A DNA stretch of 64,000 nucleotides. Origin: Anaerocaecibacter muris. GTDB taxonomy: Bacteria > Bacillota > Clostridia > Christensenellales > Pumilibacteraceae. The notes under the pieces are model-generated. The model was given only the letters and a program-made list of their open reading frames with translations. It was not told the DNA's origin and did not search any database. Below, one piece after another: positions 1-64,000 of the stretch. The stretch's first letter is position 1, and each line of letters opens with the position of its first letter. A program made the translations under genes and the position numbers. The stretch covers positions 62,001-126,000 of the forward strand of contig NZ_CALPCE010000003.1 of assembly GCF_943192945.1 (NCBI RefSeq), given 5' to 3'.

Positions 1-558
1 ATCCTTTCTCGCCTGCTCCGCATGCTTTTCTATCGCGTCGTTGGCGCGGTCTTTAAACTCCTGCGCATTGCTCACCGCGCGGAACACATAGCCCTGCGAA
101 CCCGTGCTCGTAATCTTAATATTGTAGTAGTGCAAAATATTTCCGAACACGCCTGCGTCGAACGACACGCTGTCTATCTTTTCGACAGGCACGTCGAGCG
201 TCTGTATTTTAAGAACGCCCTGCTTGCCCACGACGCGCTTATTGGTGACGACAAGATTGGTAGTAAGAATAACGATTATTCTTTGGATAAGCGGAAGTCC
301 GCCCAGTATGGGCAGAACGACCCAAACGATAGTGCGAAGATTGGCATAAACTTTAACTTTGTTTTCAAAGTTGGCAAGATCGGCAAAGTTCTTGATATCC
401 TCCGGACTCGGCTCTTTAAACACCACCGTCGCAAGTACCGCCGCTATGGCGATTGCTATCGCAAAAAACAAAATGCGCGGAACCAAATACAAAAAACTGA
501 TTTTAGCTTTGACAATCACTTCTTCCCCGTTGCGCAAATTCTTTTCCACATAGTTCAT
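1..558 (-). CDS. PH-domain (bPH_2/YdbS-like) membrane protein, partial
   Basis: The first 186 residues are visible and the gene runs off the left edge of the window. Two hydrophobic segments lie at about residues 23-47 and 75-98. They are followed by the typical bacterial PH core: VVTNKRVVGKQGVL, then VPVEKIDSVSFD, then an ITSTGSQGYVF strand and the N-terminal part of the closing helix. This architecture, two membrane helices then a cytoplasmic PH-like domain, is that of the DUF304/YdbS family, whose molecular role is poorly known. The ATG at 556-558 has a GGAG ribosome site about 8 nt upstream. It is transcribed divergently from the XRE regulator at 717 from a consensus promoter flanked by AGTAAT palindromes, so the two are probably co-regulated. 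Confidence 0.85.
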   Translation of the reverse strand, partial: MNYVEKNLRNGEEVIVKAKISFLYLVPRILFFAIAIAIAAVLATVVFKEPSPEDIKNFADLANFENKVKVYANLRTIVWVVLPILGGLPLIQRIIVILTTNLVVTNKRVVGKQGVLKIQTLDVPVEKIDSVSFDAGVFGNILHYYNIKITSTGSQGYVFRAVSNAQEFKDRANDAIEKHAEQARKD

Positions 559-579
559 ATAATTTTTTCTCCTTCGTTG

Positions 580-668
580 ATTACTTAATGAGTAATAATT
601 TACTCACATGGTTATATTATATAGGTAATATATTTCTTTGTCAAGCAAAAATGAGTAATTTTTTACTA
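580..668. promoter_or_regulatory. Three AGTAAT-type palindromes between divergent genes
   Basis: Three inverted repeats share the half-site ATTACT/AGTAA: ATTACT-TAATG-AGTAAT (580-596), GAGTAA-TAAT-TTACTC (590-605) and AGTAA-TTTT-TTACT (654-667). The first two overlap in the leader of the PH gene. The third overlaps the likely -10 (TATAAT, 667-672) of the XRE gene. They are probably operators for the neighbouring XRE protein; this is inferred from position and symmetry. Confidence 0.55.
616..644 (-). promoter_or_regulatory. Consensus promoter for the PH-domain gene
   Basis: Read on the minus strand this is TTGACA, a 17-nt spacer and TATAAT, a perfect sigma-A type promoter. The transcript would start near 609 and run through the two palindromes at 580-605. 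Confidence 0.8.
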
Positions 669-716
669 TAATTTTGATAAATCGACAACGCAGAAAACTG
701 CCGCAAAGGAGCGAAC

Positions 717-1046
717 ATGATACGAATCCGCACACTGCGAAAAGAATACGGGTTAAGCCAACGCGAGCTTGCGCTTAAAATAGGATCGAGCCAAAAATCT
801 ATCGACCTATGGGAAAAGGAAAAAGCGGAGCCGACCGCAAAGTTTATATGCGCGCTTGCGGACTGTTTCGGGTGTTCTGCGGATTATCTGCTCGGCAGGG
901 AGGACGACTTCGGCAACGTCAACGTACAGAGCGATTTAACCGAGCGCGAAAAAACATTGCTGTCCGATTACAGGCGATTGCAAGACCGCGACAAAGACCA
1001 AGCGCAATCATTTCTCGAATTTCTGCTGTATTCAAAACAAAACTAA
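717..1046 (+). CDS. XRE-family helix-turn-helix regulator
   Basis: A 109-residue protein whose first 60 residues form a Cro/CI-type HTH: IRTLRKEYGLSQRELA (helices 1-2), GSSQKSIDLWEKEKAEP (recognition helix and turn), then the end of the domain at SADYLLGRED. The C-terminal 45 residues are charged and probably helical, suited to dimerisation. The start has a GGAG ribosome site 7 nt upstream. It is the only plus-strand gene in the first 27 kb and faces the PH-domain gene across an operator-rich spacer, so autoregulation together with control of that gene is the simplest role. The ligand, if any, is unknown. Confidence 0.88.
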   Translation: MIRIRTLRKEYGLSQRELALKIGSSQKSIDLWEKEKAEPTAKFICALADCFGCSADYLLGREDDFGNVNVQSDLTEREKTLLSDYRRLQDRDKDQAQSFLEFLLYSKQN

Positions 1047-1056
1047 TAAAACCAAC

Positions 1057-1101
1057 AGAAAACCGACGGCAACGCAACAATCGCCTGCCGTCGGTTTTTA
1101 A
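1057..1101. terminator. Bidirectional terminator between XRE gene and upp
   Basis: Perfect 13-bp arms AAAACCGACGGCA (1059-1071) and TGCCGTCGGTTTT (1086-1098) separated by 14 nt give A/T tracts on both sides. This serves two convergent genes. Confidence 0.85.
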
Positions 1102-1121
1102 ATAGTTAAATTACATTGCCG

Positions 1122-1760
1122 TTATTTGGTGCCGAATAAGCGGTCGCCCGCGTCGCCCAGCCCGGGGAGAATATATCCGTTTTCGTTAAGACATCTGTCG
1201 AGCACCGCGACAAAGATATGCACGTCGGGGTGCGCGGTCGCAAGCCGTTCCACGCCCTCCGGCGCGGCGATAATGGACATTTGATGTATGTCTTTGCAAC
1301 CCTTGCTCTTTAACAAATCGATTGCCGCGCTTGCGCTGCCGCCCGTCGCCAACATGGGGTCGAGCACTATGGCGCGCATTTTCTCTATGCCGTCGGGAAG
1401 TTTGCAATAGTATTCCTGCGGCTGTAAAGTCTGTTCGTCGCGGTACATGCCGATATGCCCGACCTTTGCCGTCGGGAACAGCGTATGTACGCCCGCGACC
1501 ATGCCCAACCCCGCGCGGAGCACGGGCACGACGGCTATCGAATTTTCCGCGACCATTTGTTGCTTGCACTTTTCGAGCGGGGTTTGCACCTCCACTTCCT
1601 GCGTGGGAACGTTCTTAAACGCCTCGTAAGTGAGCAACATCGTTATTTCTTCCACAAGCTCGCGGAAGTCTTTTGTGTGCGTATCGACCGAGCGCAGTAT
1701 AGCTATCTTGTGACTGATTAGCGGGTGATCGAGTATCGTAACGTTTTTAAAGTTTTTCAT
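1122..1760 (-). CDS. upp: Uracil phosphoribosyltransferase
   Basis: A 212-residue cytoplasmic enzyme that makes UMP from uracil and PRPP, the key step of uracil salvage. The PRPP-binding signature VLDPMLATGGSAS is present at about residues 132-145. The uracil-binding C-terminal region (ENGYILPGLGDAGDRLFGT) is intact. Length matches the family (about 209). Its ATG overlaps the uraA stop by the ATGA arrangement, so the two genes are translationally coupled: the permease imports uracil and Upp traps it. It ends against a bidirectional terminator. Confidence 0.97.
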   Translation of the reverse strand: MKNFKNVTILDHPLISHKIAILRSVDTHTKDFRELVEEITMLLTYEAFKNVPTQEVEVQTPLEKCKQQMVAENSIAVVPVLRAGLGMVAGVHTLFPTAKVGHIGMYRDEQTLQPQEYYCKLPDGIEKMRAIVLDPMLATGGSASAAIDLLKSKGCKDIHQMSIIAAPEGVERLATAHPDVHIFVAVLDRCLNENGYILPGLGDAGDRLFGTK

Positions 1761-3412
1761 TTCGCTTTCCCCTTATTTTTAGGTTTTGCAGTGTTTTGCA
1801 CTTCCGCTTGCGCGGTCGCTTGGGGCTGTACAGGCGCGTCCGCCTCTGCGTTTTGCGCATCGTCCGCATTATCCGACTGTGCGGGCGCGTCCGCTTGCGC
1901 CGCTTCTATAACGCCCTCTTGCGCAATCGGCTCTACGCCGCTCGCCAAGCCGTTTTCGGCTTCGGCGGTTTCGACCGCGCCGCCGTCACCCTCCGCCTTT
2001 TTGCCGCGGATATTGACAAGCAGGTTGACAAGTATGCCGAGTATGAGCGCGCACGCAACTTCCGTAATGGTTACTTTGCCGATATTGACGACCATGCCGC
2101 CCACGCCCGCAATCAGGATAACCGACACGACAAACAAATTGCGGTTGTCGTTGAGGTCCACTTTTTGCACCATTTTAAGACCGGACACGGCTATAAATCC
2201 GTACAAAGCAATGCACACGCCGCCCATAACGCACTTGGGTATGCTCGCGAGGAACAGCGTGAACGGAGCGAGGAACGCAGACAGTATCGCCATGCACGCG
2301 GTCACAAGAATAGTTATGACCGAGGCGTTGCGCGAAATGGCTACGCACCCGACCGACTCGCCGTAAGTGGTGTTGGGGCAACCGCCGAAGAACGCGCCCG
2401 CAACCGAGCCGACGCCGTCGCCGAGCAAAGTGCGGTGCAAACCGGGGTCTTTAATAAGGTCGTGTTCGATAATGGACGAAATGTTTTTGTGGTCGGCAAG
2501 GTGTTCGGCGAAAACGACGAACGCGACGGGGATGTACGCGACGGCTATCGTGCCGATATACGCGCCCACGTTGCCCAGCTCGCCCGCATTGTAACCGCCT
2601 TTAAACGCGGTCACAAACGCGAAGTCGGGATACCAAGCCGAAGCCGAACCCAATGTTTCAAACGGTGTAAAGTCTATCACGCGCAAGAACTCCGCGCCGT
2701 CCAGATAGCTGAAACCGGTAAAGATAGCGGCAAGCGCATAGCCCGAAAGTATGCCGATAACAAAGGGTATCATTTTTACCATTCTCTTGCCGTACACCGA
2801 GCACGCAATGGTCACGCCCAGAGTTACAAGCCCGCACAAAAGCGCGATAAACTGATTGGCATACGCTACGCTTATGATTTTCGGAACAATCTGTTCCACA
2901 CCGTTCACGACTTCGATAGTAGTGCCGCTTATTATATTGTGCATTGCACTGCCCGACATAAGGTCGCCAATCGCATTGCCAGCAAGCGACAAGCCGATTA
3001 TTGCAACGGTCGGTCCGATAACTACGGCAGGCATGATTTTGTCAATCCACTTCGTGCCCGCAAACTTGACTATTATCGCGATTATGACATACACAAGCCC
3101 CGCAAACACAGCGCCGATAAGCAAACCGAGGTAGCCGAGCGACATGGACACGCCGCCCGCAAACGCCGCGCCCATAGAACCGAGAAACGCGAACGAACTG
3201 CCGAGGAACACGGGGCTTTTAAACCGAGTGAACAACAGGTAAACAATCGTGCCCACGCCCGCGCCGAACAGCGCGGCGGACGGTTGCATGCCGTTGCCCA
3301 CTATCATAGGCACCGCGATAGTCGCCGCGAGTATGGCGAGAAGTTGTTGCAGAGAAAATAAAAGCAGACGCGGTACTTTCGGTCTGTCTTTTACGCCGTA
3401 AATCATTTGCAT
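1757..3412 (-). CDS. uraA: Uracil permease (NCS2 family) with long acidic tail
   Basis: A 551-residue nucleobase:cation symporter. The start at MQMIYGVKDRP is set by a GGGAG site 8 nt upstream; a longer reading lacks one. UraA hallmarks are visible: PRLLLFSLQQLLAILAATI in TM1, the FLGSSFAFLGSM region, and GGCPNTTYGESVG, the conserved substrate-site loop of TM10. The last 105 or so residues are an unusual low-complexity Ala/Gln/Asp/Glu tail ending in Lys-rich sequence, absent from ordinary UraA (about 430 residues). It is first in the uraA-upp operon, with a promoter and a leader hairpin upstream. Confidence 0.95.
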   Translation of the reverse strand: MQMIYGVKDRPKVPRLLLFSLQQLLAILAATIAVPMIVGNGMQPSAALFGAGVGTIVYLLFTRFKSPVFLGSSFAFLGSMGAAFAGGVSMSLGYLGLLIGAVFAGLVYVIIAIIVKFAGTKWIDKIMPAVVIGPTVAIIGLSLAGNAIGDLMSGSAMHNIISGTTIEVVNGVEQIVPKIISVAYANQFIALLCGLVTLGVTIACSVYGKRMVKMIPFVIGILSGYALAAIFTGFSYLDGAEFLRVIDFTPFETLGSASAWYPDFAFVTAFKGGYNAGELGNVGAYIGTIAVAYIPVAFVVFAEHLADHKNISSIIEHDLIKDPGLHRTLLGDGVGSVAGAFFGGCPNTTYGESVGCVAISRNASVITILVTACMAILSAFLAPFTLFLASIPKCVMGGVCIALYGFIAVSGLKMVQKVDLNDNRNLFVVSVILIAGVGGMVVNIGKVTITEVACALILGILVNLLVNIRGKKAEGDGGAVETAEAENGLASGVEPIAQEGVIEAAQADAPAQSDNADDAQNAEADAPVQPQATAQAEVQNTAKPKNKGKAK

Positions 3413-3441
3413 AATTTTTATCTCCCGTATGGTATAAAGCC

Positions 3442-3465
3442 GTACAATTTGTTTAGCTATTGTAC
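3442..3465 (-). promoter_or_regulatory. Inverted repeat in the uraA leader
   Basis: Perfect 7-bp arms GTACAAT and ATTGTAC separated by 10 nt, lying about +5 to +28 of the predicted uraA transcript. It could be an operator or an RNA hairpin. It is not the long terminator/antiterminator pair of a PyrR attenuator. Confidence 0.5.
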
Positions 3466-3476
3466 ACCCGTAAAAC

Positions 3477-3505
3477 AATATACCAAAATTCGACGGCAAT
3501 GTCAA
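3477..3505 (-). promoter_or_regulatory. Promoter of uraA-upp
   Basis: TTGACA (complement of 3500-3505), a 17-nt spacer, then TATATT (complement of 3477-3482). Confidence 0.75.
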
Positions 3506-3548
3506 TAATCTTGCGCAAGTAATCGCCCCGTCGCAAAAATTTTTATGT

Positions 3549-4820
3549 TTATTTTTTATTCGTTTGCGTGCAATCCAACATTTCTATCGCAAGCAAATTC
3601 CAGCTTAAAAATCCGGGATGCAGATTTGGTTCGCCGTTTTCGGGGTTATAGCTTTCATACATATCCCCGCTTTTCTCTATATTCTCCCCGATTACGCGCA
3701 ATGCGGCGCGCCGCAGGTTTTCCGCGCGGTCGGCAAAACCGTAACGAAGCAAACCCGTATAAATCAAATAGTTGGGCACCGTCCATATCGCGCCCAACCA
3801 GTTGGACGGATTGGAGCTTTTTTCAAGGTTGTACATCTTTTCGTCCGCGGCAAGCGTGCGCAGTCCGAAATCCGACATAACATTGCGGTCGTCCAAATGT
3901 TTGCAAACGCGTTGCGCGCGGTCGGGCGGACAAATTCCCGCATACAGTGGAAGGAAACAACCCCAAAACCTGATTTTAAGCGGCAGTGCGCGCCATGACG
4001 GAGCAAGCCCCGCATGGAACTCGAAGTCACCTATTTTGCGCTTTGCCGCGTAAAAACCTACGTCTTGCGAATAATACAGGCCGTCGCGTTCGTCCCACAT
4101 TTCGGCATTGATAGCGTCTTTTAGCCGCGCCGCGCTTTTTTCCGCAAGCTCCGCCTCCGCGATTTTATTTTTGGCGCGCAGGATTTCGGACAGCGCAATA
4201 TATTCGACATACATAAAGCTGTTGAGATAGACGTCCGCGCACGACCGTAGCGGACGGAAAAACACGGTCGGGTTGTTGTCTATGCCGATCATAACATCGT
4301 CCTGCCACACAAAAAGTCCGCTGTTTTTATCGTATTGATTTTGCTCATAGTATCGCATGTACGCAATTAAACGGTTTTCGTCAAGCCAATCGAAATCGTC
4401 GGTAAATTTACAGGCTTGCAACGCCGCTTGACACAAGAACGGCTTATGCTGATTAAGCGGCACGCCCTTTTTGTGCTCCGCATGGAAATACCCCTCGAAC
4501 AATCCGCCCGCCGCAACCATTATAGGCACATATCCGTCGCGCTCTTGCGCGGCAAGAAAATTCAATACGCAACCTTTTATATGCTCGACTACGCGTTCGC
4601 GCGACAAGCCCGCTTTATCGACTCGCTCCGCAGGCAAAACGTTGCACGCACGGCACAGCGCGCGCGCCGTAAAATACGAATCCCAATCCCACAGTTCGCC
4701 GCCGTACCCCGCCCCCGGGTCGATATACGGGTACTTTAAATCGCCCGTCGGCGGCTTTAAAACGCCGCCCGCACGGTTAAGTATATATTGCAATATAATT
4801 TCGTCGTACTGTTTAAACAT
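3549..4820 (-). CDS. Glycoside hydrolase of the GH63/GH37-like (alpha/alpha)6 fold
   Basis: A 423-residue protein without signal peptide, so cytoplasmic. Family marks are GGELWDWDSYFTARAL near the N-terminus (the Trp-Asp-Trp-Asp sugar-binding turn), a GIDNNPTVF segment in the middle, and NWLGAIWTVPNYLIYTGL then LHPGFLSWN near the C-terminus. These are seen in bacterial MGH/GH63 alpha-glycosidases and GH37 trehalases. Which sugar it cleaves cannot be told from sequence; alpha-glucosides, mannosylglycerate or trehalose are candidates. AAGGAG lies 9 nt before the ATG. It has its own promoter with a 14-bp palindrome in the leader, suggesting control by a sugar-responsive repressor. Confidence 0.75.
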   Translation of the reverse strand: MFKQYDEIILQYILNRAGGVLKPPTGDLKYPYIDPGAGYGGELWDWDSYFTARALCRACNVLPAERVDKAGLSRERVVEHIKGCVLNFLAAQERDGYVPIMVAAGGLFEGYFHAEHKKGVPLNQHKPFLCQAALQACKFTDDFDWLDENRLIAYMRYYEQNQYDKNSGLFVWQDDVMIGIDNNPTVFFRPLRSCADVYLNSFMYVEYIALSEILRAKNKIAEAELAEKSAARLKDAINAEMWDERDGLYYSQDVGFYAAKRKIGDFEFHAGLAPSWRALPLKIRFWGCFLPLYAGICPPDRAQRVCKHLDDRNVMSDFGLRTLAADEKMYNLEKSSNPSNWLGAIWTVPNYLIYTGLLRYGFADRAENLRRAALRVIGENIEKSGDMYESYNPENGEPNLHPGFLSWNLLAIEMLDCTQTNKK

Positions 4821-4835
4821 GCCTTTGTTCTCCTT

Positions 4836-4849
4836 GCAAGCGCGCTTGC
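4836..4849. promoter_or_regulatory. 14-bp perfect palindrome, likely operator
   Basis: GCAAGCGCGCTTGC lies between the predicted transcription start and the ribosome site of the glycosidase gene. It resembles LacI-family operators (AAGCGCTT cores) but has a 2-bp wider centre. The role is inferred. Confidence 0.4.
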
Positions 4850-4873
4850 TCGTCTTTTGTCCGATATATGCCT

Positions 4874-4902
4874 ATTATACTACAAACGCGTTTTTCGCGC
4901 AA
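4874..4902 (-). promoter_or_regulatory. Promoter of the glycosidase gene
   Basis: TTGCGC, 17-nt spacer, TATAAT on the minus strand. Confidence 0.6.
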
Positions 4903-4952
4903 TAGATTTCTTTAATATACGGCGTAACAATGTCCGAAATCCGACAGCATAC

Positions 4953-4991
4953 AAAAACCGCGCCCGCACTATAATTAAATGCGGACGCGGC
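4953..4991 (-). terminator. Terminator of the response regulator gene
   Basis: On the minus strand CCGCGTCCGCA and TGCGGGCGCGG form an 11-bp stem with one mismatch, followed by TTTTT. Confidence 0.8.
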
Positions 4992-5037
4992 TTTATTCGT
5001 ATTTATTTTATTTTCTTATCTTGCTATGGCGCAAGCG

Positions 5038-5700
5038 TTACAGTATCGCTTTATAGCCCATACCGCGAACGGTGACTATTTTTTCGCGGTACTGCTCGCC
5101 GAGCGACTTGCGCAACATTTTGATGTGAGTATCGACGGTACGGTCGTCGCCGTAATAATCGAAGCCCCAAATTTTGTCCAAAAGTTCCTGCCGCGAAAAC
5201 GCCTTGCCGTTGTATCGCGCGAGCAAGAACAGCAACTCGCACTCCTTGGGCGTCATGGGCACGCGCTTGCCCGCAATAAACACGGCGCAACCCGCAAAGT
5301 CTATGGTCAAATCGCCCGACACCATTTTATCCTCGTTAATCGCACCCCTGCGCATGATTGCCGCGGCGCGCGCCATAAGCTCTTTGGGACTGAACGGTTT
5401 TGTGACGTAGTCGTCTGCGCCCATTTCAAAGCCGTGGAGCTTGTCGTACTCCTCCACGCGCGCGGAAAGAATAATTATCGGCGTTTGCTTGGTCTTGCGA
5501 ATTTCCTTGGTCGCGGAAAAACCGTCGAGCTTGGGCATCATCGCGTCCATGATAATCATGTCGAAATCGGTTTCGCGCGCCTTGCGCACGGCTTCCATGC
5601 CGTCGGCGGCGAACTCGGTTTCGTAACCCTCGAACTCGCAATATTCTTTAATTACCTGACGGATTCCTTCCTCGTCGTCTACTATAAGAAATTTAGCCAT
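5038..5700 (-). CDS. OmpR/PhoB-family response regulator, orphan
   Basis: 220 residues; start at MAKFLIVDDEEG with AGAGGTG upstream. Receiver domain 1-118: acidic pair D8/D9, phosphoacceptor D52 (MIIMDAMMPKLDGF), S79 and K101 (VTKPF). Winged-helix DNA-binding domain about 125-220 with the OmpR signature DDRTVDTHIKMLRKSL and the final VRGMGYK hairpin. It should bind direct repeats as a phosphorylated dimer. No histidine kinase lies on either side: the upstream gene is the P-type ATPase and the downstream gene the glycosidase, so its kinase is elsewhere or absent. Ends in its own terminator, so it is monocistronic or follows the ATPase. Confidence 0.93.
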   Translation of the reverse strand: MAKFLIVDDEEGIRQVIKEYCEFEGYETEFAADGMEAVRKARETDFDMIIMDAMMPKLDGFSATKEIRKTKQTPIIILSARVEEYDKLHGFEMGADDYVTKPFSPKELMARAAAIMRRGAINEDKMVSGDLTIDFAGCAVFIAGKRVPMTPKECELLFLLARYNGKAFSRQELLDKIWGFDYYGDDRTVDTHIKMLRKSLGEQYREKIVTVRGMGYKAIL

Positions 5701-5821
5701 AGCATCACCTCTTGTGTAAATTTCCACATTTACTATTATAAATAAACATTATGTAATCCCGACGGGTTATCGGTATAATTATTGTGTCGAACTATGTCGA
5801 TTTATTCACAAATCGCCGCTG

Positions 5822-8752
5822 CTATTTCAGCTTGATAGAGCTTAAAATTTTTGTGAGAATAGTGACGATAAAGTAGCTTGAAAGCACGACCGTCGCCACG
5901 AACCACGTTTGAGTAAAGCCTATTTTTTCAAGACCGATAGACGGCATGATGTACAGGAACAGGATTGTAACCGCGACCACGCCCAGCATAAGCACCGTGC
6001 GGAACGCGTTAAACGGTTCGCACTGGCGGAACAGCACCATCATACCCACGCAAGTAATGGTTATGACCATCATGGAAATAAGTTGCGAGGGGTACGCGCT
6101 GTCGGGAGTGGCGGGCAGTTCGATAAATATATTGTACATGTACATCGACATTACGCCGAGCACGAGCGCGACGCCGCCCGGGACTGCGCGCGACACGACG
6201 TTAGATAGGAACTTGCCGCGTATTATGTTTTTATTTGCTTGCAGTGCAAGGAAGAACGACGGAATACCTATAATGCACGTTTCGAGCGGCATGAGGTTGT
6301 TGGTCGCCAGCGGGTACGGCTGTTGCATTGCAAGGAAGATAATGGACAGGACAATCGACATAAAAGTCTTCATAAGGAACATAGCCGACGAAGCCTGTAT
6401 ATTATTGACAACGCGCCGCCCTTCCATAACGACGTCGGGCATGGACGTAAAGTCGTTGTTTAAAAGCACCAAGTGACTTACGTTGCGCGCCGCCTCCGCG
6501 CCCGACGCCATGGCGACCGAGCAATCCGATTCGCGCATTGCGAGAATATCGTTTACGCCGTCGCCCGTCATAGCGACGGTGTGGTCTTTGGCTTTTATGG
6601 AGCGGACGAGCAACCGCTTTTGGTCGGGCGTGACCCTGCCGAAAACGGTATACTTGTTTGCGGCTTCTATAACGTCTTGGTCGGAAAACCCTTCGAGCGA
6701 CACGTACAGCTCGGCGTTTTCCACGCCCACTCTGCGCGCGACCTCGGACACGGTCATGGGGTTGTCGCCCGAAATAACCTTGACGGCGACGTTGTTCTCT
6801 TTAAACCACTTAATGGTTTCTATCGCGTCCTCGCGGATATGATCCTCTATAACCAACAGACAAACGGGGCGGCGCACGGCGGGCAGTTTTTCGCCCACGA
6901 TTTCCGCGGGCGAATGCGCGAGCACCATGACGCGGAAGCCGTTAGCGGCGTTGTCGTTTATAAGTTTTTCTATTCTTACGCCTATGTCTTTAAGCACGAA
7001 TTCGGGCGCGCCCAACATAAACGTGCCCTCGCCCTCGAACGTGACGGCGGACAGCTTGCGCTGCGACGAAAACGGAAGCACGCCCGTCGGGTTAAGCGCC
7101 TTGCTGTACCCGAACTTGTTGGCGAGCGCGAGCGCGGTTTGGTTGTTGTCGCCCGTCGCCGTCAGCATGGATCCGATAATCTCCGCCAAGGAATGTTCGC
7201 TCTCGAACCCCTTGATTTCTATAACGTTGTTGACTTCCATCGACCCGTCGGTAATAGTGCCCGTCTTGTCGAGGCAAAGCACGTCCACGCGCGCAAGCAT
7301 TTCTATGCAGTACAAGTCTTGCACAAGCGTTTGTTTGCGGGCAAGCCGCAGAACGGACGCGGCAAGCGCAAGCGACGTCAACAGGAACATGCCCGAAGGT
7401 ATCATGCCTATGACCGAGCCCGCCGCGCTCGTAACGATTTCGTTCCAGTTTTTGTAAGTGGCGGTCATGCCGTCGGGCACAATGTTGCGATAGTTCGTCC
7501 ACACCATAAGCGCGCCGATAGCGATAATAAAGGGCGACAGCACCTTTATAACGAGCTTAATTGAGTTCATAAGCTCGCTCTTGGGTTTCTTGTACTTTTT
7601 GGCGTGCGAAGTGAGCGTTTCCACATAGTTCGCCGCGCCCACCTTTTCGACGCGCGCTATAACCGACCCGCTACTGATAAACGACCCGCTGTACAGCATA
7701 TCGCCCGCGCGTTTTTTAACCGGCTCGCTCTCGCCCGTCAGCATAGATTCGTTTACTTCGCACTCGCCGCGCACGACTATGGAGTCCGTGCAAATCTGCT
7801 TGCCCATTTCAAAGCAGATAATATCGTCGAGCACCACGTCCGACGTGGGAATCACGCTGCGCTCGCCGTCGCGTATGACCACAGCCGACGGCGCGGACAC
7901 AAGCGACAGCTTGTCGATTTTCATTTTGGAACGGATTTCCTGAAATATGCCTATAACGATATTCGCTGTAATTATAACGATAAAAAACAACTGCGTCGCG
8001 CCCGCCCCTACCGCGATAAGCGCGGCGGCGACGATAAACGTCAAGATGTTAAAGAACGTAAATATGTTCTGTATAAATATGGAAAGATAGCTCTTGCCGC
8101 TTTTCTTTTTGACAAAGTTGTCGTAACCCTGTTCGATACGCGCTTCCACCACTTCGGACGAAAGTCCTACGCCGGGATCGGGTTCGTACCGCTCGGCGAC
8201 CGTCAAGTCCACTGTCTTTTGCTTGCGGCGCTTGCCCGGCCTGCGCCGTCCGTCCACCGCCTCGTGACTCAACATTGTATCGTCGATCGTCATGGACTTG
8301 TGATAGTAGCCCGAAATAGGTTCTTCGGTAACGTCGTCGTCAAACACCGAACCGTCGATTACCGACTGATCGATTTTCGCATTGCCCGAATAAGCGCGCA
8401 ACGACCCTTCGTATTCCGCATCCTTGGTTATAATGCGCGTCGTCGATTTTTTGGCGGGTTTCTTTTTGGAAACGCCGTTACCGTCCTGCTCGTCCGTTTC
8501 GGGCATGGTCATAGCGAGCGGCGCGTCGGCGGTTGCCGCCGCTTCGTCCGCCCTGCCCGCGGCAGTGCGATTGGCGGTATTGCGCGCGACAGTTCGCGGC
8601 GTCGCGTTCTTTACGGACGCGCCGTCGCCTGTGCGCGTTTGCTTGTCGCCGACGTTGTCCGTCGATTTCGACTCCGCCGAACGCGCGCTCTTGCCCGTCG
8701 TTTTGGGTGACGACGTTTTGGGCGTATTAGTCTTTTTGGTTTTTTCCGTCAT
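5822..8752 (-). CDS. P-type (HAD-IC) cation-transporting ATPase with long N-terminal tail
   Basis: 976 residues; start at MTEKTKKTN fixed by GAGG 7 nt upstream. Residues 1 to about 190 are disordered, Lys/Ser/Thr/Ala-rich, and foreign to the family. The pump follows: A-domain LTGES (about 339-342), phosphorylation motif CLDKTGTITDG (Asp about 495), hinge MTGDGVNDILAMRESD, and six C-terminal membrane helices. The fourth helix carries GMIPSGMF in place of the IPEGL of Ca2+ pumps, resembling the CtpE/YfgQ-like group proposed to move Ca2+ or other divalent cations. The ion is not determinable here. A strong promoter lies at 8857-8884; the orphan regulator is downstream. Confidence 0.9.
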   Translation of the reverse strand: MTEKTKKTNTPKTSSPKTTGKSARSAESKSTDNVGDKQTRTGDGASVKNATPRTVARNTANRTAAGRADEAAATADAPLAMTMPETDEQDGNGVSKKKPAKKSTTRIITKDAEYEGSLRAYSGNAKIDQSVIDGSVFDDDVTEEPISGYYHKSMTIDDTMLSHEAVDGRRRPGKRRKQKTVDLTVAERYEPDPGVGLSSEVVEARIEQGYDNFVKKKSGKSYLSIFIQNIFTFFNILTFIVAAALIAVGAGATQLFFIVIITANIVIGIFQEIRSKMKIDKLSLVSAPSAVVIRDGERSVIPTSDVVLDDIICFEMGKQICTDSIVVRGECEVNESMLTGESEPVKKRAGDMLYSGSFISSGSVIARVEKVGAANYVETLTSHAKKYKKPKSELMNSIKLVIKVLSPFIIAIGALMVWTNYRNIVPDGMTATYKNWNEIVTSAAGSVIGMIPSGMFLLTSLALAASVLRLARKQTLVQDLYCIEMLARVDVLCLDKTGTITDGSMEVNNVIEIKGFESEHSLAEIIGSMLTATGDNNQTALALANKFGYSKALNPTGVLPFSSQRKLSAVTFEGEGTFMLGAPEFVLKDIGVRIEKLINDNAANGFRVMVLAHSPAEIVGEKLPAVRRPVCLLVIEDHIREDAIETIKWFKENNVAVKVISGDNPMTVSEVARRVGVENAELYVSLEGFSDQDVIEAANKYTVFGRVTPDQKRLLVRSIKAKDHTVAMTGDGVNDILAMRESDCSVAMASGAEAARNVSHLVLLNNDFTSMPDVVMEGRRVVNNIQASSAMFLMKTFMSIVLSIIFLAMQQPYPLATNNLMPLETCIIGIPSFFLALQANKNIIRGKFLSNVVSRAVPGGVALVLGVMSMYMYNIFIELPATPDSAYPSQLISMMVITITCVGMMVLFRQCEPFNAFRTVLMLGVVAVTILFLYIMPSIGLEKIGFTQTWFVATVVLSSYFIVTILTKILSSIKLK

Positions 8753-8856
8753 TGCAATCCTCGCAATAGCGATTAGTAGGCGACGGCTCGACATACAAAA
8801 CTCGCGCCGCGCCGCCGAGGGCTAACCGCGCCGATTGCGCGTAACCCCGTTGATAT

Positions 8857-8884
8857 ATTATATCACATAAAATCAGTTTGTCAA
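8857..8884 (-). promoter_or_regulatory. Promoter of the P-type ATPase gene
   Basis: TTGACA, 16-nt spacer, TATAAT on the minus strand. The -35 box lies within 10 nt of the upstream permease stop codon. Confidence 0.75.
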
Positions 8885-8886
8885 AT

Positions 8887-9654
8887 CTAATCGGAGTATT
8901 TGCGCAAAACGATTTTGAGCGCGCCGCGAATAACGCACTCGCACAGCACCGCGACGGCGACCGCCGCAATCACGTAAGCAATGAGCAGAGCGGGTTCGAG
9001 GTAGATCTGCGCGAGCTTCATGAGCATGCCCAAACTCTCCGCCGTCTGCGCGAGGATTTCCGCGCCGATAACCGCCTTTATGTTGTACGAAAACGCGGTT
9101 GCAAGACTTTCGGGCAGCGCGCCGGCAAGACAGGGCAACCACAGCGACGTAAAGGTCTTAATCTTGCCCGCGCCGCAAATTCGGCACACCTCGACCAGTT
9201 CGGCGGGCACGGTCGCGGTGCGCGCCTTGGCGGACGAATACAGTATGGGAAAAATGACCAGCACGCCCAAAACTACGGGCGTGCCGTGCGCGCCCACAGC
9301 CAACGTCAGTATAAGCGTGACGGCGACGGCAGGCAACGACCGCAATGCGGAAATTATAGGCTCGACAATGCGCGCAAACGAATAGAACGCCGTCGAAAGG
9401 AAAAACGCGATAAAAAACAGTCCGAGCGAAATAAAATAGCCGATAACGCTGCGCAAAACCGTGCCGAACAGTCCCGACCAAAAATCCGCGCTTTTTAGCG
9501 CGACGCGGAGCGCGGACAAAGTCGTGCTTATTTCCGGCAACACAAACTCGGAGCCGACCGCCGCCGCGGCGATCGCCCATACCCCGAGCGCGACGGCAAC
9601 AACCGCCGCGACATACAGCGCGTTAAACGCCCATCTTTTCGCGCGCTTATTCAT
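8887..9654 (-). CDS. ABC transporter permease, NitT/TauT (SsuC/ThiX-like) type
   Basis: 255 residues with about six membrane helices. The cytoplasmic EAA-type loop that docks the ATPase is visible at about residues 140-175 (VPAELVEVCRICGAGKIKTF). The family imports nitrate, sulfonates, taurine or thiamine precursors. The start lies 3 nt from the stop of the binding-protein gene, so they are co-transcribed. No nucleotide-binding subunit follows: the next gene is the unrelated P-type ATPase with its own promoter. The importer must borrow an ATPase from elsewhere. Confidence 0.85.
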   Translation of the reverse strand: MNKRAKRWAFNALYVAAVVAVALGVWAIAAAAVGSEFVLPEISTTLSALRVALKSADFWSGLFGTVLRSVIGYFISLGLFFIAFFLSTAFYSFARIVEPIISALRSLPAVAVTLILTLAVGAHGTPVVLGVLVIFPILYSSAKARTATVPAELVEVCRICGAGKIKTFTSLWLPCLAGALPESLATAFSYNIKAVIGAEILAQTAESLGMLMKLAQIYLEPALLIAYVIAAVAVAVLCECVIRGALKIVLRKYSD

Positions 9655-9657
9655 GCT

Positions 9658-10656
9658 TTAAGCAATCGACTGATAATAGAATTCCGCGTCGGGCACTTTG
9701 TCGAGCGCGGTGAGCGTGTCGTTTATTTGCAGTTTTGTCAACAACGTGAAGTACGCCGTGCAGTCCTCGCGGCTGTCGTCGGCGGACACGGTGCGAATAT
9801 TGCAACGCCGCACGATGTCGGAAGTAAGCGCGCCGAGTTCGGACTGAATACCGCTCGCAACATTGGCTTTGACCGCGGCGACCGCCTTGTCCGGGTTGCT
9901 CTCCGCCCAACCGTCCGTGTTTTCGAGCGCGGTTAAAAACGCTTCCACAAAGTCGCGACGGTCGTCTATGAGCGAACCTTTTGCGACAAGACACGCTTGC
10001 GGATACGAACTTTCAAACGCGCCCTCCCACATTTCCTGAATGTCTGCCGCCATGGTTTTGTTAAACTTTTTAATAGCGTTGGTCGCGGCAGGCTCGCCGA
10101 GCAACGCGTAATCGACGTGTCCCGCGCCGAGCATAGGCAACAGCTCGCCGCCGCTACCCGCATAGCGCAACGCGATCTTGTCGGTCACTGCGTTTTCGGA
10201 AACTTCGTAAGCAACATGCGCGTCGTTAAGCAACATGCGCAGAGTGAGATCGGGCACGTTGCCTTGACCGATAACGCCCAACCGCGAACCGACAAGTTCG
10301 GAAAATCCGTCAATCGGCGAATTGCCTACGATATAAAGATTGCCGTGCGTGTTGACCGACAGCATAACTATATCGACGCCCTTGTTATACAGCTTTGCCG
10401 CCGCGTTGACGGGCATAATCGCCATGTCCGCCTTACCCGAACTTACGTGCGCGGCGATTTCGTCCGCCTTTACGACGGTGAACGACGCGCCCGAATATCC
10501 GCTGTCCATAAGCCCCGCAAGCGCGATCGCAGGCGCGCCGTCGGGCATGAACACGCGCACCGTGCCCGCCTTGTCGCCGTCGTCGCACGCGGCAAGCGGC
10601 ATAGCGAACGCCGCGGCGGACATGCACACCAATAATTTGGAAATTATTTTTTTCAT
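9658..10656 (-). CDS. ABC substrate-binding lipoprotein, NMT1/SsuA-like
   Basis: 332 residues. A lipoprotein signal peptide ends in LAAC (residues about 21-24), so it is anchored outside the membrane. The mature part has the two-lobed type II fold of nitrate/sulfonate/HMP-binding proteins: FMPDGAPAIALAGL at the start, SPIDGFSELVGSRLGVIG in the hinge region, and GHVDYALLGEPAAT. The ligand is not clear; the family includes thiamine-precursor, sulfonate and aromatic binders. GAGGAG lies before the ATG. It sits between a TM1266-like regulator and the permease. Confidence 0.85.
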   Translation of the reverse strand: MKKIISKLLVCMSAAAFAMPLAACDDGDKAGTVRVFMPDGAPAIALAGLMDSGYSGASFTVVKADEIAAHVSSGKADMAIMPVNAAAKLYNKGVDIVMLSVNTHGNLYIVGNSPIDGFSELVGSRLGVIGQGNVPDLTLRMLLNDAHVAYEVSENAVTDKIALRYAGSGGELLPMLGAGHVDYALLGEPAATNAIKKFNKTMAADIQEMWEGAFESSYPQACLVAKGSLIDDRRDFVEAFLTALENTDGWAESNPDKAVAAVKANVASGIQSELGALTSDIVRRCNIRTVSADDSREDCTAYFTLLTKLQINDTLTALDKVPDAEFYYQSIA

Positions 10657-10752
10657 GATTAAAAGCTCCTCTGCTATTATTTTGCGTTAATTAAAACTAT
10701 TTACGACATGCCGAACATAAACGCTCGCGGCGCGAAAAAATTACACCCGAAG

Positions 10753-11004
10753 TTATTTGCCGAACAACGCTTTTGCAGACACGCCGTCCACCCTGCCCAA
10801 CTTGCCCGACAAAGCGTTAATCGCATTGGCGGGCGCGTCGAGCACAAGCGTTATCGCGTTGATACCGCGATCGCGCATAGGCAAGCCCATGCGCCCCACG
10901 ACATACTCGCCGTATTCGTGCAACAGCGCGTTCACCGCTTCCACGGCTTCGCCGTCGGACACGATGATACCGAGCACCGCTATTCTGTTTTCTTCGTTTT
11001 GCAT
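10753..11004 (-). CDS. TM1266-family putative iron-only hydrogenase system regulator
   Basis: 83 residues, start at MQNEENRIAVLG. The whole chain fits the small ACT/NikR-like ferredoxin-fold TM1266 family: RIAVLGIIVSDGEAVEAVNALLHEYG, then VVGRMGLPMRDRGINAITLVLDAP, then INALSGKLGRVDGVSAKALF. Members usually neighbour the [FeFe]-hydrogenase maturases HydE/F/G, none of which is in this window. Function is not established experimentally. The GAGGAG ribosome site is buried in a terminator-like hairpin abutting the start codon. It probably heads an operon with the binding protein and permease. Confidence 0.85.
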   Translation of the reverse strand: MQNEENRIAVLGIIVSDGEAVEAVNALLHEYGEYVVGRMGLPMRDRGINAITLVLDAPANAINALSGKLGRVDGVSAKALFGK

Positions 11005-11039
11005 AAAAAACCGCGCTCCTCGAACGTCGAAAAGCGCGG
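11005..11039 (-). promoter_or_regulatory. Terminator-like hairpin sequestering a ribosome site
   Basis: On the minus strand CCGCGCT (11033-11039) pairs with AGCGCGG (11011-11017), then T6 runs directly into the ATG at 11004. The GAGGAG ribosome site lies inside the 3' part of the hairpin. It could attenuate transcription, translation or both. Confidence 0.6.
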
Positions 11040-11128
11040 ACAAAACGGCGCGACAAATGTCGCATAATGTACTTACGTTTAGCCGTCTTTGCCGTCAGCG
11101 CTTCTTTCGGTTCAGACTTTATATAGTC

Positions 11129-11157
11129 AGTATATACCAATCGCGCAAAGATGTCAA
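11129..11157 (-). promoter_or_regulatory. Promoter of the TM1266-like gene
   Basis: TTGACA, 17-nt spacer, TATACT on the minus strand. Predicted leader of about 118 nt, including a small GCGAC/GTCGC hairpin near 11055-11070 and the hairpin at 11005-11039. Confidence 0.75.
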
Positions 11158-11166
11158 GCAAATACG

Positions 11167-11198
11167 ACAAAACGCCCCGCGACGTGCGCGAGGCGTTT
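11167..11198 (-). terminator. Terminator of the zinc-ribbon membrane protein gene
   Basis: Minus strand arms AAACGCCTCGCG and CGCGGGGCGTTT form a 12-bp stem with one G-U pair, followed by T-rich sequence. Confidence 0.7.
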
Positions 11199-11225
11199 AT
11201 TACTTACTGTGGATTTGACTGCCGA

Positions 11226-12932
11226 TTATAAGCGCTTGCCGCACTTTAAGCAGAACGCAGAATCGCTCTCGTTTTCCGCGCCGCACGACGGACAGAAAAT
11301 CGCCCGCTTTTCGTTTTGCTCTGTCTGCGGTTGCGCCGCGTTCTCTACGTTTGCGGGTTGCGCGTCATTTTCGACCGCCGCAGTCGCGGGTACGTTTTCC
11401 ACCGTTGCGGATTGAGGTTGTTCGCTCTTTTTGTCGGTAACACCGCCTATCAACTTCTTTAACGGCGGAATGACGGCAAACAGCACGTCGACAGCCGCAA
11501 GCGCGAACGTGAGTATCGCGCCGATCGCAAAGCCCGCGTCGAGTGCGAACCCGTCGGGCATGCGCATGCCGAACAGTATGAGCGCGATTAACGCCGCGAC
11601 GCCCGCCACCGACGGAACAACTATATTCAAGATTGCGGGAAGTTTTTGCACGCGTATAACGATAATCGCGGCAAACGCCGCCACCGCCGCGAGCAACAGT
11701 ATAAACGCGACGCTCGCGCCGCCGTCGACAGACGCAGTCGCCGCGGCGTACCAGCCCGCCTGATTGTAAACGGGCGAAGCGGTAAGCAAGAACATGCACA
11801 GCACTGTAAGCGCGATATTGCTCGCCGCAAACGCCGTCGCGCCTATGCTCGCGCCGCGCAGAACGGACGCGAAAACGGCAAACGCCGCAAGTATAATCGC
11901 GACTGTAAGCGCGGAAATATGTCCCGCGGTCACGTTCGCGCCGAAAAGATTGACAATGCCGAGGTACGCGACGATAAACGCCAAGCTGACTGCCGCGTCG
12001 ATTGCGCCGACGCGTTTGTCCTTGTTTTTAATAAGAAGAATAACGTTTTTGGCAATGAGCGCAAGCGGCGCGAGTACCGACAACGCCATCAGTATCCCGA
12101 TAGTCGCATAGCCGCCTTTTGCCCAGCCGAACGCAACGCCGTCGAGCCGAGCTTGAATTTCGCTCGCATGTTTGAAATATCCGAAAAAGCTGTACCACTC
12201 CGTCACGCTCGTTTCGCCTATGTAATAGGTCACGTCAAACGCCGAAATCAAAAGCAATACCGCGCTCAAACCGAGCAACGCGTTTGCCACTATAAACGTA
12301 ATAATATTGCCGTTGTCAACCGCCGATTTCGCCTTTTGCTTAAATCCCGACTTTTGCGCGTGCGGCTGTTCCGCCGCCGCGACGGGCGCGACTTGTTCGG
12401 AGTTCTGTTCGTCCGTGCTTGCGGGCGCGGGCGCGCTCTCGACCGCTTGGGGCGGTTGCTCCTCTGCTTGTGCGGGTGCTTCCTCGATTGCGGTCGGCTG
12501 TTGCTCGACTGCGGACGAAGCGACTGCGACTTGTTCTTGTTCGACGGGCACAGGCTCGACGACGGAAACGGATTGCTCCTCTACACCGCTATCGACGGCG
12601 GTCGTCTCTTGTTCGGTCTGCGGATCGATCGGTTTATTTTCCGCCTGTTTTTTAGCCGCGGGCTTTTTTGCCGACGACGCAGTCGTCTTTTTGGTCACTG
12701 ACGACTTGCTCGCGGCGGGCTTTTTTGCCGCGGACGTTTTAGCCGTTGAGGCGGCTGTCGTTTTCTTTGCCGCAGGTTTCTTTGCGGATGTTTTCTTTGC
12801 GGCGGGTTTGGCATCTCCGTTATCGTTCAACGACGATATAAGCTCCGCCGCCTTGCGCAACGCTTCTGCGGCCTCCTCCCGCGTTTGACTTACGGGCTTT
12901 TTTCCTCCGCCCGTTTTTTTGCTTTCTGCCAT
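11226..12932 (-). CDS. Multi-spanning membrane protein with Lys/Ala-rich N-tail and C-terminal zinc ribbon
   Basis: 568 residues counted from the second of two adjacent ATGs, which is better spaced from AGGAGG. Residues 1-95 are repeats of AAKKPAAKK type, like histone H1 tails. About 95-190 is Glu/Gln/Val-rich linker. About 205-500 holds around nine membrane helices. The last 25 residues form a zinc ribbon, CPSCGAENE...CLKCGKRL. I recognise no family for the membrane part. The tail and the ribbon should both face the cytoplasm if the helix number is odd-consistent; a scaffold or nucleic-acid-contacting role is only a guess. It has its own promoter and terminator. Confidence 0.75.
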   Translation of the reverse strand: MAESKKTGGGKKPVSQTREEAAEALRKAAELISSLNDNGDAKPAAKKTSAKKPAAKKTTAASTAKTSAAKKPAASKSSVTKKTTASSAKKPAAKKQAENKPIDPQTEQETTAVDSGVEEQSVSVVEPVPVEQEQVAVASSAVEQQPTAIEEAPAQAEEQPPQAVESAPAPASTDEQNSEQVAPVAAAEQPHAQKSGFKQKAKSAVDNGNIITFIVANALLGLSAVLLLISAFDVTYYIGETSVTEWYSFFGYFKHASEIQARLDGVAFGWAKGGYATIGILMALSVLAPLALIAKNVILLIKNKDKRVGAIDAAVSLAFIVAYLGIVNLFGANVTAGHISALTVAIILAAFAVFASVLRGASIGATAFAASNIALTVLCMFLLTASPVYNQAGWYAAATASVDGGASVAFILLLAAVAAFAAIIVIRVQKLPAILNIVVPSVAGVAALIALILFGMRMPDGFALDAGFAIGAILTFALAAVDVLFAVIPPLKKLIGGVTDKKSEQPQSATVENVPATAAVENDAQPANVENAAQPQTEQNEKRAIFCPSCGAENESDSAFCLKCGKRL

Positions 12933-12965
12933 CATTTCCTCCTATTCAATTACATGTACTGTATG

Positions 12966-12994
12966 ATTGTACCACTTTCGCGCCGTAAAATCAA
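12966..12994 (-). promoter_or_regulatory. Promoter of the zinc-ribbon membrane protein gene
   Basis: TTGATT, 17-nt spacer, TACAAT on the minus strand. Confidence 0.6.
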
Positions 12995-13039
12995 GGGTTT
13001 TAGGAATATTGTAACATAATATTTATAAGCGAATATCGA

Positions 13040-13876
13040 TTACGCCCGCACGACAAGCCCGTCGTATGCGATATGCACGCCGTGCGGTTTTGCCGCCGCG
13101 CACAGTCCGTCGTAATCGAGGTCGCTGTTGTGCGAAAAATGCGTCGCGTACACCTGCGCGTCGGGCGCGAGCAATCCCGCCTGTTGCATCAGCTCGCGCT
13201 GTTCGACAATGTCGTACAAGCCCATGTGCCGCCCCGCGCCGTGCTTGCGCGCGCCGTAAGTGCAATCCATTGCGACAATGTTCGCTTTTGCGCCCATGTC
13301 CGCGGCGCGTTCATACACCGACTTATCGAGTACGCCCGTATCGTTAAGCAACAGTGCGCCCGTGCCGCCGCGATGTATGTAATACACCAAACACTCCTCG
13401 CCCGCCGTGTGCTTTGCGGGAAGCGCGACAATGCGCATATCCCCGCTATTTACGTCGTCGTAAGGGCGCAACGCGACGAGCGTAATATTGCTGCGCACTT
13501 CCTCGCGCATTTCGCGCGCGGTGTCGGATAGGAACATATCGCGCACCGTGGCGTTGCCGTAAACGCACACACGCGATTCGCTCATGTCGTGCGCAAACGG
13601 ACCGCCGCGCATGCAAAACTCCTGCGGATAGCAGTGATCCATGTGCGCATGCGTTATAAGCACGCGTTTGACCTTGGACAAGTCCAGCTTATATGCAAGC
13701 ATGTGCATATAAGTATCCATAGGGAAATCGAACAAAGTGTCGTCGTCAATCAGTATCTGACTGCGAGTGCGCACATCCCTGCCGCCGCGCTCCTTTGCGC
13801 GCGCGCAAGCGGGACAGTTGCAAAACACCGCGGGCAAACCCTCCGCCGCGGCGGTGCCCAAAAAAGCAAGCCTCAT
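13040..13876 (-). CDS. MBL-fold metallo-hydrolase, PhnP-like
   Basis: 278 residues; start MRLAFLGTAAAEG. Zinc ligands HAHMDH at residues 76-81 and downstream ligands near LPAKHTAGE, LLNDTG and the closing THFSHNSD. An N-terminal cluster CNCPACARAKERGGRDVRTRS matches the structural zinc site and substrate loop of the PhnP/lipoate-synthase-associated phosphodiesterase group. Its ATG overlaps the preceding stop as TAATG, so it is translationally coupled to the acyl-CoA synthetase. The substrate is probably a phosphodiester or cyclic phosphate; the pairing with an adenylating enzyme is suggestive but unexplained. Confidence 0.85.
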   Translation of the reverse strand: MRLAFLGTAAAEGLPAVFCNCPACARAKERGGRDVRTRSQILIDDDTLFDFPMDTYMHMLAYKLDLSKVKRVLITHAHMDHCYPQEFCMRGGPFAHDMSESRVCVYGNATVRDMFLSDTAREMREEVRSNITLVALRPYDDVNSGDMRIVALPAKHTAGEECLVYYIHRGGTGALLLNDTGVLDKSVYERAADMGAKANIVAMDCTYGARKHGAGRHMGLYDIVEQRELMQQAGLLAPDAQVYATHFSHNSDLDYDGLCAAAKPHGVHIAYDGLVVRA

Positions 13877-15456
13877 TACGCCCTGCCCTCCGCCCGCGCG
13901 GTGAGCGCGAGCACGTCCGCTTTCATGACGGGAGTAACCGGTATACTGTCTATGACCTCGACAATGGTCGGCACGGCGTAACGCGACAGGTCGCTCTCTA
14001 TCTTTGCGCGCACCCTCTCCGCGTCCTGCGGCGCGCCCGTAAGATACAGCGCGATGCGAGTCTTGCCTCCGTCCTTGTACTCCACGGCGCACGCGCCCGT
14101 CACGCCCGTTATTTCGAGCGCCGCCGACTCTATCTCTTTGGGATAAACGCTTATCCCCGAAATCTTGATAATGCGTTTTAGCCGTTGCACATAGTACAAA
14201 AACCCGTCGCCGTCGATGTATCCGAAATCGCCCGTTCGCACGTACTTTTTGCCGTTCGCCTCGAAAAACACTTCGGCGTTGGCTTGCGGGTTATCGAGAT
14301 ACCCTTGCATGAGCGTATCGCCCGCAATCGCTATTTCGCCCTTTTCGCCCGCGGGCAAAGGCGTAACGCCGTCTGGCTCGACTATAATCGCGTCCAAATC
14401 GGACAGCATGTAGCCCATAGACCCTCTGCGGTTGTGATTAAAATTATTCACGGCGCACACCGTGACCGTTTCGGTAAGACCGTAACCCTCGAACAGCCTA
14501 CCCTTTGCGCCCGCCTTTGCCATTCTGTCGTTAAATTCGTCCAACAAATCCTGCGGCGCGCAATCGCCGCCGACAAACCCGACGTAAATATTTTTAAGCG
14601 CGTCGCCGTTAAAGTCTTTCTGTTTAAGCAAAGCGCGGAACAGATTGGGCACGCCTATAATAAAGTGCATCTTGTTCTTTTTGACGAGCTTGACCGTTTT
14701 GACGGGGTCGAACTTTGGCATAAGCACGCTGACCCCGCCGTAAGTAAGCGTCGCGTGTATGCTCATTGCAAGCCCGAAACCGTGGAACATGGGCAGAGCG
14801 CCCAGCATGTACATGCCGCGCGCGTCGTCCGTACAAAGCGCTTCCAGCCCGCGGTTTCCCAGCGCGTTCACGGCGCTGTCCGAAAGCTCTATTATTTTAG
14901 GCTCGCCGCCCGTTCCGCCGCTGTGAAGATACACGCCCGTCGAGCTGTCGGAACGCTCGGGCGCGGGCGGCAACTCGCGCTTTTCGAGCGCGTCGTAAGC
15001 GGTGATATTCGTCATGTCGCCTTTATACGGCTTGACTTTAAGATTAAACGCAAACCGCAACAGCCCGTTGAGCGACCGCGCGGGGTGTATGGAAATTATG
15101 GGAAAACTATCGGTTAGCGGCGCGTACTTATCGAGGTTTATGGACAGAGTAATAAGAAGTTTGGACTTTGCCGCTACCATAAACTTACGCAACTGCGCGA
15201 GCGGGGCGAGCGGGTGCACCATGTGCGCCACCGCGCCCAGGCGGTTGACGGCGTAAAAGCAGTACACGCACTCGGGCGTGTTCGGCATACAAATCGTAAC
15301 GACGTCGCCCGCGTTCACCACGGACGCAAGCCGCGCCGCCGCGTCGTCAATCGCTTTAAAAAGCGTGCCGTAAGAAAACGTTTTGCCCATATACAAGAGC
15401 GCGGGCGATTTTTCGTCCTTTTTATAAAAGTCTTTAAGCGATTGATACAAAAGCAT
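13876..15456 (-). CDS. Acyl-CoA synthetase / AMP-binding ligase
   Basis: 526 residues; start MLLYQSLKDFYKK fixed by GAGGAA 7 nt upstream. ANL-superfamily motifs in order: the Gly-rich ATP loop STGVYLHSGGTGGEPK, LFEGYGLTETV (A5), YVRTGDFGYIDGDGFLYYVQRLKRIIKISG (A7-A8 hinge), and near the C-terminus PVTPVMKADVLAL with the catalytic Lys region (A10). It should adenylate a carboxylic acid and form a CoA thioester. No carrier-protein domain is present. Coupled by TAATG to the MBL hydrolase downstream. Confidence 0.9.
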   Translation of the reverse strand: MLLYQSLKDFYKKDEKSPALLYMGKTFSYGTLFKAIDDAAARLASVVNAGDVVTICMPNTPECVYCFYAVNRLGAVAHMVHPLAPLAQLRKFMVAAKSKLLITLSINLDKYAPLTDSFPIISIHPARSLNGLLRFAFNLKVKPYKGDMTNITAYDALEKRELPPAPERSDSSTGVYLHSGGTGGEPKIIELSDSAVNALGNRGLEALCTDDARGMYMLGALPMFHGFGLAMSIHATLTYGGVSVLMPKFDPVKTVKLVKKNKMHFIIGVPNLFRALLKQKDFNGDALKNIYVGFVGGDCAPQDLLDEFNDRMAKAGAKGRLFEGYGLTETVTVCAVNNFNHNRRGSMGYMLSDLDAIIVEPDGVTPLPAGEKGEIAIAGDTLMQGYLDNPQANAEVFFEANGKKYVRTGDFGYIDGDGFLYYVQRLKRIIKISGISVYPKEIESAALEITGVTGACAVEYKDGGKTRIALYLTGAPQDAERVRAKIESDLSRYAVPTIVEVIDSIPVTPVMKADVLALTARAEGRA

Positions 15457-15473
15457 ATAAAATTTCCTCGCGG

Positions 15474-16346
15474 TTAAAAATTTAGTTTGTAGCCCAAGCA
15501 CAGGCAAACGATTATTACAAGCCCCGCTATTGCGACTTGGTGCGCAAGATAAAACAACAGCGCGTGCCGCCCGACAAAGTTAATCGGCTTGTTCCACTTC
15601 CCGCCGAGCGCAGGCAACAGCGACAGACGTTCGGAGTAAACGGCTTTACCCCAGTACATGCCGAGGAACACTGCGCCGACATACGGAAACAAACCGAACC
15701 AGTCGTCGCCGTAAGCGTGCGTGCCGAGCACATAACCCAAAAAATGATCGTCGTTAAACGCATAGTCGAACGGATACACCATCGACCAAAAATTCTTGCC
15801 GATGCCGACGGCGAGTATTACAAGCCCTATCACGAGCGGCGCGTAAAGATTGACGCGCTTGTTAAACCGCGTGACGACGTCTACCGCCGCAACGCACAGT
15901 ATGGACAGCGCAATGCAGTGCAGTATGCCGAAAACTATCCCGTCGCTCATTATGCCCATGGCTTTAAGCACAAACGACACGCCCGAAAAAGCTAACGCGA
16001 CAAACCCGAGCAAACTCCCGCGCTTGGTGTTGTCGCGCGACAGCGCGCAACTAACCCCGACGAGAAACAAAAACAAAAACACAAAAATATAGTGCGCCCA
16101 AAACCGAAACCCGATATTGTCGAGTCGGCTTGTATTCCAGTACGCAGAAGCGAGTTCGGACAGCTTGTTCATAAACGGGTTGTTCACTTCGTAAGAATTG
16201 GAAAACCACGAACGAAACGCCATCAAATCGAACATCAAATGATCGAAGCACATTGCGAGCACCGCAAACCCGCGCAAAAAATCGAGTTCCCACACCCGCC
16301 GCCGCTTATCGCGGAATATAGGTTTTGTCGCAACAGTCGTCACCAT
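15474..16346 (-). CDS. DUF1624 / heparan-alpha-glucosaminide N-acetyltransferase-like membrane protein
   Basis: 290 residues with about seven membrane helices. The family signature RRRVWELDFLRGFAVLAMCFDH opens the domain (residues about 15-37); its His is part of the proposed acetyl-relay site of HGSNAT-like enzymes. The family transfers acetyl groups across the membrane onto sugars or cell-wall glycans; the substrate here is unknown. No Shine-Dalgarno sequence precedes the ATG, and a TTTACT/TAAAAT promoter places the predicted transcript start on the A of the ATG, suggesting a leaderless mRNA. Confidence 0.85.
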   Translation of the reverse strand: MVTTVATKPIFRDKRRRVWELDFLRGFAVLAMCFDHLMFDLMAFRSWFSNSYEVNNPFMNKLSELASAYWNTSRLDNIGFRFWAHYIFVFLFLFLVGVSCALSRDNTKRGSLLGFVALAFSGVSFVLKAMGIMSDGIVFGILHCIALSILCVAAVDVVTRFNKRVNLYAPLVIGLVILAVGIGKNFWSMVYPFDYAFNDDHFLGYVLGTHAYGDDWFGLFPYVGAVFLGMYWGKAVYSERLSLLPALGGKWNKPINFVGRHALLFYLAHQVAIAGLVIIVCLCLGYKLNF

Positions 16347-16352
16347 GACACT

Positions 16353-16381
16353 ATTTTACAACATCGGACGCAAAAAGTAAA
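16353..16381 (-). promoter_or_regulatory. Promoter giving a likely leaderless mRNA
   Basis: TTTACT, 17-nt spacer, TAAAAT on the minus strand. The -10 box ends 6 nt from the ATG at 16346. Confidence 0.5.
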
Positions 16382-16384
16382 GCG

Positions 16385-16423
16385 ATAAAACGCCGCGGCG
16401 CAATATGCCCTGCCGCGGCGTTT
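16385..16423 (-). terminator. Terminator at the end of the opp operon
   Basis: Arms AAACGCCGCGGC and GCCGCGGCGTTT form a perfect 12-bp stem, then TTTTA on the minus strand. It lies just after the DUF3899 gene. Confidence 0.8.
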
Positions 16424-16457
16424 AGATAAGATTATTCAAATACGTTTCGATGCATTT

Positions 16458-16859
16458 TCAAATGCTGTAATACGCAATCAAAAACGACATACCTATTACA
16501 AAAAACGCGCCGCCGACTATAAAAAATTCCAAAAACGACCGTTTGTTTTCGCTCTTGCGCGCGCGGTAATCGGCATAGGTTTCCTTATTGCGTTTTTCGG
16601 CGGACTGAAATATCGAAAAAAACTTTTTAACGGAAAACCCCGCAATGTCGTATGCGCCGCCGTTACTGCAAACTACGATAAGCCCGACCAACAGCAACAC
16701 CGCGCCCGCCACCGAAAAGCAGTCCGTAAGCGAGCGCATGATCGCAATTTTATCCGTCATGCCGAACAAGCCCTGTATGAGCGCAATGCACAGCGCGACG
16801 GCGAGCGCGACCGCCGCCAGTACGATATATTTTACAATATGGCGTTTGCCGTCCGTCAT
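16458..16859 (-). CDS. DUF3899-like small membrane protein
   Basis: 133 residues with three membrane helices (about 8-30, 45-65, 108-130) and a basic cytoplasmic loop (SVKKFFSIFQSAEKRNKETYADYRARK) between the second and third. The arrangement fits DUF3899 proteins, whose function is unknown. Its ATG overlaps the oppF stop by 4 nt and a strong terminator follows, so it is the last gene of the opp operon. Confidence 0.65.
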   Translation of the reverse strand: MTDGKRHIVKYIVLAAVALAVALCIALIQGLFGMTDKIAIMRSLTDCFSVAGAVLLLVGLIVVCSNGGAYDIAGFSVKKFFSIFQSAEKRNKETYADYRARKSENKRSFLEFFIVGGAFFVIGMSFLIAYYSI

Positions 16860-18532
16860 GCGTTAAGCTCCGCGCGGTACTTTTGCAACTCCGCGTCATT
16901 GCACATTACAAAATGCCCGTCGCTCACTTCGCGCAAACTCGGCTTATCCTGCGAATAGTCGTGCTCGGCAAGCGGATTGTACACGTAACGCTTGCGCGTT
17001 TTTTCGTATTCGGGATCGGGCAACGGTATGGCGGAAAGTAACGATTTCGTGTAAGGGTGCAACGGGTGCGCAAACAGCTCGTCTGACGTCGCAAGCTCCA
17101 CCATCTTGCCGAAGTACATAACGCCGATACGGTCGGAAAAATACTTGACTACGGACAGGTCGTGCGCAATAAACAGTATGGTAAGTCCCAGCCTGTCGCG
17201 CAGTTCGTTCAATAGGTTGATAACCTGCGCCTGTATAGACACGTCCAAAGCGGAAATAGGCTCGTCGGCGATAATCAGTTCGGGTTCCATAATGACCGAC
17301 CGCGCTATGCCTATGCGCTGACGCTGTCCGCCCGAAAACTCGTGCGGATACCGCCCTGCGTGTTCGGGCACAAGCCCCACAAGCTCCAACACCTTGTACA
17401 CCTGTTGTTCGATGTACTTTTTATCCTTTTCGCCGTTAATTATAAGCCCCTCGGAAATAATATCCTTGACGGTCATGCGCGGATTGAGCGACGCTATGGG
17501 GTCTTGGAAAATCATCTGTATGCGCGTGACAAGTCGCGAAGGGTTGTATCGCTCGTTTACGTAAACAAGCACGCCCGCGCCCGCCGCGCACAATACGAAA
17601 AACACTATCAAAAACGCGACGGCGCGCGGCTCTGACGGTTTATTCAAAATGACATCGGCAGGGTTTTCGGCGTTGTAATAAATGCGCAATCGAACAAGCT
17701 GTTCGGGCGTGGACACGCCTAAATCCGCGTCGTAATAATCGAGCGTTTTGATGTACGTCTTGCCGCTCACTTCGTAATGCACGGTCGTCGTGCGCGCCTG
17801 CGCGTCCGACGCGTCGACGACGGCGGACACAGTTTCAAAGTCCCCGAACCGACTGTTAAACACCGCAAACAGCGATATACTCGCAATAAGGAACGCAAGC
17901 GCGACCGCAAACGTCGCCAGCGCGGATATAATCCAAGTGCGCTTTTTTATCTTGGGCAGGTTTTCGATAGGACGAAATTTCGCCTTGTCCTCGTCCGACA
18001 GATTCTCGGGCGAACCCGCTTTTTGCACCGCCTCGTCGTATTCCTCGGCGAGCTTTTTCATGTAAATTTTTTCGCAGTTTTTGTGGTCATTGCGCGCCGA
18101 CGCGATAAGCTCTTTTTGTTCGGCGATAATGCCGTCGCGCTTTTGCTTTGCGGCGGCAAGCCGTTCGGCGTACTCGCTCCGCACTTCGGTCGCGCCCTTC
18201 TTTTTGTCCTCCGCGATAAGACCTTTTATCTCTTTCGCTTCGGCAGAGTATTCCTTTTTGGCGGCGGAAATCGCGTCCTCGTAAGACCGCGTGCCCGCGC
18301 ATATTCGCTGACCTTTAAAGTATACGTCGCCCGACGTTATATCGTACAGCTTGATAACGGAACGCCCGGTGGTAGTCTTGCCGCAACCGCTCTCGCCGAC
18401 AAGTCCGAACACCTCGCCTTTTTTAACCTCGAAGCTGACGTCGTCCACGGCTTTCAATTCCGCGCCCGCGCCCATCTTGAAATACTGGCACAGGTGGTCT
18501 ACTTTGAGCAAAACTTCTTCGTTATTTTCCAT
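16856..18532 (-). CDS. oppF: Oligopeptide ABC ATPase (OppF-like) with coiled-coil/membrane/DUF3592-like insertion
   Basis: 558 residues where OppF is normally about 320. The ATPase parts are intact: Walker A GESGCGKT (46-53), Q-loop Q343, signature FSGGQRQR (399-406), Walker B ELIIADEP, switch His 457, and the oligopeptide-type C-terminal tail. Between the Walker A strand and the Q-loop, at about 80-335, sits an extra module: a charged coiled coil (85-175), a membrane helix (199-224), a DUF3592-like beta domain (about 230-298, with HYEVSGKTY and IYYNAENPADVIL) and a second membrane helix (303-325). The ATPase would thus be anchored in the membrane with a domain outside. It overlaps oppD by 11 nt; GGAGG precedes its ATG. 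Confidence 0.93.
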   Translation of the reverse strand: MENNEEVLLKVDHLCQYFKMGAGAELKAVDDVSFEVKKGEVFGLVGESGCGKTTTGRSVIKLYDITSGDVYFKGQRICAGTRSYEDAISAAKKEYSAEAKEIKGLIAEDKKKGATEVRSEYAERLAAAKQKRDGIIAEQKELIASARNDHKNCEKIYMKKLAEEYDEAVQKAGSPENLSDEDKAKFRPIENLPKIKKRTWIISALATFAVALAFLIASISLFAVFNSRFGDFETVSAVVDASDAQARTTTVHYEVSGKTYIKTLDYYDADLGVSTPEQLVRLRIYYNAENPADVILNKPSEPRAVAFLIVFFVLCAAGAGVLVYVNERYNPSRLVTRIQMIFQDPIASLNPRMTVKDIISEGLIINGEKDKKYIEQQVYKVLELVGLVPEHAGRYPHEFSGGQRQRIGIARSVIMEPELIIADEPISALDVSIQAQVINLLNELRDRLGLTILFIAHDLSVVKYFSDRIGVMYFGKMVELATSDELFAHPLHPYTKSLLSAIPLPDPEYEKTRKRYVYNPLAEHDYSQDKPSLREVSDGHFVMCNDAELQKYRAELNA

Positions 18533-21044
18533 TGCCCGTACCTCCGTTACCGTCTTTTTCCGTCACTTTTTCTTTTTTTGCCGTCGGCTTTTTCGCCGCG
18601 GGCTTGCTTGCCGCGGGCTTTTTCGCTTTCGGCGGTTTTTGTTCGGCTTTATCGCCGTCGTCCGCCTTGACGGATTTGGCGGACTTTGCGGGTTTGCGTT
18701 TTGCGGGTTTCGCCGCAGGCTCTTTTTCGACTTGCCCGTCGGTCACACCGACCGCATTTTCCATATCCGTCGCGACGTTTGCGTTTAGCCCGTCGCTTGC
18801 CGCGCTTTGCTCTGCGTTCTGCGCCGCGCTCGCGGTCTGCGCTTTCATGCGCGCTATTCTGTCGAGCACGGGCTTTGGCGGAGAAATTTTGGGCGCGGAC
18901 GGGTGCAACAGCCACGTCGCGGCGTAGTGCGTATCCGAAATTTTAAACATGGGCGGTTGCGCCTCGAAGTCTATCTGCATGGCGTACTTGTTGCGGTCGG
19001 CAAACGCGTCGCCCTTGGGCGGATAGATCATGTTGGGCGGCGTGCCGGGGATTGCTTCGAGCTTGTCTTTGGTGTCGAGGTCGGGCATAGACGACAGCAA
19101 CGCCCACGTGTAGGGGTGCGCCGGTTCGTGGAACACGTCGAGCGCGGTGCCTATTTCCACAATCTTGCCCGCATACATAACGGCTACCCTGTCCGCCATG
19201 TTCGCGACGACGCCGAGGTCGTGCGTAATGAAAATAACGGACAGATTGCGTTCTCGCTTGACCTTGTTGATAAGCTCCAAAATCTGCGACTGTATAGTCA
19301 CGTCGAGCGCGGTGGTCGGCTCGTCGCAAATAAGCACGTCGGGGTCTGCGGACAGCGCAATCGCTATAACTATGCGTTGGCGCATGCCGCCCGAAAACTC
19401 GAACGGATACTGACGGAACCGCTTGCGCGCTTCGGGAATTCCCACTTCCTCCATCAGTTTGAGCGCGCGGGTTTTAGCCATGCCGCGTGTGATTTTATGC
19501 GCAACGCCCGACGCTTTTTCTTTCAAAAAGTCTATAAGCTGTAACGTGCGCGCGGTAAAATCCGCTTCTTCGGATTGTTCTATATCGCGCTCGAACCGCG
19601 CTTTGACACGCGTCGCAAGATTGACAATGTCCTGCTTGACGGCTTGCAAGTCGAACAACTTTTTGTCGGCGACTTTCCAGTCGAGCTTTTTGCCCTTTGC
19701 TATTTTCTTTTCGTAATTCGCGGTCTGCCGCTCGAAACGCTTTTCCTCTTTGGCATTGCTCTTAATGCCGTTGTAATACAAATCGACGGCGGCTTTCATG
19801 CTCGACCCGAATGTATACGCAACGTTGTCTTTTGCCGTTTGCAAACGATCGATAGCGTTATTAACTGCGACAACCATTTTTTTAGCGGCGGCGTAAGCGT
19901 CGCGTTTTTCAAATTCGCCGTCGAACGTCGGCAAACATTCGTCTATTACTTTAACCGCTTCGCGCTTGTTCTCGACGGACAACCGCGCCGAATACCGCAC
20001 TCCCTTTTCCGCCGTTTGAGTAAACTCGCTCTTGCTGTCCGCATACTCTTGCAAAAACGCGTTAAGTTGTTTTACGGGCAAATCGGGCAACGGCTCTTGC
20101 GCAAACGTCACATAATAACCCATAGTGAAAAAGTCGGGACGATCGAACGAAACCGCTTCGGACAGAATTTCTTTTACTTTGCCGAGCGACTGCGCCACGG
20201 CGTCGTAATCTGTGCGGTCAATCGGCTTGAAATTGCGCGAAAACAGCGGCTTGACGATGTTTGTAATTCTGTCGATCGGTTTAACTTTACTCAATTCGTC
20301 GAGCTTGACTATTTCCGCTTCCAATTCCGCGCGGCGCGCGTTTACAACATACTCGTTGTACGTTTTTTTCGACAGGTAAATTATATCCTTTATTTCGCGC
20401 GAAAGCCCCGTTCCGTCCGCGTGCTTTTCTATGAGAAACAGCGCGTCGTCTATATCGGCAAGAGCTTCCGTTGCGCTGTCGAACGCGTCGTTGTAAGCTA
20501 TTTCGAGTTCGAGGTGTTTACACTCGAACTTATTGAAATCGGCGCACAGTTGCTTGTTTGTCTGCGGCGCGGACTCGTCGCCCGCGCTTGCCGCGTCCAT
20601 GCACTTATTGAGTAAAGCAAGCGTGCCGTTAAACGCCTTGCGGCTTGCGCGGCGATTTATCTTGCCGTTGATAATCATCGCCTCGGTCATCTGTTTGCCG
20701 ACGCGCATAATGGGGTTAAGGCTGGACAGCGGGTCTTGGAAAATCATGGCGATCTTGTCGCCGCGGATCTTGCAAAATTCCTCCTCGGAAATTTTCATCA
20801 AGTCCATACCGTCGTAAATAATTTCGCCGCCCTCTTTGACCGCGTTGCCCGCAAGTATGCCGAGCATGGCTTTTGTCGTGACCGACTTGCCCGATCCGCT
20901 TTCGCCGACAATGGCGAGCGTTTCGCCCGCGCCCAAATCGAAACTTATGTCGCGCACAGCCTGAACCTTGCCGTTCGCCGTTTTGAACGAAATGACAAGG
21001 TGGTTGACCGCCATTTTTATTTCTCTCTTTTGATTGTTATCCAT
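18522..21044 (-). CDS. oppD: Oligopeptide ABC ATPase (OppD-like) with 385-residue helical insertion and Lys-rich tail
   Basis: 840 residues where OppD is normally about 340. Walker A GESGSGKS (47-54), Q-loop Q103, signature SGGMRQR (551-557), Walker B VLICDEP and switch His 608 are all present. About residues 135-520, between Q-loop and signature, that is inside the helical subdomain, hold an extra almost entirely helical, charged region with no motif I recognise. The last 90 residues are Lys/Ala/Pro-rich. The Shine-Dalgarno site lies within the last codons of oppC. It pairs with OppF to power the importer. Confidence 0.93.
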   Translation of the reverse strand: MDNNQKREIKMAVNHLVISFKTANGKVQAVRDISFDLGAGETLAIVGESGSGKSVTTKAMLGILAGNAVKEGGEIIYDGMDLMKISEEEFCKIRGDKIAMIFQDPLSSLNPIMRVGKQMTEAMIINGKINRRASRKAFNGTLALLNKCMDAASAGDESAPQTNKQLCADFNKFECKHLELEIAYNDAFDSATEALADIDDALFLIEKHADGTGLSREIKDIIYLSKKTYNEYVVNARRAELEAEIVKLDELSKVKPIDRITNIVKPLFSRNFKPIDRTDYDAVAQSLGKVKEILSEAVSFDRPDFFTMGYYVTFAQEPLPDLPVKQLNAFLQEYADSKSEFTQTAEKGVRYSARLSVENKREAVKVIDECLPTFDGEFEKRDAYAAAKKMVVAVNNAIDRLQTAKDNVAYTFGSSMKAAVDLYYNGIKSNAKEEKRFERQTANYEKKIAKGKKLDWKVADKKLFDLQAVKQDIVNLATRVKARFERDIEQSEEADFTARTLQLIDFLKEKASGVAHKITRGMAKTRALKLMEEVGIPEARKRFRQYPFEFSGGMRQRIVIAIALSADPDVLICDEPTTALDVTIQSQILELINKVKRERNLSVIFITHDLGVVANMADRVAVMYAGKIVEIGTALDVFHEPAHPYTWALLSSMPDLDTKDKLEAIPGTPPNMIYPPKGDAFADRNKYAMQIDFEAQPPMFKISDTHYAATWLLHPSAPKISPPKPVLDRIARMKAQTASAAQNAEQSAASDGLNANVATDMENAVGVTDGQVEKEPAAKPAKRKPAKSAKSVKADDGDKAEQKPPKAKKPAASKPAAKKPTAKKEKVTEKDGNGGTGNGK

Positions 21045-21047
21045 ACG

Positions 21048-22628
21048 TCAGCCCTCCGTTCCGCGCAAGTTGGGGTTGAACGCGTCGCGCAAACCGTTGC
21101 CGAAAAGATTGAAAGAAATCATTAGCAACGCGATTACAAGCGACGGGAAAAGAATAAGGTGCGGATAGTTAATAAGGTTGCTCGCGCCCTGTCCCGCGGA
21201 CAGCAACGTGCCTAAACTGACAACACCCGACGACACGTCGTCAAAACGGATTATTCCGAGGAAGGACAGCATGGACTCGCTGAAAATTACGCTCGGGATA
21301 AACAGCGCGGCGGAAGTGATAATCGTGCCGAGCGCGTTGGGGAAAATATGCTTGACGATAAGTCGCCTGTCGCGCGCGCCGAGCGTTCGCGCGGCGAGCA
21401 CGTATTCTTGCTTTTTAAATCTGTAAAACTGCATGCGCACGGTGGAGGCAACGCCTATCCAGCCCGTAAGCACAAACGCAAACAGCAACGCGCCCACGGT
21501 GCCGACGTATTGTTGCAAGTGCATGTTGAACAGCACCGCGACAATCATAAACGGCACGCCGCTCAAAACGTCCACAATGCGTTCCATAATCATATCGACC
21601 TTGCCGCCGTAATAGCCCTCAATCGCGCCGTAAATCGCGCCGATAATAAGGTTGATAATCGCGACGCCCAGCGCGAGGATAAACGAAAACCGCGTTCCCG
21701 AAGCGAGGCAGACCAACAAGTCCTGACCGATACTGTTAGAGCCTAAAATATACAGAGGCTCGTACCCGTTAAGGTATACGAAATAATCGTAATAGCACAC
21801 ACGGCAACGGTAGCCAGTTTGGTTTATCTGCGCGTATCTGTATCTGTTTTCCGCGGCGGGGTCGGCAATACCGGGGTCGCCGTCCAGCCTAATCGAATCG
21901 TAATCGTCGTTGCCCGTAAGCCTGTAAATGGGAATATAATCGCCGTTTTCGTCCAGCACAGGCTCGCCCCTGTTCTTGCCCGTGAGGTAGGTTTTGTACC
22001 AGTAGTTGGCGTCGTTGACGTTGAACATCACTTGACCCGTGCCCTGCGCAGTGGTTATCTGCATGGGATAAATAACGCGCTTGCCCGTTTCGTTCTGATA
22101 CTTTTGCAAATCACGATATTGCTCGGCAGTCAAATCGACAAACTTGTAGCCGAGCTTGGTATAGCTGTCCAGTCTGAATTTATACAGCGTTTCGGTGGTG
22201 ACAACGCCGTTGAGCGCTTTGGTCGAAACCGTGCGTTTTCCGTAAAACTTGGTTATCGCCTTTTTTCCGCCCTCTTTTTCTATGGCGCGATAGTAGTAAT
22301 AGTTGGCTGTGTTAAGCTCCTCTGTGCTCGCGCCGTCCCAAAACCCGACAATGGGGTCGGTGGAAATTTTGGGGTAAACGTTGCTGTAAAACCCGTTAGT
22401 ATACGTCACGTCGTACTGCGAAAACAGCGGCGCGATAAACGCAAACAGCAACAGCACGATTATTATAACCATGCCGACGATGGAGGCTTTGTTTTTGACG
22501 AACCGACGCGTAGCGTCGCGCAAATATCCGACGGGCTTGGTGTCCAGTTTTTTATCGTGGATTTCGCCCTCTCTGTTTGCAAGCTCGAATTTTTCCGCGG
22601 GGATTGCGTTAATGTCGATATTATTCAT
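21048..22628 (-). CDS. oppC: Oligopeptide ABC permease (OppC-like) with large extracellular insertion
   Basis: 526 residues where OppC is normally about 300. Start MNNIDINAIP behind AGGTGA. The N-terminal OppC motif and first membrane helix lie at about 45-70. Residues about 75-290, between the first helix and the conserved LGSNSIGQDLL segment, form an added polar, Tyr-rich domain that should be outside the cell, with one CRVC pair. The remaining helices and the EAA loop (AARTLGARDRRLIVKHIFPNAL) are ordinary. The added domain may contact the equally enlarged OppA. Confidence 0.92.
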   Translation of the reverse strand: MNNIDINAIPAEKFELANREGEIHDKKLDTKPVGYLRDATRRFVKNKASIVGMVIIIVLLLFAFIAPLFSQYDVTYTNGFYSNVYPKISTDPIVGFWDGASTEELNTANYYYYRAIEKEGGKKAITKFYGKRTVSTKALNGVVTTETLYKFRLDSYTKLGYKFVDLTAEQYRDLQKYQNETGKRVIYPMQITTAQGTGQVMFNVNDANYWYKTYLTGKNRGEPVLDENGDYIPIYRLTGNDDYDSIRLDGDPGIADPAAENRYRYAQINQTGYRCRVCYYDYFVYLNGYEPLYILGSNSIGQDLLVCLASGTRFSFILALGVAIINLIIGAIYGAIEGYYGGKVDMIMERIVDVLSGVPFMIVAVLFNMHLQQYVGTVGALLFAFVLTGWIGVASTVRMQFYRFKKQEYVLAARTLGARDRRLIVKHIFPNALGTIITSAALFIPSVIFSESMLSFLGIIRFDDVSSGVVSLGTLLSAGQGASNLINYPHLILFPSLVIALLMISFNLFGNGLRDAFNPNLRGTEG

Positions 22629-22633
22629 TGTAA

Positions 22634-23590
22634 TCACCTCGCTCCCATTCTTATTCTCGGATCGATAAAGCCGTAACTCAAATCTATAATTAGGTTTGCG
22701 CCCAGCCCGATCGCAGTGTAGAACGCCGATATTGCCATAAAGAAGTTATAATCGAGCCGCCCGATCGATTCGACGTACAGCGCGCCGATACCGGGGATAG
22801 AGAAAATACTTTCTATGACGAGCGAACCCGACATAATACTCATGAACTGACCGAGTATCATGGGGAAAATAACGACCATGGCATTGCGCAACGCGTGACG
22901 AATAGTCGCCTGCCGACGCGTAAGACCTTTTGTACGCGCCAAAAGCATGTAATCGCAGGTAAGCACTTCGGACAGCTCGGCGCGCGTGTAGCGCGTAAGT
23001 CCCGCTATCGTGCCGAACGCGAGCGACAGTATCGCAGGGATAAGCGAGTACACCATTGCAGGCTCGAAGTAACTGCCCGTCGTGTTGGCGAGCAACGGGA
23101 ACCAGTTCAGCTTGGCGCACAGCAAGTACTGCACGAAAAACGCATACACGAACGACGGCACGGAAATAAACACCATGACAAGCGTCGAAATGGTATGATC
23201 CTGCCACTTGTTCTTTTTGACCGCGGCAAAAATACCCAACAGCAAGCCTATAGGAATACTTACGAGCAACGAATACAGATTGACCATAATCGTCGCGGGC
23301 AATTTTTCGCCTATGATGGAAGTGACGGTTTGCACCTGATACATCTGCTCGCCGTAGCCCCAGTCGAAGCCCGTCAATATGCGCTTCCAGAACAAAAACA
23401 GTTGCACGAGTATAGGTTCGTAATAACCCATAGCGCGCCGCCGCATTTCCACAAGCAACCTGTACTCCTCCGAACCCGTCACCTCGGGCAGAGGCAAAAG
23501 TTTAATGAATATAAAGCACAGCGAAAGGATTATAAACAGCGTCAACAGCGCGAGCAACAATCTTTTCACCACGTATTTAAACATATACAT
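22634..23590 (-). CDS. oppB: Oligopeptide ABC permease (OppB-like)
   Basis: 318 residues, normal size for the family. The N-terminal YVVKRLLLALLTLFIILSLCFIF helix opens the protein, and the EAA docking loop LLARTKGLTRRQATIRHALRNA is intact. Start at MYMFKYVV; GGAG lies about 10 nt upstream. It begins 241 nt after oppA and 5 nt before oppC, so B, C, D and F form a tight block. It is the only Opp subunit here without extra domains. Confidence 0.93.
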   Translation of the reverse strand: MYMFKYVVKRLLLALLTLFIILSLCFIFIKLLPLPEVTGSEEYRLLVEMRRRAMGYYEPILVQLFLFWKRILTGFDWGYGEQMYQVQTVTSIIGEKLPATIMVNLYSLLVSIPIGLLLGIFAAVKKNKWQDHTISTLVMVFISVPSFVYAFFVQYLLCAKLNWFPLLANTTGSYFEPAMVYSLIPAILSLAFGTIAGLTRYTRAELSEVLTCDYMLLARTKGLTRRQATIRHALRNAMVVIFPMILGQFMSIMSGSLVIESIFSIPGIGALYVESIGRLDYNFFMAISAFYTAIGLGANLIIDLSYGFIDPRIRMGAR

Positions 23591-23677
23591 GTTATCGCAT
23601 CTCCGTCGTACACCGAACAATCAAACGATTGATTGTCCCGAATAATGTTACCGAAAAATACCGTTTAACACACGTAA

Positions 23678-23708
23678 CGGGATGCGGACAAATCCTGCCC
23701 GCATCCCG
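23678..23708 (-). promoter_or_regulatory. Strong stem-loop between oppA and oppB
   Basis: Perfect 10-bp arms CGGGATGCGG and CCGCATCCCG with an 11-nt loop, not followed by a T tract. Such a hairpin usually stabilises the upstream message and lowers downstream expression, giving more OppA than permease. Confidence 0.6.
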
Positions 23709-23831
23709 CAATACCTATAAAACGCGTTGAGTTTTATGTTCCTTGCCGTGAACTAATAGAAAATCAGAGGTAAAATCGTGTTTTTACGCGTTAGATAGGT
23801 ACCTTGCCGTGTGCGCGAAAACCTTTATCCG

Positions 23832-26486
23832 CTAATTGGTCTTGTAGTAATCTTCGAGGTTGCCGCCCTGTTGACGCACCCAGTTGCTCCATTCGCTGTT
23901 GGTGTAGTTGTACTCGAAGTGACGGATTCCGCCAAAGCCGATAAGCGGCAAATACTGATCGCAACCGTTATTGAACTTCGCACTGTTTAGCGAGCCCGTG
24001 CTCTGATAGAACAGCGGAATATTGACCGCAGTGTTGAGCTGTGCAAGCTCGCATTCCGCAAGCACTTCCACGCGGAAGTCCATATCCGCCTCGCCTACTC
24101 TGCCCAGCTTTTTATAGAGATTGTGCGCCGCGCCGCCGTCGTAATCGGAATCGTCCTGATGGTTGTCGAGCCAGCGCGCCCAGTTGTAAAGACTTTCGGT
24201 AATTTCCTCGTTGCCTTTCTTGACGGTGATGTTTATGCCCTTGGACATAGTATCGAAGCCGAAGTTGTTGGAGTTGGCGGGGTCGATATAGCTACCGTAA
24301 ATAACGCCCCACGGATTGAACGTCGCGCCGCCCCAGCCGCTGAACGAAATGTCCATCTCGCCCTTTTTGACCGCCGCGGAATATTCCGCCTGGCTTGTCG
24401 AAGTGCCGACTTTGAGCGTAACGCTGCTGAACGTCGTGCCCGCAGGACACTTTTTAATCGCGTCCGCTATGTTCTTGTTAAACATTTCGGCGGTGCCGTT
24501 AAACATTTCGGAAGCGGTTTGACCCGCGGAACGGAGTTCGAGCACGACGGGTTCGCCGTCTTTGTACAAGCCCTGCGCTTTCGCCTCGTTGTACGCCTGT
24601 TGGAAGAGCGACGCGGCGTAGTCGGGATCATAGCCCGTTATCGCGTCGTAAGCCTCGTCCAGTGTGTCGAACTTCGTGCCGTTGTACGACGACCACTTGC
24701 CGTCCTCGCCCTCGATAAATCCCGCATAACGGAGCAACGCTTTTTTGGCGGCGGGTTGTTCGCGGTACAGTTCGCCCGTATTGCCGTCAATCGAGTACAT
24801 GTAATTGAGCAAGCCGAATCCGGGTTGCGAAGCAGGCTCCCACGCGTCGCAGTACGCCTTTCTGTCAAGGCTGTACGAAATAGCTTTGCGGAAGGAAGCG
24901 AGCTGCAACGGTCTATGGTTTTCGGTCGCGGAGCTCTCTTTTTCGAGATAGCTGGAATTGGTGGACATAAAGAACTGCATAGTGTAGCTGTCGGGATAAA
25001 CGTTGTAACTGCTCGAAGTGCCGAACGTCTGATATTCCGACGCGCCCGAAAGGGACAACTCGTCAACCTCGCCGCGGAAGAACAATTCTTTTGTGGTCGA
25101 GTGCGCCGTCTGCGGCGATACGTAGCGGTACTTAATGCAGGTAGTCTGGAACTGCCCCTCGTGATTGCCGTCGGTGTAGCCGTACCAGTTGGGGTTGGTC
25201 ACAAGTTTAAACTCCGAATCGCGCGTGAACGAAACAAGTTTGTACGGACCGTAAGAGGGCGTCGTCGCCGCGCTCGTGCAGTACGTGGAGGACACAAGAT
25301 TGCCGGTAGTAACCTTGCAACGTTCGTACACGTCCTGCTTGACAATCCAGTTACTGCTCAAATAATATTTGATATAAAAGTCGTCCTGTTCGTCGGTGAC
25401 GGCAAGAACAATCGTGTAATCGTCCTTCTTTTTGATACCGACATTGTCGAACGAATAGTCGAGGTTGGCGTTTTCTACCTTAATGGCAATAAATTGCTCG
25501 GCTCCACCGCCTACGTCGAGATCTTTCGATCCATATGCGTCATAAAGCATTTTCGCCGAGAACAAATAATCGCTGAAATCCAGTTTGTCCTGCGCTACCT
25601 TGGACGTATTGATAGTGCCGTCCGCGTTCATGTACTCGGGAGCTTTTTGCGCAAAGTATCCCAAATCGAAATACATGGTCGTATCCGTGTACGCCGTCCA
25701 CTGATCGGTTACGACCTTATCGTAATCCATGGTCAACGAGCAGTTCAAAACGGGTCGCGTCGGGGTCGCGTCGGGGTTGTCGGGATCGGGCACAGGCTCG
25801 CCGTACTCGATGTTCCACTCCGCAACCGCAGGCGCGCCTTCCGCGCCGTAGAAGTTAATCATGTCGATATAAAGAGTCTCGCCTGCCGCCACGGCTTCCG
25901 CATTGCTTGCGTATCCGTGCGAAGCAACCGATTCGTAAATAATGGGCGTATGTCCGTAAAGATAATTCTTTGCGCCGTAAATGGTAAAGCCGCCGCCCGT
26001 GTAGCTGTCCGACCTGCGGTTGAGCATGTCGGGGTCGAGCAACTGCTTCATGGAATAAACGTAATCGTCGGCGGTAATTGGCGTGCCGTCGTCCCACGTC
26101 GCGGCGCGGTTGAGCGGTATTTCCCAAACTTTGCGTCGGTCACCCGTCTTAATGCCGTACTGACCCGCGTACTGCGAAGTCACGTCAACGGGATCGCCCG
26201 CTGCCATTTCGGGCACCCATTCGTAACTCGTTTTATCTTTGTTGAGCTGAACGTCGTACAAACCCATAGTCGTAAAGCCGAGTATTACCGAGTCGTCGTT
26301 GGTCTCCCACGTGTGCGAGCTCCACGTCGTCGGGGTGGCGCTGAATATTGCGTTATAAGTATAGTTACCTTCGTCGTTCGTGCCTGCGTCGTCGTTACCG
26401 CACGCGACAAGCCCCCCCCCCGTCATAGCGCCGAGGGTTGCAACTATGCTTGTCATAGCCACCAGCTTTCGTAGTCCTTTTTTCAT
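23832..26486 (-). CDS. oppA: Oligopeptide-binding lipoprotein (SBP_bac_5, OppA-like), enlarged
   Basis: 884 residues; typical OppA is about 540. Start MKKGLRKLVAMTS behind GGAGGTG. The lipobox LVAC anchors it outside the membrane. SBP_bac_5 features: WEIPLNRAATWDDGTPITADDYVYSMKQLLDP, then FRKAISYSLDRKAYCD, and a late GWGGATFNPWG. Extra segments are spread through both lobes. Ten consecutive G residues encode the Gly run just before the lipobox (complement of 26412-26421), a site prone to slippage. It is transcribed from a perfect promoter followed by a terminator-like hairpin. Confidence 0.9.
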   Translation of the reverse strand: MKKGLRKLVAMTSIVATLGAMTGGGLVACGNDDAGTNDEGNYTYNAIFSATPTTWSSHTWETNDDSVILGFTTMGLYDVQLNKDKTSYEWVPEMAAGDPVDVTSQYAGQYGIKTGDRRKVWEIPLNRAATWDDGTPITADDYVYSMKQLLDPDMLNRRSDSYTGGGFTIYGAKNYLYGHTPIIYESVASHGYASNAEAVAAGETLYIDMINFYGAEGAPAVAEWNIEYGEPVPDPDNPDATPTRPVLNCSLTMDYDKVVTDQWTAYTDTTMYFDLGYFAQKAPEYMNADGTINTSKVAQDKLDFSDYLFSAKMLYDAYGSKDLDVGGGAEQFIAIKVENANLDYSFDNVGIKKKDDYTIVLAVTDEQDDFYIKYYLSSNWIVKQDVYERCKVTTGNLVSSTYCTSAATTPSYGPYKLVSFTRDSEFKLVTNPNWYGYTDGNHEGQFQTTCIKYRYVSPQTAHSTTKELFFRGEVDELSLSGASEYQTFGTSSSYNVYPDSYTMQFFMSTNSSYLEKESSATENHRPLQLASFRKAISYSLDRKAYCDAWEPASQPGFGLLNYMYSIDGNTGELYREQPAAKKALLRYAGFIEGEDGKWSSYNGTKFDTLDEAYDAITGYDPDYAASLFQQAYNEAKAQGLYKDGEPVVLELRSAGQTASEMFNGTAEMFNKNIADAIKKCPAGTTFSSVTLKVGTSTSQAEYSAAVKKGEMDISFSGWGGATFNPWGVIYGSYIDPANSNNFGFDTMSKGINITVKKGNEEITESLYNWARWLDNHQDDSDYDGGAAHNLYKKLGRVGEADMDFRVEVLAECELAQLNTAVNIPLFYQSTGSLNSAKFNNGCDQYLPLIGFGGIRHFEYNYTNSEWSNWVRQQGGNLEDYYKTN

Positions 26487-26564
26487 AAACACCTCCGAAA
26501 TGTGTAATTACCGTTAAGCGAATAACACTACTTATATAGTGTGACAAAAATCGCAAAAAAACGC

Positions 26565-26603
26565 AAAAAACCCCTTGTACGACGCCATTGTCGTTCAAAG
26601 AGG
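26565..26603 (-). promoter_or_regulatory. Terminator-like hairpin in the oppA leader (attenuator candidate)
   Basis: On the minus strand CCTCTTTG-a-ACGAC pairs with GTCGT-a-CAAGGGG, then T6. It begins about 7 nt after the predicted transcript start and lies about 80 nt before the oppA ATG. Unless read through, transcripts would stop after about 50 nt. Confidence 0.6.
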
Positions 26604-26616
26604 TTCGATTTTGGGT

Positions 26617-26645
26617 ATTATAATATTAAAATATGCGTTTGTCAA
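26617..26645 (-). promoter_or_regulatory. Perfect consensus promoter of oppA
   Basis: TTGACA, 17-nt spacer, TATAAT on the minus strand. Confidence 0.85.
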
Positions 26646-26685
26646 GCATTTTTTGAAAGATTTTTGATGTTTGTCAAGCATTTTT
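26637..26685. repeat. Two direct copies of a 17-bp sequence around the oppA -35 box
   Basis: GTTTGTCAAGCATTTTT occurs at 26637-26653 and 26669-26685, 32 bp apart (three helical turns). The first contains the -35 box. They may be tandem regulator sites or a duplicated -35 region. Confidence 0.6.
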
Positions 26686-26776
26686 CAGTAACTTTTTGAA
26701 TTTTTTTGAAAAAATCTTATTTGTACTGTGCTTAACCTGAAAAATCATACTGTTTGGACGTCCTATCGTGCCAAAT

Positions 26777-26805
26777 ATGATACCACAACAGCCGCAAAAA
26801 GTCAA
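26777..26805 (-). promoter_or_regulatory. Second, upstream promoter facing oppA
   Basis: TTGACT, 17-nt spacer, TATCAT on the minus strand. Its spacer resembles that of the transposase promoter at 27931-27959. Confidence 0.5.
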
Positions 26806-26826
26806 ACAAACCTGTTTCAAGACAGT

Positions 26827-26856
26827 AAAAAACCGCTCTGCGTCATTTCGCAGGGC
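26827..26856 (-). terminator. Terminator of the transposase gene
   Basis: Minus strand GCCCTGCG and CGCAGAGC arms (one mismatch), then TTTTTT. Confidence 0.65.
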
Positions 26857-26886
26857 TTTTCTCCCCTCTCTTTCGTATTGTTTCGT

Positions 26887-27900
26887 CTATGCCGCTCTGC
26901 CTTTGAGAAATCGGACTGCGTATTTTTCTCTGTTCTCTTTCAGGAGTTCGAGCAATTCGGCTCTTTTCTGAATCGGCGTAAGCCATACGCGTTTGCCCTC
27001 TTTGTTCCGCAGTTGAGAATGAGGACGGTTATTGTATCGCACGTTCCACGCCTGCATTTTTTCTCTCAACTCCTCGTAGGTCGTAAATGTCAGATGATTA
27101 TAAAATGCCTCTTGGTCGCTCCTATGACTGCGCTCTACTTTCCCGTTATGACGCGGCGTTCTTATGCGTATGAGTTGGTGTTTGATTTTCAGTTGCGTAA
27201 GGAGTTTATCGAGAATATGTACCGTACTCTCTTTCGTGTGCTGCGGGTTCGTGAACTCGGTACCGTTATCGGTCTGAATAATCTCAGGCGCGTACCCGAA
27301 ATATACGATTGCCCGCTTTACAAAATCTACCGTTGAATATCCCGATTTTTCTTTGTACGGGTACAGGAACCGTTCTCGCGTCGCCTCGTCGATTATCGTG
27401 TATTGATAATACCACTCTTTTCGGAAATGCCCTTTATTGCAATCACGCGGAACATACTTAACGTCCATTTGCCATTTATAGCCGAGCATTAAAGGCGTAT
27501 CGTATGGCTTAGGGTCATACGGCGTTTTCTTGATTTCCTGCGACGGGCGCAGTCCGTGTTTTACCACAAAACGATAAAACCCGAAATAGGTGCGTGAATA
27601 ACCGTATCGCGTTCGTAACTCGCCTAATGCCTCTGTGTAACTTATATCGGGGTTCTCATCAAACAATTCCCGTATATGCTCCTCCTCTTGCACAGAGTGC
27701 GCGTTCGGGTGCGGCGTCAGCGGAACTTTTGAGCCGTTTTCGAGGCTGTCGAGCGTGCCGTCGTATTTTGCTTTCCAACGCCATAGACTACGTTCGGTAC
27801 ACTTGAACGCATACGCCACTTTGAGAATATCGACCTTATCGACAAGCCACATTTTTAAGGCAGCCTGTTTTTGTCTTGCGGTATATTCCATTCCTTTCAT
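26887..27900 (-). CDS. IS481-family DDE transposase
   Basis: 337 residues; start MKGMEYTARQKQ behind GAGGTG. An N-terminal HTH (about 10-55: AYAFKCTERSLWRWKAKYDG) is followed by an HTH_32-like region and the rve core: first Asp in YKWQMDVKYVP, second in IIQTDNGTEFTNP, and the Glu in HNGKVERSHRSDQEAFY. The C-terminal NNRPHSQL motif is intact. It appears complete, with its own promoter and terminator. Clear terminal inverted repeats and a target duplication were not found, so element ends are unset. It sits between oppA and the prophage remnant. Confidence 0.92.
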   Translation of the reverse strand: MKGMEYTARQKQAALKMWLVDKVDILKVAYAFKCTERSLWRWKAKYDGTLDSLENGSKVPLTPHPNAHSVQEEEHIRELFDENPDISYTEALGELRTRYGYSRTYFGFYRFVVKHGLRPSQEIKKTPYDPKPYDTPLMLGYKWQMDVKYVPRDCNKGHFRKEWYYQYTIIDEATRERFLYPYKEKSGYSTVDFVKRAIVYFGYAPEIIQTDNGTEFTNPQHTKESTVHILDKLLTQLKIKHQLIRIRTPRHNGKVERSHRSDQEAFYNHLTFTTYEELREKMQAWNVRYNNRPHSQLRNKEGKRVWLTPIQKRAELLELLKENREKYAVRFLKGRAA

Positions 27901-27930
27901 CGTCAGCACCTCTTTCGCATATTTTTACGC

Positions 27931-27959
27931 ATTATAGCACAAAAACCGAAAAAACTCAA
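27931..27959 (-). promoter_or_regulatory. Promoter of the transposase gene
   Basis: TTGAGT, 17-nt spacer, TATAAT on the minus strand. Confidence 0.65.
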
Positions 27960-27979
27960 GCCCCGCGCCGCCGAGCCGC

Positions 27980-28008
27980 TTGCAAAATTACCTTCAGCGT
28001 GCTATAAT
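27980..28008 (+). promoter_or_regulatory. Promoter of the plus-strand cassette
   Basis: TTGCAA, 17-nt spacer, TATAAT. It is divergent from the transposase promoter, with only 20 bp between the two -35 boxes. Confidence 0.65.
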
Positions 28009-28041
28009 TATCACAACTACATACTTACGGAGGAGTATATT

Positions 28042-28095
28042 ATGCTGCTCTCTTGTATGAGAACTACTTTGTCGGAGGTGCGCTATGCGTCTTGA
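28042..28095 (+). CDS. 17-codon leader ORF
   Basis: ATG at 28042 has GGAGGAG 7 nt upstream and encodes 17 residues beginning MLLSCMRTTLSEV. Its stop codon lies 8 nt beyond the start of the next gene, whose own GGAGGTG site is inside this ORF. The arrangement implies translational coupling. No resemblance to known leader peptides was seen. Confidence 0.5.
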   Translation: MLLSCMRTTLSEVRYAS

Positions 28096-28501
28096 TTTTC
28101 GTTTTCAAAAGTACGATTCTAAACTTGCAACGATTGTATCGTTGTTTCAGAGCGGTATCGTGGGTTGGATATTCCTTTTCCCCATTTGCTGTATTCCTGC
28201 CTTTATTTGCCTTGCCTGCAACGTAAGCGGTGCGATTGTAGGAGCATTATTCGGCGTCGGCGGTGTTCTTTCGATAATCGCGTACATTCTTTTTTGCAAA
28301 TTCGTAAAACCTGAAAAGATTGATGAACGCGCTCGTAAGAGAAAACAAGCAAAACACTCACAAGATACCGATACCTCCCCTTTCCAAGATTATCAGTCGG
28401 AGGAGGAACGTAGGAGAAATATTCTTATACGCTCTTATGTAGGCTCTCAGATTGCGTCAGAAAAGCGTTCCGAACAGGAAAATAAAAATAACCTCAACTA
28501 A
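28085..28501 (+). CDS. Small membrane protein of unknown function
   Basis: 138 residues. Two hydrophobic segments (about 20-45 and 48-72, GIVGWIFLFPICCIPAFICL and GAIVGALFGVGGVLSIIAYI) are followed by a long basic then mixed-charge cytoplasmic tail (ERARKRKQAKHSQ...). GGAGGTG precedes the ATG. It is the only plus-strand gene between 1 kb and 50 kb, with its own promoter, leader ORF and terminator, and lower GC than the opp genes. It is probably cargo of the mobile region. No family recognised. Confidence 0.6.
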   Translation: MRLDFRFQKYDSKLATIVSLFQSGIVGWIFLFPICCIPAFICLACNVSGAIVGALFGVGGVLSIIAYILFCKFVKPEKIDERARKRKQAKHSQDTDTSPFQDYQSEEERRRNILIRSYVGSQIASEKRSEQENKNNLN

Positions 28502-28539
28502 TCACAACTTAATCAATCTCAAAAAAATTTGAAAATCAA

Positions 28540-28585
28540 ACAGACTGCCCGTCCTAAAGTCCGACAGACAGTCTGTTATTTTTTA
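28540..28585 (+). terminator. Terminator of the plus-strand cassette
   Basis: Arms ACAGACTG (28540-28547) and CAGTCTGT (28569-28576), then a TTATTTTTT tract. Confidence 0.75.
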
Positions 28586-28625
28586 TATATATTTCTTTTT
28601 GTCTTTAGTTTTGTTTTGTTTTTAT

Positions 28626-28685
28626 TTGCATAAATTTGCATTGCGTTTGATATGCAAAAGCATTGCATTTGCATAAGAATTGCAT
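28626..28685. repeat. Cluster of six TTGCAT motifs
   Basis: Five direct TTGCAT copies (626, 636, 663, 669, 680) and one inverted (652) lie within 60 bp immediately after the last prophage gene. Iteron-like; the function is unknown. Confidence 0.55.
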
Positions 28686-29674
28686 TACTCTTGCACGGGT
28701 ATTTTTTCCGTGTTTTCAAGGGAAATATCGACCTCTGTCAATGCTGTTTTCGGCTCCTCTACTTGTACGGGTTCGGGCGTAGATTCTATATACTGAATAG
28801 CCCGCTGTAACAAATCTGATTGGTCGCCTATGTAGTTTATAGTTGCAACCGTGATATTGTCATACCCCGATTTATAGCCTAAAAAGCCATTCAGAACGAT
28901 AGGCAGCAGTTTCAAACAGCACGCCGCAAATGTAGCCCACGTCGGGTTTACGATGACGTCAAGCATTATTACGCCCGTAAGAACTGAGGTTATACAGGTC
29001 GTACAGAATTTCGAGCCAAACGTCAGAGCGCGTTTCGTTTCGGGTTTAACGCCCAAAGGACTGCGGCTTGCACTCCCGCGTCCGCGCTTTAATATCATTT
29101 CGGGCGTAAGTTTTACAGGCTTAGTTTTGTTCGCCCGTAGAATCGCCGCAATTTGAACCACAGACAATTTTTCGTTTTTCTGCAACGTCTTTTTATCCTT
29201 GCCGCAATACTCTTTTTGATAGTCCGAATAGGATATGCCGACCTCAGTCAGAATCGCTGTCCGTGCGCTTTCGAGTTCGTCATCAATGTAATATCTGCAA
29301 AACTCCATAAGCCGCCCCTGCATTTTGCGGTCAACGACAATTTTTTTCAGTTCGTCGTAATGTTTATGCGCCTCGCTGTATGCGTCGGTATTTTTCCCTG
29401 CACGCACGCCCGACGAGTAAAAGTTCGCAAACATTGAATATGTGCAAAACAGCAGAATGAAAAACGTCAGACCGAACTGCGCCCACCCCAAGCCGTTTGA
29501 CAAGTTTATATCCGTCGTGAATACGACGACAACGATAAAAACTATAAAAAAGCCGATGAACCACGCCGCATTGTTTACCACGGAGCGCGTAACGCGCCGC
29601 TGCGCCCGATTGATTTTTTCCATTCCCGTTGTGCGTTTCTCTCCGCCGTCGTGTTTTATAGGTTCCATACTCAT
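28685..29674 (-). CDS. Prophage membrane protein of unknown function
   Basis: 329 residues. Two membrane helices near the N-terminus (about 36-57 and 68-86), a charged central domain (about 95-215), two more hydrophobic stretches (about 225-270), and a Glu/Pro-rich C-terminus. Start behind GGAGGT, overlapping the upstream stop as TAATG. It is last in the operon downstream of the DGR target. Not a recognisable holin or lysin. Confidence 0.6.
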   Translation of the reverse strand: MSMEPIKHDGGEKRTTGMEKINRAQRRVTRSVVNNAAWFIGFFIVFIVVVVFTTDINLSNGLGWAQFGLTFFILLFCTYSMFANFYSSGVRAGKNTDAYSEAHKHYDELKKIVVDRKMQGRLMEFCRYYIDDELESARTAILTEVGISYSDYQKEYCGKDKKTLQKNEKLSVVQIAAILRANKTKPVKLTPEMILKRGRGSASRSPLGVKPETKRALTFGSKFCTTCITSVLTGVIMLDVIVNPTWATFAACCLKLLPIVLNGFLGYKSGYDNITVATINYIGDQSDLLQRAIQYIESTPEPVQVEEPKTALTEVDISLENTEKIPVQE

Positions 29675-30075
29675 TATTCGCTACCTCCGTCGCCCGATTC
29701 ATCATCAATCGGCTTATCGGGCTTACTCTCCACTTTTTCTCCGATTTTATGTAGTCCTGCGCCTATCAGGTTCGCTACAAGCCCTATCAGGCAGATAATA
29801 GCCATTTGGTCGATAATATTTCTAAGCGCGATGACAAACACCGTTATGACCGTCCATATCAACCACGCGGCGGGCGATTTCAGGTATTGCTTTATAACGC
29901 GAATAAGCGGTATCGCGGACAGCAGAGCAAACACCACGAACAAGCCCGAAATTGTCGCCGTAGAACTTTTATCGACCCATACGGGGAATTGTGAGAGAGT
30001 CGCCGCAAGAGGAGCCGCCACGTCCACGACAAGCGCGGACGTTTTGATTATCTTTCCTTTTGTCGCGTTTCTCAT
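29674..30075 (-). CDS. Small prophage membrane protein, holin-like in layout
   Basis: 133 residues from MRNATKGK, which has GGAGGAG upstream. Three to four membrane helices (about 14-30, 42-60, 72-92, 95-113) and an acidic tail ending DESGDGGSE. Size and layout are compatible with a holin, but no endolysin is nearby, so that label is only a guess. Coupled to both neighbours by spacing of a few bases. Confidence 0.55.
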   Translation of the reverse strand: MRNATKGKIIKTSALVVDVAAPLAATLSQFPVWVDKSSTATISGLFVVFALLSAIPLIRVIKQYLKSPAAWLIWTVITVFVIALRNIIDQMAIICLIGLVANLIGAGLHKIGEKVESKPDKPIDDESGDGGSE

Positions 30076-30077
30076 AA

Positions 30078-30728
30078 TCACTCCTCCGTCTTTTCCGCCT
30101 CAGGTTCCTGCTCCATTTCGACCATTTCGACCGATAACAGTTTTTCGTCGTCGCTCGTCGTTTTCAATACGTCGGCATATTTGAGATTTACCAAATCTTT
30201 TACGCCCTGCGGCAGATTTTTCGAGTTGGCATATACCGTCGCAAGAATATCCAAAACGGCGCGGGTCTGCACGACCATAGCGGCTACAAATTTATAGCGT
30301 TCACTTTCGGTATTCTCGTAAGACGTGATTTTTTTCTCAATCGCGTTATAATTTTCGATGAGATTATTTAACCCGCCGATTACCTCAGACTGTGAATTAT
30401 TTGTAAACGACGTATCTTTACCGATTCGCAGTAAACTCTTTTTCGATTTTACGGTATTATAGATGAGCATAACGAACATAACAATATCGGTTAAAATCGT
30501 TACGATTTCAACCTTATGCTCGTTTAGCCATTCCCCGACCCTGCCGAGAAAAGTGGGGTTATCCGTTTCATCGACTGTTTCTGCGGGCGGCTCCGCGCCG
30601 TCATCGACCGTTGCCGCGTATGCAGTCTGAGTTGCCGCGGGTTCCGTTGTAAACCCGAAAAGCAACGTGAGCGATAATAGCACGCAAACGGACGCGGCGA
30701 TTATCAAAATTCTTTTTTTCATAGTCAT
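30078..30728 (-). CDS. Secreted or membrane-anchored prophage protein
   Basis: 216 residues with a clear signal sequence (KKRILIIAASVCVLLSLTLLFG, possible cleavage after AYAA), an acidic linker, one membrane helix (about 72-90), then a helical domain and a Glu-rich tail. AGGAGG precedes the ATG. No family recognised. A signal peptide is unusual for a phage structural gene and suggests host-surface exposure of the product. Confidence 0.6.
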   Translation of the reverse strand: MTMKKRILIIAASVCVLLSLTLLFGFTTEPAATQTAYAATVDDGAEPPAETVDETDNPTFLGRVGEWLNEHKVEIVTILTDIVMFVMLIYNTVKSKKSLLRIGKDTSFTNNSQSEVIGGLNNLIENYNAIEKKITSYENTESERYKFVAAMVVQTRAVLDILATVYANSKNLPQGVKDLVNLKYADVLKTTSDDEKLLSVEMVEMEQEPEAEKTEE

Positions 30729-30743
30729 AATTATACCCTCCTG

Positions 30744-31199
30744 TTACGTTACGTCGTAACCCTCAAGCAACTTGTTTAATTTCGTTTCAAGCCCCGAATA
30801 TTTATCAAACAGCATTTTAATATCGTTTCTTATCTCTTGCATTTCGACCCGTGTTTCCGCTATCTGTTGCGGAATATCGCCGTCGTTCGGACGAACGAAT
30901 ATGCCACCTTTGGTGTTACTTGCTTTTATGCCCTCGCACGTCCATTTTGGTGCGTTTACGGTGCCGTTGAGTAAAGTTACCACAATCGACACGTCGCCCG
31001 TCAGGAACGCCGCAGGAACGCCGCAAACGCCGTCTTTTATCTCTCTGTACAGAGAATCTTTCTGCCCGTTTACAATGATTGCCGTCGCCCCATCAGGCGC
31101 GTCCGTAAACGATATGTAGAGGTCGCCCGAAATAAATTCGGGCTGCCTCGTAAGCATAATTCCTTTACCGCTGTCTAAGAGCCTGTATTCCATTTTCAT
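30744..31199 (-). CDS. Prophage protein following the DGR target
   Basis: 151 residues. The first 100 are beta-rich (MLTRQPEFISGDLYISF..., ALPA-like immunoglobulin pattern); the last 45 form a coiled coil (QQIAETRVEMQEIRNDIKML). The plan resembles small phage baseplate or fibre-associated proteins that trimerise by a coiled coil. It starts 9 nt after the variable protein with GGAGG upstream, so it is likely to be a partner or chaperone of that protein. Confidence 0.5.
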   Translation of the reverse strand: MKMEYRLLDSGKGIMLTRQPEFISGDLYISFTDAPDGATAIIVNGQKDSLYREIKDGVCGVPAAFLTGDVSIVVTLLNGTVNAPKWTCEGIKASNTKGGIFVRPNDGDIPQQIAETRVEMQEIRNDIKMLFDKYSGLETKLNKLLEGYDVT

Positions 31200-31208
31200 A
31201 TAGCCCTC

Positions 31209-32951
31209 CTACTCCACGTTGCAATCAAGTTGGCACTTGATTCCATACAGTTTAATCGCACCGTCCGCGCCGTTTCGTTCGATTTTCACCCTTACCGCGA
31301 CGCAATAATAATTCACCCCACGCTCCTTGCTTTTGTTCGTGAAAACGTGATTATGTTTACTCAGTGCGGCAGTCGTGATATTATCCCATACGGGCTGCGT
31401 ATCATTCGCATTATTACTTGCAAGCACTTGTATTTTTGCGTCAAGTGGCGCAATCAAATCGAGTTGTACGTTTATCGCCTTAGGGCAAACAGCAATCTGA
31501 TTCCCGAACGGAACATACTCAAATTCTATGACGCCGCCTATCTTATTGAAATGTTTGGTCTGCGTCGCTGTAGCATTGTTATCGTCCATAACGACAATCT
31601 TTATCGTGTTGTCGCCTACGGGCAAATTATTCCACGTTTCGAGGTCAATTTCAAGTGTATTCTCCTGCGAACCCGTTGCGGTATATGTACGCAAAAGCGT
31701 CGTATTTACATACTCTTTGACTGTTACATTTACATCGTCGCCGTCGTACACAGTATATTTGTACTTGATTCGCGTCGCCGTATTTCCGAGCGCGGTATTA
31801 TCGCCCGAAATAAACGGAGGGTAATTATCCTGCACAACGACCGTTGACGCCGTTCGATATTCCCCCGATTGCGCTATACCCTTTACGGAACATACCCTAT
31901 ATTGAACGGTATTGATATTAGCGGTTATACTGTCAGTAAAAGAAATTCCGTCGCCGCTATATATCGGGTTAAACACGCCGCCGTTTATCGAACGCTCTAA
32001 AATATATTTTTCCGCACCCTCAACTGCGCTCCACGATACTTCAGCCTTTCCGCCCTCAATACCGCCCGTGTTATAGTCAGGGTTGCAATATATCGGCGTT
32101 TTGACCGCAATATTTTCGGGAGCGTCCACAGGCAAAAACAATTCATAGCAGCCCTCGTCGTCTACCGAGTCTGATACAAGAATATCAGATTTCAGATTAC
32201 AAAGCGGGCGCACGCCCCTCGTGCCGTGGTACGCAGTGTAGTAGTTCAACGAGCCGTCCGAATCGACGCCGCGGACGAGGCACGAGTACGACGAGTAAGG
32301 AGTTCTAAGCCACCAATACCACGCATTACCCTCAGTTCCACCGTCTTGCACGGTCGTTTGTCCTTGATAAGCAACTCTAACCGCGTTTGTGTTTTCCGCA
32401 AAAAGTGCGAGGATAGAACCCTCCGTAACTCCATTTTCTGCTGCACCAAATGTTTCGGCACGCGACGCCAAAAACACTTTACGCGTAATTGTTTCATAAG
32501 GACCATCGTCTAATGCGGGGTGGAGCGCAACCCTAATCGCCGTATCAAGTAGTGCTTTTTTGAACGCAGGCGAAAACTCGCTTAAAAATCCCGCTTTCGC
32601 AGAATAAGGGTTAGATGACACATAAGACGTGCTACTCGGTGCTTGGTCTGCACTATGACGCGCCGAATACCACACTCCTGCCTCCGCGTCCGAATTGAGC
32701 CATTGGTCAATATTCGATACGGAATACCTATTGTTGCCGTAATTCTTTCTGTTGCTGTCGGCGTTATTCGGCTCCTTTGCGTCAGCAGCACGCCGTGCAA
32801 TGATTTTTTCCGTTATAAGCGTAGTGCTACCGCTCGGATAATCGGTATGGTCGGTATCGGCTTTTACCCATACGATAGGAACTCCGAGATATTTTGTATC
32901 TTTTTCTTTTATTTTTGCCCCTATGGGCAAACTGCCTAATGTTTGCGACAT
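31209..32951 (-). CDS. DGR variable protein: C-type-lectin-like (DUF6273-type) domain plus FN3-like domains
   Basis: 580 residues. About 1-255 is a C-type-lectin-like domain of the kind annotated DUF6273, ending with WYWWLRTPY and GTRGVRPLC. The variable repeat encodes residues 217-250. Against the template, residues 219, 222, 224, 225, 228, 230, 237, 238, 239 and 242 are changed, mostly Asn (AAC/AAT) to Tyr, Leu, Gly, Asp, Thr or His. About 280-375 is FN3-like (EVSWSAVEGAEKYILERS), then another beta domain. The variable site is internal rather than C-terminal. Its ATG overlaps the reverse-transcriptase stop (TAATG). As the gene follows the tail fibre gene, it is probably a receptor-binding tip or a displayed ligand binder. 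Confidence 0.92.
   Translation of the reverse strand: MSQTLGSLPIGAKIKEKDTKYLGVPIVWVKADTDHTDYPSGSTTLITEKIIARRAADAKEPNNADSNRKNYGNNRYSVSNIDQWLNSDAEAGVWYSARHSADQAPSSTSYVSSNPYSAKAGFLSEFSPAFKKALLDTAIRVALHPALDDGPYETITRKVFLASRAETFGAAENGVTEGSILALFAENTNAVRVAYQGQTTVQDGGTEGNAWYWWLRTPYSSYSCLVRGVDSDGSLNYYTAYHGTRGVRPLCNLKSDILVSDSVDDEGCYELFLPVDAPENIAVKTPIYCNPDYNTGGIEGGKAEVSWSAVEGAEKYILERSINGGVFNPIYSGDGISFTDSITANINTVQYRVCSVKGIAQSGEYRTASTVVVQDNYPPFISGDNTALGNTATRIKYKYTVYDGDDVNVTVKEYVNTTLLRTYTATGSQENTLEIDLETWNNLPVGDNTIKIVVMDDNNATATQTKHFNKIGGVIEFEYVPFGNQIAVCPKAINVQLDLIAPLDAKIQVLASNNANDTQPVWDNITTAALSKHNHVFTNKSKERGVNYYCVAVRVKIERNGADGAIKLYGIKCQLDCNVE
32170..32189. promoter_or_regulatory. Hairpin just downstream of the variable repeat
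   Basis: Perfect 7-bp arms TCTGATA and TATCAGA with a 6-nt loop, 10 bp past the 3' end of the VR in sense direction. In the Bordetella phage DGR a hairpin at the same place boosts retrohoming; this copy has the same geometry. Confidence 0.6.
32200..32302 (-). repeat. DGR variable repeat (VR)
   Basis: 103 bp aligned without gaps to the template repeat at 34160-34262. Twelve mismatches, all at positions where the template has A in the sense strand: A to T five times, A to G four, A to C three. The sense 3' third (32200-32227) is unchanged, GC-rich, and serves as the likely initiation-of-mutagenic-homing site. Confidence 0.95.
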
Positions 32952-34003
32952 TATTTGTCCTCCTTTTTGAATAACTCATTATAGAGTTTATCTGTTTTTC
33001 TTATCAAATGATAGCAATTCCCGCGCTCAGCGTGTCCGCGCCAACTGCGATACGAACATTCGATACGGGTCATCGGCAACCTACCCTGTTCGTGCAAGCC
33101 TTTGAATTTTTTGAGGCGACGACAGATACCCGTTTTTGATTGCCGACGCAGTTTCCGTATAACCTTTCCGCTGTCGGTCAAATAAGTATGAAACCCCAAA
33201 AAGTCAATTCCGTTACGGAGCGGAGAAATTTGCGTTTTCTCATTCAGTTCAAGCCCAAGTTTGCCCACATAGGAGCGAATCTCGTTCAAGCATTTTTTCA
33301 GAAATTCTTTATCCTCGTGTATCAGGTAAAAGTCGTCCATATATCGACCGTAAAACTTAATGCCGAGTTTCTCTTTTATATAGTGGTCTAAACCATTCAG
33401 ATATAGCAGAGCAAAAAGTTGTGATGATTGATTTCCTATCGGTATGCCGACCTCTCCCTCTGTGCTGTCGATTATCATATCGAGCAACCATAATGTATTT
33501 TCACAGGAGATATGTTTGCGCAGTAACGATTTCAATATGCCGTGATTGATATTGTAGAAAAACTTTCTAATATCGCACTTAAGCACCCACCCGTCCGCCG
33601 ACTTGTGTTGACGATAGTATTTATGTAAAAATTCCGTCAGGCGGCTAAGCCCTAAATCGGTGCCTTTACCGACCTGCGAGGCGTAGTTATCGTATATAAA
33701 ACTTTTTATCAGTATCGGTTCGAGAACATTATCGCATAGCGAGTGTTGCACGACCTTATCCTTATAACTATTGCTCATCACAAGCCGTTCCTTAGGCTCG
33801 TAAACATAAAAACGGTTGTATGGTGCCAACGTGTACGTTTTGTTTTGCAGTTGGTACTTTAACAGCAGCAATGCCTCCATAAGATTGATTTCAAACTTGA
33901 TTGCTGCGTCTTTCCACCGTTTGCCTTTTCGAGCCTCTTTATACGCGTTATATAGATTCTTAAACGCGTAAATTCGTTCGTATAGCGTTTCATACTCCTG
34001 CAT
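32951..34003 (-). CDS. DGR-type reverse transcriptase
   Basis: 350 residues; start MQEYETLYERIYAFK behind AAGGAG. RT motifs in order: RLVMSNSYKDKVVQH (RT1-2), LKCDIRKFFYNI with catalytic D144 (RT3), EVGIPIGNQSSQLFALLYLN (RT4, the IGNQSSQ form typical of DGR and related RTs), and GRYMDDFYLI with D223/D224 (RT5), then NGIDFLGF (RT7). It should copy the TR-containing RNA into cDNA with errors opposite adenines, working with Avd. No intron-type maturase or endonuclease domain. Gene order is avd-TR-RT-variable gene. Confidence 0.95.
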   Translation of the reverse strand: MQEYETLYERIYAFKNLYNAYKEARKGKRWKDAAIKFEINLMEALLLLKYQLQNKTYTLAPYNRFYVYEPKERLVMSNSYKDKVVQHSLCDNVLEPILIKSFIYDNYASQVGKGTDLGLSRLTEFLHKYYRQHKSADGWVLKCDIRKFFYNINHGILKSLLRKHISCENTLWLLDMIIDSTEGEVGIPIGNQSSQLFALLYLNGLDHYIKEKLGIKFYGRYMDDFYLIHEDKEFLKKCLNEIRSYVGKLGLELNEKTQISPLRNGIDFLGFHTYLTDSGKVIRKLRRQSKTGICRRLKKFKGLHEQGRLPMTRIECSYRSWRGHAERGNCYHLIRKTDKLYNELFKKEDK

Positions 34004-34072
34004 AATTTCAACTCCTTGCCGCATATAGCCTGTGCCTTTTTGCAAATGCACTCACGTCGGCAATCTTGTGTT

Positions 34073-34091
34073 TATCCTTACGGAAAGGATA
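34073..34091 (-). ncRNA. Stem-loop in the DGR RNA between TR and RT
   Basis: TATCCTT and AAGGATA form a perfect 7-bp stem with 5-nt loop in the roughly 155-nt stretch between the TR and the RT start. In studied DGRs this part of the RNA is structured and primes cDNA synthesis; here that is inferred. Confidence 0.5.
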
Positions 34092-34159
34092 TGCCCTCCT
34101 TTGTTGGTGGAGTTCTGCTTTCGCCTTGAAAATGGCTACTCGGACTGACTTTTGCCCAC

Positions 34160-34262
34160 CAAAGCGGGCGCACGCCCCTCGTGCCGTTGTACGCATTGTT
34201 GTTGTTCAACGAGCCGTCCGAATTGACGTTGCGGACGTTGTACGAGTTCGACGAGTTAGGAG
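34160..34262 (-). repeat. DGR template repeat (TR)
   Basis: Non-coding 103-bp template between avd and the RT gene. In the frame of the target it would read PNSSNSYNVRNVNSDGSL then NNNNAYNGTRGVRPL, rich in AAC/AAT codons, the usual DGR design: these codons reach many residues but no stop by A mutation. 25 sense adenines, 12 already differing in the VR. Confidence 0.95.
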
Positions 34263-34285
34263 GAACAGGGCATACCCTATGTGTT

Positions 34286-34699
34286 TTATTGATTGTTCTG
34301 CTGCCGCTTGTCGTTGTTGCGCCACGCGGCAGTCATTTTCTTTACCTCGACGACAAGCCTGCTCCAATATTCCGCCGAGTCGATACTCAGTTCGATAGAC
34401 GGTATTTTGTGCGATAACTCAATCATTGTATTCAGCAACTTACACGATACGATTACCTCCTGTTGACAGTCTAAACGCCGTTGGCGTTCGTGAGCGTCGC
34501 TTAAATTACACTCATTCGCCCGTACCAAATTTTCGTATATATCAATGGCAAGATTTTCGATTCTTGCCCCGATAGAAAATCTGTACTTTTTCGGGAATCT
34601 GTTTGTGTTTGCGGTCAATGTGCAAGTATGCTCCATAAGGTCTTTAGCCTTAGTGATGACCGACATTTCTTTTGGCGAACGCTCATTATACTTTAACAT
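34286..34699 (-). CDS. avd: Avd-like accessory variability determinant (four-helix bundle)
   Basis: 137 residues; start MLKYNERSPKEM behind GAGGTG. The segment FPKKYRFSIGARIENLAIDIYENLVRAN matches the second helix of Avd/23S-intervening-sequence four-helix proteins, followed by helices around RQRRLDCQQEVIVSCKLLNTMIEL and YWSRLVVEVKKMTAAW. Avd forms a barrel that binds the RT and the DGR RNA. It overlaps the upstream small gene by 7 nt and directly precedes the TR. Confidence 0.88.
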   Translation of the reverse strand: MLKYNERSPKEMSVITKAKDLMEHTCTLTANTNRFPKKYRFSIGARIENLAIDIYENLVRANECNLSDAHERQRRLDCQQEVIVSCKLLNTMIELSHKIPSIELSIDSAEYWSRLVVEVKKMTAAWRNNDKRQQNNQ

Positions 34700-34932
34700 T
34701 GCAAGCACCTCTCCGCACCGTCAAGCGTGCCGCTCGTAAGCGTTATGCCGCTCACGGATAAACTTTTGAACATTGCTACCGCGCCCGTTCCCGTCAGAGT
34801 TCTCAAACTCATTTGCAGGTCTGCGACGTCAAAAACGCTTGCGCCGCTTTCGTTTGCCATATCAATGAGCGCGTTCATCGTTCCAAGCAGTTTACGCGGT
34901 TCCGATATATCCTTAAGCGCGATTCTATCCAT
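34693..34932 (-). CDS. Small prophage protein, tail-module
   Basis: 79 residues from MDRIALKDISEPRK, behind GGAGGTT. Predicted helical N-terminus and a short beta C-terminus (SLSVSGITLTSGTLDGAE). It lies between the fibre and avd genes with overlaps on the avd side. No family recognised; a small fibre-assembly or tip protein would fit the position. Confidence 0.55.
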   Translation of the reverse strand: MDRIALKDISEPRKLLGTMNALIDMANESGASVFDVADLQMSLRTLTGTGAVAMFKSLSVSGITLTSGTLDGAERCLQC

Positions 34933-34943
34933 ACGCAACCTCC

Positions 34944-36683
34944 TTAATTTGCCAAGATAATATAGTTGACGGTTACGCCGTCTGCGGCGGTTCCGTTATT
35001 CCTACATAAAATCGTACAGGTGTTTCCCGATATGTTTACAGCGGCAGTAAAAGCCGTCTTATCGGGCGTCGCCGTTGCCGTAAAAATGGCGTTTACAGAC
35101 GCGGCAGTAATCTCTACGCCTTTCGATTCTCCCGCTGCGACATTCGTCAATTCCGCCGCCCCTACAAGCAGTTTCAGCCCGTTGCCGAGTTCGATTATGC
35201 CGTTGCCGTTATCAATCGCGTTTACCGCCATATTTGCCGAAAAATACGCTTTACCGCAACGGACGACGCACTCTCCGACGTACTTATAATCGGAATACAG
35301 AACAATTTCCCCGTTCGGTTTAACGAAATACAGATTTGCGTTCGCGTAGTATTCGCCGTCGTGATAGATACGCAAATCGACCAAAACGGACAAATCGGTT
35401 CCCATACCGTGCATTTCGGGCGTTATCGTTATGTAATACAGCCCGTCATCGTCGGCAACTGCAGTCCACGAACTCGCAACGATATTGAACTTGTAACTCG
35501 GTATATCGGTTATGGACGGTGCGGTATATATCGCCGCAACGTACCACCCGTCTATTTCCGAACTTTCGGGAGCCGCCCAATAATAGTAGGTGTACACCTC
35601 GCCCTTATTCGGCATAGCCGAATCAACGACCTGCACCGCGTCCGTATTGTCGGGCGTCGCTCTGCCCGTAGCCGAAAAGACCGCTGCATTTAACGCGTTT
35701 ATAAGGCTTTCCGACAGTTCGGCAGGGTTCGCGTTCTCTATCCTGCCCCTGATTTTGCGCGGCACTACGCCGAGTTGCAATGAATCAATATCCTCGTTTA
35801 TAGAATCAATCATACCGAGAATATCGGTGTCCTGCCCTTGCATATTACCGATAGTCTTTTCAATGTTCGTAAGCCTGTTATCCTGCGTTCCCTGTTCCGA
35901 CCTATACACGCCGATAGCGACCGTTTCCGCTTTTGTGTAACTGTCCTCTTTCGTTCTGAACAGATTATCGGCGGCTATTTTCGTATATCGCTCGTTTATT
36001 TTATCAAGCAATACGGAGCCGCTCTGAGCCTGTAAAGCCGCCGCAATATCGTTCAGGCAAGTTTGTAAGGCGACGGGCGTTTTGACGTTCTGCGTGGCAG
36101 CAGTAAGCCCATACGCCTCGACAACCAACTTTGCCGCCAAATCGCAACTGTATATATCGTCGATGAGGTCGGCAAGTTTCTTTCCTGCGCCGTACTTTTC
36201 GGGCAAGCCGACCTCAGCCGCGCCGTCCGCGCTTTTCAGGAGCGTTTTATACTCCGTCAGCCGCTCATTTGCATTGCTTATCTTTTGCGCAATGCTGTTC
36301 AAAATCACCTGCAGAGATTTCAGTTTGTCATCTGCGGGCGTTTCATACGCGAGAACATACGCCGCAAGTTTACCGTTCAAACAAGCATTGCATAGGTCTT
36401 GCAGACTGTAAGAAAAGCCCTCGATTTTTTCGCTTTCGGGGTCAAGACCCGACAAATCGAGTTTAACGTAACTTGCCGCGTCGTCGCCGCTCAGCGCGTC
36501 CTGAATCACATTGATTTTCTCGGCAATAAATTTGCCGATTTGGTCGAACCACAATTTTAACGCCGTGGACGACATACCGCCTGCGCCATAGGGCGATACG
36601 ACGTTCGGCTTATCCGCAAGCGCAACGACGCCCTTTGCTTTCAGTTCGGCGGGCGTGATATTTACAAATCGTTTTAATGACAT
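34944..36683 (-). CDS. Tail fibre / receptor-binding-type phage protein
   Basis: 579 residues. N-terminal adaptor-like region (SLKRFVNITPAELKAKGV), a long helical and coiled-coil middle (about 80-320, including NIEKTIGNMQGQDTDILGMIDSI), then a beta-rich distal part (about 330-579) ending in a small Ser/Thr/Ala beta domain. This is the plan of trimeric tail fibres. AGGAGGG precedes the ATG. It is directly upstream of the DGR, so the variable protein may mount on it. Confidence 0.65.
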   Translation of the reverse strand: MSLKRFVNITPAELKAKGVVALADKPNVVSPYGAGGMSSTALKLWFDQIGKFIAEKINVIQDALSGDDAASYVKLDLSGLDPESEKIEGFSYSLQDLCNACLNGKLAAYVLAYETPADDKLKSLQVILNSIAQKISNANERLTEYKTLLKSADGAAEVGLPEKYGAGKKLADLIDDIYSCDLAAKLVVEAYGLTAATQNVKTPVALQTCLNDIAAALQAQSGSVLLDKINERYTKIAADNLFRTKEDSYTKAETVAIGVYRSEQGTQDNRLTNIEKTIGNMQGQDTDILGMIDSINEDIDSLQLGVVPRKIRGRIENANPAELSESLINALNAAVFSATGRATPDNTDAVQVVDSAMPNKGEVYTYYYWAAPESSEIDGWYVAAIYTAPSITDIPSYKFNIVASSWTAVADDDGLYYITITPEMHGMGTDLSVLVDLRIYHDGEYYANANLYFVKPNGEIVLYSDYKYVGECVVRCGKAYFSANMAVNAIDNGNGIIELGNGLKLLVGAAELTNVAAGESKGVEITAASVNAIFTATATPDKTAFTAAVNISGNTCTILCRNNGTAADGVTVNYIILAN

Positions 36684-36693
36684 ATAGCCCTCC

Positions 36694-39348
36694 TTAATTT
36701 TTCAGTCGTCCTACTACCTGATAGCGGAACGAAATATAGTACAGCGCAAAAGGTTTCATATACTCATCGGAATAAATGTAGTATTGCTTTTCAACCCATT
36801 GCTTTTCTTTTTCTTTGACCGCAAACAAACTCTGTTCCGTCGTATTAAATGTAAAGTCCGTAAAGTCCATATCCTCAAAAGAGAAAAGACTGTTATTGAT
36901 TCGGGCGATTTGCGTGTACGGCTTTTTATTCGTTCGCACCTTGATTTTTGCGGACGAACTGCGGAACGATTTAGTCTTTATCACGGTCGATTTTTTTACC
37001 GTGTTTTTCGTCAAATGCGGTATGCCGCAGCAGTCCATTTTCGTCGCACAACCGCTGTAAATCGTTCTATTATCGAACGTGTACCAACGCGGCTCGATTT
37101 CGCCCTCGGAGTTTCTTTTATCGAAATTGAACGAGCATACGACGCCGTTTTTTGTGCCGAAATAGATATTGTCGAACATATCGCGTATCGTCGTTGCTTT
37201 TTGAAATACGCCGCCGATATATTCTCCCTTACCCTCGCACAAATACGCCTCGTAACGTACCAAATCGCCCGAAAAAATATCGTAGACCTCGTGTACCGTA
37301 TAATAAACGCCGACCGTATATTCCAACCCGTCAATTTCTACCGCAACGCCCTCTGTAAACACTCGCGCCGTTTCCTTTCCGTAGTCATCGGGCGGGTTTA
37401 CTACCTGCCCTGTAAGATTCAGCGTTTCGTGAGTATTCATAAAGTACACGTTTTCGGCAAGCATAATCGGAATTTCGATAATATGGTCGTCGTTACCGCA
37501 AGTACACTCGTTTTTGCTCTTTTTGCATTTCGTACAGTATTTGACTGTTTTGCCTTGTAATTCCTCGGCTATTTGCGTCGCGTACTTGTATTCGGGATAT
37601 TGCCCTTTATACACGCCGACGTTCTCGATATAATACCATTCGTACTGATTGACGCCTATTGCGTGCGTATAACGCTGTCGGCTGTCCGCCATAAAAATGC
37701 ACCCGTCCACAAGTACCAAAAGATACCCGTTCCATTCCGCAACCACGGCAGAACTTAAGTCCATATTGACGATTTTCGCGTCTATAAGGCTTGAACGGTG
37801 TTCGTTCGCCCTCTCGTACCGCACAGACAGTTGCCCGACCGCCTCTACGCCGAGCCGCGATATAAATATCGGGTCGTCCAAAAAATTGATACAAGCACCC
37901 AAACAACCTATGCCGCTTAACCCCTGCGAGGACGGATAAATTACAGGCTGTATCGAGTCATTCGTCTGCGTAGGCGTATGAAAATAAGTTGACCCGTCCT
38001 GTTGCGTATCGTCTTTCAAAACCATAAGCGTATCGGCAACGGTAATCATTCCCGTAATGGGCGCGACTCCCACGCCGTCCTGCATATAGTTCAAAATGCC
38101 GAAATACGAGGGGTCTACATAGCCCGTAGAATTTCTCGCGGCGTAAAATATGTGATTCGGATAATTCGGGTTCCCCGACAGAAAAACCCTATTATCGTAA
38201 ATTGTCGCAATAGTACAATCGGTTATAAGCCTTGATATTTCCGCACATTCATCGGTAACGCCCGATACACTCGTAAATACTTTTTTAGCCACAACCTCGA
38301 TTCCCGCGTACATTTCGGGATAAAAGACGTTTTCGCTTTCTGTCGCTCCTGCAATCTGCACGACGCGCTCAGGCTTTTCGGGTGCAACGATAAACTTAAT
38401 ACTGCCGTTAGCAAGACTTACGGTAAAATCGGTTCCCTGTACTTTTGCCTGCCCGTAAACCTTTACCGATACAATCTCATCGAGAGCATTTTCATTGAGA
38501 AAAAACTCCGTCGTCGTGCCGTCAGCGATAAACGTATGCCTAAACTTAGACTGCAGAATGTTTCGCTGCTCGTGTTGCTTACCTATATCGGCGTTTTCGC
38601 CGCTCGTAATAATATTGATATAAGTAAGCGGGATATAAGCGTTATCCAATACGCTTTTTACGCTCACGCCGTCATATACCAAATAATTTTTGCCGTCAAT
38701 GATATACAGCCTGTTATTGAATATAAACGACGTGCTTTTTCGGGGGTTCATATTATCAAAAAGCGCGTCTGCCGCGGTTAAAATGCCCTCTTTATAAGAC
38801 AGCAAAAGTCTATCGCCTGCAACCAAATCGCTGCTTGCATAAGACAGTTCCCGCGTAGCCGCGTCATAATTCATCAAAAAAGTTAAGTCCTCGCCGTTTG
38901 TCCGCGCTAACGCGGTAACGGTAACGACATTCTCAGGTAAAATCTGCTTAAATGTTTTCGTTCCGTTTACAACGGAATCGGGTTCGGGTACTACAATCGT
39001 TTCACTTAGAACAATATTTGCGGTATTCGGGTAATTTTTCCACAAATACAGTTTGCTCCCCGAATGAATAAGAACTTTGGTAACGATTTTATCGCCGTCT
39101 TTATGCGAAAAATTGAATATACCGAAAACATCGCTTTCCTCAGGCAATACGACGCGCTTTCTGAACCCTGCAATCGTTTCAAGTGCCTGCCCCTGCGAGG
39201 ACTGATAATCTCTGAACATATTTACAGCGTAAGCGAGGCGGTGTTCGTCAACCTGCGTATGGTCGCTCGAAAAATCAACGCCTCTGAAATCGCCGTAATA
39301 TCTGTTGTATGTTTCCCTCGCTTGGAGGAAATTTGTTCTCGTTGCCAT
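36694..39348 (-). CDS. Large tail protein (podovirus stabilisation-protein-like)
   Basis: 884 residues, beta-rich, starting MATRTNFLQARET. The opening, with YYGDFRGVDFSSD and RLAYAVNMFRDYQSSQGQALETIAGFRK, is the pattern of podoviral tail-tube 'stabilisation' proteins that follow the head-tail adaptor. Residues about 610-630 hold a Cys cluster, YCTKCKKSKNECTCGND, that would bind zinc and is unusual in such proteins. It starts 5 nt after the adaptor gene. Confidence 0.6.
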   Translation of the reverse strand: MATRTNFLQARETYNRYYGDFRGVDFSSDHTQVDEHRLAYAVNMFRDYQSSQGQALETIAGFRKRVVLPEESDVFGIFNFSHKDGDKIVTKVLIHSGSKLYLWKNYPNTANIVLSETIVVPEPDSVVNGTKTFKQILPENVVTVTALARTNGEDLTFLMNYDAATRELSYASSDLVAGDRLLLSYKEGILTAADALFDNMNPRKSTSFIFNNRLYIIDGKNYLVYDGVSVKSVLDNAYIPLTYINIITSGENADIGKQHEQRNILQSKFRHTFIADGTTTEFFLNENALDEIVSVKVYGQAKVQGTDFTVSLANGSIKFIVAPEKPERVVQIAGATESENVFYPEMYAGIEVVAKKVFTSVSGVTDECAEISRLITDCTIATIYDNRVFLSGNPNYPNHIFYAARNSTGYVDPSYFGILNYMQDGVGVAPITGMITVADTLMVLKDDTQQDGSTYFHTPTQTNDSIQPVIYPSSQGLSGIGCLGACINFLDDPIFISRLGVEAVGQLSVRYERANEHRSSLIDAKIVNMDLSSAVVAEWNGYLLVLVDGCIFMADSRQRYTHAIGVNQYEWYYIENVGVYKGQYPEYKYATQIAEELQGKTVKYCTKCKKSKNECTCGNDDHIIEIPIMLAENVYFMNTHETLNLTGQVVNPPDDYGKETARVFTEGVAVEIDGLEYTVGVYYTVHEVYDIFSGDLVRYEAYLCEGKGEYIGGVFQKATTIRDMFDNIYFGTKNGVVCSFNFDKRNSEGEIEPRWYTFDNRTIYSGCATKMDCCGIPHLTKNTVKKSTVIKTKSFRSSSAKIKVRTNKKPYTQIARINNSLFSFEDMDFTDFTFNTTEQSLFAVKEKEKQWVEKQYYIYSDEYMKPFALYYISFRYQVVGRLKN

Positions 39349-39353
39349 TGCGC

Positions 39354-40259
39354 TTACCACCCGTTTGAACTCTTGATAATAACAGGGCTTATATCTTTCC
39401 CCTTACGTTCAATCTCGGCGGCGCGTTCGCTATACAAATATTTGTAGTATTCCGATTTTTGCGGCTCGTCGTCTATCCATACATAAGCCGCAATAAGCAC
39501 AGGCAGCAGGGCGCAGAGTTCCACGTCCAAATCAATCTCGGTCTTATCGTCCATTTCGCCGTTATTGACAATCGGCGCAGGACGCCTTTTATATAAAACC
39601 TTGAAAACACCGCTCTGATTATACGGGAGCAATATTACACTATTGCCCTCTACGCCGTACCCCTGATTGATAATCGCGTTGCCCTCTGCCTCTTTGATAG
39701 GCGGACAGCACAACGCAAGAAAATCGTCCGTAAGTTTACTTATATCGTAGCGCGTAAACGGTTCATAAGCGGGTATATCCGCCTCGTCCTCGCTATACAG
39801 TTTGTCGTACATTGCGACGTTCTTTACCGAATACACAAACTCGCCCGAAAAACGCAGTCTAACCAAATCGCTTACAAAACTGTCCGCCTCTTTGATAAAC
39901 CCCCGATACGCGACAAATTTGCGCGTAGACGCAAGCGATACCGTACCTATAACAGCCCACCCGTCAGGCGTGTGCTTTTCGATATAAACGATACCGTTTC
40001 CGTCCGCCTCAAAATAATATGATTTTGCGGCGTGTGCGGAGTATTGCAGTTCCTCATCTTTTTCGACGGGAGAAAATGCGGAATCGGACAATAGATTTTT
40101 CAGCGGCTTGTGATTTATCAAATAGTAACTTATTGCAGGTCGAACCTCGTTGACCTGCAATAAAGCCCTATTTGCTGCGTAATAAAACCTGTCATCATCT
40201 TCTAAGGAAACCTCAAAACCGAGTTGAGCAACCTGTTTATAAAGTTCTGCAACGGTCAT
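39354..40259 (-). CDS. Head-tail adaptor-like phage protein
   Basis: 301 residues from MTVAELYKQVAQLG, behind AAGGAGG. An all-alpha start and end with a central beta domain (about 95-150) fit podoviral adaptor/connector-type proteins, which sit between capsid and tail genes as here. No sequence motif proves it; the call rests on position and size. Confidence 0.45.
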   Translation of the reverse strand: MTVAELYKQVAQLGFEVSLEDDDRFYYAANRALLQVNEVRPAISYYLINHKPLKNLLSDSAFSPVEKDEELQYSAHAAKSYYFEADGNGIVYIEKHTPDGWAVIGTVSLASTRKFVAYRGFIKEADSFVSDLVRLRFSGEFVYSVKNVAMYDKLYSEDEADIPAYEPFTRYDISKLTDDFLALCCPPIKEAEGNAIINQGYGVEGNSVILLPYNQSGVFKVLYKRRPAPIVNNGEMDDKTEIDLDVELCALLPVLIAAYVWIDDEPQKSEYYKYLYSERAAEIERKGKDISPVIIKSSNGW

Positions 40260-40282
40260 AATCAGCCTCCTTGTTAAATGAT

Positions 40283-41323
40283 TTATAGCGACGTTGCCGC
40301 GGAAATCGCGTCTTTGCTGTTGACGGCAAGCAGGATATGTTTCCAAGTATTGAACCCGACACCGAAACGGCAGTAACCGTTCCAAAAGTAGTTGCGGGTG
40401 TGCTTGTCAATATCGCTCGTAATGTCAAGCGGAACGCGGTTATAGAACATATTGCCGAGCAGGTTCTTGTTGGCGTCGCCCGACATAACCATAAACCTGT
40501 CGTCGTCCGCCTCCCAACCGTTCAGCACAACGATATTCCAATTCCCGTACTGAGTATTTATATCGTTGTTTGCGCTGCCCACGGTGCGCTCGGAGCCGAC
40601 AACCTTTTTGACGAGCGTTTCGAGTTTCGGACGATTGCAGGGAATGATGAGAGTGTCCGCGACATACTCCATAACGTCGCCGTTTTCGTCCTTGAAATTG
40701 CGCACCTTATTCGAGAGAACGCCGAGCGCGTCCTCAAGCGTGCTTGCGCTGCCCGTGAGTTCGCCGTAGTAGTAGTTGCTCTGCGTCTTGCCTTTCATTT
40801 TGTCCGTCGAATACGGGTGCGCCTTATGGAACAGAGCGAGTTCGTCGGCGCAAGTCAAATCAACCTTTGCCTTGTTGAACGTCATCTCTTTCGCCGTGCC
40901 GTTGATGAGAGCCTGCGCCGCGATTTTGATACGCGTCTTGTAGTAGGCGCGAACGAACTTTTTGGGCTTGTTTTTCATATCCGCGCCCATACCGAACTTT
41001 GCGTCGTCCGCCATTTTGCGGGTAATGGTAAACTCTTTCGCAAATTCGATATGCTCTATCGTTTTCTTGAACGTAGGCTCGACGCTATCGTTCTCCGCGC
41101 CCTGTCCTTCCTGTTTGCTTTGGAACGTATCGAAATCGGACTCGCCCATAATCGTTTCGGCGTAGCGGCTCGATTTTTCGACGTTGAAAAGAAAATCGAG
41201 TATGCTTTTCTGCTTTTCACAGATATTCGATTCGTTCTCGATGAGTGCCTTTATCGGGTGTTCAAACTTACCGAACATAGGGTCGTTTTTGCCCGACATT
41301 GCGCTGTAGATAAAATTCGACAT
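40283..41323 (-). CDS. Major capsid protein (HK97-like)
   Basis: 346 residues; MSNFIYSAMSGKND behind GGGAGG. Position after scaffold and decoration genes, size, and features such as FAKEFTITRKMADDAKFGM (E-loop/spine region), NYYYGELTGSASTLEDAL, YVADTLIIPCNRPKLETLVKK and a C-terminal NGYCRFGVGFNTWKHIL are those of HK97-fold capsid proteins. It would assemble the procapsid on the acidic scaffold protein encoded two genes upstream. Confidence 0.85.
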   Translation of the reverse strand: MSNFIYSAMSGKNDPMFGKFEHPIKALIENESNICEKQKSILDFLFNVEKSSRYAETIMGESDFDTFQSKQEGQGAENDSVEPTFKKTIEHIEFAKEFTITRKMADDAKFGMGADMKNKPKKFVRAYYKTRIKIAAQALINGTAKEMTFNKAKVDLTCADELALFHKAHPYSTDKMKGKTQSNYYYGELTGSASTLEDALGVLSNKVRNFKDENGDVMEYVADTLIIPCNRPKLETLVKKVVGSERTVGSANNDINTQYGNWNIVVLNGWEADDDRFMVMSGDANKNLLGNMFYNRVPLDITSDIDKHTRNYFWNGYCRFGVGFNTWKHILLAVNSKDAISAATSL

Positions 41324-41340
41324 ATTGTCTGTCCTCCCTG

Positions 41341-41742
41341 TTAAATAATTCTGACGACGATAATATCTCCCGCCGCCGACGCACCGTTCAGACTTTCTAC
41401 GGTTACGACGCCGCTCGTGGTGGTCGCCGTTACCTGCAAGCCGTCCGTATGCAGAGTTACTTTACTGCCCGCCGTAAGCCCCGTAGGAGCCGCCGTAACA
41501 GGCACCTCGTAAAGTTGATTGTCCTCGACCCTTGCCGCCGCAAGAGTGCGTTTCGTTGCGTCTGCCGCAACGCTGCCCATAGCGATATGCGTAGGTTTTA
41601 CCGTTGCACCGCATTTCGTGAACTTACCCGACGCCAAAACGAGAGCCTCGCCGTATTCGACCGCCTCGTCGTCCGTTACGTCGTGGTAAACGGGTTCGGG
41701 TACGTTCATTCTGCCATTCTCAATTTTAATGAGTTTGAACAT
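41341..41742 (-). CDS. Capsid decoration / head fibre-like protein
   Basis: 133 residues, almost all beta. N-terminal half contains DVTDDEAVEYGEALVLASGKFTKC, and the C-terminal half alternates Val/Thr (GSKVTLHTDGLQVTATTTSGVVTVESL). Such small beta proteins directly upstream of the capsid gene in transcription order are commonly capsid decoration proteins. Function is inferred from position. Confidence 0.55.
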   Translation of the reverse strand: MFKLIKIENGRMNVPEPVYHDVTDDEAVEYGEALVLASGKFTKCGATVKPTHIAMGSVAADATKRTLAAARVEDNQLYEVPVTAAPTGLTAGSKVTLHTDGLQVTATTTSGVVTVESLNGASAAGDIIVVRII

Positions 41743-41756
41743 AGAAATTCTCCTTT

Positions 41757-42623
41757 TTATTTTTGATATGATTGTCTGTACAGAGCGACAATTTCCTTAT
41801 CGCTCAGATTCGGGAACAAATCGCGCCATTCGCTCAACTGCTTATTACTCATCGTAATCGAGTTGTCTTTGGAGCCTTTCGGCACCGCCGAGCGTAAATG
41901 CCCCTTTGTTTCGTTGAGCAACTGCTGTTTTACGGACTTAGCCACGCTTGCCCGAACGCCGTCAGGGTTTGCCGCGGCGTATGCCTGTTTAGGCGTCAAG
42001 CCTTTATCGCGGAGTTCCGCAAATACGCCGAAATTGCTTATTTCGGTAATCGCTTTCAGCCCTTTTGTTTCGGGATAGAACCCCTGCACCTCTGCGAGGT
42101 CGGCAGCCATTTTTTTCTTAAATTCGGTTTCGCGCAAGAGGCGCAACGCCTCCTCGCTTTCCGCGCTTTCGGCTTTCTTTTTGCGGTATTCCTCTAACGG
42201 AATATCGTCAGCCTCTGCCGCCAACTCCTCAAGCCCTTTTTGCACGTCGCTCGTTTCTTTCGCGCCCAACTTTTTCAACGTATCTCTGCCCTGCGCTTTT
42301 AAGGCTTTTAACTCGTTTTCGAGTTCTGCGATACGCTTATCTTTTGTATCGTCCGTAGACTCCTCAGGCTCTGCGTCCGATTCTCCGTCGCCTTTATCGG
42401 CGTCATCGGAACCGTCGCCCTGCTCGTCGTCGGGGTTTTCGTCGTTATCGTCCGCGGCGTCCTCGTCGCTCTCAACGTCCTCGTCGTCCGTTACGTCGGG
42501 AATGATAATGTTACCCTCGTCGTCATACTCGAACTCGTCATCGGAATCGTCAACCGTTTCGTTCTCGTCATCGACAACGGTTTCCTCAATTTCCTCGTCG
42601 GGTTTCTTGATTTCGTCCTGCAT
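41757..42623 (-). CDS. Scaffold protein
   Basis: 288 residues. Residues about 1-100 are extremely acidic (long Asp/Glu runs), about 95-125 a coiled coil (DKRIAELENELKALKAQG), and the C-terminal half is helical and basic at the end (AVPKGSKDNSITMSNKQ). This is the usual composition of phage scaffolds, which line the procapsid interior and bind capsid protein by a basic C-terminus. It lies just before decoration and capsid genes. Confidence 0.75.
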   Translation of the reverse strand: MQDEIKKPDEEIEETVVDDENETVDDSDDEFEYDDEGNIIIPDVTDDEDVESDEDAADDNDENPDDEQGDGSDDADKGDGESDAEPEESTDDTKDKRIAELENELKALKAQGRDTLKKLGAKETSDVQKGLEELAAEADDIPLEEYRKKKAESAESEEALRLLRETEFKKKMAADLAEVQGFYPETKGLKAITEISNFGVFAELRDKGLTPKQAYAAANPDGVRASVAKSVKQQLLNETKGHLRSAVPKGSKDNSITMSNKQLSEWRDLFPNLSDKEIVALYRQSYQK

Positions 42624-42650
42624 AATCGTTTGTCCTCCTATAAAATTCGA

Positions 42651-42782
42651 TTATTTCTTTTTGCCGTTTCTCAGGTCGTTGCCCTTGACTACGGTCGCCT
42701 TAGGCTGTTCCTGCACGCTCTTGGGAGCCTTGATAATGCCGCCTTTATTGGTCGCATATCTGTTACCCGAACCCTGTTTCAT
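42651..42782 (-). CDS. Small basic prophage protein
   Basis: 43 residues from MKQGSGNRYATNKG, with GGAGGAC upstream. Lys/Gly/Asn-rich, disordered, ending GNDLRNGKKK. It lies between the Com-like zinc ribbon and the scaffold. No family recognised; basic charge suggests nucleic-acid or acidic-scaffold contact. Confidence 0.5.
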   Translation of the reverse strand: MKQGSGNRYATNKGGIIKAPKSVQEQPKATVVKGNDLRNGKKK

Positions 42783-42875
42783 AGTCGCAGTCCTCCTTTT
42801 TAGATTTTTAATAAAAATAGCCACTAACCGTATCTTACGGTCAATGGCTCTATCTCTCGGAATATGGCACAAATA

Positions 42876-43040
42876 TTATTCAGTTTTTACCGTCCATAGT
42901 CTGCCGCACTTTTTACACCTAAACGTCAGACCTTGAACTTTACTGTCCTTTTGTAAGCCTACACGCGGTACTTTTTCATTGCAGTTCGGACAAACGATTT
43001 TGGTAATTTCAGATTGCACAGTCGGAGTAATATTAAGCAT
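42876..43040 (-). CDS. Com-like zinc-ribbon protein
   Basis: 54 residues from MLNITPTVQSEITK with AGGAGG 6 nt before the ATG. Two CxxC knuckles, CPNCNEK and CKKCGR, separated by about 22 residues, match the Mu-phage Com / FlaR-type zinc ribbon, a translational regulator in phages. The role here is inferred from the motif. Confidence 0.7.
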   Translation of the reverse strand: MLNITPTVQSEITKIVCPNCNEKVPRVGLQKDSKVQGLTFRCKKCGRLWTVKTE

Positions 43041-43094
43041 ACTCTACCTCCTGCATAATATAATAGCATACATTTTACCGCGTTTAGTCGCAAT

Positions 43095-46000
43095 TTATTT
43101 AGCCGCGTAGAGCGATTTAGTAACGATTCTGCCGTTTTTAACCTCAACCCCGCACATTTGCGCGAGTTGCGCTTTTTCCGCCTGTGTAGCCTTATTTAGG
43201 CTCAGAATATACGATATTACCATACGCTTTGCCCTGTCTGCCGTAAGCCGTTTATACTCGCCGTCGCCTATTTTATATCCCTGCATAAAGAGAATCAATA
43301 ATCGTTGAGCGTCAGTAAAATTCAGCCCCAAAAGATACTGTATTACCTTTTTCTTTTTGGAACCCTGAACGGTCGCGCCGTTTTTATCTTTATCGGACGT
43401 TATATCGGATATTCCCGCAAGCGCGATTGAGAGCGATTCGATACCCATAAACTTTGACAAGAGCAAAAGTTTATTGTTCGATGATACGCCGAGTGTTTCC
43501 GCTAAAGCCTTATCGTAATACGCGTCGTACACCTGTTTTATCGCTTTTGCTTGTTTATTGGCAGACAGTTTTGCAAATGACTTGTTTTGCACCATACGTT
43601 CAATATAGCCGTTCGCCTTTCCGTAAACTCTCTTGAATTTCTCACGCTGTTTCGCTGTAAGTTCGATTTTCTCGCCGTTATACGTTACGGAATCGCCTAT
43701 GCTGCGCGGTAACACCTCATACTCCTGCTCGTACAATTCGATGAGTTTTTTTCTCGCGCCCGCACTAAGGTTCCCCGCCTTATCCTCATCAAGCATAAGG
43801 CTCATAATCGTATCGGCAAGTTCCGTATCGCCGTTCGCTAACGCCGCTTTTATATCCTTGCTGTACTGCGCATTATAAAACATAGAATTGTACTTGTACG
43901 CCGTCGCAGGGCTAAAACGCTTGATAACGCCGCTAATCGTGTTATTGATATTCCTTATCGGCAAGCCCGTAATCTGTCCGATTGCATAAAGCGAGTTTCT
44001 GAGCGGTTTCATATAATCGGACGTTTCCAACGATTCGCCGCCCGCCGCCTTTGTCGCAACCTCAAACAAATCTTTCGTCGTAGACAAAATGCTGTTTATG
44101 CTGTCATACGCAAAATTGCTAAACTCGTAATCGTTTGCGAAATAGTTGTATATATCTTTTACGACGGGGAACATTCCTATTGTCGTGCTTGCAAAATCAG
44201 TAAAGAAATCTTGTACAAAACTTATCTCGTTGCCGTCCTTATCCTTGCGGTCTTTGGCATATAGCCACTTAAAGAACTGCGCAACCATTGTGTACATAAG
44301 GTTTGCAACTGTTATCGAGGCAAGCGTTTTACCGAGGCGTTTTTTCGCCTTTTTATATCTGCTCTGAATATCGGCATTTGTATCGCCCGATTTTATCATT
44401 TGCCGCAGAGTTTTGTATTCCCCGACTGATTCGACGAGGCGCGAGAGTTGTTTGAGCGGCACCGACGTAAACATTGTAAAACTGCGTACAATATCGCTAT
44501 CGGAACGCATAAGCGCGGAACGCTCCGTGTTTGTGTAGTTCGGCTGCGTAAGTCTGATAACCTCCTCTAACAGCACGCCTGCGGCTTGCATATTCTCCAC
44601 GGTTCCTATCTTATGCCCGTCGTTGCGTTCAATCTGCACCTGACACGCGTTCCAAATCTTACCGATTGCGGCTCTGTCCGTCCATTGTATAGGCTTAGTG
44701 AAAATATCGCCTACCTTACCGACCTTATCAATCACACCCTCCGCTCTTACGACGCCTTTTTCGTAGTTACGGACGCGGGCATAATCACAGTATTTATCCA
44801 TTGCGGCATAATCGGTTTTCATAACCGCGCCCTTTACCATAGAGCGAAAATCAAGTTCGATTCCCGCTGTCGGATATGACGTCAACTGCGATACTATGAC
44901 TTTCAAATTTGCGCCGAGTTGATATTTCGCGTATGCGCCGCGCAGTTTCTCAATCACGGAACTACTCGTCGCCTTGCCTTGAATATCGGCAAATAACTTG
45001 CTTAAATAAGCGTCCGCACCGCCCCATACCTGCTCATTGAGCGTGTTTCTGATACTCTGAACGTGCGTCTTGTCGCCTATGTTCTTTGCGTAAATTTGAC
45101 TGAAATTTTTGAGCGGAACGGTCAAATGAGCATAGGTCGAGAGTTGTTTCGCGTGCCGTGTGATGACGCTCCAAATTTCGGGAACAAATATCTTGTTTTT
45201 CGCGCCCGTTTTCACGTCTTTATTGAACGAGAAATTATATACGTTTGCCCAATCAGCCATAAGGTCGCGGGCGTCCGTGATATTTTTCGCTATTGTTCCT
45301 TTGTCGCGCTGTATCGGGAAATAGAAATCGTCCGAGGCGTTTGTGTAACCGAGAATCTGCAGGTCAGCGTCCGTTTTTACCTTTTTGCTCTGAACATTGA
45401 AAAATTCCTCGACAATGGATATAAATTGTTTATCGCTTTCGGTAAAAGCACTTTGCAACGCGTCAATATCGCTTTCGGTTATGCTTACGGTCTGTTTTTT
45501 GCCCTTTTTATCAATGTAACTAAACCCTGCCTCATACAAGCCCGCTTTTGCCTGTTCGCGCTTAGACAACTCGTACAGCGACAATGCTTGACCGACATTC
45601 AGTTCCGCACCCGCAACCGTTATATATTCCGACGTCAAACGCTTACGGTATTTTTTGTTCGTTTTGAAATAATCATCGAATTTTTCTACGAGTTGGATAT
45701 ACTGCAGGCTTGCCGCAGTTTCTCCCCTTGTAATTTCGTTGTATGCCCGCGTGAGTATGCCGTTCGGGTCGTAATTTTCAAACGATTTTATCACGACACG
45801 CGGTTCGACTATTTTGTTGAACACGCCGTATATGCTGTTGAAAAAGCCTCTCCCGACCCTGCTTTTCGTTCTTTGAATTATAGCGTTACCTGCAGTCGCC
45901 GCCTCACTTATGCGAACCTTTTTGCCCTCCATTGTCATTTGGTCGTAGTTTTGAAAAAGGTGTTTTGCCGACGCCATTATGACCTGCGCCGCCTGCAACT

Positions 46001-47300
46001 CCTCAAGAGAGAGCGGTTTTGTGCTGTCGGCGTTCTGTTGTAAAAAGTTGAGCGCGTCAAGTACATTGTTATCAATGTACGTTAAATTCGGGTCTGCGTC
46101 ATACAGTAGCGGGTTATTCGTATTATAGAATTTCCCATAGTCCAAAAGTATTTTTCGTGCGCCCGATTTTCTCAAATCAGAGCGGTATTTCAGTTTGCCG
46201 AGATTTTTCAGCCACGACGTAAGTTCGGGAGCCGAAAAGACCTCTGCGCCTACATAGTTTCGTTTTGCCGCTATATCGCGCAGATACTGTGCGCTGTCAA
46301 CCAAACTATTTACAACGCTGTTGATTTTTCGCGCCTGCCGCACCTGTTTCGTAAGGCTTTCAATCTGATTCGTGTATTTCTCCACCAACTTGCCATATTT
46401 AGACTGCGTACCTTTTTCGTCGTATGCGGTCAAAATATCGCGGGCTATCTGTTGACGGAGTTTTTCGATTTGCGTTTTACTACCGTATGCCGTGAGGCTT
46501 ACCTTTTCCGCCTTTTTGCTTACGTCGCTTTTAGCCTTTTCGTAAATTTCGAGCATTTCAAAAAATTGGTCTGCCTCGTTTATTGCCTCGATATTTATAC
46601 CATAAGACTGAAGTTCCTGCGCAATGACGTCGGGAGCCATACCGCCCTGTTTTGCGCCCCACACAAGACTGACGGCATTCTTTTTATCGAACTTATGCTG
46701 TATTTCGCCCTTAATACCTCTCAAATCAACCTTGTGCATATATCGACGTATGACAGATAAAGTTTCCATAGCATACGATACGTCGTCATACGAATCATAC
46801 ATATCGGTCAAAACGGCATTATTGATAATATAATCGGCAATATCAAGCGCAACGCCGATTCTGTAACCCTCAGAGGTATTATTCAATTTTGTAAACAGAG
46901 TATCAATAACCTGCGCCCTGCTTTTTCCGCTTAGGCTACCGTACTTATCATCGAACACAAGCCGCTCGTCAATAATCGAGTTGATAATCTCCGTAGCGTC
47001 GATTTTAGAGTACACTTTCGGGCGCGTGTTGTTTGCCGCAAATTTAGCCCTCTGCCCGCGGCTCATACCGTCTACGGGCGTTCTATCGCCTTTCAGCGCA
47101 TAGCGGCGTCCGTCTTTATTCACAAACACCCCGTCAACCCGTTCAAGGCGTGCGGGAGCGTATATTTCCGCGCCTGCGGCGGCAAATTCCAAATTCCGAG
47201 CGTCGATATGCAATTCAAGAACAACGCCGCCGCTGTGCTTACCGTTGGCGTAATAATCTGCCTCGCTTTTATTTGTCGTGAAATAAGACGAACCTATCAC
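43095..47300 (-). CDS. Giant phage virion protein, 5'-truncated
   Basis: 1401 residues. The first 70 (SSYFTTNKSEADYYANGKH, VVLELHIDARNLEF) look like the end of an ADP-ribosyltransferase-like or 'large polyvalent protein' domain whose beginning is missing. Long helical regions follow, and the last 600 residues have the helical character of internal virion proteins of podoviruses. The only start is a GTG at 47300 without ribosome site, right beside the T tract of a terminator that belongs to mnmG. The gene was therefore cut by a deletion or recombination and is probably not expressed normally. Confidence 0.65.
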   Translation of the reverse strand: MIGSSYFTTNKSEADYYANGKHSGGVVLELHIDARNLEFAAAGAEIYAPARLERVDGVFVNKDGRRYALKGDRTPVDGMSRGQRAKFAANNTRPKVYSKIDATEIINSIIDERLVFDDKYGSLSGKSRAQVIDTLFTKLNNTSEGYRIGVALDIADYIINNAVLTDMYDSYDDVSYAMETLSVIRRYMHKVDLRGIKGEIQHKFDKKNAVSLVWGAKQGGMAPDVIAQELQSYGINIEAINEADQFFEMLEIYEKAKSDVSKKAEKVSLTAYGSKTQIEKLRQQIARDILTAYDEKGTQSKYGKLVEKYTNQIESLTKQVRQARKINSVVNSLVDSAQYLRDIAAKRNYVGAEVFSAPELTSWLKNLGKLKYRSDLRKSGARKILLDYGKFYNTNNPLLYDADPNLTYIDNNVLDALNFLQQNADSTKPLSLEELQAAQVIMASAKHLFQNYDQMTMEGKKVRISEAATAGNAIIQRTKSRVGRGFFNSIYGVFNKIVEPRVVIKSFENYDPNGILTRAYNEITRGETAASLQYIQLVEKFDDYFKTNKKYRKRLTSEYITVAGAELNVGQALSLYELSKREQAKAGLYEAGFSYIDKKGKKQTVSITESDIDALQSAFTESDKQFISIVEEFFNVQSKKVKTDADLQILGYTNASDDFYFPIQRDKGTIAKNITDARDLMADWANVYNFSFNKDVKTGAKNKIFVPEIWSVITRHAKQLSTYAHLTVPLKNFSQIYAKNIGDKTHVQSIRNTLNEQVWGGADAYLSKLFADIQGKATSSSVIEKLRGAYAKYQLGANLKVIVSQLTSYPTAGIELDFRSMVKGAVMKTDYAAMDKYCDYARVRNYEKGVVRAEGVIDKVGKVGDIFTKPIQWTDRAAIGKIWNACQVQIERNDGHKIGTVENMQAAGVLLEEVIRLTQPNYTNTERSALMRSDSDIVRSFTMFTSVPLKQLSRLVESVGEYKTLRQMIKSGDTNADIQSRYKKAKKRLGKTLASITVANLMYTMVAQFFKWLYAKDRKDKDGNEISFVQDFFTDFASTTIGMFPVVKDIYNYFANDYEFSNFAYDSINSILSTTKDLFEVATKAAGGESLETSDYMKPLRNSLYAIGQITGLPIRNINNTISGVIKRFSPATAYKYNSMFYNAQYSKDIKAALANGDTELADTIMSLMLDEDKAGNLSAGARKKLIELYEQEYEVLPRSIGDSVTYNGEKIELTAKQREKFKRVYGKANGYIERMVQNKSFAKLSANKQAKAIKQVYDAYYDKALAETLGVSSNNKLLLLSKFMGIESLSIALAGISDITSDKDKNGATVQGSKKKKVIQYLLGLNFTDAQRLLILFMQGYKIGDGEYKRLTADRAKRMVISYILSLNKATQAEKAQLAQMCGVEVKNGRIVTKSLYAAK

Positions 47301-47306
47301 AAGCGA

Positions 47307-47342
47307 TAAAAAAATGGGCTTGTCTTAATCTGACAAGTCCAT
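47307..47342 (-). terminator. Terminator after mnmG at the prophage border
   Basis: Minus strand ATGGACTTGTC and GACAAGCCCAT form an 11-bp stem with one mismatch, then TTTTTT. It ends 7 nt before the first codon of the truncated giant gene. Confidence 0.75.
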
Positions 47343-47486
47343 TGTAGAGCAACATTTTTGAAAGATTTTATATGTTTTTCTATATTTACATACAATTTTC
47401 GCAAGGCTTTTCGCAGTTGTACATAAATAAAACAAATGCGAACAAAAGCCGACAAACGCCCGCAAGCCTAAATAACAGCCGCGGCG

Positions 47487-49355
47487 TTATCGCCCGTCGC
47501 CGCTACGCGCTTCGCGAAAGCGGCTTATAAGCACCCACACGTCGGCGGGAGTAACGCCCGCCACGCGCGAAGCCTGTCCTATGGACAGCGGTTTGGCGGC
47601 GTTTAGTTTTTCGCGCGCTTCCAGTCGCAAGCCCTCGACCGTCATGTAATCGAGATCGGGCGACAGGCGCATGTTTTCCAGCCGAGATTTTTCTTTGAGT
47701 TCCGCGCTCTGCCGTTTAAGATAACTGTCGTAACGTATTGCGGCATACGCTTCCAGCCGCGCCGCCGGCAGTACGCCTTTTAACAAATCCGTTTGCCCGT
47801 CGAAAATTTCGAGCGTTACGTTGGGTCGCTTTAACGCCTCCGCCGCGGTCATGGGTTTGGGGCTGTCCTCGCCCGCCGCCGCGAATATTCGTTGCACGGC
47901 TTCGAGCGCGAGCGGAGTTTCGAGCAGTTTTTCGCACTTTTTAATCTGCGCGCGCTTTTTATGGAGAAGTTTGCGGCGCGCCTCGGAAACAGTGCCGTAA
48001 GGCACGGCAAGCTCCGTCAACCGCAAGTCTGCGTTATCCTGTCGCAGGCTCAACCGACACTCCGCCCTGCCCGTCAACATGCGATACGGTTCGTCGCTCC
48101 CCACCGTAACAAGATCGTCCGCCATAACGCCTATGTAACTGTTGGTGCGGTCGAGCACAAGCGGCGGCATGCCGCGAAGATACGCCGACGCGTTAATGCC
48201 CGCAAGCACGCCTTGCGCCGCCGCCTCCTCGTATCCGCTCGTGCCGTTGACCTGTCCCGCAAAAAACAGTCCCGCAATGCGCTTGGACATGAGCGACGGA
48301 AACAGCTCGCGCGCGTCTATACACTCGTATTCTATCGCGTATGCGTCGCGCACGATTTCGACGTTTTCCAGTCCGACGATAGACCGATACATATCGCGCT
48401 GAACGCTCGGCGGGAGCGACGTGGATATGCCCTGAATATACCACTCGTCCGTGCCGTCGCCCTCCGGTTCCAAAAAGAACGTGTGCCGCGGCTTGTCGGC
48501 AAACCGAACGATTTTATCCTCTATGGACGGGCAGTAGCGCGCGCCGGTGCCCGTAATAAGCCCCAGCTTGCGCGGCGAAAGCGACAGCGCGTCGCGTATT
48601 ATTCGGTGCGTGTTCTCGTTGGTGTAGCCGAGATAGCACACCGCCGTATTTTTGGGTTGCTTGCCCGTCATCGCCGAAAACGTGTACGGAACGGCGTCGC
48701 CCCTTTGCACTTCCAACTTGTTAAAATCAATCGTCTTGCCCAGTAAACGCGCGGGCGTGCCCGTCTTAAACCGACGCAGCTTAAAGCCCAACGCCGCGAG
48801 CGACTGCGCAAGATAATCGCTGCGCGAAAAACAGACGGGTCCGCGCTTTTGCACGGACGCGCCGCAAATTATTGTGCTGTCCATGTACACGCCCGTCGCA
48901 ACAACCACCGCGCGCGCGCAGTAAACGTTGCCCGTAACGCACTCGACGATAAAATCCGCGCCGTCGCGTTCGACGCTTTTAATTTCGTCCTGACGCATTG
49001 TAAGATTGTCGGCGCTCTCCAACGCGCGCTTTGTAAACGCGTGATATTTGTACTTGTCCTCTTGCGCGCGAAGCGACCTAACGGCAAGTCCCTTGGACGA
49101 ATTGAGCATGCGGATTTGCGTCGCGCACGCGTCGGCGGCAACGCCCATAAATCCGCCGAGCGCGTCCAGTTCGCGGACAAGATGCCCCTTGCCCGTTCCG
49201 CCTATGGACGGATTGCACGCCATATATCCGACGTTATCGACGGTTATCGACACGACAAGCGTCTTTGCGCCCGTGTTGGCGAGCGCGAGCGCGGCTTCTA
49301 TGCCCGCATGCCCCGCGCCGATAACTATTGCGTCGTAATAAAGTTTGTTCGTCAT
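47487..49355 (-). CDS. mnmG: tRNA uridine-5-carboxymethylaminomethyl modification enzyme MnmG
   Basis: 622 residues, full length. N-terminal FAD site VIGAGHAGIEAALALA, then MACNPSIGGTGKGHLVRELDALGG (second signature), GTSGYEEAAAQG near residue 370, and the C-terminal helical domain that binds MnmE and tRNA. With MnmE it installs cmnm5U at the wobble position of certain tRNAs. The common neighbours mnmE and rsmG are absent. No strong ribosome site was noted. Confidence 0.97.
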   Translation of the reverse strand: MTNKLYYDAIVIGAGHAGIEAALALANTGAKTLVVSITVDNVGYMACNPSIGGTGKGHLVRELDALGGFMGVAADACATQIRMLNSSKGLAVRSLRAQEDKYKYHAFTKRALESADNLTMRQDEIKSVERDGADFIVECVTGNVYCARAVVVATGVYMDSTIICGASVQKRGPVCFSRSDYLAQSLAALGFKLRRFKTGTPARLLGKTIDFNKLEVQRGDAVPYTFSAMTGKQPKNTAVCYLGYTNENTHRIIRDALSLSPRKLGLITGTGARYCPSIEDKIVRFADKPRHTFFLEPEGDGTDEWYIQGISTSLPPSVQRDMYRSIVGLENVEIVRDAYAIEYECIDARELFPSLMSKRIAGLFFAGQVNGTSGYEEAAAQGVLAGINASAYLRGMPPLVLDRTNSYIGVMADDLVTVGSDEPYRMLTGRAECRLSLRQDNADLRLTELAVPYGTVSEARRKLLHKKRAQIKKCEKLLETPLALEAVQRIFAAAGEDSPKPMTAAEALKRPNVTLEIFDGQTDLLKGVLPAARLEAYAAIRYDSYLKRQSAELKEKSRLENMRLSPDLDYMTVEGLRLEAREKLNAAKPLSIGQASRVAGVTPADVWVLISRFREARSGDGR

Positions 49356-49441
49356 TGCCCGAATATTGTATCACAATACGGCGCGCAATGGCAAGCGTTA
49401 CGCCGCCGTTAAACCCGTCGGGCAAAAGCTATTCAATCAAA

Positions 49442-49825
49442 TTATTCAAAACAGTCCAGCTCGCGCACTCTTATTTTGAGCAGTCGCACCAAATCCAAAA
49501 CAAAACTTATGTACCATATCGCCAAAGCGTCAACATCGACGTCCATGACCCCGATGGTAATCTTTTCGTAAGCAGAATAAATCCAATCGTAAATTTTTTC
49601 CGCATCCTTACGATTGTTTAAGGCTTTAACCGCTTTGGGTTCGGCGCGCACGCATATTTCGAGAAAAACCGCCTCGCTCCTGTCGTCGCGCAAATAATCG
49701 ACTAAAAATTGCTCGACAACATCAAACACACGCTTGTGCCTGTCGCCGTAATGCAATCTGCACGCCTCGATTATCGCGCTTACCGGCGGCTTGTCGGTTG
49801 TTCCGTTTTTAATCGTGTCGTTCAT
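49442..49825 (-). CDS. Hypothetical protein
   Basis: 127 residues, predicted helical, acidic, no signal peptide or membrane helix. Notable segments are EACRLHYGDRHKRVFDVVEQFLVDYL and IYDWIYSAYEKITIGVMDVDVDALAIW. No family recognised. It has a good promoter (49913-49941) and a long leader of about 80 nt. It does not appear linked to mnmG, from which it is separated by 86 nt. Confidence 0.6.
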   Translation of the reverse strand: MNDTIKNGTTDKPPVSAIIEACRLHYGDRHKRVFDVVEQFLVDYLRDDRSEAVFLEICVRAEPKAVKALNNRKDAEKIYDWIYSAYEKITIGVMDVDVDALAIWYISFVLDLVRLLKIRVRELDCFE

Positions 49826-49912
49826 AAAAACTACCCTTATCCCGTGTGTTGTAGTATTATACGGTCAAGCCCGCGCAATAGCGATTGAGCGCACCGTTTT
49901 CGTCATATAATA

Positions 49913-49941
49913 AGTATACATCATTATTTAACGCAAGTCAA
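49913..49941 (-). promoter_or_regulatory. Promoter of the 49.4-kb hypothetical gene
   Basis: TTGACT, 17-nt spacer, TATACT on the minus strand. Confidence 0.6.
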
Positions 49942-49997
49942 TCAAATCACCATTATAGCACAGATACGACAGTAGTGATTATTGTTAAACTGACGAC

Positions 49998-50246
49998 ATG
50001 AAATTAAATCAACTTATTTCGGAAAAGCTGGAAAGTATACGCAAATCGAAGAACATGGGCGTGTACACTCTTTGCAATAAAGCGGCGATTTCTTACGAAA
50101 CCTACCGAAGCATACGGAAGAACAGCAACAAAGATATTTACATCAGAACGCTGTTGATAATTTTGCACGCGCTCGACGTCGCGCCGTCCGACTTCTTTTC
50201 CGATCCTATGTTCGACAGCGACGAACTGGACGTCGATTTTAAATAA
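49998..50246 (+). CDS. Small HTH (XRE/Cro-like) protein
   Basis: 82 residues. A Cro/CI-type HTH covers residues 3-70: LISEKLESIRKSKNMGVYTLCNKAAISYETYRSIRKN and then TLLIILHALDVAPSDFF. It consists of the DNA-binding domain alone with a short acidic tail, so it is probably a dimeric repressor. No Shine-Dalgarno sequence is visible before the ATG. Divergent from the hypothetical gene at 49.4 kb and perhaps its regulator. Confidence 0.75.
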   Translation: MKLNQLISEKLESIRKSKNMGVYTLCNKAAISYETYRSIRKNSNKDIYIRTLLIILHALDVAPSDFFSDPMFDSDELDVDFK

Positions 50247-50351
50247 CGTTAATTGCCGCAATTAAATAACAAGTGTAAACATAACGCGACGCCTTATCGA
50301 AATTAAATAACGCGACGCGAACAATACGCGCGCCGTCATGCGCCCGCACGC

Positions 50352-50384
50352 AAAAAAGACCCGCAAACTTTGCGAGTCTTTTTT
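50352..50384. terminator. Bidirectional terminator
   Basis: AAAAAAGAC-CCGCAAA-CTTTGCGA-GTCTTTTTT: a stem with A and T tracts on either side between the convergent HTH and sipL-like genes. Confidence 0.85.
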
Positions 50385-50401
50385 AGGATTATTTTTGTGC
50401 G

Positions 50402-51880
50402 TTACTGTTTACTGCAAAAGTTTACGAGCCGCTCACCGCCCGCATACGGCGCGGTCGCGTCGTTTTGCTGTTCCACGCGTTCGGGCGAACAGCAAAGCGC
50501 TTTTGCCGCCTGCCACAGCGTTTCGCCCGCTTTGGCTATGTGGATAATGACCGACGCGTCCGGTCGGGGTATAGCCTCGCCCATGCCCACGCTCTCTATA
50601 ATACGGCAGGACTGCGGCGTGGACGACATGACGGTAAACGCTATTTCCGCCTTAATGTCGAACACCGACTCGCGGCGCACGCGCACCGCAACGTCCGTAA
50701 CGCACGCGGTCACGTGCGCGTTTTTCGCGTCGGTATGCACGGACAGCGGCATGCTGAACGGCAGGCGGAAAGACAGACTGTCCACTGCGTTCTTTTCGGC
50801 GTTGTAATAAACAATATCGCCGCCCACAAGCCCCTCGACGTTCACGCGCTTATCCTCGACAGTCGCGGAAGTGAGAGTGACGAACGAGCCCGAAACGCAC
50901 AGCACGTTATCTGCGGCAAGCCTGTCGTCGGCGAGCGGGATTTGCCCGTCTACCGTGTCGGTCACGGTCGCAAGCGGTTCTACAATGCAATATTTTGCTT
51001 CCGCCGTTTTCGGCTCTATTTGGTAATCGGCGCAAAACACGTCGGTAACGACCTCGGCGGTGCGGCACGCAAACGCAGTCGCGCTGACGGCGAGCGTTAC
51101 GGCAAGCTCTATCCTGTTTTCGTCGGCTACGAGCGTCGCCGTGCTGTCAGTCACCGCTACTTCGGCATACGCGACATTGCCTTCGTTCGCGCCGAGCGCC
51201 GCTATGTTCTTTACAAACGGCGTAACGATTTTTGTCGAGGCCGTCATATCGTCGTCGGTGCGGATAATGACGTCGGTGTACACCGAGCCGCTCGCCTTAA
51301 TTTCGCCGTCCGCAGCCTCCACGCCCGTAACTACCGCGCGGCTGGACGCGCACAGTATTTCCGCGCACTTCGCGCCGCCCACGCTGTCGGTTACGTAAGC
51401 CGTTTCGGTCTGTTCCGCGCACACCGTGCAATATTCGACGGCGCGCTTTTCGGCATACACGCCGTCGTCGGGTTCGGCAAGACAGGAATACTCCTCGGAC
51501 GTCGCCGTGACCGCTGTCGTGTCCACAACGGCAACCGCTTTAAGCGTGCCTCCCTCCGCGCTCGCCTCGACGTTGATTACCTCGGGCACGATATTTACCG
51601 CCGCGCCCGCGACGATGGCGGGCGAAGTTATTTTGTCCGAGAACTCCGCGACCGCGGACATGCACTCCACTCTCCCGCCCGTAAGCACGAGGCAGTCGAA
51701 CTTAACTTTGCCTATGTACCGCGCTTCGCCCGCAAAAACTTCGCTCGGCGTTGTCGCCGCCGCAGCCGAAACCGAAAGTACGCGGCACTCCGTTTCCAGC
51801 GGTTGCCGCGCCTCGACCACGGCTTGACCGCGCGCGGCGAACGATAATTCGTCGCTTTTGATTTTGATGTTTTCGGACAT
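50402..51880 (-). CDS. sipL: SipL-like spore coat morphogenetic protein (SPOCS/DUF3794 repeats + LysM)
   Basis: 492 residues. Several DUF3794/SPOCS beta repeats fill about 1-430 (pattern VEARQPLETECRVLSVSA, AVTATSEEYSCLAEPDDG, LATVTDTVDGQIPLADDR). The C-terminus (about 445-492) is a LysM domain (IIHIAKAGETLWQAAKALCC...), ending in SKQ. In Clostridioides difficile, SipL has this layout and anchors SpoIVA and the coat to the forespore. Neighbouring veg is the same order seen in clostridia. A sigma-E-like promoter is upstream. The gene argues that the organism can sporulate. Confidence 0.85.
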   Translation of the reverse strand: MSENIKIKSDELSFAARGQAVVEARQPLETECRVLSVSAAAATTPSEVFAGEARYIGKVKFDCLVLTGGRVECMSAVAEFSDKITSPAIVAGAAVNIVPEVINVEASAEGGTLKAVAVVDTTAVTATSEEYSCLAEPDDGVYAEKRAVEYCTVCAEQTETAYVTDSVGGAKCAEILCASSRAVVTGVEAADGEIKASGSVYTDVIIRTDDDMTASTKIVTPFVKNIAALGANEGNVAYAEVAVTDSTATLVADENRIELAVTLAVSATAFACRTAEVVTDVFCADYQIEPKTAEAKYCIVEPLATVTDTVDGQIPLADDRLAADNVLCVSGSFVTLTSATVEDKRVNVEGLVGGDIVYYNAEKNAVDSLSFRLPFSMPLSVHTDAKNAHVTACVTDVAVRVRRESVFDIKAEIAFTVMSSTPQSCRIIESVGMGEAIPRPDASVIIHIAKAGETLWQAAKALCCSPERVEQQNDATAPYAGGERLVNFCSKQ

Positions 51881-51914
51881 AACTGTTCTCCTTGAATATA
51901 AATATTATCGTTAT

Positions 51915-51944
51915 ATGGTATTCGGGAGAACGCCGCAATATTCC
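51915..51944 (-). promoter_or_regulatory. Possible sigma-E promoter of sipL-like gene
   Basis: GGAATATT, 14-nt spacer, AATACCAT on the minus strand, close to the sigma-E consensus (KMATATT, 13-15 nt, CATACAAT). The rest of 51881-52082 shows only GC-rich small palindromes. Confidence 0.35.
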
Positions 51945-52082
51945 AAATTTACGCGCGCCCGAATAGCGCGCGCCGCGAACATTGTCGAATACGCCGTTCG
52001 GCGGGCAGAACGCAAAAAATCCCGACAAGCAAAACCGCCGCGTAGCAATCGCGCCGCGCGGCAATCCACATATAATATATAG

Positions 52083-52106
52083 AAAACGCGCGAAATATCG
52101 CGCGCC
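52083..52106 (-). terminator. Terminator of veg
   Basis: CGCGCGA-TATT-TCGCGCG stem then TTTT on the minus strand. Confidence 0.55.
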
Positions 52107-52120
52107 GTTACCGCAACAGT

Positions 52121-52357
52121 CTACCTTGCCGTTTCGCGGAAAACTATATCGCCGCAGATAACGTCCGAGTACGAAAACGACACAAGATCGCCCGCCGCCG
52201 CACGGAACGTGAATACCGACGGGAACAAATCCACAATCACCCCGCTCATGCGCGTTACCTTTTTTCGCCCTCGGTTGACCGCCACGGAAAGGTCTTTGCC
52301 TTTGAGTTCGGCTATTTTGCGCTTTACTTCTTCCACACTTGTCGCACGTTGTCGCAT
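52121..52357 (-). CDS. veg: Veg family protein
   Basis: 78 residues covering the whole Veg (DUF1021) domain: VEEVKRKIAELKGKDLSVAVNRGRKK, then a beta barrel RMSGVIVDLFPSVFTFRA and LVSFSYSDVICGDI. Veg is a small, highly expressed Firmicutes protein linked to spore outgrowth and biofilm formation in Bacillus. It sits upstream of sipL in the same direction. A TTGCGA-16-TATATT promoter is plausible upstream. Confidence 0.93.
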   Translation of the reverse strand: MRQRATSVEEVKRKIAELKGKDLSVAVNRGRKKVTRMSGVIVDLFPSVFTFRAAAGDLVSFSYSDVICGDIVFRETAR

Positions 52358-52462
52358 AAGTTCCTCCGCGCGTAATTATCGCCCAAAATCGGCGCAAATA
52401 TAACGCCTAAAAAAAATTTCGCAAAATCTGCGATAAATTTTTCAAAAACCATGCTCAAACAG

Positions 52463-52491
52463 TTTACAAAACGCGCCAAAACGCATATAAT
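52463..52491 (+). promoter_or_regulatory. Promoter of the acidic zinc-ribbon gene
   Basis: TTTACA, 17-nt spacer, TATAAT. Confidence 0.65.
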
Positions 52492-52531
52492 ATGTGCGAT
52501 TTACAGGCAATATTCAAACGGAGATACATTC

Positions 52532-53038
52532 ATGAAAAAGTCCGAAAAAACAGTAAAAGACGAACGCCCCGTCTATATCCTTTGCCCCCGTTGCGAAATT
52601 AACTATATAGACAAGCGCGACAAATACTGCGCCGTTTGCAAAGCCGAAATGGGTATCGGCGACCCGTCTATCCTCCTGCCCGACGAGGAAGAAGAACAGG
52701 GCGATCGCCTCTGTCCCGTCTGCCACGTCAATCTGTTGGGCGAGGATGAGGAAATCTGCTTCGAGTGCAAAAAGGAGCGCGAGGAAAAAGAAAAGGAATC
52801 GCAGGAACTGTCCGACAGTCCCGACGACGATAACAACAGCTGGGAACCGTTTGCCGACGACGAGGAGGAGGAAATCCCCGACGGCATGCAGGAAATTCTT
52901 ATCGACGAGGAAGAAGAGGAGGAAGAGGACGACTTCGACGACATCGAAACGGTGTCCGACGAACCCGACGACTTCGATTATAACGTCGATCCCAGCGACT
53001 TCGAGCAAGACGAAGAAGACGAGGACGAAGATTTATAA
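52532..53038 (+). CDS. Acidic zinc-ribbon protein of unknown function
   Basis: 168 residues from MKKSEKTVKDE behind GGAG. Four CxxC pairs (CPRC, CAVC, CPVC, CFEC) form two zinc ribbons in the first 90 residues. The rest is almost entirely Asp/Glu with Ser and Pro (IDEEEEEEEDDFDD and similar). The combination of zinc ribbons and a polyacidic tail recalls RNA-polymerase- or ribosome-associated adaptors, but no family is recognised. Own promoter and terminator; divergent from veg. Confidence 0.7.
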   Translation: MKKSEKTVKDERPVYILCPRCEINYIDKRDKYCAVCKAEMGIGDPSILLPDEEEEQGDRLCPVCHVNLLGEDEEICFECKKEREEKEKESQELSDSPDDDNNSWEPFADDEEEEIPDGMQEILIDEEEEEEEDDFDDIETVSDEPDDFDYNVDPSDFEQDEEDEDEDL

Positions 53039-53071
53039 TAAAGCGACTTTGCGCAATATCGCGCTATGCAA

Positions 53072-53106
53072 AAAGCAGTCGACACCGGCGCCGACTGCTT
53101 TTTTAT
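53072..53106 (+). terminator. Terminator of the acidic zinc-ribbon gene
   Basis: AAGCAGTCG and CGACTGCTT arms then TTTTTT. The remaining 53107-53271 is GC-rich with no feature seen. Confidence 0.8.
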
Positions 53107-53271
53107 TGCTTTGTTTTTATTCGCTTTTATTATACGCACGCGCCGCGCGGCGTGTTCGCCCGCCCCGTTAGGCGCGATATTGTTTTTGTTTTTCGCTCGC
53201 CACGTTGCCCGGTCAGGCGCGCACCGCGCCGCCGAAAACGTGCAAGGCGCGCAACTATAATATATAAGATA

Positions 53272-54714
53272 TTACAGTCTGTCGTACTTTTCTATCTGTT
53301 TGCGAATTGTCTTTGCTTTTTTAGCCCACTTGCCGTCCGACCGCCATGCCCAGTTGCCGCCGAGCGTGGACGGAATGTTCATGCGCGCGGTCGCGGGCAG
53401 ATTCAAAAAGTCCTGCATGGGGATAATGACGGTGTTTGCGGCGGAGGAGAACAGCCTGTCAATAATTTCCGCCGTAACGTTGTCGCCCTCATAACCGAGC
53501 GTATTGCGCACGAGTTCTTTGTTTCGGTCGTCCAGCGACTCGAACCACCCGCGCGTCGTGTCGTTGTCGTGCGTACCGGTGTACGCCACGCAGTTGGGCT
53601 TGTAGTTGGTGTAATAGAAATCGTTGTACGGATTGCCGTCGAACGCAAACTGCATAATTTTCATGCCGGGATAGCCCGTTTCGCGCACCAGTTCGCGCAC
53701 GCAATCGTGAAGCTCGCCCAAGTCCTCGGCGATGATCGCGGGGTTATTCAGCTTTTCGTTGATGACGTTGAACAACGCCATGCCGGGACCCGTTTTCCAC
53801 TCGCCCACGCGCGCGTCGGTGCGGTCGGCGGGAATTACGTAATAGTCGGCAAACGCGCGGAAGTGGTCAATGCGCACAATGTCGTACAGTTTGAGCGCCA
53901 TGCTCATGCGCATGACCCACCAATCGTAGTTTGTTTCGCGCATGTAATCCCAATCGTAAATGGGATTGCCCCACAACTGCCCGTCGGCGGAGAAGTAATC
54001 GGGCGGCACGCCCGCAACCACCTTTTTGGACAAATCGTCGTTGAGTAAGAACTGTTTGGGATTGCTCCACACCTCGACCGAATCGTGCGCGACGTAAATA
54101 GGCATATCGCCCACGATTTTAATGCCTTTGGAGTTGGCGTAATTTTTAAGCGCGAGCCATTGACGGAAGAACTCGTACTGCAAAAACTTGTGGAACTCGC
54201 CCGCCTTTTCGTATTGCGTCAAGTCGGCGGTGCGGTGTTTAAACTCGTCCTCCCAAGTGTACCAAGCCTGCATGTCGTGCGCTTCTTTGAGCGCCATAAA
54301 CAAAGCGTAGTCGTCCAACCAAAACGCGTTTTCGTCTTTAAACGTCTGATAATCCGCGGGCGGCTTTTTGATAAACCGCTTATACGCCTTGCGCAATGTG
54401 TCAAACCGTTCGTAATACACTTCGGCATAGTCCACGGGTTTCATCTTGTATACTTTGGCTTCCTCGGGCTTTAACAGCTTGCGCTCGATAAGCTCGTCCA
54501 AATCGATAAAATAGGGATTGCCCGCAATCGCGCTGGGCGACTGATAGGGCGAATCGCCGTAAGACGTGGGACAGAGCGGAAGAACCTGCCACAGCGACAA
54601 ACCCGCTTCCGCCATAAAATCGACAAACTCATACGCCGCCTTACCCATCGACCCGATACCGCGGTTCCCGTGTAGCGACGAAATGTGCATAAGCACTCCG
54701 GCTTTACGTTCCAA
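53272..54714 (-). CDS. malQ: 4-alpha-glucanotransferase (amylomaltase, GH77)
   Basis: 480 residues if started at the TTG (54714), which has GGAGG 7 nt upstream; the ATG at 54732 has no ribosome site. GH77 motifs: SSLHGNRGIGSMG, SYGDSPYQSPSAIAGNPYFID, VRIDHFRAFADYYVIPA with the nucleophile Asp, IIAEDLGEL with the acid/base Glu, and YTGTHDNDTTRGW. It transfers maltooligosaccharide units between glucans in the cytoplasm. Divergent from the recombinase gene, with its own promoter. Confidence 0.95.
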   Translation of the reverse strand: MERKAGVLMHISSLHGNRGIGSMGKAAYEFVDFMAEAGLSLWQVLPLCPTSYGDSPYQSPSAIAGNPYFIDLDELIERKLLKPEEAKVYKMKPVDYAEVYYERFDTLRKAYKRFIKKPPADYQTFKDENAFWLDDYALFMALKEAHDMQAWYTWEDEFKHRTADLTQYEKAGEFHKFLQYEFFRQWLALKNYANSKGIKIVGDMPIYVAHDSVEVWSNPKQFLLNDDLSKKVVAGVPPDYFSADGQLWGNPIYDWDYMRETNYDWWVMRMSMALKLYDIVRIDHFRAFADYYVIPADRTDARVGEWKTGPGMALFNVINEKLNNPAIIAEDLGELHDCVRELVRETGYPGMKIMQFAFDGNPYNDFYYTNYKPNCVAYTGTHDNDTTRGWFESLDDRNKELVRNTLGYEGDNVTAEIIDRLFSSAANTVIIPMQDFLNLPATARMNIPSTLGGNWAWRSDGKWAKKAKTIRKQIEKYDRL

Positions 54715-54749
54715 GATTTTTCCTCCAAGCATAGATAGTGTATAGAATA

Positions 54750-54778
54750 ATTATAACATATATAATCGTGAAAAACAA
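54750..54778 (-). promoter_or_regulatory. Promoter of malQ
   Basis: TTGTTT, 17-nt spacer, TATAAT on the minus strand. Confidence 0.55.
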
Positions 54779-54914
54779 TAAAAATTCCGAAATTCGTCGG
54801 AAATTATATCGCAAAAATCGCCGCGGCAATTTCGTTCGATTTCGCCGATTTTTCGATAATTTCCGATATATTTTTGATATACTTTGCAAGACAACTTTTC
54901 ACGGAGGAAAACCA

Positions 54915-55799
54915 ATGAACTACATAACGGACTTCGTCAACTTTTTGCGCGCGACCAAGAACCTTACAGACAAAACGCTCGCCGCATACGCAAGCGATCT
55001 CAACCAGTTTTTCGCTTTTGAAAAAAGCCCGCTCTCGCCCGATATTTGCGCGTTTATAGCGCACCTGCACGGCGCGCTCGGGCTTAAAGACACGTCGGTA
55101 CGGCGCAAAATAATAACGCTTAAACTGTTCTATTCGTACATGTGCGAGCGCGACCGCATTGCGAGTTCGCCGTTTGCAAAACTCAAATTCAGGTTTCGCC
55201 AAGAACGCCGCCTGCCCAAAACGCTCGCCGTTTCGGACGTGTCCAAACTGCTCGGCTGTTTCGACGACCCCGTTGCCGCGCCCACCCCGTTCGCGCGCGC
55301 AACGGCTGTGCGCGACGCGGCGCTAATCGACCTGTTGATAAGCACGGGCATCCGCATAGGCGAAGCGGCGGCGATAACTCTTAACGACATCGTAGCGTCC
55401 GACCGCACCGTGCTGATACACGGCAAGGGCAGAAAGCAACGGTTGATATACATTTCCTCCGCGGTCACGTGGAACAGGCTCACGACGCTCGCCAAAGAAC
55501 GCAGGCGCGACGGCGGCGTGCACCTGTTCGTCAACCGTTACGGCGCGCCTATAAGCGTGCACGGCATAGAACACATTTACAAAAAGTACGCAAAAAAAGC
55601 GCGCCTCGCGACGCACTCCACGCCGCACTATCTGCGCCACACGTTCGCCACCAACCTGCTCGCAAACGGCGCGGACTTGCGATCGGTACAGGAAATATTA
55701 GGGCACGCGAGCGTCGCCACGACGCAGATATACACAGAGGTCACGACGTTGCGCAAAAAGCAAGTGCTAAACAAATTCAATTACCGAAACAAACTATAA
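54915..55799 (+). CDS. Xer-type tyrosine recombinase
   Basis: 294 residues; start MNYITDFVNFLRATK behind GGAGG. N-terminal SAM-like core-binding domain (1-95), catalytic domain with Arg in LLISTGIRIGEAAAI, Lys in GKGRKQRLI, HYLRHTFATNLL (His, Arg), then HASVATTQIYTEV (His and nucleophile Tyr). Length and composition fit chromosomal XerC/XerD, which resolve chromosome dimers at dif. It is GC-rich like its host neighbours and about 7 kb from the prophage, so it is not an obvious prophage integrase. Confidence 0.88.
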   Translation: MNYITDFVNFLRATKNLTDKTLAAYASDLNQFFAFEKSPLSPDICAFIAHLHGALGLKDTSVRRKIITLKLFYSYMCERDRIASSPFAKLKFRFRQERRLPKTLAVSDVSKLLGCFDDPVAAPTPFARATAVRDAALIDLLISTGIRIGEAAAITLNDIVASDRTVLIHGKGRKQRLIYISSAVTWNRLTTLAKERRRDGGVHLFVNRYGAPISVHGIEHIYKKYAKKARLATHSTPHYLRHTFATNLLANGADLRSVQEILGHASVATTQIYTEVTTLRKKQVLNKFNYRNKL

Positions 55800-55826
55800 A
55801 AAAACCGCAATTCAATAATTGCGGTA
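55797..55826 (-). terminator. Terminator overlapping the nagA stop
   Basis: Minus strand ACCGCAATT-ATTG-AATTGCGGT then TTTTTTT. The stem includes the last nagA codons and the T tract touches the recombinase stop codon. Confidence 0.8.
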
Positions 55827-56951
55827 AACCTGCTTGCCGTTTACGAACGTCGCGAGCACGTTATAATCTTTGTCGAGCACGGCAAAGTCCGCGCGCTTGC
55901 CGACGGCGATACTTCCCCGCTCGTCTTGCAAGCCCAGCTTGCGCGCGGGATTTATCGTCGCGCAATCGACGGCTTGCTCGAAAGTCATGCCGACTTCTTC
56001 CGCCATGTTGCGAACGGCTACGTTCATTTTAAGCACGCTCCCCGCGAGCGTGCCGTCCTTCAACCGCGCCTGTCCGTCCTTTACGAACACCGCCTGCCCG
56101 CCCAACTCGCTCTCGCCGTCCGCCAAACCCTTGGCGCGTATCGCGTCCGTAATAAGCACGATTTTGCCCGTCGGCTTGCACCGCGCAAGCACGCGCATGG
56201 CTTCCGCCGAAACGTGAATACAATCGGCAATCAATTCGCACACAAGCCTGTCGTCGCCGAGCGCGACCCCCGCCGCGCCGACGTCGCGGTGCGAAAAAGG
56301 CGACTGCGCGTTAAACGTGTGCGTCACGCCGCGCGCGCCCGCATCCGCCGCGCGCCGCGCTTGATCGCCCGTCGCCGCGGTGTGTCCTATGGACGCGACA
56401 ATGCCGTTATCGACGCAATACTTAATAAGCCCGTCCGCGCCGTCCTGTTCGGGCGCGAACGTAACTGTTTTTATCCTGCCGCCCGCCGCACGGTTAAACT
56501 CTGCCAAAAGTTCCGCGCTCGGCTTGCGTATGCAATCGGCGCGTTGCGCGCCCTTGTATTTTTCCGAAATAAACGGACCTTCGAGATGAACGCCCAAAAC
56601 CTGCGCGCCGTTACCCTCGTCGCCATACTCCGCGACCGCGCGCAACGCCGACAAAATTTGCTCGCGCGGCGCAGTCATTGTAGTAGCCAAAAACGCCGTA
56701 GTGCCCTCGCGCGCGAGCGTTTTAGAAATAACGTCGAGCGCGTCTGTCGTGCCGTCCATTGCGTCCGCGCCGCCCGCGCCGTGCACGTGCGTATCGATAA
56801 ACCCCGCCGTGACGATCGCGCCGTCGGGCAGTCGCTCTGCTTCCGCGCCGTCCGTGCCGCCGTCTATGCCCGCAATTTTCCCGTCGAACGCAATGTCCGC
56901 CGTCCGCACTTTTCCGTCTATATACGCGCGAACGTTTTTAAACGCTTTCAC
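55812..56951 (-). CDS. nagA: N-acetylglucosamine-6-phosphate deacetylase
   Basis: 379 residues, normal for NagA. The start is a GTG at 56951 with GGAGG upstream; it overlaps the preceding gene by 14 nt. Metal and catalytic motifs: FIDTHVHGAGG, LGVHLEGPFIS, IGHTAATGDQ, HTFNAQSPFSHRD and LITDAIRAKG with the catalytic Asp. It deacetylates GlcNAc-6-P in amino-sugar and cell-wall recycling. NagB is not in the window. Downstream of a membrane protein gene and GH3 gene, possibly one operon for glycan use. Confidence 0.95.
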   Translation of the reverse strand: MKAFKNVRAYIDGKVRTADIAFDGKIAGIDGGTDGAEAERLPDGAIVTAGFIDTHVHGAGGADAMDGTTDALDVISKTLAREGTTAFLATTMTAPREQILSALRAVAEYGDEGNGAQVLGVHLEGPFISEKYKGAQRADCIRKPSAELLAEFNRAAGGRIKTVTFAPEQDGADGLIKYCVDNGIVASIGHTAATGDQARRAADAGARGVTHTFNAQSPFSHRDVGAAGVALGDDRLVCELIADCIHVSAEAMRVLARCKPTGKIVLITDAIRAKGLADGESELGGQAVFVKDGQARLKDGTLAGSVLKMNVAVRNMAEEVGMTFEQAVDCATINPARKLGLQDERGSIAVGKRADFAVLDKDYNVLATFVNGKQVYRNY

Positions 56952-58335
56952 TATTCGCCTCCGTTCCGCCGTCCTGTTGCGCCCCGCCGCCGTCAACCTG
57001 TTTAACGGGCGCGCACGCACCGTCGAATATATCGTCGCTTGCGCTGTTTTCGCTATTGTCGCAACCGTCGCCGCTATTGCCATTGCCGTTTTGCGCCGCG
57101 GCGTTCGCCTTACTCGTCCTTTTATGATCGACAAATTCGCAAATCGCGAACACCGCCGTCCGCACAATCACAACCGCGGCAAACAGCGGCACGGCTATAT
57201 TAAACATGACCTCGCGCGACAGCGCAAAGCTCAATCCTATAATCGTCGCGCCCGCAATCACGCTCGAAATAAAGAAGAACGAGCCGACAACGGTAATGCA
57301 CTCGCCGAACTTCTGTCCGCAACCGAACCGAAGCAGACTGCTTATTACAAAATAAATAAGGCTAATCGCCAACAGCGTGACGACGAGGAACAGCACGAGC
57401 GACAGCCCGTTCATGATGTACGCGTTAAGCGTGTACGACCACGCCGCCGAAAACGCGTCGGCTATAAACATATCCGCATGCGCCGCGCTCCCGTCGTAAA
57501 TTTTGCCGTTCAGCGAGGAGAACACGCCCGAAAACCCGACGGGCACGCCTCCGTCGGTCACAAAGTTGCCGAAAACGCCGCTGTCGAAAATGATAAAGAA
57601 CTTATCGTTTTCCACTTCCTGCATGCGCGTTAAATAGTACGACCGAAGCGTGGGCGCTTTGCCGTATTCGTCGAACTTGCCTATTTCGGGATATAAAGAT
57701 TTTACGTAAAGCACGTAAAGTTCCTCGGCATACGCGCGGTCGGACATGTCCTTGCGCTTTTCTTGAAGCGCGGCGTAATCCTTGCCCTTGTCATCCAAGC
57801 CGTCGAAATACGCTTCGTATTCGTCGATATGGTATTCGGGATCGACCGCCTCGTGCAATCTTTCTATGCCGAATACGTAATTGCTTTTCAAATCGTCGTC
57901 GAGCGCGGCGTATTGCTCGGCGGTAATGCGCTTGTCCTTGTTGTTCACGTCGGATTTGTCCGAATAGTAGGGCGTAAACTTGCCGTAAGTCGTTTGGAAC
58001 GGGCGCGTGTCCACAATGACGCGAATACCGTGCCGCATATAAATTTCGTCGTCCTCTATGTCGAACGTGTTGATTATTTTATCGGTGCGCGCGCGGTTTG
58101 ACGCGACGGAAACGCCGCCGATGCCCGCAAACACCTCGCGCACGGTTTGCTTAAATCCCTCGGACTTTTCGTACATACTGCCGAACGCCGCGGAATAACC
58201 GCCGAACAGCGACAGCACAATAACGACCAACGCCAAAAGGAACCCCAAGAACACGCCGCCCATGCCGCGCGGCGCGTTCGCTCTCGCGCAACCGTTAGAG
58301 AAAAAACTGCCGAAAAATAATTTAAACCGATTCAT
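56938..58335 (-). CDS. Membrane protein with large extracytoplasmic domain
   Basis: 465 residues. One membrane helix near the N-terminus (about 28-52), an acidic, Tyr-rich extracytoplasmic region (about 55-290), then four helices (about 298-405), and a low-complexity Asn/Gly/Asp cytoplasmic tail. The layout is reminiscent of DUF1189-type proteins but I do not recognise a family. It lies between the GH3 and nagA genes and overlaps nagA. Confidence 0.65.
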   Translation of the reverse strand: MNRFKLFFGSFFSNGCARANAPRGMGGVFLGFLLALVVIVLSLFGGYSAAFGSMYEKSEGFKQTVREVFAGIGGVSVASNRARTDKIINTFDIEDDEIYMRHGIRVIVDTRPFQTTYGKFTPYYSDKSDVNNKDKRITAEQYAALDDDLKSNYVFGIERLHEAVDPEYHIDEYEAYFDGLDDKGKDYAALQEKRKDMSDRAYAEELYVLYVKSLYPEIGKFDEYGKAPTLRSYYLTRMQEVENDKFFIIFDSGVFGNFVTDGGVPVGFSGVFSSLNGKIYDGSAAHADMFIADAFSAAWSYTLNAYIMNGLSLVLFLVVTLLAISLIYFVISSLLRFGCGQKFGECITVVGSFFFISSVIAGATIIGLSFALSREVMFNIAVPLFAAVVIVRTAVFAICEFVDHKRTSKANAAAQNGNGNSGDGCDNSENSASDDIFDGACAPVKQVDGGGAQQDGGTEANSESV

Positions 58336-58359
58336 ATATCCGCCCGAACCGCGCGCCGA

Positions 58360-60510
58360 TTACTCTACAATCAACTCGGCGTGACCGAAGTTAATGCCGT
58401 CGCCGCTGACGTAAAAGTCGAAAGCGCCCGCGTCAACTGTGTAAACGCAGTTTTCGTCATAATATCCGAGGTCGGCGACCGCCACGTCAAACGTAACGGT
58501 TTTGCTCTCGCCCGCGCCGATAAACACTTTTTTAAAGTCGAGTAACTTGCGCACGGGCGTAAGCATTTTGCACACCCTGTCGCGGAAGTACAACTGCACC
58601 GTTTCCTTGCCGTCCACGTCGCTCGCGTTTTTGACGGTCACGGACACACGCACCGCGCCATCCCTTTTCGCCTTGCCCGCAGACAGCACGGGCGCGGAGT
58701 ATTCAAACCGAGAATAAGACAACCCGAACCCGAACGGATACGGATTTTCGTGCTTAACGTCCGCGTACCTGCCGCCGTGCCAGTAGTCGTATTGATTGTA
58801 ATAGTCGGGTCCGCTGCCCACGCCGCAAGGGAACGATATGGGCAGTTTTCCGCCGAAGTTCTCCTCGCCCTTAATCAACCGCGCCGCGGCAAGCCCGCAC
58901 ATATCGCCGCCGTTAAACGTTTCGACAATAGCGTCGCAATAACCCTCCGCCTCGGACAAAACGAGCGGCTTGCCGTTTACAAGCACCGCGACGACTTTAT
59001 GATTAACCGCTTTCACTCGCTTTAACAATTCTATTTGCCGTCCGCGCAAAATCGGTTGCGCAACGTCTTTGCCCTCGCCGTTGTATTTCAGCCTGTCGCC
59101 GATAACGACGACTGCGACGTCCGCCGCTTTCGCACACGCGACTGCCTCGTCCATAGCCTTATCGCTGTCCGCGCCGCAATCTCCGTCCTCTATTACGCAA
59201 CCTTTGGCGTAAGTCACGCGCGCGTCGCCAAACACTTCCCTAACGCCTTTGAGCAGAGTATAAACTTCGTCCTTTGGCGTCGCTTGGGGATTGGGGTTGG
59301 GGTGTGAATAATAAGTCCAGTCGCCGTATTGCGCGCCGACGTCGTCGGCATTCGGTCCGATAACCGCAACGCTCTTGACGTTGCCCAGCGGCAAAACGCC
59401 GTTATTTTTAAGCAGAACCGCGCTCTCCTTGGCAACTTCGTAATTGACCGCGACGTGTTCCGCACAGCCGATAACCGAGCGCGGCGGAAGTTTGCGCGCG
59501 GGCATGCCGTCCAAAAGCCCCAGCCGCGCTTTCATGCGCAAAATTCTGCGCACCGAATCGTCAATCGCAGACATGGGGATTTCGCCGTTTTTGACCGCCT
59601 CGATTGCTGCGTTATAAAAAACGTCGGTGTACATGCACATGTCGTTGCCCGCGAGTATACCGTCCTTGCACGCCTCGCACAAATCCTCGCACACACGCTG
59701 ACCGTGTACAAGCGCTTTGTAATTATCCCAGTCGGTGACTATAAGCCCGTTAAATCCGAGCTCCTCTTTCAATATGTCGGTCAACCACTTGCGACTGGTG
59801 GTGAACGGCTTGCCGTCGATAGACCCGTATGCCGTCATGACCGACATGACCTCCGCGTCCGCCGCCGCTTTAAACGGTTTTAACAACACTTCGCGCACTC
59901 TGCGTTCGGTGACCTGCGAATCGTAAGCGTCGCGCCCGCCCGTCGCCTCGCCGTAAGCTATGTAATGTTTGGCGCACGCCGCGACAAGCCCGTCTTTTTG
60001 ATAGCCCTTTATAATAGCCGCGCCCAACCGCGCGACGACTTCCGTGTCCTCGCCGAACGTTTCGTCAATGCGCCCCCAGCGCAAATCTCTGCCCATGCAC
60101 AGCACGGGCGAAAACACCCAGTCCAGCCCGTCCGCCGCCACCTCTTTTGCGGTGACCTCGCCCATCTTTTCGACAAGTTGCTCGTCGAACGTGCATGCCG
60201 CCGCGAGCTGCGACGGAAACACCGTCGCGCCCTTTAACAGCGCATGACCGTGTATGGCGTCAATGCCGAATATGGGTTTAATGCCCAGCCTGCTCTTTTC
60301 GGCAGGCTCGATATATTTTTGCGTATCGTTGCCGAGCACGTGCAAAAACGACCCGATCGTGCCCATTTTGCGATACTCGTCGAGTTTGGCGGCGTCCATG
60401 TTAGCCGCGAGCTGTTGCATTTGCCCTACCTTTTCCTCGATCGTCATTTTCGATAGAATTTCGTCTATCTTTTTTTCGACTTCCGCCGAGCGAGCCGCTG
60501 TGTTTGCCAT
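58360..60510 (-). CDS. GH3 beta-glucosidase (BglX-like)
   Basis: 716 residues; start MANTAARSAEVEKK behind AAGGTGG. GH3 N-domain: LSKMTIEEKVGQMQQL, GVEAIHG-type IFGIDAIHGHALL, WVFSPVLCMGRDLRWGRIDETFGED, CAKHYIAYG, and GLIVTDWDNYKAL with the nucleophile Asp. GH3 C-domain and a C-terminal FN3-like domain (RVSVTVKNASDVDGKETVQLYF) follow. No signal peptide, so it acts on imported oligosaccharides. A hairpin leader and promoter precede it. Confidence 0.93.
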   Translation of the reverse strand: MANTAARSAEVEKKIDEILSKMTIEEKVGQMQQLAANMDAAKLDEYRKMGTIGSFLHVLGNDTQKYIEPAEKSRLGIKPIFGIDAIHGHALLKGATVFPSQLAAACTFDEQLVEKMGEVTAKEVAADGLDWVFSPVLCMGRDLRWGRIDETFGEDTEVVARLGAAIIKGYQKDGLVAACAKHYIAYGEATGGRDAYDSQVTERRVREVLLKPFKAAADAEVMSVMTAYGSIDGKPFTTSRKWLTDILKEELGFNGLIVTDWDNYKALVHGQRVCEDLCEACKDGILAGNDMCMYTDVFYNAAIEAVKNGEIPMSAIDDSVRRILRMKARLGLLDGMPARKLPPRSVIGCAEHVAVNYEVAKESAVLLKNNGVLPLGNVKSVAVIGPNADDVGAQYGDWTYYSHPNPNPQATPKDEVYTLLKGVREVFGDARVTYAKGCVIEDGDCGADSDKAMDEAVACAKAADVAVVVIGDRLKYNGEGKDVAQPILRGRQIELLKRVKAVNHKVVAVLVNGKPLVLSEAEGYCDAIVETFNGGDMCGLAAARLIKGEENFGGKLPISFPCGVGSGPDYYNQYDYWHGGRYADVKHENPYPFGFGLSYSRFEYSAPVLSAGKAKRDGAVRVSVTVKNASDVDGKETVQLYFRDRVCKMLTPVRKLLDFKKVFIGAGESKTVTFDVAVADLGYYDENCVYTVDAGAFDFYVSGDGINFGHAELIVE

Positions 60511-60554
60511 GGAGTTTACCACCTTTAAGATTAATGTAAATGTTTTCAAACGAA

Positions 60555-60595
60555 ACGACGGCAATTAGCCGCATAATTTGCCGCCGCGCCGTCGT
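60555..60595. promoter_or_regulatory. Inverted repeat in the GH3 gene leader
   Basis: Perfect arms ACGACGGC and GCCGTCGT with inner GGCAAATTA-type symmetry, between a candidate promoter (TTGCTT-17-TAAAAT, minus strand, near 60615-60645) and the gene start. Operator or RNA hairpin. Confidence 0.45.
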
Positions 60596-60676
60596 GGTTT
60601 TATATTATATTATGTATTTTATCATTTTTCGCCGATAAAAGCAAGCCTTTACGATAAATTTTTAAATTCCCGAAAA

Positions 60677-60975
60677 TCAGTTTGCGCTACTGCGCTCGGC
60701 GATAAACTTTTCTACGTCGCGCCTGTACGGCATGGACGGGATTGCGCCCGACTTTTGCACGGCGAGCGCGCCCACCGCCGAGCATACTCGCAACGCGTCC
60801 TCGACGGAATAGCCCTCGTCGATAAGCGCGCCGAGCGAGCCCGTAAACGAATCGCCCGCGCCGACGGTGTCCACCGCCTTGACCTTAAACCCTTCTATAT
60901 ACTTGACGGTCTGCGCGTTCACCAAAAGACACCCCGCCGCGCCCAGCGTTACGACTACGTTTTGCACGCCCTTAC
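60677..60975 (-). pseudogene. C-terminal fragment of a PfkB-family sugar kinase
   Basis: About 96 residues remain, beginning QNVVVTLGAAGCLLVN and containing the ATP/catalytic signature DTVGAGDSFTGSL with the conserved Asp. PfkB/ribokinase proteins have about 300 residues; everything upstream is replaced by the palindromic repeat nest starting at 60977. The reading frame runs into repeat sequence at GGGCGTGCAAAAC. It is a broken gene, perhaps once a partner of the GH3 enzyme. Confidence 0.85.
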
Positions 60976-60976
60976 C

Positions 60977-61573
60977 CTCTCCCCATCATTTCGACCGAAG
61001 CGAGCGTCAGCGAGCGGAGCGGAGAAATCAAGGCGTTAGCCGCACTATTATTACGGCTTTTCCTCTATGCGGCGGTTCGCCTAGATTCCTCGACAAGCTC
61101 GGAATGATGGGGTGTTTGTAATGCCTCCTCACTCTGCGGCGGTTCGCCTGGATTCCTCGACAAGCTCGGAATGATGGGGTGTTTGTAATGCCTCCTCACT
61201 CTGCGGCGGTTCGCCCGGATTCCTCGGCGTTGCTCGGGATGATGGGGGTATAAGCATTTCTTTTCTATATATATCTAATCAAGTTTTGCGCAGAGCAAAA
61301 CTTCCGCAACTCTTATCTTTTATCTCTTATTTATTATCTTATCCCTCCCCATCATTTCGACCGAAGCGAGCACGCCCTTACCCTCTCCCCATCATTTCGA
61401 CCGTAGCGAGCACGCCCTTTCCACCTCCCCATCATTTCGACCGAAGCGAGCATAGCGAGCGAAGCGGAGAAATCAAGGCGTTAGCCGCACACTTGTTATT
61501 GCTTTGCCTCCCTGCGGCGGTTCGCCCGGATTCCTCGGCAAGCTCGGAATGACGGGGGTATAAGCATTTCTTG
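60977..61573. repeat. Nest of palindromic intergenic repeats
   Basis: Two full units (60981-61112 and 61427-61557) start CCCCATCATTTCGACC and end with its near inverse GGAATGATGGGG. Right-half copies repeat with a 66-bp period (61111-61246). Left-half copies repeat with an exact 40-bp period (61347, 61387, 61427). Both full ends are followed by the same GGTATAAGCATTTCTT sequence. This resembles MITE- or REP-like elements; no coding sequence is visible in this stretch. Confidence 0.8.
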
Positions 61574-61581
61574 TCTATATA

Positions 61582-61617
61582 TAAAAATCAAGGCTTGCGC
61601 TATGCGCAAACCTTGAT
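61582..61617 (-). terminator. Terminator of the pot operon
   Basis: 14-bp arms ATCAAGGTTTGCGC and GCGCAAGCCTTGAT with one mismatch, then TTTTT on the minus strand. Confidence 0.8.
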
Positions 61618-61646
61618 AAACTACTATCTATTATTTATCTACTTCA

Positions 61647-62891
61647 TCAGCTTGTTTTAACGTCTATCCACATGCTGTCCAGTTCGGTACTCCACTTCTT
61701 GCCGAAATCGCGCATTACGGCGCAACGCGCCAGCACGTCGTCGGGCGGGAACAGCATATCTATATACATCTGTTTAAACCACTCGGGCTTGTCGTATAGC
61801 ACGCTTTCTTCGTCCGTGCCGTCGTCCTCCTCGAGCGCGGCTTTCGCGTCTGCCATAACTTCCGCGCTCGCCATAGATGCGCCCATATAATCGAAGTTGC
61901 GCATTGCAAAATCGTTTTCGTCGTCGTAGAGGTTAATAAACTTCAAAAACATATTTGCGGCATACTTGTTCCCCGCGTACTTGGGAATAATCCAGCCGTC
62001 CACCCATACGTTACTACCCTCTTTCGGCACTTCGTAATAAAAATGTTCGCCGCCGTCCTCTTGCATGATAAGACACGAATCGCACGACCAAAACAAGCCG
62101 AGTGTGCCTTGGGTCGTGCCCGCGAGCATGTCCGCTTTGCCCGAATCCACTTCGTACTTATACAGCAAACTTTTCTGCGCGATAAGCGCGTTTTGCGCGG
62201 CTTTAACCGCGGGCATGTCTATCGTGGAAAAGTACGAAATAAGTTCGGCTTGATACTGTTCGTTATAGTCTTTAAACCCGTCGGACAGCGAGGACAGTGT
62301 TTCGCGATTGTTGTAAATACGCGCAACCGAATATGCGTCGCGCACGCTGTCTTTCATGAGTATGTGTTTTTTGTATTTTTCCGACCACAATGCGCCCCAA
62401 GACGTCATGTCCTCGGATCCCGCGTCTATGTGGTTTGTGTCGTACATAATGCCGAACGTGCCCCAAACATAGGGAACAAAGTATTCGAGCTGTTCGTCGA
62501 ACGGCTTGACCATGTCGGCAAGCCCTTCGTACAAAAACCCTTCCGCTGTCATGTCGAAAACCGTTCTGTCCACTTTCTGCGCCAGCCCGCCTTTAATCAT
62601 GCGTTCTGCCATGTAGTCGGACGGGCAAACAAGGTCGTAATCGTTTTTAAGCACTTCGATACGCATAATCATATCTTCGTTGGTTTCAAACGTGTCGTAT
62701 TCGACGGTAATCGTCTTGCCCGTTTCGGCTTGATACCAGTCCTCGAAGTCGCCTATCAAGTCCTCGTCGATATAGTCGCCCCAGTTATAAATTTTAAGAA
62801 TTTCGTCGCGGGGCGCGCAACCCATAAACGTAGCGGCGGCGGAAGTTGCCATAACGCAAGCGAGCGCCGCGGATATTATTTTCTTTTTCAT
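61647..62891 (-). CDS. potD: Spermidine/putrescine-binding lipoprotein PotD
   Basis: 414 residues; start MKKKIISAAL behind GGGAGGAA. Lipobox FMGC. The family opening LKIYNWGDYIDEDLIGDFEDWY is clear, with YDTFETNEDMIMRI and YDLVCPSDYMAERM, and later WGTFGIMYD and GLFWSCDS. It delivers polyamines to PotBC. Last gene of the operon before a terminator; an extra acidic loop lies near residues 360-375. Confidence 0.93.
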   Translation of the reverse strand: MKKKIISAALACVMATSAAATFMGCAPRDEILKIYNWGDYIDEDLIGDFEDWYQAETGKTITVEYDTFETNEDMIMRIEVLKNDYDLVCPSDYMAERMIKGGLAQKVDRTVFDMTAEGFLYEGLADMVKPFDEQLEYFVPYVWGTFGIMYDTNHIDAGSEDMTSWGALWSEKYKKHILMKDSVRDAYSVARIYNNRETLSSLSDGFKDYNEQYQAELISYFSTIDMPAVKAAQNALIAQKSLLYKYEVDSGKADMLAGTTQGTLGLFWSCDSCLIMQEDGGEHFYYEVPKEGSNVWVDGWIIPKYAGNKYAANMFLKFINLYDDENDFAMRNFDYMGASMASAEVMADAKAALEEDDGTDEESVLYDKPEWFKQMYIDMLFPPDDVLARCAVMRDFGKKWSTELDSMWIDVKTS

Positions 62892-62909
62892 GGTAATTCC
62901 TCCCAACCG

Positions 62910-63713
62910 CTAACCGCTTATCTTCGCGACTTTCTTTTTGTGCCGCACGCTTACGACGTTGAGCGCGATAAGCACCGCAAGCACCGCCACGAACAGCACG
63001 GACGACAGCGCGCGGAGCGTCGGGTCTGCGCCGCGCTTGGCGAGCGCGTTATAAAGATATACGGGGATTGTTTCGACGCTGCCGTTTACAAACTTGGACA
63101 CTATAAAGTCGTCGAGCGACAGCGCAAACGCCATTACAAACCCGCTTATCATACCGGGGATAAGTTGCGGCACGACAACGGTAAACATGGAACGCATGGG
63201 CGACGCGCCGAGATCGAGCCCCGCTTCGTAAAGATTGGGGTTGAGCTGCGACAGACGCGGCGTGACCGACAGAATGACATACGGCACGGTTATCATGGTG
63301 TGCGCGATAATCAAGGTCGTCCAGCCGTAAGGCAAGCGCATTGCCAAAAAGAACATCATAAACGTAACGCCCGTAACGATTTCCGCGTTTTCCATCGTAA
63401 TGTTTGCGACGAAGTTAGCGGCGTTCTTTTTCCACCTGCGCATGTGGTAAATGCCGACCGCGGCGGTCGTGCCGAGCACGGTTGCAAGCGCGGCGGACAC
63501 AAACGCGAGAATAAACGAGTTTTTAAACGCGTTGAGCACGCTTTCGTTGGTAAACAAGTCGGCGTACAGTTCAAGCGAAAATCCGCTCCACACGCCGAGC
63601 GCCTTTGCGCCCGTAAACGAGTAAATAATAAGTATGAGTATGGGCACATACATGACGGCGAGCATTACGCCGACAAACGCCCAAATAAGACCGGTGCGAA
63701 CGTTTTTACTCAC
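62910..63713 (-). CDS. potC: Polyamine ABC permease PotC
   Basis: 267 residues, six helices, with the docking loop YEAGLDLGASPMRSMFTVVVPQLIPG. Its start overlaps potB by 4 nt and it ends 18 nt before potD. Order potB-potC-potD is standard; potA must lie further right, outside the window. Confidence 0.94.
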   Translation of the reverse strand: MSKNVRTGLIWAFVGVMLAVMYVPILILIIYSFTGAKALGVWSGFSLELYADLFTNESVLNAFKNSFILAFVSAALATVLGTTAAVGIYHMRRWKKNAANFVANITMENAEIVTGVTFMMFFLAMRLPYGWTTLIIAHTMITVPYVILSVTPRLSQLNPNLYEAGLDLGASPMRSMFTVVVPQLIPGMISGFVMAFALSLDDFIVSKFVNGSVETIPVYLYNALAKRGADPTLRALSSVLFVAVLAVLIALNVVSVRHKKKVAKISG

Positions 63714-64000
63714 AGTACGCCTCCCACTTCGGCATGTTGCCCCTTGGAAATCTTATTGGCAAGCAAAACTGTCAGCGCGATAAGCACGAGCAGAATAAAC
63801 GAATATGCCGAGCCTATGTTCCAGCCGCCGCTGTTGGCAAACCACTGATTGATTATGTTACCGAACATATACGTCGAAGTGTCGCCCAAAACGTCGGATA
63901 TGGCAAACGTCGAAACGGTGGGCATAAACACCATAAGCACGCCCGAAACAATGCCGGGCAGCGACAGCGGCAACCGCACTTTTATAAGCGTGGTCAGCGG
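63710..64000 (-). CDS. potB: Polyamine ABC permease PotB, partial
   Basis: The C-terminal 96 residues are visible; the gene continues beyond the right edge. It begins inside the docking loop (KVRLPLSLPGIVSG), then FMPTVSTFAISDVLGD, MFGNIINQWF and two final helices, as in PotB. Confidence 0.9.
   Translation of the reverse strand, partial: PLTTLIKVRLPLSLPGIVSGVLMVFMPTVSTFAISDVLGDTSTYMFGNIINQWFANSGGWNIGSAYSFILLVLIALTVLLANKISKGQHAEVGGVL

Follow-up and report, generated by a model that had tools for sequence, protein, structure and literature searches.

In diversity-generating retroelements (DGRs), a GC-rich IMH ends the variable repeat (VR) on its 3′ side and differs from the IMH* of the template repeat (TR), as set out in parts of PMC10743442 and PMC5006420. 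In Bordetella phage BPP-1, an 8-bp GC-rich hairpin follows the VR (PMC3240598, in excerpt), which lies at the end of a target preceding avd. The location of VRs at gene ends has been attributed, in section 8 of PMC8144416, to the need for the cis elements of retrohoming to be non-coding; a hairpin within the coding DNA of one archaeal target has already been placed (PMC5006420, in part). The tentaclins, as portrayed in portions of PMC10743442, join a C-lectin domain to Ig domains, have an internal VR and show, as a trait, a seven-residue consensus in the last Ig domain; a C-lectin-like model for DUF6273-type domains is published in the same source. Two tentaclin DGRs described there, nd4 and nd12, belong to small myoviruses with two targets. 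Finally, an extract of PMC11792537 reports DUF6273 DGR targets in Faecalibacterium phages, with the VR at the C-terminal end of the domain.

Anatomy of the retroelement and of its prophage remnant

The DNA analysed here, a stretch of 64,000 nucleotides from Anaerocaecibacter muris (the window), holds a DGR at 31209-34708 on the minus strand. The full set of avd, TR, RT and target with VR, which the earlier note had claimed to lie together, was borne out by open reading frames, profiles and the TR/VR alignment (Table 1). Like nd4 and nd12, as far as PMC10743442 describes them in the parts used, the window has a target of about 570-580 amino acids with the DUF6273/C-lectin domain first and an internal VR; the RT is likewise followed directly by the target, and the targets align over 97-98% of their length at 38-39% identity. 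The order and strand of avd, TR and RT are those of BPP-1, and the RTs are 31.0% identical (E 3e-42), but the window's target follows the RT and its VR is internal, not terminal. The position of the VR at the domain's C-terminal end is shared with the Faecalibacterium phages; these are different phages, and similarity to the target of phage Lelie covers 33% of the window target used as query. In a prophage of Candidatus Onthoplasma faecipullorum (L093, L182, L183), RT and target are 79% and 70% identical to those of the window, and the gene order after the target is the same, rve transposase included; unlike the remnant in the window, this prophage has a giant gene of 3191 codons and a terminase.

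Table 1. Features of the retroelement and of the surrounding prophage remnant, in window coordinates
Feature	Position	Strand	Remarks
rve-type transposase at phage end	26887..27909	-	same place in Onthoplasma prophage L183
Tentaclin-like target	31209..32951	-	580 aa; DUF6273 at aa 42-255
Degraded ATCT-type motif 3′ of VR	32172..32196	-	two overlapping placements
Variable repeat (VR) in target	32200..32302	-	103 bp; about codons 217-251 of 580
DGR reverse transcriptase (RT)	32951..34051	-	366 aa; GTG start; IGNQSSQ and YMDD
Spacer RNA between TR and RT	34104..34162	-	three covarying helices across relatives
Template repeat (TR)	34160..34262	-	103 bp; 25 adenines
Avd-like accessory protein	34286..34708	-	140 aa; phrog_3206 E 1e-25
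Phage major head protein	40283..41323	-	phrog_371 E 2e-7
Giant phage protein, C-terminal 1401 aa	43095..47300	-	cut at the remnant's edge (47286)

The DUF6273 domain of the target, delimited from sequence, encloses the VR. A Pfam search of the target returned no Ig or Fn3 domain; by its N-terminal DUF6273 domain containing the VR, the protein is nevertheless classed, on sequence, as tentaclin-like. Since it resembles the published tentaclins, the element belongs to an already known type of DGR, and by analogy with PMC10743442 its target may be a surface binding protein. Despite its match to phrog_3206, Avd falls short of two curated thresholds, reaching 41.7 bits with NF033474 (cut-off 80) and 28.9 bits with PF22296 (cut-off 40), and a solved-structure search with it found no relative. 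A search with the TR across the organism's own genome (1.97 Mb, 12 contigs) gave two strong matches, the TR itself and the VR; the next best covers 22 bases (E 0.18), and a second VR in this genome was accordingly rejected. The window's DGR thus also differs from those of the two-target nd4 and nd12 in having one VR, and it lies in a remnant with a giant gene.

The RT, which the earlier note had proposed to search against DGR profiles, matched phrog_1423 with 445.8 bits. Among solved structures the closest is 8ub7 (E 5.7e-44), followed by chains of retron and group II type at 1e-12 or worse. The IGNQSSQ of the RT corresponds to IGSLTSQ in BPP-1 and to QGxxxSP in five group II RTs. In a tree of 31 RTs, which included five of the eight named group II loci (three were dropped), the five group II RTs split off at 100/100. 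Profile, solved relatives, motif and tree therefore place the enzyme with the DGR RTs and separate it from those of group II introns, so that the RT grouping named in the earlier note as a refutation did not occur. The rival reading, a mobile RT such as that of a group II intron lying next to a chance repeat, would account for the 106 bits with which TIGR04416 matches the RT; this score is far below the cut-off of 300, however, and in the present set of RTs, as in motif and solved relatives, the enzyme goes with DGRs. The mismatches between TR and VR, adenine-only in both the window and the sibling phage L014 (see below), also speak against a chance repeat. We rejected the group II affiliation, and the reading as a whole is exceedingly improbable.

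The description of the surroundings as a prophage remnant was likewise upheld. Identity with a longer relative (G002) ends at 47286, within the giant gene, the relatives' terminase and portal genes lie past this break point, and a search of the organism's own genome for the relatives' terminase gave only a 30% partial match; the terminase/portal end has been lost. An IS-mediated deletion behind the transposase end of the remnant was rejected because an intact prophage has an rve transposase at the corresponding position.

Variation between template and variable repeats

Realignment confirmed that TR and VR match without gaps over their whole length. All 12 mismatches fall on the 25 template adenines (hypergeometric P = 3.4e-9) and comprise the three possible substitutions (A>T 5, A>G 4, A>C 3), as the earlier note had it; its figure of 77 unchanged other bases is corrected to 78 (0/78 changed). 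No stop codon can be reached from the TR by adenine change. The 3′ end of the repeat is GC-rich, free of A and identical in both copies up to the repeat's end. Of 161 loci, 132 gave a total of 166 pairs, in which 2106 of 4184 A are changed versus 69 of 10502 other bases, a tally skewed by a score that itself favours A. With other template letters, pairs were obtained in 1 (C), 32 (G) and 9 (T) of the 161 loci; the G-template pairs may be a mirror view of A>G pairs.

Near-identical sibling phages provide natural evidence for diversification, and two metagenomic phage contigs, L013 and L014, stood in for reads in the comparison at the VR that the earlier note had proposed. L013 is 99.8% identical to the window over 16 kb (16,004 bp). 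The 103-bp VR takes 17 of the 33 differences, 16 of them at TR adenines (P 5.9e-29 and 1.4e-11), and the TRs do not differ at all; the one VR difference off adenine creates an in-frame stop. L013's own mismatches between TR and VR lie on adenines in 11 of 12 cases, those of L014 in 12 of 12. The TR of L014 has two non-adenine differences, and at both the L014 VR carries the letters of its own TR. Variation thus clusters on TR adenines in both siblings and is not evenly spread over the VR. Six further L013 differences at 41456-41478 were considered as a second hypervariable site; this was rejected because they make runs of T and C, resembling reading error.

Compared with L014, dN/dS is 5.9 in the VR, 0.077 in the target without the VR and 0.046 in the RT, i.e. 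an excess of replacements inside the VR and strong constraint outside it. The claim that the system has worked on this target hence stands for the phage lineage, to which the siblings testify, while present activity in this genome lies outside that support. It is quite possible, although we lean slightly against it, that the DGR is a fossil which diversified its target in the living phage and is silent in the remnant, the window's VR being frozen. The missing terminase/portal end would fit; however, the reading frames of target, avd and RT are open, the RT retains both IGNQSSQ and YMDD, and RT and target outside the VR are strongly constrained, though this constraint reflects the phage lineage.

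As to how the variation arose, the locus is very probably a tentaclin-type phage DGR in which TR RNA, RT and Avd bring about adenine-directed diversification of the target. By analogy with BPP-1, on which the parts assigned here to RNA, RT and Avd are modelled biochemically, the TR RNA plus its structured spacer would be copied by the RT with Avd, and copying errors would arise opposite template adenines. The spacer RNA 3′ of the TR shows three predicted helices that covary across relatives: in an alignment of 40 sequences, taken from a list of 66 distinct ones, 93.4% of 423 cells are paired and 9 of 11 pairs are changed on both sides. Folded alone, the window's spacer has a minimum that differs from this shared fold.

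Proposed target-site signals 3′ of the variable repeat

The comparison of flanks bears on a question of DGR biology, namely what marks a VR as target. The BPP-1-type site was defined as a GC-rich hairpin after the VR with a stem of 7-10 bp and a loop of 4 bases. No hairpin like that described for BPP-1 was found after the window's VR, the flank of which holds an AT-rich inverted repeat (7-bp stem, 29% GC, 6-base loop). GC-rich stems of at least 6 bp were found after the VR in 0 of 116 flanks of the clade, as against 10 of 18 flanks of more distant DGRs, with BPP-1's own hairpin recovered by the same scan. The hairpin was therefore rejected as the clade's target element, the longest stem being the window's AT-rich one. 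Just 3′ of the VR, 104 of the 116 related flanks carry with 0-1 mismatch a linear motif with the core ATCTTNGNATCT, in array form ATCT-N3-ATCT-N4-ATCT; at the same tolerance the core follows the TR in 0 of 116 cases and the VR of more distant DGRs in 0 of 18. Phage nd12 has the motif exactly. These counts are of sequences, not independent events, and the clade border (42% RT identity) was picked once the flanks had been seen.

On this sequence pattern we moderately favour the view that the large clade of phage DGRs to which the window's element belongs recognizes its target by linear ATCT boxes 3′ of the VR, which would replace the BPP-1 hairpin. Such a motif would mark the target site and let the VR sit within the gene: because S-x-I-L-V-S codons can spell out the array, it can lie inside a gene, which would explain the internal VR of tentaclins. 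The absence of the hairpin together with a linear motif in the VR flank is new as far as our literature search reached.

The window's own copy is degraded, each of the two overlapping placements (the second read from sequence) being off at 3 of 13 fixed bases. Such decay would suit a fossil, but copies in the near relatives L014, L016, L017 and L093 are degraded to a similar extent, although in two of them, L016 and L093, the phage is no remnant at that location.

Alternatively, the ATCT-type sequence may be kept for the protein and not as a target-site element. In most loci it lies in frame within a homologous protein segment, the S-x-I-L-V-S with which the DUF6273 domain closes; the 13-kb stretch of nd4 lacks the core within one mismatch; and 32 of the 80 listed exact matches in IMG/VR (84 reported) show no sign of a DGR. 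We nonetheless hold this to be rather unlikely, given that the motif codons are conserved far above each gene's usage, unlike the gene's other conserved residues, and that in 7 loci the motif stands behind the stop codon. Moreover, among DUF6273 domains from genomes of the class (26 usable of 29 loci, L213-L241, drawn from a much longer match list), the motif with at most one mismatch occurs in one, L219, after the stop codon and adjoining a clade RT, RTs having been sought within roughly 1.5 kb per side.

If recognition by linear boxes is true across this phage clade, target sites become predictable from sequence and the hunt for a factor reading the ATCT boxes becomes concrete. In the clade's C-terminal targets, aligned for 11 chosen loci, the array lies at or behind the stop codon.

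The retroelement and its proteins

The window reverse transcriptase (RT) matches RVT_1 (E 1.4e-18) and phrog_1423 (E 7.7e-133). Its closest solved structure is 8ub7 (entry name 'Reverse transcriptase'; E 5.7e-44), which we take to be the BPP-1 enzyme; retron-type and group II chains rank after it, at E 1e-12 or worse. BPP-1 Brt shares 31.0% identity with the window RT (E 3e-42). In a tree of 31 RTs the window RT clusters with those of L093, a prophage of Candidatus Onthoplasma faecipullorum, and of viral contig L016 (100/99). Since this tree sets five group II RTs apart (100/100) and the best matches are phrog_1423 and 8ub7, the assignment to the RTs of diversity-generating retroelements (DGRs), proposed in the earlier note, is upheld.

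Avd matches phrog_3206 (E 1e-25) and scores under the cut-offs of NF033474 and PF22296. In the target, DUF6273 spans aa 42-255 and phrog_10993 ('Hoc-like head decoration') covers aa 1-564. The targets of nd4 and nd12, phages with tentaclin DGRs, are 38-39% identical to it over 97-98%. Tentaclins, named in PMC10743442, are described in that paper as having an N-terminal C-lectin domain that holds the variable repeat (VR), with Ig domains after it; a Pfam search found no Ig domain in the window target. The element is one more tentaclin DGR, a group already known.

All parts lie on the minus strand at the coordinates first proposed (table). The template repeat (TR) and VR align without gaps over 103 bases, and, as had been claimed, all 12 mismatches fall on TR adenines and include all three substitution types (TR to VR: A>T 5, A>G 4, A>C 3; chance P 3.4e-9). 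None of the remaining bases is changed, which also stands, although they number 78 rather than 77. The 25 TR adenines occupy codon positions 1 and 2 only; they make 15 codons changeable, and no adenine change can give a stop codon. Strong TR matches in the genome are confined to the TR itself and the VR, and the target is the one DUF6273 protein found there. An 81-aa ORF (34693-34938) overlapping the avd start has no match in Pfam, NCBIfam or PHROGs.

Features of the retroelement and its prophage (window coordinates)
Feature	Position	Strand	Remark
avd	34708-34286	minus	first in DGR order
TR	34262-34160	minus	between avd and RT
RT	34051-32951	minus	3' of TR
target (with VR)	32951-31209	minus	last in DGR order
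giant phage gene, remaining part	43095-47300		1401 aa left
rve transposase	26887-27909		other end of phage; gene order as in Onthoplasma prophage

The same genome encodes two further DGR-kind RTs, L187 (G000:C10:33000-45038) and L186 (G000:C6:55000-72000), each beside a lectin-like target. The TR/VR pair at L187 is 101 bp long, and its 11 mismatches all fall on adenines; that at L186 is looser (21 adenine and 6 other mismatches). In the 31-RT tree these two RTs cluster together and with BPP-1 Brt, not with the window RT.

Past diversification and the broken prophage

L013, a sibling metagenomic phage contig, is 99.79% identical to the window across 16,004 bp. Of its 33 differences, 17 lie within the 103-bp VR and none in the TR (clustering P 5.9e-29), and 16 of those 17 are on TR adenines (P 1.4e-11). 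The seventeenth, C to A at VR base 74, creates an in-frame TAA and, because L013 is a metagenome contig, may be an assembly error. Such a TAA is a product out of reach for adenine mutagenesis of this TR. A second sibling contig, L014, shares 94.8% identity with the window around the DGR. The TRs of L014 and the window differ at two sites where the window has T, and at both sites the L014 VR has the letters of the L014 TR; TR letters thus appear in the VR. The 12 TR/VR mismatches of L014 are all on adenines. dN/dS against L014 is 5.9 for the VR, 0.077 for the target minus VR, 0.046 for RT and 0.063 for avd, the last resting on five changes. VR variation in both siblings is thus concentrated on TR adenines, which bears out, for the phage lineage, the claim that the system has acted on this target.

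Divergence from L014 over window 31246-38172 is uneven: 250 bp of target and RT hold as many as 41 differences, against at most 6 beyond 34.5 kb, which suggests that the DGR block was exchanged by recombination. In L014 a 25-bp gap at window 38172-38198 divides the window's 888-aa gene into two.

Identity with G002, the contig that holds L014, stops at 47286, inside a giant gene that is open over 3166-3927 aa in four relatives (G002, G003, G004, G009); the part left in the window has no Pfam or solved-structure match. Past this gene, relatives encode a terminase (G002, G004, G009) and a portal (G004, and G002 by a weak match), and the G002 terminase finds a single 30% partial match in the window's genome, elsewhere. 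The gidA region was compared in six genus relatives, from 20 genomes including this one, and none has window phage proteins there at E 1e-8. In five of the six, gidA adjoins the orthologue of window gene 15474-16346 (4.7 kb intervene in L194), and in four the orthologue of 61647-62906 lies on its other side. As the phage is absent from the relatives' gidA region and identity with G002 ends inside a gene, the prophage is an insertion that has been broken. Its earlier description as a remnant holds, the terminase and portal of relatives lying beyond the cut.

The rve transposase seems to be the phage's integration gene. This DDE-type gene has an equivalent place in two hosts (in Onthoplasma prophage L183, at 14214-15356). 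About 200 bp between the phage-identity edge and the gidA end (47287-47486) match neither G002 nor the genus relatives, and a 15-bp word at 47355-47369 is repeated directly at 26650-26664, near the phage's other end. Window stretches 16458-26492 and 49442-61600, on either side of the prophage and gidA, are absent from this place in the compared genus relatives, which shows that variability of the site extends past the prophage; the genes in these stretches are for peptide transport and for sugar and other enzymes.

The spacer between TR and RT

When 40 of 66 distinct spacers were aligned without structure, three common helices had 93.4% of 423 cells paired, against 75.9% in shuffled and 19-45% in slid controls. 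Both sides change in 9 of 11 pairs (shuffled mean 6.1), eight of these pairs coming from RNAalifold and three being added manually. Folded alone, the window spacer favours a different fold (z -2.1). In BPP-1, according to PMC12875486, the spacer RNA both recruits RT-Avd and primes cDNA; by analogy, we infer that the spacer of the window clade may have the same role.

A candidate target-site element

Efficient BPP-1 homing requires a GC-rich hairpin 3' of the VR (PMC3240598), VRs at gene ends have been attributed to a need for coding-free homing elements (PMC8144416), and one archaeal target is reported to have a putative hairpin within coding DNA (PMC5006420). Our RT-query survey took the best 80 loci from viral contigs and the best 80 from genomes, 161 with the window; an A-biased TR/VR pair passed the filter in 132, window included. 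Complete targets 3' of the RT are 566-616 aa long, with the VR within codons 214-297.

Of 134 distinct 3' flanks compared, 116 are from the clade (RTs sharing 42% identity or more with that of the window, a border set after the flanks were inspected) and 18 are others. A GC-rich stem of at least 6 bp occurs in 10 of the 18 others and in none of the 116 clade flanks, of which six have an AT-rich stem of this length; the same script recovers the BPP-1 hairpin. The clade flanks instead carry an ATCT-type motif with the core ATCTTNGNATCT: exact in 67, with one mismatch in 37, two in 9 and three in 3. Within two mismatches it follows none of the 116 TRs and is found in none of the 18 non-clade flanks; 0.47% of random windows come within one mismatch. 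It starts 14-21 bases past the VR in 78 of the 104 flanks within one mismatch.

Codon usage points the same way. Across 38 aligned tentaclin genes (111 columns outside the VR), the top five excesses of codon conservation are all motif codons: S255 is TCT in 36/38, where the usage of each gene predicts 12%, and the others are S260 (TCT, 33/38), V259 (GTA, 36/38), L258 (TTG, 27/35) and D261 (GAT, 29/35). The motif, with at most one mismatch, lies past the stop codon in seven loci. An alignment of 11 C-terminal cases shows three invariant ATCT boxes at spacings of 3 and 4 bases; in seven of these loci the stop precedes the second box.

Class genomes supplied 26 DUF6273 domains for comparison, and the motif comes within one mismatch only in L219, where a clade RT adjoins the DUF6273 gene and the motif lies past the stop of that gene. 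It is absent from the 24 domains with no RT in the roughly 1.5 kb examined on each side, and from L234, which has a 42% RT. An IMG/VR scan with ATCTNNNATCTTNGTATCTGA reported 84 stretches, of which 80 were listed. In 48 of these 80 the motif follows a DGR-type target, recognised by an RT, a TR or a VRP-type protein end (in 10 cases by the protein end only); the other 32 have no such sign. The exact motif is present in nd12; the 13-kb nd4 stretch has no core copy within one mismatch on its coding strand. We found no earlier report of this motif in the searchable literature outside preprints and most subscription journals. If true, the target-site element would set the clade apart as a variant among known DGRs.

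The window copy is off at 3 of 13 fixed bases, and seven placements on both window strands, this one included, score as well. Near relatives have three (L014, L093) or two (L016, L017) mismatches in the 10-base core. The window flank also holds the group's longest inverted repeat (7 bp, 29% GC). Given the degraded copy and this repeat, the case for the putative element is stronger for the clade than for the window locus.

In L028, L036 and L044 the same TR serves a second, smaller target, 9.4-9.5 kb downstream or 5.3 kb upstream, likewise trailed by an ATCT-type sequence.
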